From positions 44,907,885 through 44,971,884 of the forward strand of contig CAIIXF020000001.1 of NCBI GenBank assembly GCA_903813345.2: DNA of 64,000 nucleotides. Direction: 5' to 3'. The notes beneath the pieces were generated by a model that was not told the origin of the DNA, searched no databases, and saw only the letters and a program-made list of their open reading frames with translations. Both the position numbers and the translations under genes were made by a program. This stretch comes from Owenia fusiformis. Its lineage: Eukaryota; Annelida; Polychaeta; Sabellida; Oweniidae. Positions 1-64,000 of this stretch are shown piece by piece; position 1 is the first letter of the stretch, and each line of letters opens with the position of its first letter.

Positions 1-3000
1 ATATAATTTACATGTGTGTGTTTTTTTTGAAAAATACCTCAAATGAATCTCGAGATTCGGTACAAGAGTACATTCACTGGCCTCAACAGCAATTAAAGCA
101 AGGCTTGACATCATGCGTCAATCAGATGACACAACAGCACCTTTACCAAAAAGCAACCAAAACGAGTGGTTTGCATCTGTATACATTTCAGCGACCTACA
201 CATCAAACACGTATCCAAAACATCGGATTGAAATCTAAATATTTCAAACTCAGAGATAATCTCGGATTACAACAGCCGGGAAACTAAATTTTTGGCCAAT
301 ACTCATCATTTACATTGTTAAACTATATATCGTTCTAATTATCAGTAGTAGAATGCAGTTTCAAATATTTAAACCGAAGACATACTACCATGGTGACCAT
401 CACTATGGTGACTGTTGACAGTGAAACCGAAAACAATGGATAGCACACATTCATATATGATAAGATATTTTGCCGGGAATTTCTTGTTTTTACTGTACTT
501 CTATTCATAGATTTACTCTTGAAAATATACTTTTTTTACTATGGATAAAGCCATGAATAAAAGCAACTACAGAACGCTGCATGGTTTGGTTAAAATTAGC
601 CCAAAAGAAAATCTGGGTGCCAAGCTAGCCATTAGTATGCCACACATCTGTAATATAATGATTAAGTATGATGGACTAAAATAATAATATTGTGTTTTAC
701 TTCTGCATCGTGTAACTTCAGAGTAAATTAATGATTTGTTACTCCACACTCATTTGGATTACATTTCAGTTTAGTGAAAATGATAAGTTTTTTATTGCAA
801 AAGCATCCTTTGCATTCCTTTGACTTCGCTTCTAAAAGAGGGGTTCGTAGTTTATCGCTAGACTCTGCACAATGGTTTAACACCATGGGCTTCCATGGTA
901 ACACGCATCTCGGGGAGTAGTTTCTTTTTTCATAATTCTCTTGAATCTTGAAACTGGTTCACAAAATAAAACATAGCAAAATTATATCACAGATTATATC
1001 TCGATGTTTTCAAGAGGGTAATTAATTAAACATAGCGGCATGTCTGGAAATTACAAATTTTTACGTAATGGATCATCATCATCACTTGGAGCCATAGAGA
1101 ACTGACGAGCCCATGGGTTTGGAATGATCTCATGTATCTTCAGTAGGGTGATAATTAATAACTGGAAATTAATATCACACTCTACGCATGAATTGCATTC
1201 TCTATCAAAGGTATAGAACACTCTGAAGAAGGCCCGAGAAAGGGACAGAAAATTGGGAAAAATAAAGTTCCACTCTTATTTTGCACCCTATAATAATCTA
1301 TTGATTAATGCGTTTGCGCTATACCTGCTATCATGTCGTTTTTTTCTTTGATACAGTTGATGTATTGGCATAGACAACACTACAAGATATAGTATCACTC
1401 TTTTTTTCATTAGAACAATTTTTTGAAAGTGGATCTCGATAATAGGGGATATTGATATGCACAACTCCACATTTGTGAAATGAAAATAATTTTTTGTTCT
1501 AGATCTAGGTCGCTGTTACTATAAGTACGCTATTGGTGCACACTCCCGTTTCACAATAAACAATGAAATGTGACGTTATGAAAAATATTCTCGCAATTTG
1601 ACGAACATTCGACGACGTCGTTATTCCTTCGAAATTCACTGAAGCATGAACATAAAATTATGAAAATGACACATTACATTTTTATTACCTACATTCTATC
1701 TAAAGAATGAATCGATGAAAAGGTATTTCAAAACAAACCAAGCAACTTCAATCAAAACATCGATTTAAAATTGAATAAACATGGAAACCAAGACAAATAT
1801 TCTGAACTATAAAATTGAAAAATTTGTACTAATCTTCCATTTTTGATGAATTTATATGCAAATCCTACAAGATATAATCATTAATAATACCAATAGATAA
1901 TCATTACATCAAAATGACATGTGCATCTTTATTTCAAATGAGAATTCATCATGATTGAAAGTTATGATTTGTTCTGTTAACTTTTGATGCGGGACTCATC
2001 AATCGCGCGCTTTTTACGTTTTCTCGCGTATTATAACCTATAGCGCGGAAATGTCTCTATTCTTTAAGACTCAAAGAATACGGTATATGTTCATGAAGAA
2101 GTATGGTTTACCCTATCATTTGGTACCACTGTAATGTATGGAACATGCGCAGGCAAATAAAAAAGCTATCCAATTATTTCAATAAAATCTGTCCGCGCTA
2201 ATTCCGATGAAAGGGGACACAAAGTCCCCATTTTGTGTGTAAAATGACGTCAAAACGGTCTATGCACATTTAGTTCAGACTCTGGTATCATTCATTTTAA
2301 AAGGTTAAAAACTAAAATAGAGTCTCTAATTTTTTAATACATTATAATCACCTGATGCGCAGCTGAGAAATTTTTTTTTAGGACCCAAAATATTAACATA
2401 CTCACACTCGCATTGATTGAAAATGCCCAATTGATTTTAACGGGGATTTTTATCACTGAGGCTTCACTTGGACATTTTTCAATATTTAATAGAATTTACG
2501 AGGTTGATATGGCCACCAGGTCATCAAATATACTTTTTTGTAGAACAAACATCTTCTTTATTGTTGACCATAAGAATTTGAGATGATTCATAGCAATTTA
2601 AAAGACTTAGATGGCTTAGAACATATCTACCGTGGTAAAAAATAACGTAATTTTGACGAGGCTTCACTCCTAATATTTCGTACAAAATCCATCGTGGCTG
2701 ATACGTTTACATCTGAATCACTGATAAGTATAGTTTCAGTATGTTCGTGAAACTTTTCCGGATCTAACAATATAACAACTGTATGACAAACTGCTATATA
2801 ACTCACAAAATCTACATTTAAGTACCATACGCAGGCTGAAAAAGCCAGAGTTGAACACGAGTCACTCACAATTACGATTGCGACAATAGCTATTGTGACG
2901 TCATACGCTATTCGTTATTTGTAAATATTTATGCATAAAATTGATGATACATGAAATAGGGTATTATCCTGAAAATATCATAAACATTGATGGAACAGTT

Positions 3001-4963
3001 AAAAAGATATATACTTTTACATACTACATGCCATTTTGTTCCGTTCCTCGTTGAAACGTTGAACACGCCTTATTATTCAATTGAGAGCTATTTCGAAGGG
3101 CTGTGAATTGAATAACCATAGAGGATATTTCATAAAATTCAGTTCGAATAATTGCATTATATAATAGCAAGAAGGATATATAAAAATTATTATAAATTAT
3201 GTCGAAATACATGTTAAACGAAGACCGAGATCTTTATAGACGTCTTAATTATATTGGCGATTTCAAATGTGTACCAATAGCGTACTTATAGTATGTATGA
3301 TTCTTATCCATATTGAATAGCACTTTAACGATTAAAGCTCAAGGGTAATTAAATTAAATGAGACTCAATGAAAACTTCTTGATGATCAAATATGTAAAAA
3401 GAAACACTTGATTCAGTCGACGAGTTGGAGATTCCAAACTTTTGTAGGGGGTGTACCATTTTATCAATATTGTTATCCATTATTGATAATCACATAGTTT
3501 CATATCACTAATAATGAACTATCTTATATGTTTCCTACTTTGAAAAAAACAACAACAATAGAACATATCATAAGATCTCATAACCTTACTAGCTTTACAT
3601 CGTCAGAAGTTCAAATAATAGGCAGTTGCACATTTGCGCATACTGAAAGCCTTTAGATATGATCATAGTAATTATTCTAATAAATTGCAAGAACGCAAGT
3701 TACCAAGGAAATATTGCTCCAAGACCCCCTACCCTACTTGAACAGCCTGTTGTTAAAGTAGATAGGGAGGGGGGGGGTCCGACCATCTATCTATTTAATT
3801 GGTTCTCATCATCAAGAATTATCTGAAATTTTCAATCACAAATTCATTTTGATGAGTTGATAATGATGTACAAAAATATTTTTGAGATATGGTATATGAA
3901 ATAATAAGGGTTAGAAATGGAAACGTAAACGATGGCTAAAAACGTAAACGATGCTCGCAATTTTGCGATTCTAGCTTTAAGTAACCGTTATAATAATTTG
4001 CAGTCTCGGAAAATGCATTTTATTATAAGTTTTATAACATTTATGAGTATTATTTAGCCTCGAGAACTAGTAATAGAACGGCACATTTGTTTTGCAATCG
4101 GTCGTTATAGAAAGCAGCATTCTCATTTAGTACGTTTTCATAACATTTACAAACGGGTGGAAGTTCTAGAATAGTACGTCGGAGAAAAAGAAATGGTCGA
4201 TGGAGCAGTTTGATCATTCAATAATATTACAAAATAATCATTTTGGATTATGGGGTTGCTGAACTAGTTTTATGTTATTTATATTAGTACAAAGTATATA
4301 TTTAGTATTATCGATAATTCGCAAGCCTGACTTGATTGTACATGACCAACTGGCGCACTTGGCTGTAGATAAACACGCTACCTGCAATGGTAAAAGAAAA
4401 TGATGGTACTCTTCTCCATTTGTAGCACCGTCAAAGTTTAAATCTAGAAGATTATTCGCAACTACATAGCAAATTACATTCGAAGTCAGACGAAAATGTT
4501 ATGGGAAAAACAACTTATTGAACCAGAGAGACTTGGAATCCTGATTTCTTTTCATTAATCATAGAAATATGAAATCAGAAGTTTGTGGCCGGACGTTCGG
4601 GAAAAGGTGTAACCATATTGTGGAAAGATTAGCAGAAATATCGGGAGGTATTTGGTGAATTATCCGATAACACGTGAAGAAATTTACGCACAGGTACCTC
4701 GCAGATAGCAAACTACAATCGTTACAAAAAATAATCATACAAAAAAGTTTGGAGCATAAGTAATAAATTTGATCTGCCTTGCGTAGTTTTACTACTCACA
4801 GCGGATACCAATCAAAATCAGATAACGCTCTGGACCTCTCTACTCCCCGCTGTCCCAGAGGCAATCAAGAAATGGGGGAAGGTGTAAGACTATCATTCAG
4901 TATTTATAGGCTTCCCAAGAATATAAGACAGATTGGTCCACAGGAAAATACTGCAACAAAGAC
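1..4963. other. Gene-free upstream region
   Basis: I see no convincing coding exon here. The longest open frames are short and match no family I know. The stretch is AT-rich with scattered homopolymers, including a G-tract near 3,768-3,777. It presumably holds the promoter and 5' flank of the channel gene that starts near 4,964, but I could not pick out a TATA box or initiator with confidence. Confidence 0.5.
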
Positions 4964-4994
4964 ATGATGGATAAAGTAGAAAAACATCCAAAAG
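4964..4994 (+). CDS. DEG/ENaC alternative first exon, copy a
   Basis: This short exon encodes MMDKVEKHPK and ends in phase 1 at a strong donor, AAAG|GTGAGT. It is nearly identical to a second copy 150 bp downstream. Joining either copy to 12873 makes a Glu codon at the junction and continues into ESEESWGD. The two copies may be alternative promoters or start exons, or one may be a dead duplicate. Confidence 0.6.
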
Positions 4995-7900
4995 GTGAGT
5001 CCTCTACTCGGTTTGGCCCTCAGGAAATTATTGTAACAAAATCATTTAATTTGGATGAATTGCAACTCCTTAAGACAGGTTCGTCAATATTTCGAATATA
5101 TTCCAAATAGGATATGGATAAAGTGGAAAAACAACCGAAAGGTGAGTGCTAATACACATAACATTGTTTAATAACGTAAGTAAGTATATCTATCTAATCT
5201 ATGTAAATTGTATTTTTCACAATAATCACATTTAAACATTATTATACTGTTAGACACTCGAGTAAATCCTTTGTATCAGAACGCCTCTCAAAGTAAAATC
5301 TTATTCGGCCACATAATTTCCTCTTTCCCATTGCCTCAAATGTTCAAACACACAACGTCAAACAAAAAATAAAAATAGTACCGTGGGTACTGGGCTCACA
5401 TGGTGTTGCTCAAAAGTGAATAATGGCTAAAATGACAACACAAAAACGGGTATACTTTTGCCGATTTTTTGTAACAAAATTATGTCATACAACTGCTCTT
5501 TACAAAGACATGGCAGGGCACCTGAAATTATTTGTAAAGCTAGGAAATGTGCCAAAAGTGAATTTCGCAAGACAAAAATGGCGACCATTTTGAAAATAGG
5601 CGAGCTTTTGAACCAGGAGTCATAGGGGAGTTTTTTGTATTGATGTTGAACCAAAATAACTTAAAACTGGAATCCTATCGACAGAGGTTTTAATGCAAAT
5701 AGTCCAAAAGAGGATTTCGCTAGACAGATGGATAAATCAATGTTAACTAAAATGGCTGAAAATAAAAAACGGATATAATTACTCTTTACAGTGACAAACG
5801 TGCCACTATTGTTGGTCCAAAAGTGGAATTCGCAAGACAGATGGACAAATCAATATTAACTAAATTGAAAATAAAAAAACGGATGTAGTTTTTTGCTGAT
5901 TTTTTGTAACACAATTATTTCATACAACTACTCTTCACTTTGACATGGATTTTAACAATGCAGGACACCTGAAATTATTTGTAAAGCTAGGAAATGGGTC
6001 AAAATTGAATTTCACGAGATGGTGTTGAACAAAAAGAACTTAAAACGGGGATCCTATCGACACTAATCTATCCACGGACGCACGCACGCACTCACGGACA
6101 GACAGACGGACAAGTGAGTGATTGCAAAAGCTCACCATGTGAGCTAATACATGTTAAAAAACATATACCTGCAATCCCGAACAGGTTTGACAGATTCTTG
6201 AGTTGGGTTCAGATTAGACAGGTTCTACTATAATCCCAAATTACTCAATGAGGAATACATTTGATCGCCAGAATAATTGATATTTATTTTCAAATAAATA
6301 TATTTAGATCGGAACTGCAAATAAAACAGATATTCAAGGAGATAAATCAATCTATTGTAATTATAGTTTATTTAAAGAAACTGCAGTAGGAGATTATCAA
6401 GAAGAGGAAAGTACCTGATAAAAAGTTAGGCTTAATTGATTTATTATAGACTGAGGCAGCAATAAAGAAATGAATCATTACCTTGAATGACTACGTTCAA
6501 ATTCCTACAGCTGTAGTTAGAAGTGTGCCGTTATAACTATAAACTAGAGGCAGGACTTTGACCCAAATGAATGACTTTTTCTAAGTTTACCAAGCATTTG
6601 CCGTACTATTAAATCAAAGGACCATCATTATGTTTGTTGATAGTTCCCCGTACTCTTAAAGCAATGGACCATCACCATGCGTGTTGGTACCCTGAGCGCA
6701 GAGTGTAGCTATAAACAGAGATCACGGTAGACGTTCGCCATTCGCCAATCGCGAATTTTCGAAAGAGGTGGCGAAAAATATGTAAAGGTATTTCGCAGTT
6801 ATGGCGAATTAGAGGTGTCACGGTTTCCCGATATTGGACCGAATTTCGATTCAGATGCTTCGGTTCGGGACATGGGACAGAAAGAGTTAATATAGGTACA
6901 TAGATTCCTTCCCTAAAATGCATAAAAACGTGTATAAATAGCGAGGAACACCTCCGATTTCGTTCTGAAAAATTAAATATTTTCACTTACCTCGTACCTA
7001 GATTACACTTCTTTGCACTGAAAAGTGTTATTAACGGACCCGCGATTTCAGGTAGATGGTAATGCTTGTTCGTAAATTTCTTCATCGTCGTTCGCAAATC
7101 GAGTGCATTATCAGTATGCCGGATGTAGGAAAGAAATTGAAAAATCGAGCCGGCATCTAAGTCGAAAAAGTCGGCAGTTTTGAAGTATTTTGGGACTCCG
7201 ATATCACAAGGTAAACAAATTGGTGATATTACACCGTGCAGACTATGTGAAATGCCGATCACATTCGCGGCAGATGCTTTACATTCAATTTTAATTGACG
7301 TTTTTTTATTTCTGAATATGATTTTGAAAAGTGAAACTGAAAGTGAAAGTGAAACTGTCATCATCAGACATTGTATCATTTTTAACGTTCCTTTTTTACG
7401 GTTTTTCAAAATGGCTAATTCATATTTTGGTTGGCGAAATTTTTTTTGGAAGATTTAGCCACAATGGCTAACAAGTTTTTTCAACTATCGTGATCTCTGC
7501 TATAAATTACGAATACACTACTGAAGACGAAGCCGAGAGACGAAGCTCTCTTTTGAGAAGCGAAGTCGAACGAATGCAAAGGGGCGTGTTGGTGGCTTTC
7601 CGTACTCTTAAAGCAGAGGATCATCATCGTGTGTTAGTGATTTCCCGTACTATTAAAGCAAAGGACCATCATCTTACTGTGTTGGTGGTTCCCCGTACTA
7701 TCAATTAGCAGAGGACCATCATCATATGTGTTGGTAGACCCCCCCACAATTCTTATCTACTCTTTGAAGAGATCAATAATATCAATTTTTCATTCCCAAA
7801 GCCCAAATTGTTAATTTTAACGAACACTATTTCAAAATATACAAAATACCAGACACGCTTTTCACGTAACACAAAACAAATACATTCTAACACACAAGAC

Positions 7901-10900
7901 TTGCTTTCCCTCGCTTAAATATTCTAGGGCCTCACATGATCAAATCTAATTGGTTGCCCTGAGAACGCTGGGAACATACAAAGATCTGACGCAAAACAAA
8001 AACAAAAAACGTTTTGTTTTTTTTCTACGTAGGAGATTAGTGCAAACACTTGCTTAGAGATTACACTTTATTGTGATAATCATCCTAGTAATATTGTTAT
8101 TATCTTATAAGCTATCGTATTAAGTCACTATACTGGAGGTCTCTTTCCACGAGGGTTGATCAATAATTAATGTTCTCTCATAGTGGCATAGCAATAATTT
8201 ACCCAGGCACCCCAGAAGTTCCAGTTAAGTGTTTTGATAACTTCATCACTTTGTCTGTCTAAATAGGAACATATTACTCTGAATATGTAAAAATTCGTTA
8301 AATTGGAAAGATGGAAATATGTAAAAATACGCCTAGAGTAACTTAACAGTATTCCTTGGAATTTGGAACACTTGTAATTTACAATTTGGATTGTTTCTAC
8401 ACTTTCTATAGCTTTCTATAGCTGAAACTATAGCTGAATTCCTCACTGGTGAAGACTTTCAAGAGAATATGGTATATAAAAGAGTTTAATAACTTTTTTT
8501 ATCACGTCATCCATACTCAACCAAACACAATCATGCCAGTGAAGCATTTGATTAACGCAATCGATACTTTACATTGTGTGGTCACTGATACTGTCAGCTA
8601 GCCTAGTAAAATATTTCATCTCAAGTTTACTTTTATAGTATTTTTATGAGAGTTCATCAGCTGTTTACGCGATTGTTTTAAATCAATCCTACAATAGTAT
8701 TGACAGGTTATTTATTCCAAATTGCGTTGTTATTGCGATTTTGAATATTTCATTAGTCTTTATTTATAGTTGAACACTGGTTTTGAGAATAAAACATAAT
8801 AAAAAACACTAGTCAGGCCTGAAAACTCAGTGAGGGGGAATGTATACCCGTGGTACTTGTCTTGGTTTCGCCCTCGTTCGATTCCCGGTTTAGGCAAAAT
8901 TCTTCATCGTAATTCTTACAACGATAGATAGTAAAGTTACTTACTTAATCCATTATGGTACTGAGTAAACAACAACAAAAAAACACAATAAACATATGCT
9001 AATGATCACAGCCGTGGGTTTCACATCTTGCCATTTAATCTAGAACTTTGTGCGAAACACTTTTTTGTTCAGAATTCTTGAATAGTTTAGATATGCGTAT
9101 TGCGCATCATACTTGCACGAATTACAGCTTATTTATTCAAATCAACCTTGTAGTAATACCAAGGAACTCATTTCTTCGATGTAGATGTCAGAACCAATTA
9201 TTTTATCTTAAAAAGATTTCCGATTTGCTTCATTTCAATATTTTAGGAAACAATATTGTGTATTGTGGAATCCACGGTCTCTTCTATTCCTCGGACTTTC
9301 ACAAGCTTTAAATACAGCGAAAGGCTCTGATAAATCAGAATGTTAATATGGTGAAAGCAGGTCTTGTATTGAACCATTTTTTAAAATGGTGGTTGGTTTG
9401 GTCATGGGCTTTCAAGCCCATGGTTTGGTATGGTATTTGGTCGTGGTGTAGTTGACCTCACATCCTGAATGGGAATTGGAGGTTCAACATATTCGTTTTC
9501 TGTAAGTCCTTCGTTTCATAGTTGGATACGTTCAGCATAAAAACTTAGCCCGGAGCAAGACTCGAACACCAAACCACTGGTTGACAAATGACAGAGCAAA
9601 GGCTATAGTAAAGTTTCATCGTATTGATCTCATAATAACCACTTCGTCATTTTCTGAAACATGACATCATATGACACCGTGTACTACTAACACGATACTT
9701 TAAGATTATAAAAAATGAGTATAAAGTTTTTCATATTTATGTGTCGGTGATTGACTATCTATCAGTATCAGTACGGTTGGCTGCGCTTCGTTGTTCACTG
9801 ATAAGTCACTGTCGTGTATTTGATCTCTTTTCGGAAAAGCTACGCACACTAAAATTACTAGAGATACTCAATTCATTGTATTGGAGTCTTATCGATGAAC
9901 AAATGCGTAACATTCATATGTTTTTGCGTCATTGTACCATTACGGTTTGAACATTGATTAAATCAAATTACAATTGTTCTCGATATAGAACAGGTTTGCT
10001 TTATTGTACCTCTGATAATACTCGAAGCATATCGCCGATTAAACACGGCAAACCTTCAACTGATATGGTTCAGCGATCCGAATGGTTATATCCCTGGTAT
10101 TGCATATGCATTGCTACACCTGTTACTGACCTGCAGGCACTATATCTCAGGGTATCTGGCATATCTTTCACTTCCCACAGGGATACTGAATTGAGTGCAG
10201 TGCATTGGTGTGTCCGGTACTGTATCAGGTGTGATGCCATCCCTAACCATCCATTTATTTGTTACTGGTAATTAAAGAGAGATATGTGCTCTATTTACCC
10301 TATATGGGCATAAAGCAGTAAGGCATGAGGAAGGCGAGTTAACTGCCTCGCCAAAATTTACCTGAAAAATATTAAATAACTAAGCAGAAGTGCCAAAGGG
10401 AAAGGACCAAACACTGCCAAAAGCCTAGCAAGAAAAGCAAACTCTAAGTGTAAACTTATCATAAGAAAAATAGTCTCTATATATCCCAAAAGCATGATCT
10501 AAAACGTGAAAAGGAATAATGTCTAACAGCCCCTTCCCCCCTCCAATCGAGAGCCAATATCACAATCCAGGACCAGAACACCAAGGGATATTTTCCGATA
10601 AAACCGGAAGATAAAAATGAAGTCTGATGAAAGTAACTGCACTATAACTGCACTGTGGGACGAGCGAGCCCCATGGACCCCCTCCTGCTGGAGCCACCAG
10701 TGTAAATGGAGGGACGTGGGGAATTTTCGCCTCATCTTATTAATTTTGCCTCACCTTATAATTATTTTAGATCATGGCTACGTCCAATTATCGTGAAGTC
10801 TTATCATAGTGCAATTTGTATTCTCTATCGCAAACCTAGCATTTTTAGTACAAGAGTATTCTGATTAGTTGCCAAACATATGAAGCGGGCTTTATTCTGT

Positions 10901-13900
10901 GGGAATTCACGGCGTATTTGTATCAAAATTAACCTGTTCGCAGTTCGGCAGAATTACACTGAGGTGGATCTTGTTGTTGGTCATCATAACTTTGATCCGT
11001 TTATACTCCTCTTCAATAAACTTTTATCATCTAACGCATTTCTTTCCACTTATGGGTTATCACAGTTATCATGAAGAAATAAAACAGATTTAACCAGTGG
11101 TTAAAAAACATTTAAATCTGTAACCGCTTGAGCTTATCTCCAAGAGACAAGGTGCTTTTACATCAGTTCATTAGTGCGATCACTGATTATATCTTAACAC
11201 ATAAGAGGATTTAGTAGGTGTCTATGTAAACAAAACAAAAAGTTGAACGGCATATTTCTTCGAAACTGTCAGAATTCACAATTTATAGACCACTCGGTGT
11301 TATCTCAGAAACATACGTATCGTGGTCAATCGGTTTTTGGTATTCTTTTGGTGACTCATTTTTTTCTTGAAAAACTCGATTTAAACCTACTTATAATCAT
11401 TCTGATACTCATAGCATCTTTCTGTTTCACCTCTCAGGGCTGAGAAGAAATGAGATGTCATGGTATATCATGATGACTTATAATAGTCAAGTTGCAGAAA
11501 ATGTTACGCGGAATATGGCATATATTCATGGTTGTACGGTATTTGTGATACGGGTGAATATGCCATACTAACCTGCGGTATATGGCATATTTCGCAGGTG
11601 AGTATGGCATATTCCGCAGTGAATATGCGATACATTGATTTCAGTGAATATCCAATACTCACCGCAGAATATGTCATACTCAACTGCAGAATATGCCGCA
11701 CGTGAAAACGATACAGAAAGTCTCGATTTGATTGGTCGAGAGAATCGATTCTAAATGTAAAACTACTCTGGATTACCAATATAGTTAGCGCTTCTAATAC
11801 GCTTATAACATATATCGTGATTGTCAATACAAAAACTTATCAGTTCTTGGTCAGTTCTTATACCACCAAATTCGCCCCGAATTACGCTTTCTTCCATTTT
11901 AAAACAGGTACTATTCCATTTTTCTAAAATAAGATGCATAGTGCATCTGAACACAAATGACATTTTGTTTTGAACTGCATCATATGAATAAGTTACATAT
12001 AAGTTCTAAATCGACACAATGCCATTTAAAACATGTATGAGTATGAGTGATCCTGAATATGTATCTTATATCTAAAGTGAGAGATTGGAATGTTAACCTC
12101 AACCCCACGCAATCTTGTAATTTCAATTACACGTATTTGAGGTGGCTAGAAGTTAATTCATTCTTAATAAAAATGATTTATAATGTTTGCTTGCTGATGA
12201 AATAATTGGTGTTACGTTATAGCTTCGTATGTTATATCATTTACTATGATATAAGGCTATTTATACGATGACAATATCCCTTATGTCAATGACCACTATT
12301 CGAAGAAGCGATCCTTTAATGAAAATTTGTTTACCCATGTTTTACAACTTGATATTAAATGGAACTGAGGCGAAAGTGCGTCAGCTTTTGGCATTTCTTC
12401 CCATTCATTTACGACAAATGTATCGCTATTCGCTACACAATTTATGATTGATCACATTGATACCAAATAAATTTTGCAATCGATGTATTTTTCAACTGGG
12501 CCATTAGTTATATTCAGAGTCACAATCTGAAGGGTTACCACAACAAACACTTCAGATATGTTGACAAGCTCATACAAGTATGCGACGATGGCGTTTTACT
12601 TTATTCCAGTTGGAAATAATTGATATAATCAAGTATATGAAGAATAATCAGATTTTGTTTTATCACAGCTACCCTAACACTGCTAGGCTATTTGGCTCTC
12701 CGTTCAACTGCTGCCATTAATTGAAAGTGGCCGCCTCAGTATTTAGGATTTAAGGACTATTTTACGTACGCTTATCTTTGCTTATATTATAATTTCCAGA
12801 GTGCTTGATTCCTCATCACTATGTTGGTTTCCCAATTGATAATGCCTAATATGGTCTAATATGTTTTTTCAGAGAGTGAAGAATCTTGGGGTGACCTACT
12901 ACATACATTCACACAGAACTCAACCTTTCATGGCATTCGCTACATCACAGAAACATCTCCATACATTCTCAGAAAGTACGTATTTTAACTATTTTTAATA
13001 TGTATATTCTTCATTAACTCAAAGCGACATTTATTACATACTATGGATGTTAGATAATTATGATGACATTTTCTAGTTAGTCGCTTGCGTTCCGTACGAT
13101 AGTCTTATCTTTGTAATAAAAATGGTAAATGTTTCTCATCATATAGTTTTATGTAGTAGTAAAATCAGACGTATAGGCCTATTGAATATATTTTAATTCC
13201 CAATAGAAATAAACTCTGCAAATCTCGTTTATATGCGGGGATATCTAAATAAAACACGAAGCTCACTTCTTGTTTTGATGTTAAACCTCCCTGTGATCTA
13301 AGAGATCATCAACATAAATATTCCATCTATCTTACTCAGGAATATTTTAATTAAGGACGTGATTGTCAAACAATAGAATTGATAGACAGGACGAATGTTG
13401 TATTGAGGTTGGTGTTCTCTACTTATTGCTGAATTGCTACTCTGACTGAATAGTATATTATATACAAAAACATTGAGGATTCAGGGTGTACATGTATCTC
13501 ATTCCCATCATATCTCGTTTCTTAAGATGGACTCATTACAGGCGTTACGATGAGTATCAGAATGACATTCGTTTATTTTATGCTAGCGAGAGCGACTTTC
13601 TTGGACCAAAATAGTGGTATAAAGGTGGCCAACATTAATAAGCTAAAAGGTATAAAGAAAGTGTGGTGTTGGTTTATTATACCTCATAACATTATAGTCT
13701 CAAGGTATTTTAGAATAACCTTTCTACACAAATCCGTTGCTATGAATAAAAGGTTGAAGGATCCTAAAAGAGCTGGTACATTAGAGGCTCTAAAATAAGG
13801 TACATGTATGATACGTAATTGCAAGACTCTCCTCTTTCAATTTGGTCATTCAAACCAAGATGAAAAAAGCCCATCAATTGCCAGTAATCACACCTATCGG

Positions 13901-16900
13901 TTGAACTTCAGCAAATGAAAGACATGTCTAATTATGTAGTATTCACATGCTTTTATTAGATTATTTTCGTATGTAAATACAAATGACGTGGAGTCTGATC
14001 GCAATGCCGGATTAAGATTTGAGCATTCTAAGTAACATGGATATCCTGTAATGAGTTCTATGGAACCGGAAGGTTTTATTACGTAAATCAATCTAGATAC
14101 TAACAGAGGTAGTCGTTGCGATACTATAACTTGCTGAATCCGTGCTAGTGTTATCCATATCATCTATATCAGAGTCGTGGAGAATTGAATTAGAAGTCAC
14201 TTAAATCATCTAGCAATTATGTCTGTAGTTAGACGCATCGCTTTTCATTCGATCCGCTACGTACACTTAACGTGATCCTCTTAGAGTGTTCCCAATCATT
14301 TATAATTAAATAAGTATCAACAATAAACTAATCAAGGCAAATATAAGCTTCAGTAACCACCTCGTTTCATTTTATTTGCCGACACAATCTAGCTCTTAGT
14401 TTCTGAATTGATCTCTTTCAACGCTACTTATTAATCTGGCGTATCTAAGTAGAACGTACAAAAGAAAATTGACGGTAAAATTAGTTTTTTTGTTTTCGCT
14501 ATTCATTTAAATTATAATACGGTCAGCGTTGATTTATACCATGAAAGCATGCTTACTACATTTGTACATTTGGACCAAATATTTCTAGATGCAAAATGAA
14601 CAGCACAATGCACAGTTCGTACCCTCCTTTCCAAATGTATGGTAATGGATGGTACATAGCATGCATAAATTAACACTAGGTATCTAAGGAAGAATCAAAA
14701 CTCACCATTTCAATTTCAGGATTTAGCTATTGAATTTATTTTTTGTGATGTAATTTTCTGAAATCTCCAAATTCACATCTTGACAAAAATACTTGTAGCA
14801 TTTTTTAAAGTTCAACTCAGTTTTGTATTCAATAAATAAATACGACAGATACGCGCATTAGTAGTGAAGAGTGAACATTTATATAACAATGACATAGTGA
14901 CATAGTATGATATAGTGACATAGCAACCATGACATAGTTACGCATGGTCTGATTGGTTAAATTTCCCGCTGCAATCTGATTGGTAAAATGATGTCACGTG
15001 ACTCCAGCCCGTTAATGATTAATTAGTGATAACCCGTTGCTGAGCAATTTTATAAGGCTTATATAATACTCATCAGTACAAATACAAAGTTTACATTGTA
15101 GTATTTACTTAAACAACAAATCTATTATTTCACGATCACCTGATAAGATATTCATATACTGGACGTTTGTAAGGATACTATATTTACACCTTTAAAGAAC
15201 AGGCTTAACTACAGGAGATATTTTAAAAAGATTATGGAAATTTTTCATTTGAAACCTCAAGATGTCAGTAAAGTCGGGGGGACCATAGTAAAACCATTAG
15301 AAACTGGCCTTCCAAGAATGTTAAAGTTAGCCGTAGGACCGCATCGTCAACAAACAATTCTCTTCCCAACAGTTGACCATGTATTTATGAAAACGTACGA
15401 TGTGCTTGATGTACAGTCGAAACATGATGGATCACTACAAGTACCATTTGAACCGCAATCATCCGATCCATGTGCTGGAAGGATAACAAGACAGGAATTT
15501 GACTATTTCATAGAATGCTGTCAAGAGAACTGTTGTATATTTTCAAAGGACAACAGAAATTCTTCAAAATATGAACAACAAGCCCTATATACATATGGTT
15601 TAGACCACTGGCAACACTTAGGCAGAGGATATGAATTTACGATTTCCAGCAACTACAAAACGTTAGAAATCGTGTCAAATAGGTTCAATGAAGAGAAGGA
15701 GATTTACGAAGTAAACTGGAGTCTGTGTTTAACATTTCAACAAATACACGACTTATTAGATAATATATGGCTCATCATGGAGCCTTTGACACTGGCCGAG
15801 AAAAACTGCCTAGCTACTTTACATGACGATCATCTGAATCAAATGGGCACATGGTCATGCAACGTTTGCCAATTCATGAACCGCAGGACAGTTTTTGATA
15901 AAGCACTTAATGACCAATAACACTATGCTTGCTGTCATTTTTTGTATCAGACAATAGACATGTTTATTAGAATATTATTTGAATAAACATACATATGTAG
16001 TAACGACAATTGCAATCATCTCCGTTTAAATTCCTAAATCAAACCTTTACACCATGACACCAATAGTAATACCAATACTTGAATTTCCCGCTGCAATCTG
16101 ACTGGTCAAATGATGTCACGTGACTCCAGACATTTACCTACATTTTAACTCAAGATTCTTAACAGTTAGTTAACCATATCGAGTAAATGACTTAGTCAAA
16201 TGAGTAACTTAATTGTGTAAATGAGCTACCCAATTGAATAATGAACAAACTCAATTGAGTGAATGGATACCTCAGTTGAGTAAATTTGTAACTCAATTAA
16301 GCAAATGAGTTAATCTATTGAGTATATAAGTCACTCAAATTAGTAAATGGGTAACTAAATTGAAAAATCGATCAAATGAGTAACACAATAATGTAAATGA
16401 GTAACTCAATAGAGTCAATGAGTAAGACAATTAAGTAAATGAGTAACTCCACTGAGTAAATGAGTAACTCAGTAGAGTAAACGAGTAACTCAATTAAGTA
16501 AACGAGTAACTCAATTGAGTATATAAGAAACTCAGTTGAGTAAATGAGTAACTCAATTGAGTAAATGAGCAACTTAATTGATGTATTGAGTTACTCAATT
16601 AAATGAGTCCATTAGTGACTCAAATAAAAATAAATTGCTTTATGGAATGAGTAGATGGCTAACTGGGATGAGTTAATGAGTAACTCAAATGAGTAATTGA
16701 GTGCTGGATTATCAAATTTGGCTGATGCATTTATTCAATCGAGTGACTCATTTACACAATCGAGTTACTCATTACTCAATCTAGTGACTCATTTACTCAA
16801 TCAAGTTACTCAATTTACTCATCCGAGCAATTCAATTACTCATTCTCTCAATTTTACTCACCAATGACTCAATTATTCAAATGAGTTACCGATTTACTCA

Positions 16901-19900
16901 TTAGAGTTACTCATTTACTCAATTGAGTTACTCATTTTACTCATTCGAGTAAAAATTATAATGGATAACTGGGCTAGAGGATTAACTCAATTGAGTAAAT
17001 GAGTAACTCAATTGAGTGAATGAGTAACTCTAATGAGTAAATTGGTAACTCATTTGAATAAATGAGTCATTGGCGAGTGAAATTTAGTGAATGAGTAATT
17101 GACTTACTCGAATGGGTCAATTAAGTAACTCAATTGAGTAAATGAGTAACTCGATTGAATAAATGAGTAACTCATTTGAATAAATGCGCCATTGGTGAGT
17201 AAATTGAGTGAATGAGTAATTGACCATCTTGCTAATGTCATAGTCATCTAATGTCATCTTAATGCATTTTAAATATCTTATTAGTTTAGTGAACATTTGT
17301 ATCATATGGGAGCAAACAGTTTTTGGGCAAGGGGGGGGGGCCCAAATTATTTGTCTTTTTTTCCGCACAAGCGCGGAAAAAAATTTGGGCCCCCCCCCTT
17401 GCCCAAAAACTGTTTGCTCCCATATGATACAAATGTTCACTAAACTAATAAGATATTTAAAATGCATTAAGATGACATTAGATGACTATGACATTAGCAA
17501 GATGGTCAATTACTCATTCACTCAATTTACTCACCAATGGCGCATTTATTCAAATGAGTTACTCATTTATTCAATCGAGTTACTCATTTACTCAATTGAG
17601 TTACTTAATTGACCCATTCGAGTAAGTCAATTACTCATTCACTAAATTTCACTCGCCAATGACTCATTTATTCAAATGAGTTACCAATTTACTCATTAGA
17701 GTTACTCATTCACTCAATTGAGTTACTCATTTACTCAATTGAGTTAATCCTCTAGCCCAGTTATCCATTATAATTTTTACTCGAATGAGTAAAATGAGTA
17801 ACTCAATTGAGTAAATGAGTAACTCTAATGAGTAAATCGGTAACTCATTTGAATAATTGAGTCATTGGTGAGTAAAATTGAGAGAATGAGTAATTGAATT
17901 GCTCGGATGAGTAAATTGAGTAACTTGATTGAGTAAATGAGTCACTAGATTGAGTAATGAGTAACTCGATTGTGTAAATGAGTCACTCGATTGAATAAAT
18001 GCATCAGCCAAATTTGATAATCCAGCACTCAATTACTCATTTGAGTTACTCATTAACTCATCCCAGTTAGCCATTTACTCATTCCATAAAGCAATTTATT
18101 TTTATTTGAGTCACTAATGGACTCATTTAATTGAGTAACTCAATACATCAATTAAGTTGCTCATTTACTCAATTGAGTTACTCATTTACTCAACTGAGTT
18201 TCTTATATACTCAATTGAGTTACTCGTTTACTTAATTGAGTTACTCGTTTACTCTACTGAGTTACTCATTTACTCAGTGGAGTTACTCATTTACTTAATT
18301 GTCTTACTCATTGACTCTATTGAGTTACTCATTTACATTATTGTGTTACTCATTTGATCGATTTTTCAATTTAGTTACCCATTTACTAATTTGAGTGACT
18401 TATATACTCAATAGATTAACTCATTTGCTTAATTGAGTTACAAATTTACTCAACTGAGGTATCCATTCACTCAATTGAGTTTGTTCATTATTCAATTGGG
18501 TAGCTCATTTACACAATTAAGTTACTCATTTGACTAAGTCATTTACTCGATATGGTTAACTAACTGTTAAGAATCTTGAGTTAAAATGTAGGTAAATGTC
18601 TGGAGTCACGTGACATCATTTGACCAGTCAGATTGCAGCGGGAAATTCAAGTATTGGTATTACTATTGGTGTCATGGTGTAAAGGTTTGATTTAGGAATT
18701 TAAACGGAGATGATTGCAATTGTCGTTATTACATATGTATGTTTATTCAAATAATATTCTAATAAACATGTCTATTGTCTGATACAAAAAATGACAGCAA
18801 GCATAGTGTTATTGGTCATTAAGTGCTTTATCAAAAACTGTCCTGCGGTTCATGAATTGGCAAACGTTGCATGACCATGTGCCCATTTGATTCAGATGAT
18901 CGTCATGTAAAGTAGCTAGGCAGTTTTTCTCGGCCAGTGTCAAAGGCTCCATGATGAGCCATATATTATCTAATAAGTCGTGTATTTGTTGAAATGTTAA
19001 ACACAGACTCCAGTTTACTTCGTAAATCTCCTTCTCTTCATTGAACCTATTTGACACGATTTCTAACGTTTTGTAGTTGCTGGAAATCGTAAATTCATAT
19101 CCTCTGCCTAAGTGTTGCCAGTGGTCTAAACCATATGTATATAGGGCTTGTTGTTCATATTTTGAAGAATTTCTGTTGTCCTTTGAAAATATACAACAGT
19201 TCTCTTGACAGCATTCTATGAAATAGTCAAATTCCTGTCTTGTTATCCTTCCAGCACATGGATCGGATGATTGCGGTTCAAATGGTACTTGTAGTGATCC
19301 ATCATGTTTCGACTGTACATCAAGCACATCGTACGTTTTCATAAATACATGGTCAACTGTTGGGAAGAGAATTGTTTGTTGACGATGCGGTCCTACGGCT
19401 AACTTTAACATTCTTGGAAGGCCAGTTTCTAATGGTTTTACTATGGTCCCCCCGACTTTACTGACATCTTGAGGTTTCAAATGAAAAATTTCCATAATCT
19501 TTTTAAAATATCTCCTGTAGTTAAGCCTGTTCTTTAAAGGTGTAAATATAGTATCCTTACAAACGTCCAGTATATGAATATCTTATCAGGTGATCGTGAA
19601 ATAATAGATTTGTTGTTTAAGTAAATACTACAATGTAAACTTTGTATTTGTACTGATGAGTATTATATAAGCCTTATAAAATTGCTCAGCAACGGGTTAT
19701 CACTAATTAATCATTAACGGGCTGGAGTCACGTGACATCATTTTACCAATCAGATTGCAGCGGGAAATTTAACCAATCAGACCATGCGTAACTATGTCAT
19801 GGTTGCTATGTCACTATATCATACTATGTCACTATGTCATTGTTATATAAATGTTCACTCTTCACTACTCGCATTTATTCATTTGACCTCTAAGTGCTAT

Positions 19901-22900
19901 TTGATGATGTTCAGACCCAGTTCTACGTCTCAAATCTTAAGTAACATCATTATTTGATACGGTTTCATGAAATTGGAAAAAGCTTAAAACTTTGTCAACT
20001 TCTAAATCTCCGATCCTAGTTAATCAACAGAGATTTATTGCTACTTGAGCGAACATATATTCAAACAGCAATAAGTTGCGATATCAACAAAGAAAAACAA
20101 GCATAAAACGCAGATCTCGAAGGAGATACAGTTCTATAACAAACCATGTGCGACATGATAAACTGAAAAATAGTAAAAACACAATCATAATGTATACTTT
20201 GAATCGAAGTCAATTACTAGAATAGCTCGAGTATCAGATGCATATCAAATCTCCTGGATAGACATGTATAGTGAAGCGTTTAATAGTGTCTCTCGACAAT
20301 TGGATGAAACCGGCGCTGATGTAGAAAGAAACAAGGTTTAATTAAAGGGCATCACTGTGTGATGGGTCATTAAATCTGTCTATTGACACCATCCATAACA
20401 CTGAAGTACAAACGTGTCGCAACTACCGCAGTACATGTTTCCTTTAACATGACTATAATCACTTGTTACATGATTTGGTCTTACAAATTACTCTCAGAGG
20501 GACTCATAATCCATGGTTGCGACTGGGCATATATGAATATGATTGACCACCTCTGATCAGCAATTAGTTGATGTCATTCCTACTTGAGTGATTAATATTG
20601 CTCAAAATGTAGTCTACGGTACAACGCGCGGTAACGGTAATGTACAACATAAGGCATTTGAATAATTTGCGTTATACCGTATCTCAGGTTTTACCTGCTC
20701 GTTACCAAATACTACATTCGATTTTTGTGTGGGTTTATCTATGAAATTCACCGTCTATTGTTACAGACATTTACATACAAAAATATTTAGAAACTAGGGT
20801 TTCATGAGTAATATTTTATAGGAGGTGCCTGCAACATTGAATTGAGCAATTTACTACTACAAAATCTTGATTTATTCCAATACATTAAAACGCGTAACAT
20901 CGTTAATATGTATATGCAGGTTGGTTTGGGTCCTTATCGTTCTGGCTGCGATATGTGGATTTAGCTACGTAGTTGTGGTGCGCTGTACCGTCTATTACAG
21001 CTGGGAGAAGACTGTTAACGTAGAGGTCACCTACACAGAAAACCTTACATTCCCAAGTGTGACAATTTGCAATGAAAATGCCTTCAGGTACTAAATATTA
21101 TTTTTTATGATTTCTTAATTCAATAGACTATGTTAGTAAATCATTGGGTATGTCATTTTAAAGTACAGTTTTATTGCAAACATGTTGCTAATTCTGAAAA
21201 ACTTCATAGAATTTTGTTTGGAAACGTTGCATGATTTACTGTATAAGTCTATTAATTATAAACTATTGTTTACTTATCATCTTCGCCAACGTCATCATCA
21301 TATCGTTTGATATTGTTTATTTTATATTGGGTTAATTTTGGTTTCCCAGCGCCGTACCTTGTACATGTTTCTGATGATTATAATATAAAACAAGGCATTT
21401 CATCCAAAATGCCAACACCTGTCATTTGTTACAGACGCTGAACTCCGAACACCAATCGCCACCACAAAAAGAGACTATAGCAATATGTCACCACTTATGG
21501 GTGACATAAATAGCCAACTCGAGACTATGTTATAATTAGACATTTTATCCCAATATTGACTCAAACGTCATGTGCCAAAATCTCGTAGAGACCAAACCAT
21601 TTTTGTGACATTCATTATAAAATCTTCATTTTAAAGGTTACATTGTTTGAATACCCAACGACGTTTGTCAAGCCTTTTTTGGGTAATGAGTTAATCAGTG
21701 TTTTGATATAAAACTCTGCATCAAATAGCTTTATGATATCATACATTACAGCCAAAGAAACACTACATTTACATGTTTCTGAATAAAAGTGTTTAAATTT
21801 TTATAGAGTTTCAGTAGCTGCAAAAATAAATAAAGTAGAGCTTGTTAGAAAACATTTCGGCAATGAGAAACAAAAAGAAAAGGATTCAACAAATGACAAC
21901 AGTAAGTATTGGCTTAGTAAACCATTGATGTAAACGTGACATTTCTATGAACAGGCTAAATTGCAATCAAAATTATCGTGCTATATTTGATGAGAACTCT
22001 GCAGTAGCTTGTGACATTTTCTTCAACGCAAGGCGTCTTACTTGAATACTTGGTTGGGTGATATGAGGTGGGGACAAGAGGCCCCGGGAGCTAAATGTAA
22101 GATTACTTGCTTGTAATGCGTAATTGCGTATGATATGAAACGTTACAATTTTCAGCTACCACATTGGTCAATGTCACAACTTCAGCACCAGTGACTACAA
22201 CTCCTGTTGGAGAGAAGGAACATCATCCCACATCAAAAAACATAACAAGTAACTGACGCCTATTTTAGAATTAATGTTGTATTGAACTGAACTTTTGGAG
22301 AAGAATTAGATATATTATTGTGTTAAAATCTCGGAAGAATGATTTAACGAAATCCTTTCTGGTATAAAGATACCAAATATTGTGTTGTACAATTACACAT
22401 TTTCCAGGTAACGCTACTGTATACCTCAATATGGACAGCCTTAAAAGTAAAACAGAGATAGTTGGCAAGGGAATAATTGGTTTTGCTTTGAGAGATCCCG
22501 AAATTGTGGATGGCATAGTAAACAAGGCACTCTATTTGAATGGACTTGACCAGCATGTAGAGTTTAATAACCAAGCGGTTGACAGCGTATGCCTCAAAGA
22601 ATTGGATGATTGTAAGCTTGGATTAACTTTATCACTTTGGATCAAACTTGGCTTCAAAGAAGCCTCTGGTTCTCAAATTTTACATTATATATCTACTGGA
22701 GGTCACAAAATTGGAAATACAGGTATTGCAATGTACCAACGATATGATAGGCTTGTTGTTTATATACGCACACATAAGAAGGAATGGCATGTTACCACCA
22801 GCGTCGAAAAGAACGTCTGGAACATGGTAGCATTTACATGGTCTAAAGAGCAAGATTTAACGATGTATATAAACGGTTCAAAAGCTGACCATGGCCAGTA

Positions 22901-25900
22901 TTACCCTCTTAAAGCAGTTGAGATCGATGAAGATGCTATGGAGGATGGATTGACGTTAGGTGGACCAAATGACCTTCTCCTGAAAAATGAAATGTTTAGT
23001 ACAGATTTGGGCGAGGCATACATGGATGATTTATACATATGGGATACGTACATGAATGGGAGTGATATAGTCAAAGTGTTTGATGGGTACAAGGGTAAGT
23101 AAGGTTTCAAATAAATATTAACACATCAAAAATTAATTAACTCAAGTTCATTTACTTCAGAGACTTATATAATTTATTTTCAACCTTTCACTGATTATCC
23201 TACTAGCTTTATCAAGAATATTAAAAACATCGAAAATAAATTATATTAGTCTCTGAAGTAAATGGACTTGACTTAATTAATGCATTACCGGAGACATGAA
23301 TTTACACAGAAACATCAAAAATTATTTTATGAAATGCATTATGTCGTTTCTTTATAAAACATAAGAGTGAATCAATTAAAACCAGGACCCACACTTTACT
23401 TCAGGTTTTTTGAAAGAAGATGATGCCAAACCTGAGAATCCAACAGAACCTGAGGAGAGCCAACCCGAGCCAACTGTATTTTACCATATGTCTATGGATT
23501 ATATATGGGGAGGTTCCATTCTTGGTAGAGGAATAGAGGCATCAATGGACTTTGACCCCTGGATTCCACCTCCGATTGTAGAGACAGTTATTGAGAATAA
23601 AACAGACATAGAGATATTTGTCGAACAATGTTTCAATGGAACTGAGCTTAATGTAACAATACAGGTTTTGGGGCATGACGAGAATCAAACTAAATATGTA
23701 GATAATGTGATATCTTGTATTGATGGATCAATTTATCTTGTGAGACACAGGAACAAATCGCGTATAGAATGTATCTTAATTAACCAAACCGTAACGACCA
23801 CAAGTCACATTCCAGTTACCCCTACTGAAGGGAATGACACCACGATGACAACATCTACTCCATTAAATACTACATCGGAGTATATAGCAAACACAACAGA
23901 TTTGAACGATATGTCAAACCTCACGGTATCTACTAACGATACGAGGAACCTAACGAGATTCATGGAAGATATTGAAAATACTCCAGGATTTATGAATAAT
24001 ATGACTAACACAAGTACTGCAATCGTCAGCAATATGACAGATAATTACACAGATTATTTGATGAACACCACGTCTTTTATCAACTCCTCCATTCCAAATG
24101 GTAACATTTCATCCATCAATTCAACTCATAATGAAAGTGACGTCTATGTACCTCTCACTGAAGAGGTTGAAGTATGCAATAATGTGACAATTGAGGAGGA
24201 ATATCATGTCGAAGTTGAATGTGGCGGCAATAGCAGCGAGCTTCTTTGTCCCCGCCCAGTTGTCATAGAGATCGTAGACCCATGCGAAGATTTTGACATT
24301 GAGAGTTCATATGACCCTGGATATGACGGTGTTCTCGGCAAAAGCTTTTATATGAGCAATTTCAGTCAGCGATTAGACTTTGGTTTCAAAAAGGATCGTT
24401 GTTTTGGCAACATACAGATGTGTAATAATGGATTTAGCTATAGGTTTTGGCTGAGGGACGATACCCACCCTTGCAATACTCCAAGGATATTATATACGTC
24501 GCATTATTCACTAAATGATGACAGCAATGTCCCCCCGCAGGGAGTTTTTGTATTTCTTGATCTCAATGAAGTATCGGTGCATGTCATTCAGGATTGGAGA
24601 TACTGGAACACTAGCATAGGGCTTAACCCAGATTCATGGAACCATTTATTCATCACATGGTCTTCAGAACTTGGATTGAACGTGTCAGTAAATATTACGG
24701 GCAAATCGGGCAATCAACACGTCAGCAATATATGCCCTGGTGTCTTGGAATCTTTTCCAGTTAACATTACCAACATAACTGAAGGAGTACGCTTCTATGG
24801 ACCAACAGCTATTGACGAATTCATGTTTTGGGACACCATTGTCAACAAGAAGAGATATGCGGGCACAGGTATGCGACTTTTATTGTTACCCTTTTCGTCA
24901 GTTTCATTTAAATATATTCTACGATACTTTTAAAATGCATGTACGTTTATCTCTTTTAGCGACGGTGCAGTATTTTCTTCCAATGGATGACCAGGTAGAA
25001 GATCAAATATATGGTATTGGGCTGAACGCCACGGTATACAAGGGCGCTCAAACTGCACCAGGAAAGTTGCAAAATAGCCTCTACTTAAATGGTATAAACC
25101 AGTGGGCCAGCCTTGGTAACACCAGTGGAGAGTGTTTGGGTTCACTTGATCTTTGTGAAGATGGATTCACACTAGCATTTTGGATTAAGAAAGGCTACAA
25201 ACACCCAATCGAAAAATATTCGATGTTTTATTTAAGCAGCGGAGCTCAGTCACCTCGAGCTCAAGGCATAACTGTATTTCAACAGTCTGACAAATTGAAC
25301 GTTCACCTAAAAACAAAAAGCCGTCTATATGAGGCCTCAATTGATGCACTCAAGGACGACGAATGGAGCCACATCACTATCACATGGATATTAAGTCACG
25401 GCCTCCGCCTGTATCACAATGGAGATCTAAAACACGAGGATCGAACATGGAAACTACTGAGACCAAGCAATTATACAAAAGATGTTGATTTTGTGATTGG
25501 AAGACCAAATGATGAGCATAAACACTTCGGAGATGCATTTATTGATGATCTGAATTTTTGGAACATACAACAAGATGAAACTTTCATCAAGGATTTAACG
25601 AAATCAAAAGGTAAGAATTGTTGCACTTTGTAAGTAAGTAATACCATCATAGATCTTTCCTATATTCAAATAAGTCGTGTCCAGTTTGAGAAAACATCAA
25701 TGAAACCGTCCTAGGCCTGGATCTTTAAATCTCTGTTTTATAGATATCAAACACATCTACGTATCGATGGATAGAGTTGAGGATGGAATGTTGGTAGGTG
25801 TGGGTATGGAAGGAAAGATAGTAGAAAAAAAGAAAAACACCATGGCCACAGCCACAGTTAAGGGTATATTAGGTATGGCTATAGAGTTCAAAGGCGGAAG

Positions 25901-28900
25901 GGGGTACGTGGACTTTGGTTCGATGCAAGGTGAATGCATTAACAATGCATCTTGTTGCAGTGACGGTTACACACTCGCACTGTGGTTGAATGTAACCATC
26001 GACGACAACAGAGCTAATATTGCACTTCTTGGCTCCAACCCACTAAAGATGACTTTTGAAGGTAGAAACTTAAAAGTATCAATCATCACACCAAAGAAGA
26101 GGTGGTATGCGTCATTTAAGCTATCAAATAAGGTCTGGACTCACGTTGTAGTGACATGGGAGGACGCAGATGGTCTCACACTTTACGTCAATGGGTCAGC
26201 AAGAGACCCAGTGCGTCGCTGGAAACATGAAGCGGCATCGCCGAATAATCAATTCCATTTTGGACCTCCAGTGGGTAATGGGAGTGAGAAAGATATTATC
26301 CAAGTCGATGAAATGCTTATGTGGAATGTGAGAAAGACTGACGCTGAAATAACAGCATTATTTGAGACATACACGGGTAGGGCATAAATCAAATCTTATA
26401 AACTGCACGAATTAATATATTTGTGATATACTACTGTACCTATGTATTGCAGAGAATTTACTTGTACATGGGGACAAATCAAGGATTTAAGCCTTGTACT
26501 CGGTGCATTGTGTGCTGAACCATTCAACGAAGATGTTGTTTCCAAATCTTTGCATGACCCCGCAGAGGGAATGCAAAGTTTAGGGAACAACATCTGAGTG
26601 GAATGAAGCAGCCACAATGCATGAGTCTTGGGCTTAAATTCTTTTCACACATTGCAAAATATTTTCTATAAGATCACCTAAAAGATACAAAATCACTAAA
26701 AGAACACATTTTCAATGAAACCTTTTGCAAGGGTCAAATGTTGGAAAACTCAATTTCAATCTCAATAGCTTAGCAACTGTAGACAACAAATTCGTTATTG
26801 ATATTTCACACACTGTTCATTATGTGAATACTCTGTTCGGATTGCCTAGCCATGTGTGAATCACATTTCATTTATCTCTTAAAGTTCATAACAACATCAA
26901 CATTCCGAGTTGCTCATTGGATGATTCATCAACGCAGACAACGCCTCGGTTACCTCCAACTACGACCACAACTACACAAGCTACAACTCCAGCCGAGACA
27001 ACACGTCCTGCAATGTCCGGGACTACGCATACAGAGCCTTCTACAGATGAGCGTATAACAGGAGGATCTACAGTAGCTACTATTAACGTAACATACCCTG
27101 CACTGGTAGAAGATACTACTGGGGTGAATGAATCTCACCATATTCAAAGACGAGGTATATTATTTAAGCTGGAACACCATCAGCTCTCCTTTTACTTTAA
27201 CGTACTTACAAAGTATTAACATGGTTGATATTCCTGTTTTTATATTTTTGTTTTCCCGATTTACAGCTACTGACGGCTAGTTGGTTTTTAAATAAAGCAT
27301 CGATTCCAATATCTATTTCCTCACTTTTGCTTTTAACACAAGAGCAATGGATTGGGAATTTTGTACATATGCTTGACGAAAAATATCGTCCAAGTAACAA
27401 AAATGGAAACTAAATATGTGAATTTTGTTTTATTTTTTGAAAATCAATCTATCCACCAGTATATTATTATACTGTAATATTTTTTACAGCTTGAAGCCAA
27501 ATTATAGCTTCTAAATCGGAAGAATGGTGCGTCGAAGTAACTAGATGCGGTGGCCATGATTATATTTTATGGAAAACGTATCTGTTTGTGCGAAGCCTAA
27601 ACTATTTCAAGTGAAACAAATTATCTGATATTTTCTTGATTTTCAATATCTGATGTACTATCTAGTATACTCTCAATGATCTATGCTTAACCTTGAAAGC
27701 CCATGGCTTAACTATTAGAAATTAAATATGATATGAGTCATAATATTGTAGCATCTGGCGAAGATGATGTAATTGCGACTGATTATGTCACCGATGAATT
27801 GGACAACGAAGCGGGCGATGAGTTACATGAGAATGACGAACAGAAAGAGGAACTGTCATTGAATGAATTTCTAACGACAACAGCACACAATAAGGGGGAC
27901 CTTATATATAGGCAAGATAATACGTTCCTCAAATGTTATTTGGACATGTTGATTTGTATTGTCGACACAGAGTTTGATTATTTCCCGTTCTCTTTCTTTG
28001 TCTAACATCCTTCTTTTGGAACAGTTGCAGGTGGAAGGGAACTGAATGTTCTGCGTCTGATTTTGATGTTACATTGACTGACTTTGGAGTCTGCTATACT
28101 TTCAACCTGGAAGCAAGAAGCGAATTTGCAGTCAACGAATCAGGTATACTACATTTTCATATTTCCTTAAGCCATAATTATTGTTATTGTCTAAATATTG
28201 AATATGAAATACGATAAACAAATCCGCATACCTATAGCATTACTATTTCAAAGAGATAACTCAACATGGTTCTTGTTATTATATTGTAACTTTTTTTTAA
28301 AATGTTCAATATCATGAATGTGATGATATTTTAATTTATTGGTTAAGCTAATACCAGCCTTGTAGCCGATGAAACAGCAACCAAAGTATATCAACCAGGT
28401 GAAAAGCACGGTGGTGGAGATTGCATTCGATAATATAAATTTGAAGATTTTACAATAGAAATGGGCTCACTGTTTTCTTGTTTGACAAACGTCATGCATT
28501 TGAATACTTATGTATCTAAATGTATTCAAACACTTTTTGACAACCCGAATATACAGAATTGACCAAAATGGCTGACAGCATTAGAAAAAGATTTCACTTG
28601 ATACATTACTTTAGTTTGTCTACCTACAGAATGGCCATTGAATTTTCAGCAAAATGATGTTAATACTACTCCAAAACAACTACAAAAGTTAACTTCATTT
28701 TTCTAATGTTATCACATTTGGCCAGCCATGAAAACGCACGACTCTGCATCATCCAACCTTTGGTTTATCCAATATTGATATAAAAATACAGTGTTTTGAT
28801 AATACTGTTGACAGATGATCATTCATCTCTTGTCGCTGCATTAGAACACCCGGAAAAAATAAGACAGCCAGGTGAATGCATGTGCATTGTTGATGCTGAC

Positions 28901-31900
28901 ATCTTTATTGTTGAGAACTAATACCACCTTGCTATACTACTTAAAACACTTTCATTATTACTTTATGGATTGGTCACTCACAATATTAACTTACTTTTAT
29001 ATTTCTGATTGATAATATTTGATTATGTTTTTTTAATATACATGTAATTATTGATTTGCAATTTTGTATTTTGACATTGCTGCATTGGAACATCTTTTTA
29101 ACAATTTTGGCATGTTTTCAATATTATTGTAACATAATTGACACTGATGGTTTCTTGTTTAATAATTCTACTAATATTTCACACATTGTAGAATCATTTA
29201 TTCCAAGCAATACAAGTAATAATGCCGAGGAATTTATAACAGTGCACAATCCAGGTGAACAAGTCTCGAGATCATTAATACATTACACAGTCATGAAATT
29301 GACCACTTTACTTGTTATATCTATCTTTTATTGACTCTTTAGATGTCATGACCTGACATATTAGTCATACTACCCAGCACACTTTCTATCAGCATCTTTA
29401 AAAAGCTTAAAAGACATGACCTTGATTATTATGGTTGCAAAAATGTCAAGTAAATTGTTTGAAATATCGTTTCTCATTGGAAATTCCATAGCACAACTAA
29501 ATCTGTTTAATATATTGTAAATAGTTATACATTAATGTTCCAGCATTATTAACAACGGTGTGTGGGGCTATGGATGTGTGCTTCTACATACATGTATTTT
29601 TGGGTTTTAATATGATGCAACATTTAACTACATGCATATTTGAATGTGATTTATTAAGCTAATCGACTTTCTAAAAACGTTGTATTTGCATGTTTTGAGA
29701 TTCTAATTAAAATTCGAATAATGTCTAAAAAAGCACTGCACTTTCTGTGGTTTATAGAGATTTGCACAAGCTATAGCAGTGCATGCTATACTAATTAATT
29801 ATGTTTGGACATATATGTTTTGATTGAATCACATTATAAGTATATTTCAACGAACATTTTATAATCCTTTATTATCAATTCATTATTACGTACAATAGAA
29901 TGCAATATATTCGTACAATATGTTTACATTTCTTTAATTTTAAGATAGTTACTAATTTCTTCAAAAAGCCAGAATATGGCCATGCACAGTATAACTACAC
30001 GATTAATTTGCATGAATCTAATGATTTAAATGACCAAAAATACATGTTCGGAATTTTGCTGCATTCCTCAATTGAGTCACATGTTGTTCTCCAAACAGTA
30101 ATCACTCCTTCCTGACATTGTCTACATCTTCCAGTTTGCATAAAGAGTGCATTCATGTGCCTAGAAAAGACTGGTGAAAATTTTCTGAATTTTTTCACTG
30201 AATTTTCTTGTTTTTTATACATTTTATCAAAACATTCTTCTCTACATTCTTTCTAGGTACATTGGTGCACTAGTTGCTCAAAAGTGAGGGTTGCAGAAAA
30301 ATTCCGAACATGCACCCTGACCTGAAGTCATTTTCTTGTTACCTAATTATCAGGATTAATTGTCACCATCAATAATAGTTTGAAATTCATCATTATTATC
30401 AACGTCACTATTCTATTCTTATCTGTATGTTTTACGCTCGGTGAATCAAAAATCAGTCAAAACTACATTTGGAATTTTGGAGAGTGTGAAACCTATCCTC
30501 ATAGCATAGTGTTTTTGTGCTTTATTAGTATCACTCTTAATTGCACAACTACGTAACATATAGGTTTTCACTCATAAAGGATTATTTTTGATCGTTGCTG
30601 ACTTTTCTCATGATTACCATTACTAAATCTTGTTATGGTCTCTTATATAACTTTGTGATATAAGTGTACTTTGTGACCTTAGATCAACAGAATGTGTACT
30701 TTTTGATACACTGCTATTGTTTCATTTTGTGTGATATGATTTACACATCCTCCCTTAAGTACATCATTGGTCTTTTGATCTCCAATTACATCCTCAAGTA
30801 TATTATCAATACGGTTCCATATACCCATCCTTATATTTTTCTTTATTTTTCTCAAAAACTACTCTGCTTTATACATGTTACTTAAATGTATTTTTAAAAA
30901 GCTAAGTACATGTTGTAGGCACTAGTAATGGTCTCAGTCTAATCATCAATGTGGAGCAGTATGAGTACATGGTAGGGCCTAGAACAGATGCAGGGATAAA
31001 GGTATGGTAATATTTTAGTATTATTTCTTAAATTAGAGGGTATAGCATATGATTTCTAAAGTTTCGATATAGATTGTTACCCGTACCCAATTAGATATTA
31101 GAAAACTATATCAGAGAAAAATATTAATTTGTCTGTTGAAAGCCCATATAACCCTTCATGGTAAATGCTAATGGTTGAAAAGGGTCACTCTCTAACTGTT
31201 AAGTCGCTGTTCTAAAGTTGCATCCACAAATGTGACGTCAATGCCCATAACAAACTCTCCACCTTTTCTCCACCGAAGCATCGTACCATTATTTTAGTTT
31301 TATGCAAAAAAAGTCTGTTGCACAGGTATAGGCGTAGCCAAGGGGTGCGATCCCCCCAATAACCAATAAAAATAATATACTCATGAATATATAACCACAA
31401 ATGCCAAAGGGAAGGCTGACTAAAAACTTTAAAGAAACCCAACAAGAAAAGCAAACTGTAAGTGTAAATCTGTCATAAGAAAACTAGACCCTATATATCC
31501 CAAAACCATGATCTAACGTGAAAAGAAACAATGTCTAACATCCCCCTCCCCCCTCCAATCGAGAACCAATATCACAATCCAGGACCAGACCAAGGGATAT
31601 TTCATTCATACTGATGAAGTCATTACAATTCATTTTGAAGAAAATAGAAGAAGAAAGAGATAGAAGAAGAAAATTCAAGATTGATCTTAATTTTTTGGCT
31701 TGTTTATGCCACAATCGCACCCCCTGACTGAAACCGATATTTTTTGGGCGATCACAATCCCCCTGACTGAAAGCTTGCTACGCCCCTGACAGGAATTCAT
31801 ATTTTCTGTAAACTCAGAACCATTCATATAGAGCTACAAGAGCTACAAATACGTGAAGTGACAAGAAGATTATAGACGTACATATTTCCCCTTTGATGTC

Positions 31901-34900
31901 TCCAGTGTTAATCTCTGATAATTCACCTGACAATTGTGTTTTAGGTTCTTCTTCACAATCAGTCGGAAGTGCCAATGGTTACTGATATCGGCTTTGCCGT
32001 TGCACCCGGGATGCATTCCCTTGTTGCCGTAAAGAGAACCGAGGTATTAGGGCCGAGGCAATGCATTATTATATTATAATTTATCAGTTCCCATTTATTG
32101 TTTCTCAAAAGTAATTACAATGGTTCAATTATTCATTTTGTAAATATTGTCGATTTGTAATGTTGTTATATTTAAACTTTATATTCAAAATAAAATGATG
32201 AGAAGTAAAGACACAAAAATGGTACGTCTCTCATAATAAGGCAGACAAAAAGTAGAAAATGTAGAAATCATCAAAGAAATTGAATATTTTAGATACAATT
32301 TGGCACAATCAATTCACTATTTCATTTCAGTTCTTAAGTCTGTCTAAGCCATGGGGGACATGTAGTGAAAAAGAACTGGATTATTTCGATGACTATACTG
32401 TATCAAAGTGTATGATTGATTGCCAGACGAGATATGTTGTGGCGATATGTCACTGTAGGGCAGCGTATATGCCCCAGAAACACCATAGTAAGCCTTGTAT
32501 GTATCTTTACAAAAGCAGACCAACACTGGCCTGTGATTCGAATAACCTTTAGATGTAGTTAATTAATGAAATGACACATTTACTAAAGATTATCCCTTAT
32601 CACGTTAGCACCTTATCCCTGAAATGGATATGATTCTGCTATTTAGTTATATACATTTATAAAGTTTATAACATTATTCATATCAGTTTCATACAATAAT
32701 AATATTACAGATGAGCCGAGGATATGCAGTTTGGAAGAATACTTTGACTGTGTACTGCCTTCCTTACAGAATAGCACCAAGTTCATGGAAGTTAATTGTT
32801 CTTGCCCACAGCCATGTAAGAAAGTAGTATATGAGCCCCGACTCTCTTATGGTGCAATATCGAGCTTGAGTGTTAATAAATTACTTGATGAGCGCAACAT
32901 CAAGACCACTGAACTAAGAAATAAATATCACGAGGTACTAGATATTGTCCAACATGTAGATGAAGAAATTTGGGAAACTGACCAGCACATGTTTGAAAAT
33001 ATCATTAATGATTACAATCAGCTGGTTGATTACACTATTCATTTCTATGATAAGGATGAAGACAACAATCAACCGGTGAATGAAATTGTGTATAACGTCC
33101 AATCTGTTATAAAAACCTATGTCAGGGATTTAAATCTGACGTTTGCAAGACACGAGGAGTTCTTGAGCATCTACAGTAGGAGCTACAAAACTACAAATGA
33201 CACCCTCTATGAAGTTGCACATGACTTCCTCGAGTTAACCAGGTTGATATTTGAATCAGATGGACCCAAATTAGTAGAGTCGCTTCCTGGACTTACGCCG
33301 ACAGATTTAAGTGGAACTATCCGTAAGAATGTCCAACAGGCTGCCAGGAAAGGCAAAGACGTTGTCGATAAACTGTTGGCGTTTAGAGAAGCACTTGAGT
33401 CAGGGAGGCCACTAGATGAACAACTTCCTGATTATGAGTTATCAATGCTGCCAGGAACCATATATACATCTTATTCCAGCGTTGGCGGAACGGTAGATGA
33501 TTTCTTAGCAGATATGTGGCAGCTGTTGGATTTCTATTTTCCAAACATTGATGAAAAACTAAATCGTATTACCTCAACCGATTCGGTTATTCCAGTAGAG
33601 CTTACTGAGATATTTAACAGTTTCAACGCTGATGTGCTGGACAAGAGCATCAGCAAATTACTCCAAAGCTTAAATGACTTTTACAATAAGATTCATGCCA
33701 TGAAAATGTGGTATGAAAACTCACTAGAGGAGATCAAGCATGAAAATCAAACATTTTATGAACGGTTTGTTTTGAATAGAAACACTCTGTATGATCTAGC
33801 AATATACACAAAAAATATTACTCATCGCAAAGAAACACTTGGGAAATTGTACGGATCATATACTAAATCTGAAATCACCAAACTTAAATTAGCTGGTGGC
33901 TATTTTTCTGAATCTAGTATAAATGATGATATACTGTACATTGAAAACTTTGTGTCTTCATTTAAGACACGTGTTTTGGAGGAACTTTTACGAGAAATCA
34001 CGAACATCAATGAGCATCTCACATTGAAGTACCAAGCAATATTAACAAAGCTTGAGGAATTACAGGTATATTATGACAAAAAATTCGACTACTCACCAAA
34101 AATATTAAACATATGGAAAACTGTGAATGCATTGGGCCTTATTGATGAGAAAAATATGAACGACAGTGTTTTGTCGGAAAAAATGGCGGAGCATTTTCGT
34201 ACAAGTGTGTCTGCAGATATAGCACGGTTCGACACTGGTTTGCAGGAAAATGAACGTAACTTGATAGAGAGTCTTAACTTTGCCAAAGATAGAATGAAGC
34301 TTTATGTTGCTGCAAGTAAGATGGACGAGAACTTCGTAACGTAAGCTATATAATTGTTTTATGAGCAATATAAAATTGTAATTGAAAATAACCAAGAGAT
34401 TTAATTCTTCAACAGATAGTTATATATTGATCAAACAAAACCGGTCCTCTGATAAAATTAACTCATATTAAGTTTTCAGGACCTGAGAATTGGTATCCAA
34501 GTTACAAGTTCTCTTGAAATCAATGACTTTGATTACACAAAATATGCCTACGTTATTCATTACTATGATAAACGTGTGATCACAATGTCTACTGATCATT
34601 ATAAAATTCATTCTGGAAGGTATCTGTTACATGACTTCCTAAAATGAAGTTTGAATGCATATATCTGAGATATCATATATTGCAGGACAAATTTCTTATA
34701 CATGGACGTTTACTTTGCTGAATTGAGTTACCAAAAAGTTGAACAGAAAGAGGCGTTCACTTGGCAAATGCTCATCAGTAAGTTTGCTTCATTAATTAGC
34801 TCAAAGCATGACCTTGTTGCTTAGTTGACAAAACTAGAGTTAAAATAACTGAACATGTCTAGAGCTCTGTTCCTAAAAATTAATTTTTGATTCTGAAACT

Positions 34901-35422
34901 ATGTATCAACTCTATCCTTGTATTAAAGGTGAAATCGGTGGATTTATGGGACTACTGCTGGGTGCTAGTGTGTTAACAGTTTTTGAAATTTTGGATTTCT
35001 TACTTTACAACGGAACTAGAAAATATTTGAACAGACGAGGAAATGTGAATTTGGAAAATGGAGCAGCGAGGTAAAACTTGTTCGAAATATGAATCAACAA
35101 TGTGAAAGTTCTAAAAATGTCGAATACCGAGGTACAAACCCAGCATTATAAATGCCACGACCTTTTTTTGTCAAAAGCATATAAGGATATAACTTATAAT
35201 TAGCTTATTGTAAGAACACGTTTACGTCGTATATTTATATCACCAAAAAAGTAAAAGGATGAATTCATTCTCTTCTACACTTATAAGCCGTACGTGTACA
35301 AATACTTCGTTCAATTTGACATGCGCATCTTTCAAGATTGATATTCCCCAATGCTTCATACTAATCAGTGATGAATTTATTTTTGTAGGGGAAACAATAA
35401 CGATGGTGCAAACAGGGTATGA
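4964..35422 (+). CDS. Giant mosaic DEG/ENaC channel with LamG ectodomain modules (gene span)
   Basis: This is a trimeric amiloride-sensitive-type sodium channel subunit of the plasma membrane. The exons join in phase as 5114-5141 (or 4964-4994), 12873-12975, 20920-21087, 21807-21901, 22156-22248, 22408-23094, 23405-24868, 24960-25610, 25744-26376, 26885-27154, 27752-27911, 28025-28143, 28348-28398, 28815-28871, 29192-29254, 30919-31001, 31945-32043, 32331-32487, 32711-34335, 34480-34619, 34686-34777, 34929-35070 and 35389-35422. They total 7,014 nt, or 2,337 residues. Family signatures run in the correct order: STFHGIRYI, TM1, FPSVTICN, CRWKGTEC, GVCYTFN, the C-rich WGTC/CMIDC block, CSCPQPC, VYFAELSYQ, and GGFMGLLLGAS before TM2. 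Four LamG-like modules and a helical block are inserted in the ectodomain. The ligand and gating stimulus cannot be read from sequence. The exon chain is a hand-made model without transcript support. Confidence 0.85.
5114..5141 (+). CDS. DEG/ENaC first exon, copy b
   Basis: It encodes MDKVEKQPK and ends in phase 1 at donor GTGAGT. It differs from the upstream copy by one extra Met and a His/Gln change. The amino terminus predicted from it (nine residues, then ESEESWGDLLHTF, then the HG motif) has the normal length for cytosolic DEG/ENaC amino termini. A 7.7-kb intron follows. Confidence 0.65.
5394..6144. repeat. TIR element with internal diverged duplications
   Basis: The element is bounded by a 12-bp inverted repeat: GCTCACATGGTG at 5394-5405 and CACCATGTGAGC at 6133-6144. 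Inside, a block containing 'ttttttgtaaca', 'catacaact' and 'cctgaaattatttgtaaag' occurs twice (about 5464-5570 and 5904-6010), with further partial copies between. It ends in GGAC/ACGC/GACA-rich simple repeat at 6073-6112. No coding potential is visible. It is likely a non-autonomous repeat. Confidence 0.6.
6602..6690. repeat. About 57-bp tandem repeat, copy cluster 1
   Basis: Two diverged units share the cores 'ccgtact.ttaaagca' and 'ggaccatca', followed by 'gttggta'. The same unit recurs as three copies at about 7595-7735. Confidence 0.5.
7595..7735. repeat. About 57-bp tandem repeat, copy cluster 2
   Basis: Three consecutive units of the repeat seen at 6602-6690 share 'ccgtact', then 'aaagca.aggaccatcatc', then 'gtgttggt'. 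A short open frame across them exists only because of the repeat and is not called as a gene. Confidence 0.5.
10390..10592. repeat. Dispersed repeat, copy 1
   Basis: This segment is closely similar, with indels, to 31401-31602 in the same orientation. Shared stretches include 'tgccaaaggga', 'tatatatcccaaaa', 'ccaatcgaga' and 'ccaatatcacaatccagga'. Both copies lie in introns of the channel gene. It looks like a fragment of a non-autonomous transposon. Confidence 0.65.
11503..11703. repeat. Imperfect repeats of a 'gaatatg(c)catact' core
   Basis: Variants of 'ggaatatggcatat', 'gaatatgccatact' and 'gcagaatatg' recur about every 20-35 bp on both strands through this stretch, so it can fold back on itself. 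It has no coding potential. The cluster is in intron 1 of the channel gene. Confidence 0.5.
12873..12975 (+). CDS. DEG/ENaC exon 2: cytosolic amino terminus with HG gating motif
   Basis: Acceptor 'ttttttcag' precedes ESEESWGDLLHTF, followed by TQNSTFHGIRYI, and the exon ends with donor GTACGT. The His-Gly pair before TM1 is the conserved gating motif of the DEG/ENaC family. The exon opens in phase 1, matching both first-exon copies, and closes in phase 2, matching the TM1 exon 7.9 kb downstream. Confidence 0.85.
12976..14859 (+). other. DEG/ENaC intron 2, left part
   Basis: No exon or recognisable element is visible between the HG exon and the left end of the palindrome. The six bases 14854-14859 (CGCATT) are the left copy of the presumed target-site duplication. 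Confidence 0.5.
14854..14859 (+). repeat. Left target-site duplication CGCATT
   Basis: The hexamer CGCATT directly abuts the first base of the palindrome and is repeated exactly at 19870-19875, directly after its last base. A six-base duplication is what Polinton/Maverick-type integration leaves. Confidence 0.7.
14945..15075 (+). promoter_or_regulatory. Promoter-like region of left-arm ORF
   Basis: It holds two inverted CCAAT boxes (ATTGG, near 14953 and 14980), a palindromic E-box GTCACGTGAC at 14994-15003, and TATA-like sequences at 15051 and 15060. TCAGTA follows at 15073. The ATG lies about 160 bp further on. The arrangement resembles an RNA polymerase II promoter. Function is inferred. 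Confidence 0.45.
14962..15007 (+). repeat. 46-bp direct repeat, outer copy (left arm)
   Basis: This segment is nearly identical, with two substitutions, to 16084-16129 in the same orientation on the other side of the ORF. Both begin 'tttcccgctgcaatctga' and end 'tgatgtcacgtgactccag'. The mirror copies are at 19722-19767 and 18600-18645. Confidence 0.85.
15234..15920 (+). CDS. Palindrome-borne 228-aa protein, left arm
   Basis: This intact single-exon gene of 228 codons starts at an ATG with a promoter-like region upstream and has an AATAAA at 15982. I do not recognise the full protein. Residues about 123-185 (from LGRGYEF through the strand EIYEVNW to the helix FQQIHDLLDNIW and MEPL) resemble the PC4/p15 transcriptional-coactivator single-stranded-DNA-binding fold. 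That fold is a beta sheet closed by one helix with a conserved Leu-x-x-x-Gln-x-x-x-Leu pattern. The carboxy end has a CNVC pair, and the middle is rich in Cys (IECCQENCCIF). There is no signal peptide or membrane segment. An identical copy lies inverted at 18809-19495. The PC4 link is a weak inference from memory. Confidence 0.7.
   Translation: MEIFHLKPQDVSKVGGTIVKPLETGLPRMLKLAVGPHRQQTILFPTVDHVFMKTYDVLDVQSKHDGSLQVPFEPQSSDPCAGRITRQEFDYFIECCQENCCIFSKDNRNSSKYEQQALYTYGLDHWQHLGRGYEFTISSNYKTLEIVSNRFNEEKEIYEVNWSLCLTFQQIHDLLDNIWLIMEPLTLAEKNCLATLHDDHLNQMGTWSCNVCQFMNRRTVFDKALNDQ
15982..15987 (+). terminator. Poly(A) signal after left-arm ORF
   Basis: AATAAA lies about 60 bp after the stop codon, a usual distance. 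The mirror image follows the right-arm ORF at 18742-18747 on the minus strand. Confidence 0.5.
16084..16129 (+). repeat. 46-bp direct repeat, inner copy (left arm)
   Basis: This is the second copy of the repeat at 14962-15007, including the same TCACGTGA palindrome. The ORF and its flanks are thus bracketed by direct repeats in each arm. Confidence 0.85.
16145..17225. repeat. GAGTAA/ACTCAATTGAGT minisatellite, left arm
   Basis: About 1.1 kb of degenerate units of about 21-22 bp are built from 'gagtaaatgagtaactcaatt' variants. The core ACTCAATTGAGT is itself palindromic, so each strand can fold locally as well as with the other arm. Open frames through it (poly LLIYSIE) are repeat translations. 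Confidence 0.85.
17331..17398. other. Palindrome centre: G10/C9 tracts and loop
   Basis: The arms meet at a G10 tract (17331-17340) facing a C9 tract (17390-17398). Between them the two sides are not perfectly complementary: the left has an extra 'atttgtc'-like segment, and a small stem TTCCGC/GCGGAA with loop ACAA sits at 17361-17378. This is the only clear asymmetry between the arms. Confidence 0.75.
17504..18584. repeat. GAGTAA/ACTCAATTGAGT minisatellite, right arm
   Basis: Exact mirror of the left-arm minisatellite. The order of degenerate units is preserved base for base where I compared, so the arms were copied or homogenised as a whole and did not evolve as separate arrays. Confidence 0.85.
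18600..18645 (-). repeat. 46-bp direct repeat, inner copy (right arm)
   Basis: Mirror of 16084-16129, lying between the right-arm minisatellite and the right-arm ORF. Confidence 0.85.
18809..19495 (-). CDS. Palindrome-borne 228-aa protein, right arm
   Basis: Inverted copy of the 228-codon gene at 15234-15920, with an identical predicted protein. It is read on the minus strand, so the two genes converge on the palindrome centre. It has its own mirror promoter-like region near 19654-19784 and its own poly(A) signal. Keeping both copies open and identical implies recent origin, gene conversion, or selection. Confidence 0.7.
   Translation of the reverse strand: MEIFHLKPQDVSKVGGTIVKPLETGLPRMLKLAVGPHRQQTILFPTVDHVFMKTYDVLDVQSKHDGSLQVPFEPQSSDPCAGRITRQEFDYFIECCQENCCIFSKDNRNSSKYEQQALYTYGLDHWQHLGRGYEFTISSNYKTLEIVSNRFNEEKEIYEVNWSLCLTFQQIHDLLDNIWLIMEPLTLAEKNCLATLHDDHLNQMGTWSCNVCQFMNRRTVFDKALNDQ
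19722..19767 (-). repeat. 46-bp direct repeat, outer copy (right arm)
   Basis: Mirror of 14962-15007, with the GTCACGTGAC palindrome and CCAAT boxes ahead of the right-arm ORF. Confidence 0.85.
19870..19875 (+). repeat. Right target-site duplication CGCATT
   Basis: Exact repeat of 14854-14859 immediately outside the right end of the palindrome. Confidence 0.7.
19876..20919 (+). other. DEG/ENaC intron 2, right part
   Basis: About 1 kb of intron from the palindrome to the TM1 exon. No further exon or repeat was recognised. Confidence 0.5.
20920..21087 (+). CDS. DEG/ENaC exon 3: TM1 and start of ectodomain
   Basis: Acceptor 'atatgcag' is followed by the first membrane helix (VWVLIVLAAICGFSYVVVV). 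The short extracellular run contains YYSWEKTV and ends FPSVTICNENAF. FP-x-VTICN is one of the most conserved family motifs after TM1. The exon closes in phase 2 at GTACTA. Confidence 0.9.
21807..21901 (+). CDS. DEG/ENaC exon 4: post-TM1 linker
   Basis: Acceptor 'tttttatag' opens VSVAAKINKVELVRKHFG and a charged, Lys/Glu/Asp-rich tail; donor GTAAGT. It completes the Arg codon begun in exon 3 and closes in phase 1. It leads from the palm strand into the inserted ectodomain modules. Confidence 0.7.
22156..22248 (+). CDS. DEG/ENaC exon 5: Thr-rich linker
   Basis: A symmetric phase 1-1 exon of 93 nt encodes a Thr/Val/Pro-rich stretch (TTTLVNVTTSAPVTTTPVGE...). It is probably an O-glycosylated extracellular linker ahead of the first LamG-like module. 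Acceptor 'ttttcag', donor GTAACT. Confidence 0.7.
22408..23094 (+). CDS. DEG/ENaC exon 6: LamG-like module 1
   Basis: A symmetric phase 1-1 exon of 229 codons encodes a concanavalin-A-like/LamG jelly-roll. Visible hallmarks: KALYLNGLDQHVEF near residue 43, LTLSLWIKLGF, VWNMVAFTWS, LTMYINGSKAD, and the closing strand AYMDDLYIW. Such modules bind glycans, matrix proteins or calcium; no ligand can be assigned. The whole domain is one exon, as expected for a shuffled module. Confidence 0.8.
23132..23282. repeat. Small intronic hairpin (MITE-like)
   Basis: An inverted repeat of about 50 bp at 23132-23181 and 23232-23282 shares 'tctgaagtaaatg' and 'aaaataaatt' stretches on opposite strands. It is about 150 bp in total, in the 310-bp intron between the first two LamG exons. 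Confidence 0.65.
23405..24868 (+). CDS. DEG/ENaC exon 7: LamG-like module 2 split by an Asn/Thr-rich insert
   Basis: A symmetric phase 1-1 exon of 488 codons. It begins with an acidic linker and the first strand of a LamG-like fold (TVFYHMSMDYIWGGSIL). The fold is then interrupted by roughly 270 residues with many N-x-S/T sequons and Thr/Ser, and by cysteines. It resumes at GVLGKSFYMSNFSQRLDFGF, with YRFWLRDD, SWNHLFITW, LNVSVNI and TAIDEFMFW. More than twenty potential N-glycosylation sites make it a heavily glycosylated extracellular segment. Confidence 0.75.
24960..25610 (+). CDS. DEG/ENaC exon 8: LamG-like module 3
   Basis: A symmetric phase 1-1 exon of 217 codons after acceptor 'tctcttttag'. 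LamG hallmarks: NSLYLNGINQWASL, FTLAFWIKKGY, EWSHITITW, LRLYHNGDLK and AFIDDLNFWN. It is closely related to module 1 in length and layout. Confidence 0.8.
25744..26376 (+). CDS. DEG/ENaC exon 9: LamG-like module 4
   Basis: A symmetric phase 1-1 exon of 211 codons. Hallmarks: MAIEFKGGRGYVDFG, YTLALWLNVTI, VWTHVVVTW, LTLYVNGSARD and IQVDEMLMWN. It is more diverged from modules 1 and 3. Acceptor 'ttttatag', donor GTAGGG. Confidence 0.78.
26885..27154 (+). CDS. DEG/ENaC exon 10: mucin-like Thr-rich stalk
   Basis: A phase 1-1 exon of 270 nt after acceptor 'tctcttaaag'. It encodes a run of Thr with TTTTTTQATTPAETT, then sequons (NVT, NES). It is probably an O-glycosylated stalk returning from the LamG array to the channel core. 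The acceptor was chosen because it has a good pyrimidine tract and the only fitting phase with an open frame; a downstream in-frame AG at 26991 is possible. Confidence 0.6.
27752..27911 (+). CDS. DEG/ENaC exon 11: finger-to-palm return, ending at a GC donor
   Basis: Acceptor '...atattgtag'. An acidic stretch leads to LSLNEFLTTTAHNKGDLIY, which matches the family position where ASICs have the conserved 'F.....H...D.ll' segment. The next exon continues SCRWKGTEC only if the donor is TATAG|GCAAGA, a GC-AG intron. No GT donor nearby gives that frame. Confidence 0.65.
28025..28143 (+). CDS. DEG/ENaC exon 12: CRWKGTEC...GVCYTFN core
   Basis: Acceptor 'tttggaacag'. It encodes CRWKGTECSASDF and LTDFGVCYTFN, the family's most diagnostic ectodomain block (C-x-x-G-x-x-C, then T-x-x-G-x-CYTFN). 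It closes in phase 1 at GTATAC. Confidence 0.92.
28348..28398 (+). CDS. DEG/ENaC mini-exon A
   Basis: A 51-nt symmetric phase 1-1 exon, ANTSLVADETATKVYQP, with the last G completing Gly; donor CAG|GTGAAA. It is the first of three similar cassettes (see 28815 and 29192), all ending in a P-G placed just before the GLSLIINVEQYEYM strand. Confidence 0.6.
28815..28871 (+). CDS. DEG/ENaC mini-exon B
   Basis: A 57-nt symmetric phase 1-1 exon encoding DDHSSLVAALEHPEKIRQP; acceptor 'gttgacag', donor CAG|GTGAAT. SSLVA and the QPG end match mini-exon A, so this looks like a tandem exon duplication. Confidence 0.6.
29192..29254 (+). CDS. DEG/ENaC mini-exon C
   Basis: A 63-nt symmetric phase 1-1 exon encoding ESFIPSNTSNNAEEFITVHNP; acceptor 'cattgtag', donor CAG|GTGAAC. 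It is more diverged from A and B but has the same phase, the same P-G end and the same donor. Confidence 0.55.
29255..30918 (+). other. DEG/ENaC intron after mini-exon C
   Basis: 1.66 kb of AT-rich sequence. I looked for further mini-exon cassettes ending CAG|GTGAA and found none with a usable acceptor and frame. Confidence 0.5.
30919..31001 (+). CDS. DEG/ENaC exon: GLSLIINVEQYEYM strand
   Basis: Acceptor 'tgttgtag'. It encodes TSNGLSLIINVEQYEYM and TDAGIK, the conserved palm strand (GL.l.l....eY...) and the AGIKV turn of the family. Enters in phase 1 and leaves in phase 0. Confidence 0.9.
31325..31790. repeat. Dispersed repeat element, copy 2 with ends
   Basis: It contains the second copy (31401-31602) of the repeat at 10390-10592. 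Here it is flanked by 'ggcgtagccaagggg' on the left and 'ttgctacgcccctgac' on the right, which are inverted relative to each other. It is probably a non-autonomous TIR element in a channel-gene intron. Confidence 0.5.
31945..32043 (+). CDS. DEG/ENaC exon: VLLHNQSEVP and GFAVAPG
   Basis: A 33-codon phase 0-0 exon, VLLHNQSEVPMV then DIGFAVAPGMHSLVAV. This is the family's beta-strand pair '(V).(I)H.....P......g..v.pG....v'. Acceptor 'gtgttttag', donor GTATTA. Confidence 0.9.
32331..32487 (+). CDS. DEG/ENaC exon: thumb cysteines, WGTC and CMIDCQTRY
   Basis: Acceptor 'catttcag'. It encodes LSKPWGTCSE, DYTVSKCMIDCQTRYV and ICHCRAAYMP, the disulfide-rich thumb of the family. It ends in phase 1 with donor GTAAGC. 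Confidence 0.93.
32711..34340 (+). CDS. DEG/ENaC exon: CSCPQPC plus large helical insertion
   Basis: It opens NEPRICSLEEYFDC and VNCSCPQPCKK, the canonical end of the thumb. Then LSYGAISS leads into about 460 residues absent from ordinary channels. The insert is Lys/Glu/Leu-rich and mostly helical by inspection, with many possible amphipathic or coiled-coil stretches, only a few sequons and essentially no cysteine. Two donors keep frame: AC|GTAAGC (ends 34340, using acceptor 34488) and TTC|GTAACG (ends 34335, using acceptor 34480). Confidence 0.85.
34480..34619 (+). CDS. DEG/ENaC exon: return strand of the insertion
   Basis: DLRIGIQVTSSLEI, DFDYTKYAYVIHYYD, then HYKIHSG; acceptor 'gttttcag', donor GTATCT, ending in phase 2. 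It bridges the helical insertion and the palm strand before TM2. The start is 34480 or 34488, depending on the donor used upstream. Confidence 0.7.
34686..34777 (+). CDS. DEG/ENaC exon: pre-TM2 palm strand
   Basis: RTNFLYMDVYFAELSYQ then KVEQKEAFTWQMLI. The 'L.vyf.el.yq...q..ay....ll' strand directly precedes TM2 in the family. Acceptor 'atattgcag', donor GTAAGT. Confidence 0.92.
34929..35070 (+). CDS. DEG/ENaC exon: selectivity filter and TM2
   Basis: SEIGGFMGLLLGASVLTVFE with the G-A-S selectivity filter inside TM2, followed by the cytosolic start ILDFLLYNGTRKYLNRR. All residues expected for a sodium-conducting pore are present, so the channel core is not visibly degraded. Confidence 0.95.
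35389..35422 (+). CDS. DEG/ENaC last coding exon
   Basis: After acceptor 'tttttgtag' the frame reads GNNNDGANRV then TGA, giving a short cytosolic tail. I could not confirm a poly(A) signal for this gene. Confidence 0.55.
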
Positions 35423-37581
35423 GCGGAATGGCTTACGGGAACAGGTGGTTCCAAAATGAAGAACGAGTACCATGTTGTCCATATTGACATCAATATTGTC
35501 ATGACATATTCCGACAACGTTGTTCACTATTGAACTCGTTAGGCATGGTGTATGCACGACTCCACATACCATCGTATTTCTACTATGGGATCTGCATCGG
35601 GTGAAATGTCAGGCGAGTCAGGGCTATTTTACGCCGCCAATGGGGCATCAGGGGTATGCAAAACGATTCCATGGTGCTGCAGAGTATTGTTACTTCGTTC
35701 ACATAACTAACAAGAACAATGAGTGAATTGTGAACTTGTAAACTGGAATTACGTGTAACATTTTATCATACTGATGATACTGAAAAATGACAGTAGTACC
35801 AGCGCATAAATCCACATATCGTATACATGGATCATTCCAAATCATGTTGATTGGACATCCATGCCAATTTGTAATATGGATCTAGACCTAATTATGTATA
35901 AGCATCCAGCAATGTTATGTATATGAGGCCAAGACCTTGAGTGGACCCTCATCACAATGGGGTAACCGTTATAATAACGACAGAAAAATCACGATGAAAG
36001 AAAGGGCCAATTTTATGTTGCTGTCTGTCGCTTGATTCACAGAGTTACGAAGTAATGTCATTCAAGTAAAAGTGCAAACCTATACAAATTATATCGACAT
36101 GCTTTCTTCGCACTTAGTTGTTCATAAATGTTTTTCATTTTCTTATTTTCATTATGCTCTTATATTCTTTGCCATTATTTGCAAGATAAGTCATTTTAGA
36201 TTGCTTTCATACATATTTCATATCACTTGTCATGACTTGAAAAACTATTTGAAACATTTTTTGAATAACTTTAAAAAACCATTGTATATCTTAGAATTTT
36301 CAAATATTTGACAAAATAACAAAAATAAGTTAAGATCTTCAGATACAACAACACATTATTTTCTCTAATTCATTGAATAGATCAGTCAAAAGTTCGATAA
36401 TGTTATACATATATAAACATTTTATGCTTTTTTCTTTAAACCTGCTCTCATGAGTTAATTTCTTACTTATTTTTCACCAATTTCATTGTTATTTTCAACA
36501 CAAAAGGAATACTGGTTAGTTAGTTTGCTTTAGCGTTTTATAAATCATTGTTTAACAATGTTTGTGTATGACATCTAAAATATTGAAATGTGAATGAGAC
36601 GGAGCAAGCTAAAATTCGTCCTTTCATTAATCTTATAATATTAATATAAATAAATTACAATTTTTTTGTAAATATTACTAATATTTCGAACTTATAGCCT
36701 ATTAATGCTTATACTCTACTTACTAATATATTGACCTTCAAGGTTACGAACCGGAAATGAAATCATGTGGGTTGTATGCAATTGTAATGCATGCATTTAT
36801 AAGATTATTTTATATTTTTATTTGAAAAAGAAACAATTTATTATATAGAATAATATATTTATCAGTAGAAGTACTATTTGTATACTAAATCGAGACTGTT
36901 CACTTTAAAATAAACATCAAATAGACCATAATGCAGTGGTGCATATACACTCTCGTTATTTACAGTCGCAAACGTAATTTGTTGTTACAGAATGTTTTTG
37001 TTCTAAAGGGTGACACAAAAATGCCACCCATAATTTCGGAATAACACAATAAGTATCGATTTGTAGCTGGATAGAGTGTCCTATGCAACAAAGATTGTTA
37101 CACTTCCGGGTTCACTTGTACTGCATCAATAACTTTGAAATTTAGAGATATCACGTTTTCCGTTCAGGTATGCTCGTTGTGAAATTGTCAAAAAATGTTC
37201 AAAAATACAATTTTTTAAATTGGGATTTCTGTCTTAGCCATTATTGGAGTCATCTTCGAATTACTATCACGTACTAGTATACTGTAAATGATATGTTACA
37301 TCTGCCCATTTTCTTAATAAATAATCTTGTCAAACTTTTAAGAAAGATTTTCTAATTTACATTTTTGAGTGATTGTAGGTGTCAGAGCATGCCTCCACAG
37401 AAAATGAGATATCTCTATAATCCAGAACTGTTGACATTCCAATCTACACCCTATCCACAAATTAAAAACCATGAAGATGCCTTAATTATTGAGAGAGTTA
37501 TTTCAAAATTAGTGAGTGGGTGGCATTTGTGTGTCACCATGTAACTGCACGTTGTCTGGTACTGACGAGAGAAGATATTTA

Positions 37582-38812
37582 CAGGGTGGGCTAATAAAAA
37601 CGTTCATATTTTTATTTTTGTAATATCGTCGCTGGTATGTTGGGAATATCCATAAATTATATATCATTTGTAAGATAATTCAATGTCCAAGAAAGTGATG
37701 TATAATTCATAAAGTATGAATGGCTATTGGTGACTCCATGGTTATTTCGTATCATGGGGTAGTAACAGTCGAAAACAACATTTCGCTATATTTGAGCTTA
37801 ATACATGATATTGTATCGGTTAATCAACACTTTTAGGCTTTCATATGAAGAAAAGGTATTGGAATTGAGCTTTATTGTTTGTAAATCATTGTGTAGCTCT
37901 AAAATAATCATGGAACCTATTTTTATGCATTGTAGTTTGTTATTAAGTAAGGTTGTTAGATAAATTGATATTTGCTTCAAACATGTTTTGCAAAGAAACT
38001 CAGTTGAAATTTTGCCATAACCCATGATACGGAATACATTTCCATAATTTCCTCTTCTGGTCTCTATTATTGCATTGTCTGCCACTAAAATTCAGTAAAG
38101 TCATATAAGTAAAACATCATTATTGATCATTTCATGATGATTTTAGCCTATTTTAGGCATTATCAAGGAGTGTACAAGGAGTGTACTAAATGTATAATAT
38201 CATTGCAAAATGAATTTCATGCCAAATGGAGTCAATTTGGCGGGAAATCAACAAGCGGAGTATATCGTCACAATATCCTCCGCATATTGAGTTTTCCGGA
38301 GTAAACCGTCACGATATCCTCCGCCCGGAGTATATCGTTACGATATCCTCCGGTTATTCATTTTGCCAATAAATATCAAATTAATTTTTTAATGCTATTA
38401 TACATTTAGTACACTAAGTGTAGGATAAGTTTAAATATTAACTATTTGATGCAGATTTCGCCGAGTTATTTAGGCTATAATATCAAAATAATAAAAGAAC
38501 TCAATAACATTGTATTTGTAAATTAATTTGCTTTCATTTGATACATAAATCAACAACTTTGACCTTCTGTAATTAGACTTATATCCCCAAAGCTGACATA
38601 GGGCTATATCTGTCTGGTCAGTTTTTAGCATTCCGTATTCAGCAATCGGTAAATCATGATTTTGACCCCTGTGGTAGTCAAATAAATAAATTATTTATCA
38701 TTTTGTCAGAAGTTGAATTGCCTGTCCAACTGTATATGATTTAAACATTTGTCTGTAATATTAAAAATGTTGTAGCGAAAACAAAAACATTGACGTTTTT
38801 TGGCCCACCCTG
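37582..38812. mobile_element. Non-autonomous TIR element (CAGGGTGGGC ends, TA duplication)
   Basis: The left end CAGGGTGGGCTAA and right end TTTGGCCCACCCTG are inverted, and both are flanked by TA at 37580-37581 and 38813-38814. TA duplication suggests the Tc1/mariner group. It is 1,231 bp long with no transposase frame. The inner part carries a nested palindrome (38168-38411). Confidence 0.7.
38168..38411. repeat. Nested inverted repeat with CGGAGTATATCG units
   Basis: The outer inverted repeat pairs 'gtgtactaaatgtataat' with 'attatacatttagtacac'. Inside are three copies of 'cgtcac(a/g)atatcctccg' paired with 'cggagtatatcgt'. The whole can fold into an extended hairpin. Confidence 0.65.
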
Positions 38813-40736
38813 TACAGAACGGTCAATCTTCGAAATGTTTTCTATTTTATTCATTGTTGCAGTAAAGTGGTCTATTGGTTGTTTACAAAAGTTAAGGTAA
38901 AACAAGAGTTCGACCTCAGCTGCAGGTAGACTGGACAATGGTCATTGTTGTTTGTGTATTTTTGTGATATCTTCATTATCATGTTAACTATATTATTTGT
39001 TGTATATAACCAATTGTAATTTGTCTACATACAAGTACATATACATCTTGTTCGTATATACATACAATGTATATTTATTAAGGTACATATAAATGTAAAA
39101 CACTTTTTTACTGTTTATTCTGTTAATTCTTTAATGAGTGAAAACCAAAAGAACTGCAATTACTAGTTTCTATGACTCCCCTTAAATTCAAATGGATGAA
39201 CATTTGCCAGCCGGCATAATGTTCAAAATGAATTTACAACTGAAAATTCCCTTTGATGGTTTGTTGTGACAATCTGTTGAAAGAATAATAAACTACATTT
39301 TGATAGTTAGAAGGGGATATAAATGTGTCAAATAGTTAAGTTCAGCCCACATCGATCATGATCGATTTATACTGGGCGATAATATGTTTGCACATCTTAC
39401 TTTAAGCCTGAAATACTAAAACATTCAAATTGAATTAAATTGTACAAACAAAGGATACTTACCAAGGAATAACCTCAAGACGGTCTTACGGTCTGATATA
39501 AATCATAGCATTTTGAACATCATTCAAGCAAGTGGGGGGGGGGTATTTCCCAAAGTTCAGAGTTAGTATTGGGTCACGTGGTATCCATGTGATAGATCCA
39601 TATAAGACTTATAGGACCATAAAGGAACTGTTGTCCTCCATTTAAAAAAAGAATTCGTTTTAAAAGCATAAACATGTATATTGAGCATGCATGGTTCAAA
39701 ACCTGAATGAAAACAATAAATAATATCCAATTATGAAACACTCGCGACAATGTTGGAATTTTTAACTGAACAATAAAATTTGGTAGAAATAGGCTATTGT
39801 TTGCAAAATCGATGAAAATTGAGGTGTTTCTTTGACCCCATGTCACATAATTGGTAATATTTCTATATGGGGTTGTTGAAAATGGGGCTATTACACATCA
39901 TTTTGTTGCAAATTAAATTATCTTTAATATGATATATCCTTGTTGGTGTGATTGTCAAAAAATAAATATTTATCGGGAATATTGGCTAGGGGTGTTTTTG
40001 TTTGACCCACCCTGTAGTAATCACTGCCATTATACGACTTATGTTGTCTCAAATTAATCAAATCAAATTAATTGTCTGCAGGAAAAGCCGAGGCATGTTC
40101 AGAATGTTCACTGCTTCAGTTATAAAAGATTGTCGATGTCAACATCTTTAACAGGGGGAAAATATAAAAATCCCAAAATAAGTAATCAATCAGATATTTT
40201 ACTTCCTCCTATTTGTTTACATCTATTAAATTAGGTCACCCATTTATTCACTGATTCATTTGCCCACAATGATCCTAGAACTATACTTTTTCATGCATTG
40301 CTATGCATATACATAGTATTTAAGATAAAATAATTATAAGTCATTGAATACAAATTATTTACAAATACAGGTGCAAAAGTTTTATATAATAAAGTTTTAC
40401 ATATTTATAGGGCACTATTATATTTCTATCGTACTTTAAAGTTCATATAGTTATCAGTGATAGCAACGCATACTTTTATAATTATGAATCTAATTATAAT
40501 ATAACATACTAGCCAGGCCAGTTAGACGACCCGCCATTTATTTTAGTATCAAATTGCCAATTTAAGGTGCCGAGGTAGTATTATCAGAAGTTTACAGCTG
40601 CAAACAGGAAATTCAAATGAAGAGGTAAGAAATTAAGATGTTAAAAATGATATAGACCATGATGAGTGCAGGATCATCTAAATGTGGAGACTACTGTCTT
40701 ACATGTATATAATTCAATCAAAACCCACGTGCATAT

Positions 40737-41326
40737 TCACTGTAGCATAAAATCACTGACATCTGTGTTTTTCCTTCGTTGTCGGGGCATTGCAAGAATA
40801 ATACTTTCCCAGAAGAATTTATTATTTCTCTCAAGATAGGTTCTTGTAGATATATACGTATTCATGGTTGGATGTTTTGCTAACTCATCTTTGTCCAAAA
40901 TATCTATCGGATCATAGAGCACCAAGATGACAGGATCTCGTTCACCCATAACCCAATCATCATATGACCTTACAAATTCATATATAGTGTATCCACTATG
41001 TAAAAACTCATTCGAAAGAACAATAATTGTCCTCTTGCTGTTGTCTATGGCATTATTTATGTTGTCTATGATAGGTTCTCCTCCTCTGAAATCACGTTCG
41101 TGTAAACAGAGCTTATACCCAGCTTCCTCAAGTTTTATCAGCAATTCATCACGCACCCAATCACCATTGAGCCCACTGTATGACAATAATGCGTCATATT
41201 GTTTATTACTGTTGTCTATCCTGTCGAATCGCCAACCAAACCAGATAAAGAACTTAAGTTTTATATGTGATTCAAATCGTTTAAAAAAGTAATACAGTTG
41301 TAAGGATGAGAGATACAACAACAAGT
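40737..41326 (-). CDS. TLR fragment: TIR domain
   Basis: Cytosolic TIR domain that recruits MyD88-type adaptors. Box 1 is YDALLSYSG; box 2 is LCLHERDFRGGEPI, with a Gly where Toll proteins usually have Pro; box 3 is the FW of NNKFFWESI. It follows the TM segment in another frame: the poly-T run just after VLLF must lose one base for the helix to continue into FKRFESHIKLK. Domain residues are otherwise well kept, suggesting recent decay or a sequencing indel. Confidence 0.85.
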
Positions 41327-41730
41327 ACTCCTATAATTGCATGGAAGTACGAACTCTGCTGGAATGGTATTGGCGGCTCTGGAATGCATGTAAGGTTCGA
41401 ATCACTGATTTCAAATAAAGGAACCAGCTCGGTCAAATTGCCTCGCATGCAGTGAATGTCTACCAAATTGGGTATGATTGCTTGGTGAGAGTTTAACCAT
41501 CTCTTTAATGGTAAAGCCCTACAGCAGTCCCATGGGTTATTAGACAGCAAAACAGACCATTTTGATTCCCATTGGTCTTGAACATTTAGAGGGCCACCTC
41601 CAAGTACCTTAAGTAACGGGTTTCCATTAATCAACATCAATCCCAGTGATTCAAAAATAGTAAGGTTTACACTCTGTAGCTGGTTGCCTTCAAGATCAAG
41701 GAAAGACAGCCAACTGAGACGAGAAAATAC
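41289..41730 (-). CDS. TLR fragment: last LRRs, LRRCT and TM helix
   Basis: It begins at the target duplication of the LTR-like insertion with FSRLSWLSFLDLEGNQL, then the LRR carboxy cap NNPWDCCRALPLKRWL, CMRGN and CIPEP, and the membrane helix IIGVLVVVSLILTTVLLF. Joined across the insertion, the upstream fragment ends IKAIQDN and this one starts VFSRLSW in the same frame. Confidence 0.8.
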
Positions 41731-42177
41731 TGTAACGGAATTTAAAATGTAAAATTTTTGATTTTTAATTAAGTGCTGTGTTTTTGTATATAAGGCAATT
41801 ATTACACTTGGAAAGTAATTTCCCATTGAGATTATTAAGATTTATAAATGTAGTATCATTTGCAGCACTTAGGTTGTACTTACAGAGGTGAAATAGTTCA
41901 CATGTTTTATTTATTTTATCACGATTTTGTTTATGTTGATCGGGAAGTCTTATCTGGCAGTCTAATTTGTAGTTGATCGGTAGTCTAACATGACACCTTT
42001 ATTATTTTACTTCCTGCTTTTGATTCGATTGAATCGAAGGAAAATTAGACTAGATAGTGGTTAATTACTGTTGTATTTCTTGAGTCAATATTATAATCTT
42101 GCTGTATGATCAATATTGAAGCGAAATATGGCGTAAGTAAGCTGTAATTCACAGTTGAAATCTTGTACGAAAATCGA

Positions 42178-42226
42178 TGACGTCATCGGGCCTATATAAC
42201 TATCTCGCTGTTGAAGGCTCGTCAGT
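42178..42226 (+). promoter_or_regulatory. CRE, TATA and initiator inside the LTR-like insertion
   Basis: A palindromic CRE (TGACGTCA, 42178-42185) precedes TATATAA (42193-42199). TCAGT at 42222-42226 puts its A 31 bp from the first T of the TATA box. This is ideal core-promoter geometry and would mark the U3/R boundary of an LTR. Confidence 0.65.
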
Positions 42227-42707
42227 GCGATGCCAGATGTTGTCGAGGAAGGACCTCTAAAGCGGAATTTCGGGAAACAGCTAAAATCTTCTAAGTTTTA
42301 TAGAACTTAGTCGATTTTGTGGAGTTGAAGCTATACGTTTGCAGTATACACATGAAGATAGAAGCTGTACCTTAGAAGAATACATCTGATGAGCCAAGCT
42401 ATACGTTTGCAGTATACAAGGGCAGATTGAGGAAACTAAGTGTGAGGAACTTAGTTTATTTTGGAGATTGGAATTTTTTGGAAACTTTGATGTAGCTAAG
42501 TGAGAGGAACTTAGTTTATTTATCGCACTGGAAGTAAGGGAGATCTACAAGACTGGACAAAACTTCGACAGGGTGAAGCTATCCCCAGCGTAAAGCATTA
42601 GACGTATTGTCCAGCCTTCATAGACTGAGAGGAAATGCTGACATAACTTGTGTTTGAGAAACAAGCTATTTTGATCATCAAGGAACTTAGACGATTTACA
42701 ACATTAT

Positions 42708-42915
42708 TGGACTTAGTCAGTATTTGGTGAAACATTATTTTGGACTTTGTTATTTTTGGAGATAGAAATATTTAACTTAGAATATTTTAACATCAGTATA
42801 ACTTAGTATGAAATTAACTTAGTCAATATTTGGTGAAATATTATTTTGGACTTTGTTGTTTTTGGAAAGAGAAATATTGAACTTAGAATATTTTAATATC
42901 AGTATCACTTAACAT
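42708..42915. repeat. Two-unit direct repeat inside the LTR-like insertion
   Basis: Two adjacent units of about 100 bp share 'cttagtca.tatttggtga' and 'ttattttggactttgtt', followed by 'cttagaatattttaa'. They precede the larger tandem array. Confidence 0.65.
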
Positions 42916-43124
42916 TAAATGAACTTAGTCATTTTAGAGGTCAAATATTTTCACATGTTATATTTTTGCATATGTCGTTGTGTGCATGCTATATTTGTAG
43001 GTAGCCTTATTATTTAATTGTGAAGGAAGTAGGCTAGATGGACTTAGCAGTTGATGCCGTGTTTTAGATGTCCTTGGACTTGGTAGTTTGAAGATTGTGA
43101 TATTTTGACTTATACATCTACAGA

Positions 43125-43998
43125 GAGACGTTCCAGGACTTAGCAGTTTATTCAACGAGATATTTTGACTTTGATGATTTTTGGTCATTGAAGTTAGAAT
43201 ATACATCTCACAGAGAGGACGTTCCAGGACTTAGCAGATTATCAAGCGAGATATTTTGACTTTGATGATTTTGTGTCATTGAAGTTAGAATATACATCTA
43301 CAGAGAGGAGGATCCAGGAGATAGTCGATTGCAGAGCAATAGTTTGACTTAGATTATTTCACATAATCAAAGTTGAATTATAATACAACACAGTGAAGAG
43401 GATCCAGGAGATAGCCGTTTACAGAGCAATAGTTTGACTTAGATTATTTCACATAATCAAAGTTGAATTATACTACAACTCAGAGAGAAGGATCCAGGAG
43501 ATAACCATTTACAGAGTTGATAGTTTGACTTATATTATTTCACATAATCAAAGTTGAATTATACTACAACACATTGAGGAGGATCCAGGACTTAGGAGTT
43601 TACACAACTGATAGTTTGACTTAGATTATTTCACATAATCAAAGTTGAACTATACTACAACACAGAGAGGAGGATCCAGGAGATAGCCATTTACAGAGCC
43701 AATAGTTTGACTTGGATTATTTCACATAATCAAAGTTGAACTATACTACAACACAGAGAGGAGGATCCAGGAGATAGCCATTTACCGAGCCGATAGTTGA
43801 CTTGATGATTTCACATTATCAAAGCTGAATTATACTACAATACAGTGAAGAGGATCCAGGAGATAGCCGTTTACTGAGCAATAGTTGACAGGATCCAGGA
43901 GATAGACATTTGCAGAGCCGCTGGTTGACTTAGATGATTTCATATCATCAAACTTGAATCATACTACACTACATTGAAGAGGATCCAGGAGATTACTA
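43125..43998. repeat. Tandem array of about 90-bp units (GGATCCAGGAGATAG)
   Basis: About nine to ten units, each with 'aggatccaggagatagcc', 'tagtttgactta', 'tttcacataatcaaag' and 'tatactacaacacag'. The first units, from about 43125, are more diverged ('acgttccaggacttagcag'). The array lies within the LTR-like insertion, downstream of its promoter. Confidence 0.8.
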
Positions 43999-44434
43999 TT
44001 TCAGGTTCAAGTTACAAGTACAATACAAGACTTACAAGGGTTACAACATATATGGACTTTTAATATTGGAGATACAACAGTGTATATAGTGATCATTAAC
44101 TTTAGTTATATGGACTCTGGATATTGTGTTCTTAGTGATTATTATTAGCTTATATGGACTTTTGAGTTGTGAGTTTTGAGAAAGATAATAACATCGTAGC
44201 ATTTTAACCTTCATACTTGACATTTAATGTACATCTTTATTTGGGCTTATAAACGCCACAATATACTGTTTTATATTTTATATTTAATTGTATATGTCTG
44301 TTTAATTCTTTAGGGACAATCGCACATTTAACGTGTGCCGTGTAACTCACCAAGTAAACACCGTTTACTAAACAGTGGGCCTATTATTAGTCACGCTACC
44401 ACGTATATCCACAAAAATAGGCCAAACTGTTACA

Positions 44435-45210
44435 ATACATTATCTTGGATTGCTTTGATGGAGTTGTTAGCAATTTTTAGTTCATTCAACATCATCAAGT
44501 TTTTAAACGGTTCACCGTTTAGTTGTACTATGCGATTATTGTTTAAGTTCAATGTTTTTAACTGAACAAAACCATTGAAAACGTCATTCCCAATGAGTGC
44601 TGTAATTTGACAGCTAGACAAGTCCATAATCTGCAATATAGGACAACTAGTATTATGAAATGTTGCCGAATCCAATTGATTGATGTTATTATGAGATACA
44701 TCTAGTACGTTAGTTGTATTCGGAATTTCAAAGGGTATGTAATCTAGTCCTTTGTTGGAACATTTTATATGTATCCAAACGTACGGCTCTTTTACTGTAT
44801 CGGCAAAGCACTCACAATTTTCCGGGCACTTCATTTTTATTTGACAAAGATATAGACGAGCTGGCACATCTTTCATCCTCTTTGCCGTCCCATCACTCAG
44901 AACTGGAACTGTGCATAGAGAATAATTAAGTGCGTTTCTTGCCCATCTCATGAAACAGTCACATATAAACGGATTTTCTGTACCAACATGATAGATAATA
45001 TTTCCTGGATGATCCATAAACGTTTGTTCTTTTATTGTGTGTATTCTGTTAGCCGAAATATCAAGAATTCGCAACTGTGTCGATAGAAAAAATTGGTTTT
45101 CTGTAATATAGGTGATACTATTATGACTTATATTTACGCTAGCAAGCTGAGATGGAGTAGGCGTCAATACCCGCGGAAATGATCCAATTGAAGTTATATT
45201 GTTTACTGTA
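44435..45210 (-). CDS. TLR fragment: internal cysteine cluster and following LRRs
   Basis: From ITSIGSFPRVLTPTPSQL it reads LRRs (NISHNSITYI, LDISANRIHTI), then the internal cap (FICDCFMRWA...C) and amino cap (CPENCECFADTV), then LDVSHNNINQLD, LNLNNNRIVQL and LKIANNSIKAI. The internal cap pair is what defines the multiple-cysteine-cluster Toll type. It is out of frame with the upstream fragment by one base. Confidence 0.85.
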
Positions 45211-46503
45211 TAGGTCTAACTGTTTAAGTGATGGAATAAGATGCATATGGTCAAATATATTCCATGCGTCATTTAGTTGGTTATTTGCGACATTTAAACC
45301 CCTTAAATTTATGTTTGATTTCAGCGAAACATTGAACTCTTTCAGCTGATTGTAACTTAAAATGAGGAATTGTAGGGTTCTACAACCATCAATTAAATTC
45401 AGAGAAAGATTGACAAGATTATTATGGGAAAGGTCTATGTCACGTAAATTATAGAATCCTGTGAACAAATCTGCTGGTAGTGCACTTATGTTGTTCCCTT
45501 TTAGATCTATCCGTCCTAATGTATGACGCAAATGTCCAAATGTACCATATGGTATAGTGTTTATGTGGTTCGACTGAAGTGTAATGATATGAAGAGATTT
45601 AGAGTGCTTGAATGTGTCTTTTCCAATTGTTCGAATCATGTTATTGTTTAGATATATCTCTTCCAACGAACTTAAGCCATCAAACATTGTTCCATCTAAA
45701 CTAAGGATATGATTGTGTCCTAATGACAAAGCTTTTAAAAGTGGTAGCTTTTTGAATATTCCAGGAGGAACCTTGTTGATATTGTTGTTGTCCAGGAAAA
45801 GATATTCCATTTTTTCAAGACCTTCAAATGCCAGTGCACCAAGTTCTACGATTCTATTGTTCCTTACGAATAAAAGGATCAGCTTACCTAGATGATGAAA
45901 TGTTAAGTTCCCCAGATATGTTAAGTTATTCCGAGTTATTCCTAAAAGCTGTAGATTTGGCATGAAAAAATCACCGGGATGAATAATCGAAATATTATTA
46001 TTATTGAGCAAAAGAGTACCCGTGTCATTAGAATAAAACATATTAGCTGGAAATGATTGAATAACATTGTCCTGCAAAAACAGGAGTTTGAGTCGAGTGT
46101 TGCTTATACTTCCGTGTATGTGTTCGATTTGATTCATCTGGAGGTCTAAAAATGTCAAGTTTACACAATTCGCGAGCAAATCGAATGCAAAATGAGTAAT
46201 GTTGTTCGAACTCAGTGTAAGATTATATAATTTAGGCGTACTTGAAAATATGTCGACTGGTAATTCTTTTATCCAATTCTGTCCAATGTCTAAATGTTCG
46301 ATATTTGTTAACCCTTCGAAGGCATTCACTTCCAAAATATGTATGGAGCAATTATAAAGACTAAGGTTGGTCAGCATGTTCATTTCAGAAAAGGACTTAT
46401 TTGGGATACTAACCAATTTGTTATTTGAGAGATCCAGATTTTGAAGATTACTTAGACATGTCGTTTTGGATTGGTTATGTAAAACATTATTGGAGAGGTT
46501 AAG
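45196..46503 (-). CDS. TLR fragment: main LRR solenoid
   Basis: It starts at acceptor 'cgttag' with LNLSNNVLHNQ and holds about seventeen consecutive LRRs of 22-25 residues, such as LDLSNNKLVSIPNKSF and LFLDNNNINKVPPGIF. The repeat register of 22 residues is kept across the intron from exon 1, which supports this join. Confidence 0.85.
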
Positions 46504-46994
46504 CTAACGATGTTTTTCACAACGTAACCGTGAACGCAAAGTACAAAAAATAACAAAGGAATGTATCGAGCGCTCATAGTTATATGCGCGCTTAGTCTAC
46601 TTCAGATACTCTTTCAGCTTCATAGTTTCGGGTTTAGAACGGGAGATTTTGAAATTTGACGTTGGGTCAACGGGAGCCATTTTACTCGTGTCTATTGAAC
46701 ACTATGCTGTCAATTTTGATTTCGATGCACAGTTGAATTCTTGCTGAACACGATGATGTATGTCATGCATGATTTAGCGCCAAAAATCTTACGAAACGAG
46801 CTCGTTTAAAATATGTATTAGAAAACCAGCTATAAAACCGCATCAATGACATACTATAGAATCATTACACGCTATGGTGTAGTCTAAACAAACACTGGAT
46901 TTGAACGGCTATTTATATGAGAAGGCTACATGAATTTGTATATGGTCGAGTGATACGTACAGGTTCAGTTTCGATTACATATGCAAAGCTTAAC

Positions 46995-47702
46995 CTCTCA
47001 ATTGTTAGGATGGAACGCAGCAGTTGGGAATCCTGTCAGGTTTAAGTTATCCAGTTTCAATGAGTTCAATTTGGGCATATTGCAGAATAGTCCATCAGGA
47101 AGGAACTTTATCGGGTTTCTTGTTAAGACTAACTCTTCCAATGCAATCAAATCATCAAACGCATGCTGCTCAACTTCAGTAATATTATTGTTCGCTAGAT
47201 CCAACCACTTTAAGTGTATGAGACCCTCTAAGAATGGTGTAGTGATGTTCTTCAAGAAGCATTCAATTCTTGAGTAACGAATATCCTTATACTGTCCTAA
47301 AGTAACAGCATTAGGAATCGAAGGTTTCAATCCATTGTATTCTCTACATTTAACATGTAAAACGGTCGTGTTTCTTTGAACCAACGGATCGTCCCAATCA
47401 AATTTAATGTCAAGCTTATAGATCGTGCCCACGATGGTGTTGCTCTTCACATCCAATACAGTTGAATAATGACCAACTGTTAACCATTTCGAACTGTCTA
47501 TATCAATGACAACCTGACCCTGATTGTTTTCCAAAGGCCATTTGTACTTATATTCTGGAATGTCTTGAGATGTTGCTCTGTACATAATCCAATTCTCAGT
47601 CGGCGGTCCATCTATGACAATTTGACGTGTCTTCGAAATAGTGCTCATACATTTAATTAAAAACACAAACGCAAAGCAAATTAAATTTTGAACGTTAATC
47701 AT
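46995..47702 (-). CDS. TLR fragment: exon 1, signal peptide and first LRRs
   Basis: The preferred start is the Met at 47702, because MINVQNLICFAFVFLIKC makes a clear signal peptide; an upstream Met at 47726 adds eight residues. About 120 residues without LRR character (TENWIMYR, WLTVGHYST...) precede LRRs such as LDLANNNITEV. The frame meets TGA two codons before donor GAG|GTTAAG. Without that stop, the 22-residue LRR spacing continues exactly into exon 2. Confidence 0.75.
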
Positions 47703-47726
47703 GGTGCCTTCGAACCAAACGTGCAT

Positions 47727-50700
47727 CTAGATCTTGTCTTTAGTAACTGCATATTGTCGTTTCACCGACAATATAACGATACCTTCTGTACTGTAACATG
47801 AAAAACAGGTTTTTGCCAAAATAATATATTAACTTAACTATTTCTAAAAGTATCACTGACATTGAATTAAGATTGCAAAAACTTTTCAAGCGTATATAGA
47901 TAATGGTACATACATTTCTCGAGTTTTTATAGGTCTGATTTAAGTAATATTACTCTATTTCGGTTAAACAGGGAGAAAATGGGGATGACACACTTGTCAT
48001 ATCAATCTTTGGGTGGAGTTTAAGAACTTTATCAATCCAGAGGCGCCCGCCCACAAATAGATTTTTAAATGCTAAACCAGGGCAGTGGCGTATCTGGAAG
48101 CTAACTAGGAGGGACCCACATTTCAAGGCCGAAGCAAATGCCGGGAGCAAATGTCCGGAGAGGAAAGATTTTTGGGCCCCTTAACCAAAATTGGGTCAAA
48201 ATTTTGAAAACTGAAGGCTCATTTTTGTTAATTTGGCCTCTAAAATTAAAAGATAAGACCTTAGACGGCCAAGTTATGGCCCAAAAGGCCCAGGGCCATT
48301 AATAGGCTTCACAAAATTTTGGGCCTAAACAAATTTCCCGTGCTAAACCAACTTCCTTCATTATGTAAATGTAGAGCAGTGGCATATCTAAAACTAAAAA
48401 CGAGCACAAAATGTTGAAAATTTAAGGCCCTCTTTGTTAATTTGGCCTAAAATTAAAAGATAAGGCCCAAAATTTTTTCGGGACCATCCTAGGGGAGCAG
48501 GGGTTAGCCCTCATGCCCCCTGGATCCACCAGTGAATGGCAATGTTTAACAAAACACAGAGGGCTATCCTAAAAATCCAGAAAAGAAGGGGCTCAAAAAG
48601 AAAATGGGGCCCGAATTTTGAAAAAGAATGCCCTAATTTAAAAAAAACAATCCATCCCCAGTAATGCCACTTTTTTCTAAATTGCCTAATTAATGTAAGA
48701 AAGAGCAGGTTTACCGACAAGGAGGCAAGGCAGATTCACAATTTTTAGGAGATATCTGTAAGACCCCCCGACCCCCCCCCCCCCCCGGCTACGGGCCTGG
48801 CATACACGGACATAGAAAGGTAATAAAATACGGTAATAAAATACAAGTAAGTACAGTTCAGTTTTTTGTTAAAAGCGTATCTCTAATTTGTTAAGAATAG
48901 AATTCTATTTTATGATAAAGAGTGGCCTAGTCTGATTTTCTGTTGATTTTTAAAACCGTTAATGTTGATAATCGAGTTTTCCTCATTAGAAGAGTACGTG
49001 AATGTTATATTTTTGCGTAAAGTAGGCAATAGTTTAGTACAGATTTATTGTCATTTTCTGGATTACTTGCGACGCCTAGTTCACTACTGTTGGGCAATCT
49101 ATGTAAAAATGAAAAGTATAGTCAATTAGGCCAAGGTTACATTTGTCGGATAATTTTGATGCCGAGATTTTTTTTATCAAACAGAAATAGATTGCATAGC
49201 GTAAGGTTTAATAAGAGTTTATATTGAAAGCTTTCTATTTTTGGCTCACGGGCAACTTCAAAGGGCAATCTAAAGGTTGATATCCATTCATATTCGGAGA
49301 GATTGTATTTTTCGTTGAAACATCGTTTCCCTGTTGGTTCTATAAAAAAAATGTATGATACAAGTATATTTGTTTTGTGTACGTATCTTATATTTATCAT
49401 AGATTTTTTACTTGAATGTCATAGATTCGAACCTATAGTGAACCCGAGAAGCTAAGAATTGTGTTAGGTTCGAATCTAAAGTGAACCTACTTTTTTGTAG
49501 GCTCGTTTAGGTAACCTTCAAACTACGGGATTCACTTTTAGGTTCGAACCTACATCACCTACTGAAAGGCTGGGATATACCGTTGTCATCCCGATCAGCA
49601 CATTTGACCCACATTTACCGTTGTCATTTATACAGCATCCGTTGTCCTGTGTCATATTTTGATCGGTAAAATTAAAGCCTTCATGTCTTCTACGATAGAA
49701 CATTTAACTATGCAATAAATAGAAAGAACACTTTGATTGACTTTGGGAATTGTTTATCCCGGGATATTACTAGGAAATATGCACAGAACGAAAAAGAACG
49801 GTGGTGTAAGATGCAAGGGCGGCTGAGGTCAAGATGTACCGACTGAATATACTGTACAGTCCCATATGAATGTGCTGAGGATTGAGAGCACATAACAAAT
49901 AATGTATAATACTGAATACAGTAGAACGTAGAATGAATGCCGGTGGGTCTCAACACAAAACAAACCTAAATAGTAGTGGATGGAATTGTGACATTTCGGC
50001 ACCTGGCCTGGGGCATCAGTGCAAGCTGTTGTTATAGAGAAGAACAGCTACATTCTTTCTAGCATGGGTCATGTAAGTGTCAGTTTTATCAAATGTTTTC
50101 TGATTTTTTTGTTGATATTCCATTATATTTTGCATGCCAGCAGCACACTCGACGGTATGGATCAGAGCTAATTTTTAAAAAGTTGAATGGTAATACCTGT
50201 GGCAGTGGGCCAATGAGTACGGTGGGGCAATGATTATAATTAGGCCTACATGTAAATAAACAATTTGGTATAGACCCATCATTCCTCATGATAAAAAACC
50301 ATAACAATGAATGAAGTGTTTATGGCTATAGGCTATTACTAGACTTTGGTATTCAGTTGGTAATATGAGGCAATGAGTGCAATCAACTTATAATAGACCA
50401 TTGTGCAATAATACAAATGTAATATATGGAAATGTATATTCATATTGTACATGAATGACATTTGAATATTTCAGATTATTTAGTTTTTTGAGCAATAAGC
50501 CTGTGCCCCCCTGTAATTTAAAGAATTTCACCCTGAGCCATGTTAATCTTTTTGAAAATACTATGGCAGAGAAGCATCAAAAGAGGTCACGCACTTTATT
50601 AGCCAAACTAGAAGCAATCCAAGATAAACAAATGTCATTTATATATATGTACAATAGGAATACATTTTCCAAAGGGTATTGCATTTTATTCCTTTTTTAG

Positions 50701-51175
50701 GTTTTACTGACGCAATAACTGTGAAATGGGCTTTAGTGCGTCTTGCTTATCGTCACTGTTATACATATCCGTAATAGCTTTGAGTAGTTGTGAAATTATC
50801 AAAGATTCAAAGTGAAAATATGCCATTACTCCATTTGTAAATTTTACGAATATATGCCGATTAAGTGAAAGGCTTAAAAAAGTCCTAGAGTCCAAATTAT
50901 GCCCTAATGGGTCCATTTTTGAGGCCCTACAAAATTTTTAGACTCAACATTTTTGGGGTCCTAAAAAAATTTTCTGGGCCACCCATATGCCCCCCCGGAT
51001 CAGCCAGTGCACTCGACTTTGTCGACGATGTCATGACACTAGTCGTTAAGTACATTTATATAAGTTCATATTTTATCTGTTTATTTAATTAATGATAAGA
51101 AAGTGTGCAAAATATTGACTGCAGTTAGTTGAAAAGGATCGGACTAGAGAGTGGACTTCTTTCTTTACAAATTTA
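47727..51175. other. Intergenic region between TLR and solute-binding-protein genes
   Basis: No supported gene. It contains degenerate copies of a repeat with GGATCC(A/G)CCAGTG-type ends (48064-48538 and about 50921-51008), a C-tract at about 48766-48786, and several 'gggcccaaaatttt' tracts. A palindromic-looking 'aggttcgaacct' motif recurs at 49,428-49,552 without a clear element boundary. Confidence 0.5.
48064..48538. repeat. Degenerate TIR repeat (CAGTGGCG...CACCAGTG)
   Basis: The left end 'cagtggcgtatctgg' is partly inverted to the right end 'ctggatccaccagtg'. The interior is rich in 'ggcccaaaatttt'. Related ends occur at 61383-61613 and near 51000, so this is a dispersed family. Confidence 0.5.
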
Positions 51176-54100
51176 ATGACAATGGTGTTTGATATATCAA
51201 AAGCACTTACATTTGTGCTTCTAGCCTTAACAACACACTGTGGGGCATGTTTTAAAACTGAATTTAGTACGGTGAGTAATGTAATGGAATAAAGTTAATG
51301 AATCTATGTGCAATGTATTTACGTACTGTATATATGGTAGATTATTCGTGTTCTTTAAAATGTCAGATATTCCATATATGTGTATATACTCCGTGTACAT
51401 GTATGTGACTTTTCATGTTGTGACTTTTCATGTATTATCGTTACAGGAGAAAACGTATGTATTTGCCGCGTCTGGTAACAGGAGGCCCCTGAACTATGTG
51501 TAAGTAGTAGAATGAATTCGAATATTTATTATCCTCCAATTGAAATATCTTTAATAGACTCTCTGTAATATAGCTAAGATTACCCGATGCATCAAGCCTA
51601 CCTTAAGTTTTAAAAATAATTTAAATATATTCAAATGGTAAATGTAAATCCAGAGTAACATCTGCCAGAGTAACATGGATGCATCCAGTGTACTTCGACC
51701 TACATGTATATAGTTTATATATATCACTTTTATAGTTTTTTTAATAGTTTATTTATTGATTTATAGTGGTCAGTCTTACAATTCAAAAAATATAAAAAAA
51801 TTAATAAGAATTTTACCCAGCCCACTTTCAGGAAATACGAAATTAATACACATTAATACATTAATAAATTTAACAATCTGATTATAGTAGTAACTGGTCT
51901 ATTTCAGTGATGAAAATGGTAATCTAAAGGGGTTTGATTTGGATATTGCTAATAGAGGTACATGTATATTTTGTTTAAAATATGCAGAGCAACTTTTCCA
52001 AACATACGAAAGAGCATGCATGCAGATATTTTACTTATTCTTCCTCATAGAAATAATGCGAAGACCACATTAAACTTTTTTGCTGAAGTCAACGACCAAA
52101 CATGCACAGTTGCTTACGTTTCACTAACTTAATTATGATGATAAGATTTCTTCCAAAATGTTTTTTATTTGAGAGTTTTTATATCAGTGTTCCTCCATTC
52201 CCATTTAGTATGTAGTGTTGCCGGGAAGAAGTGCACATTTGCAAAACTGCCACTTGGATGCGTCACCAATTCTGCAGGGGGGAAATTCGTACCAGGAAAA
52301 GGTAATTGTTAAGGATTTTTCACCAGTTATTAATTAGTTCTGGAGAAATCGTCATATTCAGTGTGTTCCGTCTAGAAATTCCCAAATCATTTATCAATTG
52401 GTTAAGCGAGTAGTCGAGTACTCTGACATCAGTTGTCTATTCTTTAAGCGTTAGTCACTGGAGAGGCAGATGGTTGCCTCAGCACAACAATCACAGCAGA
52501 AAGGGAGCTGGTGTTTGACTTCACTCGAGCTTATTACAAGACCACCGCTAGATTCCATGTAGCACCTGGTAATCCGAGACACTTTTCTCCTGAGGAGATT
52601 CAAGGCAAAAAGATCAGTGAGTACATGAGGTTTAATAGGTCTCACATTGATATGTTTCTTTCATCTTGTTTACTTTCAATCGAATCATTGGCTTGGGCCT
52701 AGGATGAAGAAATTTCTTTAGGGCCATATGATAATTTTCTTCATAATAATGGCCAGCAGGGCTATTCAAAAAGGGATAACAAAACCAAATGATAAAAGTA
52801 AATCTATTTACGATATCCAACCAATGCAGTTATATAATTATGGTCAATTCACTGTATGTGTTATTAACTTATTATTCATATCAAAATGACCTACCAATGA
52901 TGATTTTCAGCATTTTTAAATGGCACATATACGAACATGGATTGTCTAAAGAGGTTGGGTCTCAATGGTGCAGTTCCCGTGGTAGCCAATGGATTGAGGG
53001 ATGCCTTGGCGAATGTCCTGGAGAATAGGGTGAGATAGAGAGAATACCCTGTGATATGTAACCGGTATATTCTTGCAATTGGTGACCACAGAGTTGACGA
53101 AACTAGCTTCAGAGTGCTGAAAAAATATAGCATTGGAAAAATAAAATGTTTTGTTCAATCTTTTACAGGTCGACGCTCTATTTGCTCCGAGACCTGTTAT
53201 ACCTGGCGTTGAGAGGGTTCCAGGGGAATATAACTGTGCCAAAGGTTCAGGGGTGATGGTCCTTAAGGGTAATACTTTACCAGAGTGGTGGAACCGAGCC
53301 TTTCAGAGAGTGGTTGAAAGTGGAGACTACAGGAGGATATGCGATGCTTCTCCCGCGAGACACGGAGGTAAGTACGAGGGGTGATCAATAAGTAATGGAC
53401 ACTTTTTTACACAGATACTTTTTATTGACCAATCCCTTTGATTTTCCTACCAGTGATACATCATTCAATTTTCTATCAATTCTGAAGATTTGAAGACAAA
53501 ATATATAATACATGTTGATATATCCTTATTTCCGTGAAGGAGGTACAGGTACCCCGGGACCGACATTTACGTCACTTATTCAGTTTTTAGCCAGTTTGGT
53601 AAATTTGAGTTAGATTTGAACTTTTTATATGCAACAAGTGTTGTATTGTTTGAAATATTTTTCTAACTGGTAACACATAAACAGAAAGTATTGTAATGTC
53701 AGATAGTTTGTAAGGAAGGGGTTTGCATGTCAATTTGAGAAAGCATTGTAGAAGAAAGGGGTGGTGAGAGAAGGAAACACCCTACTCCATATGGACAATG
53801 CACCTGCCCACAGATCTCAAAATGTTCAGAAAACAATATCCCTGAACTTCAAAATTGAGCCCTTGGCCGATGCACTATATTGTCCACATCTGCTCACGTG
53901 TGACTTGTTTATTTCTATACTACTTATTTCTATAGAGAAAGGACGCAGGTTTATTAACATTGATTAAATAAGACCATCCGTGCAACTGCATCTTGCTACC
54001 ATGTCAGAGAATGGATTCAGCCTTGTCTCACAATCTTGAGTTAAGAGGATGAGGAATTGTGTACATGTAGCACTTGATGGAACCTATCTAGAGGGCTCTG

Positions 54101-54818
54101 TGGAATAAATGTGGCATGAATACCACATAGTGATGATAAAATATTCCAAATCAACTATGGCATAACAAAATGGGGTAATTCATGACCATAATGGTTTGTT
54201 TTGTTCAGCCTGTATTCAACTGCATTGCATGTTAAACAAGATAAAATAGCTTCCTAATATGTGACGTAAATGTCGGTCCCGGGGTACCTGTACCTCCTTC
54301 ACGGAAATGAGGATATATCAACATGTATTACATATTTTGTCTTCAAATCTTCAGAGTTGATAGATAATTGAATGAACTATCACTGGTAAGAAAATCGAAG
54401 GGATTGGTCCGTAAAAAGCATCTGTGTAAAAAAGCGTCCATTACTTATTGATCACCCCTCGTATATGGGGTAATGAAAAGCTCAGCATAGATATTATGTG
54501 GCCATTTTAATATCGAATGGTCCTCCAACATTAACAGTGATAAAATAATGCAACGAGTGATCAAATTAAAGATATACGGTTGATCCAATGTAACACTATA
54601 TTTTTACATATGTTTTAGAATAACTTTGTTAATCTTATTTTCAAAATTAAGGCGTTATATAAATGTTTAGGGTCAGACTGTATAAAGACTGACTACCAGA
54701 TATACCTCTGACAAGTCTGATATAATCCATATAGTTGACTAAATAATTAATTTATGCCAATCCCATTGTAGGTCGTCCAGTGAATTGTTTTAACTACCAG
54801 CCTGGTGTTGTAGGATAA
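51176..54818 (+). CDS. Secreted family-3 solute-binding-protein-like protein
   Basis: Eight exons: 51176-51271, 51447-51499, 51908-51957, 52209-52301, 52449-52616, 52911-53029, 53169-53367 and 54772-54818. They join in phase to 274 residues. An N-terminal hydrophobic segment (LTFVLLALTTHCGACF) is a signal peptide. The mature part matches the bacterial periplasmic amino-acid-binding fold (SBP family 3): YVFAASGNRRPLNYVDENG, GFDLDIANRV, the Thr-Ala-Glu-Arg then FDFTRAYY signature, and GDYRRICD near the end. No transmembrane segments follow, so it is a stand-alone secreted or extracellular protein, not a glutamate-receptor channel. It would bind small molecules, possibly amino acids. Bacterial origin followed by intron gain is possible. 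AATAAA lies at 54996. Confidence 0.85.
53375..54461. mobile_element. Mariner-type element with 201-bp TIRs, transposase remnant
   Basis: Inverted repeats of 201 bp (53375-53575 and 54261-54461) begin CGAGGGGTGATCAATAAGTA and are flanked by TA at 53373-53374 and 54462-54463. The interior retains a broken transposase piece. The element sits inside the donor region of the last solute-binding-protein intron: the duplicated TA lies at bases 6-7 of GTAAGTA, so the donor remains intact. Confidence 0.85.
53764..53967 (+). pseudogene. Mariner transposase fragment
   Basis: LLHMDNAPAHRSQNVQ is the conserved block around the second catalytic Asp of mariner DD34D transposases (H-x-DNAPAH). A degenerate YCPHLLTCDLF follows where the family has Y-S-P-D-L-x-P-x-D-x-x-L, with the third Asp still recognisable. 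The amino half is missing, and the frame ends after KGRRFINID. Confidence 0.8.
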
Positions 54819-55322
54819 ACATCTATTGTACCTTGAGTTTGTGTGTCGCTGAATATTATACAAAAAGAAATTGCCAGGACGTAGGCAAATCTATTCGGAC
54901 TCTTTGTTTAGGGAGCAAGAAATAGCCTAAATGGATTCTTTCATTCTCTGAGGACAGTCTTAGCAGAATATATGGATATTTTACTGTAACACAATAATAA
55001 ATTTATTTTGATATGTTTTTTTTATTTTTACTTTCAATAATCTCGAGTTCCACTTCATGAAGGTTAGCTTTTGTTTATAACTGCAGTATATTACCCGAAC
55101 ACAGATTATATTGGTAATTAATATTTTTATAGGCCCCAAACGTACGCATTGAGTGTATACACCGTTAGAGTTGTGTTAGTTTATTAAAACAGTTTTATGA
55201 GTATCTCTAAATAGCCCGTACGGCAGCTAGTCGGGTTAGATAGTCACAAATGAATCCCGGAAATGAATTCAGATTAAAATTCCAGATTCCATGTATAAGC
55301 TACATGTACAATAGAATATACT
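54819..55322. other. Convergent intergenic stretch
   Basis: A 504-bp gap between the stop codons of the plus-strand solute-binding-protein gene and the minus-strand W/Y-rich gene. It holds the AATAAA at 54996 and nothing else I can support. Confidence 0.6.
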
Positions 55323-56461
55323 CTAATAATAATCATCGAATGGCATATTTCCATGTCTGTTATGTTGACTATTTACTCCATATGTTTCTCTCCTCAACAT
55401 AGGTCCGTATTTTGACCATACAGGAGCCCTGTAAGTCGATGTCATATTGTTGGAAAATGGATAAAGTTTAGGGTCCGTTTCTGCCCAATGAATGTTATAT
55501 TGTCCTCTTGCACGTGTTGTTTCACTTTGTGGCTTTCCCTGTCTCCAGTAGTCCTGGAGTAAATCTGGTGTCGCCCACCAAGTCTTATAAGAAGGTTTTT
55601 GTAATGAAGTATCTTTCTTATGTGACCCTGGCTCACCCTCCCATCTCCAGTTAGAATGTGTTTGTGGTCCGTGTTTCAGGGTGTCTGTCTTCCACACGGG
55701 TCGCTCTGCGTGCCATTTATCATACCAGGTCTGAAAATAAAAAGTTATTTTCTCAAAACCTTTGACTCAATAATTAACTATAGTTCATATTAATCATAGC
55801 AACATATCATATTTAGAAAGACTAAACGATTCCATTTATGGAAGTGGAGTAGAACTTAGGGAAACTCAAGGATCTCTACTAGACCGATGTCTATCATGAT
55901 GTTTATGTAGTATACAGCATACATCTACAACCAGGATCTTAGTGGAGACTAGTGCTAAATGTATAGACTTACCTGATGTCCATAGCTCCCAGTGGGTGAC
56001 GCGTACGTCCCGGGGATAGAACCCATGGCAGGGGTGTATTTGTTTGCTGGTGTATTCCTGTAAGTAAACATTTTGAATAGTTAGCAGATATCATCAAACC
56101 TTACAGTCGTGGGTCGTTTCATTCTTATACAATATGAAGAACCAATAAGTGTTGTGGTCGCAAAAATTTCCACTAACTGTATTTGAAGTATATGAGAATC
56201 ATGTAGGTATTACAAAGCAAATGTATTTTTATTTTTAATTAATTTTTACAGCATATGTAGTTGACGTTATATTTTCACAAATGGACACATTCAATTTCCA
56301 GATCTGATTTACATAAGCAACCATGCATCGATATGTCATAATTACACAATAATTTACCTTAATAAGTTGTGCTTGTTTACATATTCGGGTACTTTCGGTG
56401 GCATAGTCGCCCAATAAGGATCCTTTCCATTTCCAGTAGACAACCATGTTGCGGACGCCAT
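55323..56461 (-). CDS. W/Y-rich protein, probable axonemal microtubule inner protein (TEKTIP1-like)
   Basis: Three exons (56358-56461, 55973-56057, 55323-55730) join in phase to 198 residues starting MASATWLSTG. The protein is small, basic and rich in Trp, Tyr, Pro and Gly: YWATMPPKVPEYV, SYGHQTWYDKWHAERP, YKTWWATPDLLQDYWRQG and RGQYNIHWAETDP. It has no signal peptide, membrane segment or catalytic motif. Spaced W/Y-rich motifs like these are typical of microtubule inner proteins of cilia. The pattern resembles tektin-bundle-interacting protein 1, but the match is from memory. The divergent neighbour at 56844 aligns with its second half, so they are likely paralogues sharing a promoter. Confidence 0.7.
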
Positions 56462-56843
56462 GTTTACGATACAATATGATGGTATGTATTCCAGTATTTA
56501 CCTGCTGAGGTAAAACCTTATTGAAAGACCCCTTGAATTGTAGTTTGTGTATTAGCAATAAATATCGATTCATTATATATGAGCGAACAATCTATCGTAG
56601 ACTTTGTACTTAATAAGAGGTCCTCTCGGTGGTTGCTAGATAACAAGCTCATATGAATAGAGGCGCATGGCCTCGTTGTTAACAACATTAAGACCCCTTA
56701 AATGACAACTAACGCTTTCCAATATTCAATAATTATGGCAAACATTTATAATCCACAGACGGGGTCCGATTGATATATTATTATTTTAAGTTGATATTGA
56801 GGAAGAACCATAACATATTAGGACTTTTAATTACCTGTATTTG
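56462..56843. promoter_or_regulatory. Bidirectional promoter with RFX X-box-like sites
   Basis: This is the 382 bp between two divergent ATGs. GTTGCTAGATAAC at 56632-56644 fits the two RFX half-sites (GTHNYY and RRNAAC) with a one-base spacer. GTTGTTAACAAC at 56676-56687 fits both half-sites with no spacer. RFX factors drive ciliary genes, which agrees with the proposed products. No TATA box is evident. Confidence 0.6.
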
Positions 56844-58529
56844 ATGATGTCTGGATCTTATGGAGCGACATACAGCGCTACGGGGGTGGGGTTTCAGACT
56901 CATATTCCGACATGGGCAGCTATACCGTACAATGTTAGTCAACGAGCACCACCACTCGCCAGTATGCCAGCGATGTGGTAAGTTTGTACTTACACTGTAT
57001 ACTTCTTCAATATTGAAAACCATCAGGAAAAATCATTTGTTCAGAAAAAGACTTTACAATTCACAACTGATCATCTGAAGTCCGTGGAAAAGAATTCACT
57101 TTGTATTCATAGTAAAGCCGTAGGTATTAAAGACGTCGGAATTGTAACTTAAGCTGACAGTAATGTTAATCATAATTGAGAGCCATCATGTTATTCTATA
57201 TAGCTATTTTTCACATTTCCAGGCAGCATAGATACGACACTTTCAATCCTACCCATAGCAGCCACGTAGATATGTACCAGGTGAGTATCAACCAAAATAT
57301 AACGTTTAATATAGGTTTAGTTGAAGTAAAATTGTTATTATACCATAATTATTGGTTTGACAAAATTGTGAAAGGAATTATTTTTTATAAATCTATCTTC
57401 TACCACGTTCATGATGACGTAGAATGACTGGGCATTTCATGACCTTTATTGTAACAATGATGACCGTGTATAAACAGAAGACTTGAACAATTAATACATT
57501 TTATCATACATTACAATTTCCGTCATCTCATTGACTCTAAATAAAACCAGTCATACTTGATACCCACCCTCTTACCCGCTTCTGTCATGCTCGTTCGTTT
57601 CGTCTTTCCAAGATTGTAAAACTGAAAGCCCTGGTGAGAAATAAACGCAAGCTTAATTAAATACATTAGTCGAAGTGTTGTATTTTAGAACCAAGCATAG
57701 TATTCAATCAATCGGTATTCAACACCGACAATCTTAAATGAATACTAATTTGGCATTTAACACATGATCTTTATCATTTCTTAATGACTTATAATGAGGA
57801 ATGTATCGTTGTTTATCCTATGTCAAGTAGAGTTTTAGGGAGATAAGTTGGTAAGATATATCCCGTATCCTGATTTTGAGGTTTCCATATCCTGAACCTC
57901 CATATCTCCCGCTCCAGGGCATATCTTCCCGCTTCGAATTTTTTTTTGAAAAATAAGAAAAATTAAAAAAAAAGAAAAAATGTGAAAAAATAGAAAAAAT
58001 TGAAAAATGTGAAAAAATAAAAAAAATTGAAAAAAATGAAAGAAAATTAGAAAACTCTACTTGGTATAGGATAAAGCAGTTATGTACGGTCGGTTTGGAT
58101 ATTGGGTTCATCCCTCGTGAGATATGCACATCTACCTTCGGTCCCTATGGTCCCTCAGGTAGATATGCATATCTCCCTCTGGATAAACCCCATATCCAAA
58201 ACCTCCCAGTACATAACCCTTATTTATTTCAGAGAGGATATGATAGATATGCACACACAGAACCTTACTGGTATTCGAGGAAAGTCGATACTGTGAGACA
58301 GGGATCAGAACAGGAACGAAATTGGCACTGGCAACGACACGTACAACCTTCCAGGGCGCAATACAATACACGATGGGAGGCGCCAATACCCATGGAAAAG
58401 TTCTGGGACAGATCTGCAAATCCTGGACCAATGCACGAACTGAAGCAAAAGGGACAATATACCCCGGATAAATATGAAATTGACTATATGAAACATGAAA
58501 GGACTCAATTACCACCAATCGCTCCATGA
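56844..58529 (+). CDS. W/Y-rich protein, probable axonemal microtubule inner protein (TEKTIP1-like paralogue)
   Basis: Three exons (56844-56977, 57223-57280, 58233-58529) join in phase to 162 residues starting MMSGSYGATYS; the second Met at 56847 is an alternative start. Motifs: HIPTWAAIPYNV, YDRYAHTEPYWYSRK, ERNWHWQRHV, QYNTRWEAPIPMEKFWD and KGQYTPDKYEIDY. NWHW...YNTRW...KFWD...GQY aligns with NWRW...YKTWW...DYWR...GQY of the minus-strand neighbour. It is inferred to be a structural protein inside ciliary or sperm axoneme doublets. AATAAA follows at about 58566. Confidence 0.7.
57281..58232 (+). other. Intron with fold-back and A-rich tract
   Basis: It contains 'tatcctatgtcaagtagag' near 57814 and its inverse 'ctctacttggtataggata' near 58053, bracketing an A-rich tract of 'gaaaaaatt' units (57938-58045). 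Several 'gatatg(c)' inverted motifs follow. It resembles a decayed foldback insertion. Confidence 0.5.
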
Positions 58530-59326
58530 GCTATGATTGACTACACTTTTTATTTAATTCTCATTAATAAATTGCTATAAAATAAATAATTATAAAATAA
58601 CATCTATTTTAGTTTATATTCATATAATAAAAGCTGGACGGAGGATATATCATGAGGATATATCTCTTGTATTTGTCACTTTTGTCACGTTCAATAAATG
58701 ACAGAGACATACATACGTAGATTGGCATGTTAAGATTTTACAGTGATGCTGGTGATAGAATCAGCTAAATGTTCTCAAATATCGCATTGATCAATATCCT
58801 TCTCTAATCAACTTGAAAGGAAAAAATGGATTGATTTCAGATGCATTCAAACGTCCATAGAAAAAGGCCATCATGAGAAGTCACGGCCTTCTCTCATCAT
58901 CATAGATTGGCATAGTCAGGATCTAAAAATTTGGCAAGGGAAATGTGAAATTTCGATTCAAACTAAAAGCATCATTAGATTTCATTTTCACGGGTATGGG
59001 TATGTAGCACTTGAAAGTATCAAGCGAAGGTAATGGCCGTCACCTTCGCATCAAAGGTGGCGGACAGAAAGTGTCGATTTCTATATTTTTAGTTTTTCAT
59101 CGAATTAAACTATATAAAATACTATACTAAATGTATATATATAGTTGGCGTTATGCTTTGATATTTGAGCTAAATATGACTTACATTTCCAGTTACCTTC
59201 CCTTAAGCGGTTGAAGATATCGTTGAACTGTTGCGCCCACGCATGATATATGAACAAATTATCATACTCCATATAGTTCCAATGTCATATAGAGTGTAGA
59301 TAATTTTAATGAGAATATGTTTCTCT
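58530..59326. other. Intergenic stretch
   Basis: After the poly(A) signal of the W/Y-rich gene I see no gene or clear element until the inverted-repeat element at 59327. Confidence 0.5.
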
Positions 59327-61306
59327 AACCCTACTATCACACCAAACTAGTTCTCACTACGTTCTCGAAAACGGGCTTCAACTGTGTACGAACGGACTGG
59401 ACCTACTAAGAACCGTTTGGGATCTATTTACAAACTTCATCGAACGTACTCGAACAGGTAGGTCCTCTAGAACTTAGACAATGCTCAAAATGTACTCGTG
59501 GTCGTCACGTTCTACAATTAGAACGAGTGACAACGTACTAACGACGAGCTGGACGTACTACGAACGGAACCGTCGTACTTCAATCCTACTAGGGACGTTT
59601 TAACAACGAGTTGAACTGTCTGAGGACGTCTTGAGAACGAGGTAGAATTAATTGCAAACGGGTTTAAACTGATTAAGAACGTATTTAACACTGCTTATGA
59701 ACGAGTTAGCAAAAATATAGCTATCACACCAAACAAGTTGCAACTGCGTTCTTCAAAACTGGTTTGAAACTGTGTGCGAATGGAATGAACGTAGCTGCAA
59801 CTTTCTAAGGTCTATTTACGAACTTTATGAACGTTCTCAGACGGGATTGTGATTTTAGAATTTTGAATCGATTCAAAGTTCGATGGCGACCATGCCGTTC
59901 TGTAATCAGGTCATGTTGACCTTCTAGACTAAGGGACGCGTTCTACGACGTTGTACACCGACGTGGTGCGACCTGAACGAACTGCGAACGAGATGGACGT
60001 ATTGAAGACTGTTTAAGGACGAAGAAGCTAATTATTTCAGACATATTTCCCGACCACAGCCAGATTGAGCCCGTTTTACGACGTTTTCGTAGGACTGGCA
60101 GGAACGGGTAAGAACTAGTTTGGTGTGATAGGGGGGTAAACCACACGATTTATGACGGGCTGAGAATAATAAATATTCAAGTATATTTATTGTAATTTGA
60201 ATATATTTGAAAAATCGTCATTCATAAAAATTCGAGAACACATAGAAATCGAGGAAATCAATAATGAATTGGAAAATGTTCCATAAATGAAAAACGGGCG
60301 CCTGACGAGTCCCCGCCCGGACAATGTATGAAATTATGAAAGTTCAGAGACCGGAGACTAAACGATCGCAGTCATATGAAGAATTATCACGATTAAAATG
60401 TACAATCTAATTGGTATTAGTTTTGGAGGAATATCGAGGTTCTTTTCTTTAATTCTCAATGGTTGCACTTTATTCTGCTCTTGTGGGATTTCCTGCTTAC
60501 CCCCCATCACACCAAACTAGTTCTTACCCGTTCTTGCCAGTCCTACGAAAACGTCGTAAAACGGGCCCAATCTTGCTGTGGTCGGGAAATATGTCTAAAA
60601 TAATTTACCACTTCATTCATAAACAGTCTTCAATACGTCCATCTCATTCGCAGTAGTTCGTTCAGGTCGCACCACGTCGGTGTGCAACGTCGTATAACGC
60701 GTCCCTTAGTCTAGAAGGTCATCATAACCTGATTACAGAACGGTATGGTCGCCATCATGATTCAAAATTCTAAAATCACCTTCCCGTCTGAGGAAGTTCA
60801 ATAAGTTCGTAAATAGACCTTAGAAAGTTGCAGCTACGTTCATTCCGTTCGTACACAATTTAAAACCAGTTTTGAAGAACGCAGTAGCAACTTGTTTGGT
60901 GTGATAGCTATAGTTTTGCTAATTCGTTCATAAGCAGTCTTTAATACGTTTTAAGTCAGTTTAAACCCGTTTGCAATTAGTTCTACCTCGTTCTCAAAAC
61001 GTCCTCAGACAGTTCAACTCGTTATTATAATTGTAAAAACGTCCCTAGTAGGATTGAAGTACGACAGTTCCGTTCGTAGTACGTCCAGCTCGTCGTTTGT
61101 ACGTTGTCACTCCTTCTAAATTCGGAACGTGACGACCACGAAGAGCATGTTCTAAGTTCTGAGGACCTACATACCCGTTTGAGTACGTTCGGTGAAGTTT
61201 GTAAATAGACCCCAAACGGTTCTAAGTACGTCCAGTCCGTTCGTACACAGTTGAAGCCCGTTTTCGAGAACGTAGTGAGAACTAGTTTGGTGTCACTAGT
61301 AGGGTT
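59327..61306. mobile_element. Large inverted-repeat element with nested TIRs
   Basis: Arms 59327-60138 and 60497-61306 (about 810 bp each) are inverted copies, clearly diverged, around a 358-bp spacer. Each arm is itself bounded by the inverted motif TCACACCAAACTAGTTCT, and a variant (TCACACCAAACAAGTTGC) lies inside the arm at about 59724. The interior is unusually rich in GAACG and ACGTT motifs. It looks like two MITE copies inserted head to head, or a foldback element. No coding frame. Confidence 0.75.
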
Positions 61307-61382
61307 ATTTTATATTATTCATATTCAGGTTGTTGTATAGATGTCACTAGGTTGTAAAAGTGATCTCCAACTATTTGGAATG

Positions 61383-61613
61383 TATAACATTGGCGGATCC
61401 AGGGGAGGGGGGGGGGCAGCTTTTGTGGGCCCATAATAAATGTTGTAGGGCCTCAAAATGGGTCTCTTTGCCCGGGGACAACTTGGCCATTAGTAGGCCA
61501 ATTTATCAAAACATGGGCCATAAATTTTTAAAATTCAAAAAGTTTTAGGGGCCCAAAATTTTTCCTGACTCAAAATTTGGCCCCTCCCCTTGATAGCTTC
61601 TGGATCTGCCAGT
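61383..61613. repeat. Short TIR repeat (GGCGGATCCAG...CTGGATCTGCCAGTG)
   Basis: The left end 'attggcggatccagggg' is inverted to the right end 'tctggatctgccagtg'. The interior has G-tracts and 'gggcccaaaattttt'. It is related to 48064-48538. Confidence 0.65.
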
Positions 61614-62202
61614 GTATAAAGCTTACCTTATTTGTTCAAGCGTTGCTTTGGAGAATGTAGTGAATAGTAAAAGACCTTTCTGCGTAATCCGGCAGACTGA
61701 AAACAAAGCGACTTCCGGATCACGACGAAGATAAATGGAAGGCAACACATGCACTGACGTTTTAAATAAATAGTACTGCAATCTGTACATCGTTTTTCTC
61801 TTTGTATTGACAACATGTGATGGGCGACCTCAGTCGAGGCGTACGTTATATTGTGTTCTAAAGAGACTGGCCGGCAATGGACTGGATGTCTGTCTAACAA
61901 CGATCGCCCTTTTTATAGTCAACTCTGACTGTGTTTTTCGTATTTTCCGTGTACAACTTTCTTTTGAGCAGGTGTCCAAGGCATCATGTTTTACAACTAA
62001 CCATCTACAGGAGCTATACATACACAGCCTCTTCTTTCTTTCCTGAAAAAATGAACATAATGAACTAGTATTTTCCAAGATATAGCGATATCTTTGGGTT
62101 GCGTTTTTTAACACCCTGTATAAGGCACATGCTTTAATTTGTTTCAGTATTTATTGACGAAGGCAGTGTGATCACCGTGGGAGAAATTCCAAGTAGGAAA
62201 CA

Positions 62203-62980
62203 ATGTTGTTTCATTGGTTTCGTTCAGTACACAAGGACATTACTAATGATATTGTCTTGGTCACTGGTGGAGGTAGCGGACTTGGAAAGCAAATTTCTTT
62301 GATCATTGCCACACACAACCCTAAACATGTACGTCTTTTAGAAATCGGCCATCATAACCTACCTCTTTCAATGGCTGACTACTGATCTGTTAGAATGCGA
62401 CGATAAAAAATCTAATTCCAAGGCAACATGCACGTTTTAAATTAATAACACTGCAAGTTAGCTAGCAGCCAGCCTTTGAAAGAGGTAAATCATAACTATT
62501 CGTGATCAGCAAGTACTAAATGGATTCATATTATATTTATTGTTTTAACGCTTCATAGTCAACTCGTACCCAAGACAAATCGTAACCAAGTTTATTTTCA
62601 GTATGTAAGGCTTATTTTCTAAAAACAAAAACTTGGGTATGAGTTGTCTTGGGTACGACTTGACCAGTTACCGTTTTAACGATGGGAGTCAATTATGAAA
62701 TCTAGATCGAAAATTACATGTTATTCACATTGACAGGTGGTTGGATATACAATTTGTAATGTACACAAATAGTGACATATGCTAAAATATTCTCGTCCGT
62801 TTCCCACAGTTCAGATAGTCACTTCGTCGTTCCATCGTAAATATTAATTTTCAGATAGTTCTATTAGGGAGAAACGAAGCAGCACTGACTTCAACAAGAG
62901 ACGAGATAGTGGAGAGCGGTTGCACTTCATGTTCCTATGTCACATGCGACTTAGCTGACTCTAATGCCATAACTGAGAAG
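62203..62980 (+). CDS. DHRS3-like short-chain dehydrogenase/reductase, 5' part (cut by window end)
   Basis: Two coding exons, 62203-62328 and 62855-62980, each exactly 42 codons and phase 0, join NPKH to IVLLGRNEAAL. The Rossmann nucleotide loop TGGGSGLG is followed by beta-2 with GRNE (an Arg there often favours NADPH) and CDLAD for the adenine. Strand order and spacing match SDR16C members such as DHRS3, which reduce retinaldehyde. The catalytic Ser, Tyr and Lys exons must lie beyond the window or were missed. An in-frame TAG at 62194 supports the ATG at 62203, though the usual N-terminal membrane helix is then absent. Confidence 0.75.
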
Positions 62981-63289
62981 GTAATACTCTGTAGAGAATA
63001 TTTAACACCAATGCAGGGAACTGGGGAAAATGGAGTCAAACGACCCTGTGGTTTTGTCACTGTACAAACTACAATGACGGCGTTAAATGTAATGGTTCGT
63101 TGTCTTCATTTGTAATCACGCCCGGTGATCGTACAAAATGAACGGGGGGGGGGGGGGGAGGCAATTTATTTTTTCAAGAGAAAGTTTACAACTGAATTGC
63201 CAAATAAATAGGCGCAGTACGTACATGTTTTTTTTGTTAGGTCTTCTAGTTTTTTGAACTGATACGCTTCTAATATATGAGATCTATTA

Positions 63290-63920
63290 AAAAAGGCGCA
63301 TCGTCACCAAAGTGCAAAAGTCAAGTCAAGTCAACTATAAATCAGGCAACAATGGTCTACACGACCTGTAATACATAGGTATAAGAGACGTTATAATCAC
63401 AAGACTAATGATATCATTGGCTTAGTTAGTTTCCATACGTTTTAAAAAAATAATTGAAAAAATTAAAATTGAATTGAGGGGAGGGGGGGGGGGGGGGTGA
63501 ACGGAGGGGGGGGGGGGGGGGTAACGTGTATGTATGACATGATAAGACATGTTAATTGAATTTATTCATATAACTCCAAATTTTCCCATTTTTCATTCTC
63601 CAGAGATGTAATATCCAGTATCTTACTGAGGTTCTGAGTTTAGTTTTTTCAAATACCCGAGTTCTTGAGAACTTATTCCATCTTAAAGACATATTACTCC
63701 CCCCTCCGTTCACCTCCCCACCTCTGTTCAATATTATTTTTTCGATAATGTTTTGTATAAGCATGGGAACTAACTTTAAAAAGCGAGCAATATGTTATTG
63801 GTGTTGTGATAATAACGTTCCTTATACCTATTTATTACAGGTCGTGTAGACTATTGTTGCCTGATTTATGGCAAAATCATTGACTCTTGCACGTTGGTGA
63901 GAATGCGCCTTTTTTTTATG
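63290..63920. repeat. Long hairpin element with G/C tracts
   Basis: The left arm (about 63290-63405) and right arm (about 63800-63920) are inverted: 'aaggcgca' to 'tgcgcctt', 'caggcaacaatggtctacac' to 'agactattgttgcctg'. Inside, G-tracts with 'gtgaacgga' at 63476-63522 face 'tccgttcac' and C-tracts near 63700. It lies in the presumed SDR intron. No coding frame. Confidence 0.7.
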
Positions 63921-64000
63921 TCCCCACCACATAGTGTGGGGCCATATTGTCGGCCTAGGCGCGTCCGTCTGTCTGTCCGTATGTCTGTCTGTCTGTCTGT
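63921..64000. repeat. Edge of a CTGT-repeat element
   Basis: 'atgtccccaccacatagtgt' leads into 'gtctgtctgtc' simple repeat that runs off the window. It looks like the start of a dispersed element with a CTGT tail; only the edge is visible. Confidence 0.4.

Follow-up and report, generated by a model that had tools for sequence, protein, structure and literature searches.

INTRODUCTION

Protein-primed replication has been inferred for Polintons from their genes and end repeats. Symmetric palindromic adenovirus recombinants of the SYREC type carry one adenovirus end at both palindrome termini; unlike the element described here, they contain cell DNA, and to our knowledge they are not known as integrated elements with a 6-bp target site duplication (TSD).

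According to a survey of vertebrate Mavericks, intact copies measure 12.7-24.6 kb, have 6-bp TSDs and end in (AGT)2//(ACT)2 or (AG)3//(CT)3, with AGTAGT//ACTACT being the commonest motif. The terminal inverted repeats (TIRs) reported there span 46-1,447 bp, the end repeats are held to allow jumping-back in protein-primed replication, and most intact copies have accessory open reading frames (ORFs) in two regions on either side of the core (PMC8097293). Mavirus, and sometimes Polinton-like viruses, also have TIRs and 5-6 bp TSDs (PMC8547959, PMC12220804); background on the adintoviruses is given in PMC11071296. Snapback genomes are described as a major category among AAV defective particles (PMC8235507). 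Foldback inversions in yeast are reported to form at hairpin stems as short as 4 bp, with a 15-bp hotspot; loops under 15 nt are defined as short and occur in mre11 or sae2 mutants (medians of 4 and 3 nt), whereas loops are larger (median of 36 nt) when MRE11 and SAE2 are normal (PMC7467729; for background on foldback priming at breaks, see PMC10622511).

Here, we describe a palindromic element from a 64-kb stretch of Owenia fusiformis DNA (the window). It resembles Polintons and Mavericks in its (AGT)2//(ACT)2 ends, its 6-bp TSD and the inward-facing gene near each end, but it is only 5 kb long and has no recognised core gene. Inverted repeats are present, yet they make up the entire element, with arms of about 2,500 bp that exceed the surveyed TIR range; that survey covers vertebrates only, whereas the host here is an invertebrate (PMC8097293). 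Mavirus-type virophages and Polinton-like viruses share integration, TIRs and 5-6 bp TSDs with the element but have protist hosts and capsid genes, whereas no capsid gene was recognised here. The TSDs of endogenous mavirus-like elements are reported as mostly 3-5 bp (PMC8547959), compared to 6 bp here, and neither PMC8547959 nor PMC12220804 yielded AGT as a term. The 5'-SBG and 3'-SBG genomes of AAV are alike in that one genome end, with promoter and gene region, is folded back (PMC8235507), but AAV is a parvovirus without an AGT-repeat end, and its snapback genomes are packaged in particles rather than inserted in a chromosome. Yeast foldback inversions are likewise inverted duplications centred on a hairpin; they are, however, immobile chromosomal rearrangements, and their short loops come mainly from mre11 or sae2 mutants (PMC7467729). 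A search of open-licence papers by title and start of abstract found no palindromic or snap-back Polinton, which is weak evidence of absence.

RESULTS

The element occupies 5,010 bp (14860-19869) between two exact copies of the 6-bp sequence CGCATT (Table 1). The first-pass annotation had described this direct repeat at both edges, along with the termini 5'-AGTAGT...ACTACT-3', and both were recovered by direct reading of the sequence; the outermost 200 bp of the arm begin AGTAGTGAAGAGTG. It had also pointed to a Polinton-like signature of a 6-bp duplication with AG/CT ends, and the match proved stronger than claimed, since the full 5'-(AGT)2//(ACT)2-3' motif accompanies the 6-bp TSD. Calculated from base composition, with the boundary set by the palindrome itself, the probability of an exact 6-bp TSD by chance is 4.0e-4 and that of an AGTAGT or AGAGAG end is 5.6e-4, and the joint chance of a 6-bp TSD with either common Maverick motif is 2.3e-7.

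Table 1. Coordinates of features of the element within the window
Feature	Position	Strand	Remarks
Left TSD, CGCATT	14854..14859	.	direct sequence reading
Right TSD, CGCATT	19870..19875	.	direct sequence reading
End motif (AGT)2	14860..14865	+	motif known from PMC8097293
End motif (ACT)2	19864..19869	+	
Left arm	14860..17366	+	2,507 nt; global alignment and repeat search
Right arm, reverse complement of left	17373..19869	-	2,497 nt; global alignment
Central hairpin	17356..17383	.	11-bp stem; 6-nt loop ACAAGC at 17367-17372
Four subterminal TGACATAG copies	14890..14937	+	at 14890, 14898, 14916, 14930; mirror 19792-19839 by arm symmetry
58-nt promoter-like block, copy 1	14957..15014	+	TTTCCCGC, ATTGG, GTCACGTGAC
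TATATAA, TATA-like	15060..15066	+	one of four TATATAA per arm; mirror 19663-19669
228-aa ORF	15234..15920	+	reads toward centre; frame open from 15147
AATAAA, polyadenylation-like signal	15982..15987	+	mirror 18742-18747
58-nt promoter-like block, copy 2	16079..16136	+	90% identical to copy 1; ACTGG replaces ATTGG
21-nt tandem repeat arrays	16198..17186	+	orientation switching
Nested inverted pair in 21-nt arrays	16772-16937 / 16997-17162		166 nt, 89%
Mirror of 21-nt arrays	17543..18531	-	
Mirror of promoter-like block copy 2	18593..18650	-	
228-aa ORF, second copy	18809..19495	-	identical protein; reads toward centre
Mirror of promoter-like block copy 1	19715..19772	-	

The palindrome that the first-pass annotation had proposed is real, but its arms are not 2,505 nt each and do not meet at 17364/17365; they differ slightly in length and are separated by the loop of a central hairpin, which reads TTTTTTTCCGC-ACAAGC-GCGGAAAAAAA and has a perfect stem. 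A repeat search returned arms of 2,493 nt (14860-17352 and 17377-19869) as 100% complementary. The absence of mismatches, noted earlier for the stretches compared, did not extend to a global alignment around the true centre, in which 2,495 of 2,507 columns were identical and the arms differed by two substitutions, both transitions (16000 G/A and 16654 G/A), a 1-nt gap (a G) and a 9-nt gap near the centre. The arms are symmetric to within 10 nt, and only the 6-nt loop is unique between them. A scan for perfect 11-bp stems with 3-14-nt loops detected one further site in the remainder of the window. No further copy of the arm was present within the window: blastn returned just four hits, all with an E value of 0.31 and consisting of 15 identical nt or of 22 nt with 91% identity.

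A single intact ORF of 228 aa lies in each arm, in agreement with the small gene per arm noted previously. This ORF exceeded the longest ORF in all 2,000 of 2,000 dinucleotide shuffles of positions 15000-16200 (mean 60 aa, largest 180 aa). In each arm, the ORF, its poly(A)-like signal and its promoter-like block are all complete and face inward. The promoter-like block occurs twice per arm; its second copy has no long non-repeat ORF downstream. Rfam and tRNA scans of the whole window gave no matches.

Searches with the whole 228-aa protein returned no matches in Pfam at E<=10 and none in NCBIfam, one PHROG family of unknown function (E 0.047), and no convincing relative among PDB sequences, where the single match (E 0.97) was to a stretch of Nup153; a 71-aa piece had no PDB match. 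When four pieces were compared with Pfam, one gave two sub-threshold matches, both on WSCNVCQFMN: a RanBP-type zinc ribbon (E 0.0057, 16.3 bits against a cut-off of 27) and the Vps36 NZF (E 0.02, 14.7 bits, cut-off 27). We did not call a zinc finger because WSCNVCQFMN is a half-finger, with no second Cys pair seen after it in the ORF. Judged by eye, the stretch at about 130-185 has some likeness to the PC4 single-stranded DNA-binding domain; this idea was dropped, and Pfam is silent on it. The AlphaFold2 model built from the single sequence had a mean pLDDT of 33. A tblastn search of phages returned 12 records, the best 10 of the 12 all at E 5, which is chance level. Viral contigs contained no exact match for three arm patterns and no match for the pattern of the 228-aa protein; 19 and 6 stretches fitted the patterns of two protein pieces, none encoding a relative, and none of the 23 stretches that fitted in prokaryotic genome contigs was a relative.

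Among unspliced ORFs of at least 50 aa with ATG, GTG or TTG starts, no PolB, retroviral-type integrase, ATPase, protease or capsid gene was recognised in the element by ORF scan and Pfam. Apart from the 228-aa ORFs, those lying in or partly in the element derive from repeats, bridge the palindrome centre or cross the right edge of the element (19784-19957), and a Pfam search with five of them gave a single match, at E 2.6. Eight ORFs in the window outside the element were also scanned for core Polinton genes. The first-pass annotation had listed no integrase, polymerase or capsid gene, which is consistent with the unspliced-ORF scan and the Pfam, NCBIfam and PDB searches. Since core genes were not recognised, the element is at most a non-autonomous derivative and not an intact Maverick.

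DISCUSSION

A palindromic unit with (AGT)2//(ACT)2 ends inside a single exact 6-bp TSD is most simply explained by one integration for both ends, and the unit would then have been palindromic already on entry; integration as a single palindromic unit is well supported. Polinton-type machinery very probably carried it out, and we infer a Polinton parent. A snap-back origin is probable. The combined reading that we favor, with modest confidence, is that of a non-autonomous Polinton/Maverick-type element in which one parental end folded back on a short hairpin, copied itself and was then integrated by trans-acting Polinton machinery. The first-pass annotation had suggested a new foldback class or a parasite of Polinton-like machinery; its interpretation is supported in part, a single copy having been observed.

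In this scenario, a protein-primed, strand-displacing polymerase would have copied a Polinton-type parent that had the 228-aa gene in an end region. One strand, displaced or broken, may then have folded at the central hairpin, where it acted as primer for the synthesis of its complement as far as the terminus. When replicated, the resulting hairpin would become a duplex palindrome that has the same origin and terminal-protein end on either side and could replicate with the helper's polymerase. The helper's retroviral-type integrase would then insert it, attaching its two matching ends to chromosomal DNA at positions staggered by 6 bp. The element would thus be comparable to a defective, snapped-back viral genome of the protein-primed kind that went on to integrate. 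In favor of this account stand the TSD and end motif with their low joint chance, the single comparable hairpin elsewhere in the window, the complete inward-facing gene with its signals, the flanking accessory ORFs of intact vertebrate Mavericks, yeast foldback at short stems and the AAV snapback genomes. The inverted duplication is arranged around a small hairpin loop, as a snap-back would be, although the hairpin could have formed later than the palindrome. Loops are larger in yeast strains whose MRE11 and SAE2 are normal, so normal chromosomal repair does not favor one of 6 nt. Other points also count against the favored reading: the sequence of the 228-aa protein does not identify it as one of the Polinton accessory proteins, no core Polinton gene was recognised in the element, one copy was observed, viral contigs yielded no relative, and the arms are longer than the TIRs of the end-motif survey, which covers vertebrates and not invertebrate hosts.

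Non-autonomous DNA transposons ordinarily originate by internal deletion, and a Polinton with TIRs of about 2.5 kb could have lost its core genes in this way, bringing its gene-bearing TIRs together. The same ends and TSD would be expected, and the gene, the promoter-like blocks and the repeats could belong to a long TIR. Such a deletion should, however, leave unequal arms and a unique spacer, rather than a 6-nt spacer in a perfect hairpin between nearly equal arms, and vertebrate Maverick TIRs are reported only up to 1,447 bp (PMC8097293). We consider this origin unlikely. It appears very unlikely that the element is a foldback derived from a different superfamily of DNA transposons, with TIRs that expanded and a 6-bp TSD and AGT ends that are coincidental. 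Foldback-like families are said to arise from several superfamilies through TIR growth, and the tandem repeats in the long arms resemble Foldback TIRs, including the repeat-rich inverted arms of Tm1 (PMC3169594). In Tm1 (Mutator/Foldback), however, 45 of 53 elements have TSDs of 8-10 bp, compared to 6 bp here, the two TIRs of an element average 93% identity, compared to two substitutions here, and the transposases are different (PMC3169594), while Ginger elements end in TGTNR and have TSDs of 4-5 bp (PMC2836005) instead of AGTAG ends and 6 bp. Membership in Mutator/Foldback and in Ginger1/Ginger2, the groups compared on published features, was rejected on TSD length and ends, and the joint chance of about 2e-7 speaks against a coincidence of the TSD with a Maverick motif.

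The near identity of the arms and the single copy in the window would also fit an inverted duplication of local origin, or a misassembly caused by a folded-back read, instead of a mobile element. Neither would be expected to stop at AGTAGT or to be bordered on its two outer sides by perfectly matching 6-bp direct repeats, the 600-nt flanks to the left and right of the element have no mutual similarity, and the two transitions between the arms speak against one arm being merely an assembly copy of the other. We rejected this extremely improbable account, which leaves the TSD and the Maverick end motif unexplained.

If the snap-back reading is true, a palindrome that has kept the exact (AGT)2 end and was integrated with the 6-bp signature would record, in physical form, strand-displacement replication outside the chromosome. 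It would also suggest that no cis-acting sequence beyond a doubled copy of one end is needed to replicate and integrate. We think it quite unlikely that the element represents a standing class of Polinton satellites, in which palindromic snap-back genomes are spread by helpers, with a hairpin RNA brake on the parent and a gene-dose advantage. Were such satellites to exist, they would carry a replication and integration end at both termini, and the doubled gene would give them a dose advantage. As the two genes are convergent, a transcript running across the centre would form a long hairpin RNA, which could silence this gene in the helper and so act as a natural RNA-interference brake on the parent; Mu killer in maize offers a parallel for hairpin-RNA silencing of a parent element. 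The snap-back reading, if true, would extend defective, satellite-like genomes to the Polintons.

A palindromic unit bounded by a single target site duplication

The 5,010 bp from 14860 to 19869 form an inverted duplication with CGCATT at either side as a target site duplication (TSD). When its arms were aligned about the true centre, left and right were identical at 2,495 of 2,507 columns; they differ by two transitions (positions 16000 and 16654), by a G run that is one residue longer in one arm (10/9), and by a gap of 9 nt close to the centre. This gap adjoins T runs and could reflect slippage during or after copying. Such near-identical arms indicate either a recent insertion or gene conversion between the arms. 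A search of the window sequence found no further arm copies. At the centre, an 11-bp perfect stem carries the 6-nt loop ACAAGC, and the surrounding 151 nt gave a folding z of -19.8 versus shuffles, as expected of any palindrome. A single TSD pair bounds the palindrome, so the simplest reading is that it was inserted in one piece.

Contents of the arms

Reading inward, each arm contains (AGT)2, four copies of TGACATAG, a 58-nt block, TATATAA, a 228-aa ORF, AATAAA, a second 58-nt block, and 21-nt tandem repeats whose orientation changes along their ~1 kb. The first 58-nt block contains TTTCCCGC, ATTGG and the 10-nt palindrome GTCACGTGAC, which we take to resemble E2F, CCAAT and E-box/CLEAR sites, respectively. 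The second is 90% identical to the first, with ACTGG replacing ATTGG, and an ORF scan of the element revealed no long non-repeat ORF beyond it. GTCACGTGAC occurs at four places in the window, all inside the element, while the looser pattern TTTSSCGC occurs at seven, three of them outside. The 21-nt arrays hold a nested inverted pair (one in each arm), which may be the trace of a previous foldback-type event, perhaps an older inverted duplication inside the recent one.

The 228-aa ORF exceeds the longest ORF of every shuffle (n = 2,000). Its two copies face each other, and both are intact because no arm difference falls within the ORF in the arm alignment. The protein had no matches in Pfam or NCBIfam, a single chance-level match among PDB sequences, and one match to a PHROG of unknown function (E 0.047); a pattern method able to reach only close relatives found none in viral or prokaryote collections. 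Judging from the sequence, the E2F-like site would suit S-phase expression of this gene.

Neighboring ORFs and inverted repeats

The profile search took in 8 window ORFs. The minus-strand ORFs at 40740-47726, two of which were tested, appear to be arranged as in a Toll-like receptor gene. The ORFs with sub-threshold laminin-G and sodium channel matches lie ~8 kb apart on the same strand. Taken with the TIR-domain and LRR ORFs, they would point to an invertebrate animal as the host. The foldback-like element at 59326-61307 showed no match to an arm of the palindromic element.

Features of the palindromic element and its surroundings
Feature	Position	Strand	Description
Left arm	14860-17366		2,507 nt
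Right arm	17373-19869		2,497 nt
Nested inverted pair	16772-17162		166 nt, 89%
ORF	23410-24933	plus	sub-threshold Laminin_G_3 match, E 1.1e-5
ORF	32731-34344	plus	sub-threshold amiloride-sensitive sodium channel family match, E 1.4e-4
TIR-domain ORF	40740-41324	minus	
Tandem repeats	42711-43993		period 91-129 nt, between TIR-domain and LRR ORFs
LRR ORF	45142-46416	minus	
Further LRR-looking ORFs	within 40740-47726	minus	
Second inverted-repeat element	53373-54463		208-nt arms, 94%; ends TACGAGGGGTGATCAATAAG; apparently within TA site; presumably mariner-type
Foldback-like element	59326-61307		arms ~810 nt, 89% identity (gapped), ~360 nt between arms; ends near ACCCTACTA/TAGTAGGGT
Another inverted repeat	63289-63915		~190-nt arms, 79%; ends AAAAAAGGCGCAT

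Origin of the palindrome

The palindrome probably arose by a foldback event, in which one end of a parent folded at a hairpin and was copied onto itself. This would leave a hairpin with a short loop, as at the element's centre, where a spacer of 6 nt tops the 11-bp stem. Internal deletion of a parent with long terminal inverted repeats, by contrast, should produce arms of unequal length separated by unique sequence. Protein-primed strand displacement leaves long single strands exposed, and these would suit hairpin folding. The loop and stem are similar in size to those of the hairpins at which foldback inversions form in yeast, for which stems down to 4 bp, a 15-bp hotspot and short loops (under 15 nt) are described (PMC7467729). 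Counting against foldback, however, the short loops in yeast came mostly from mre11 or sae2 mutants, and the median loop was 36 nt with both genes present (PMC7467729), compared to 6 nt in the element. Among the defective particles made by AAV, snapback genomes are described as a major category (PMC8235507).

Affiliation with Polinton/Maverick elements

TSD length and end motif, both independent of the palindrome, match Mavericks (Polinton/Maverick self-synthesising transposons). In vertebrate Mavericks, 5'-(AGT)2//(ACT)2-3' is given as the commonest end motif, 6-bp TSDs are listed among the features of 134 intact copies, and end repeats of the (AGT)2 kind are described as permitting the jumping-back step in protein-primed replication (PMC8097293). 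From base composition, a 6-bp duplication and either of two common Maverick motifs would coincide by chance with a probability of ~2e-7; this assumes a 6-bp TSD, and other lengths would also have been noticeable, so the effective chance is some-fold larger, still small. Two other affiliations did not fit: Ginger DNA transposons are reported to have TGTNR ends and 4-5 bp TSDs (PMC2836005), versus (AGT)2 and 6 bp here, and the Tm1 Mutator/Foldback family TSDs of 8-10 bp in 45/53 cases (PMC3169594), versus 6 bp.

In contrast to an intact Maverick, the element contains no core gene (PolB, integrase, ATPase, protease or capsid) that was recognised by ORF and profile scans. It therefore fails as an intact Maverick, which, on the basis of this one locus, leaves a satellite or a non-autonomous derivative as the only options. 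The 228-aa gene would fit the Maverick layout as an accessory gene outside the core. Because TSDs of 5-6 bp are also reported for mavirus and some Polinton-like viruses (PMC8547959, PMC12220804), the parent may have been a virus of this wider group.
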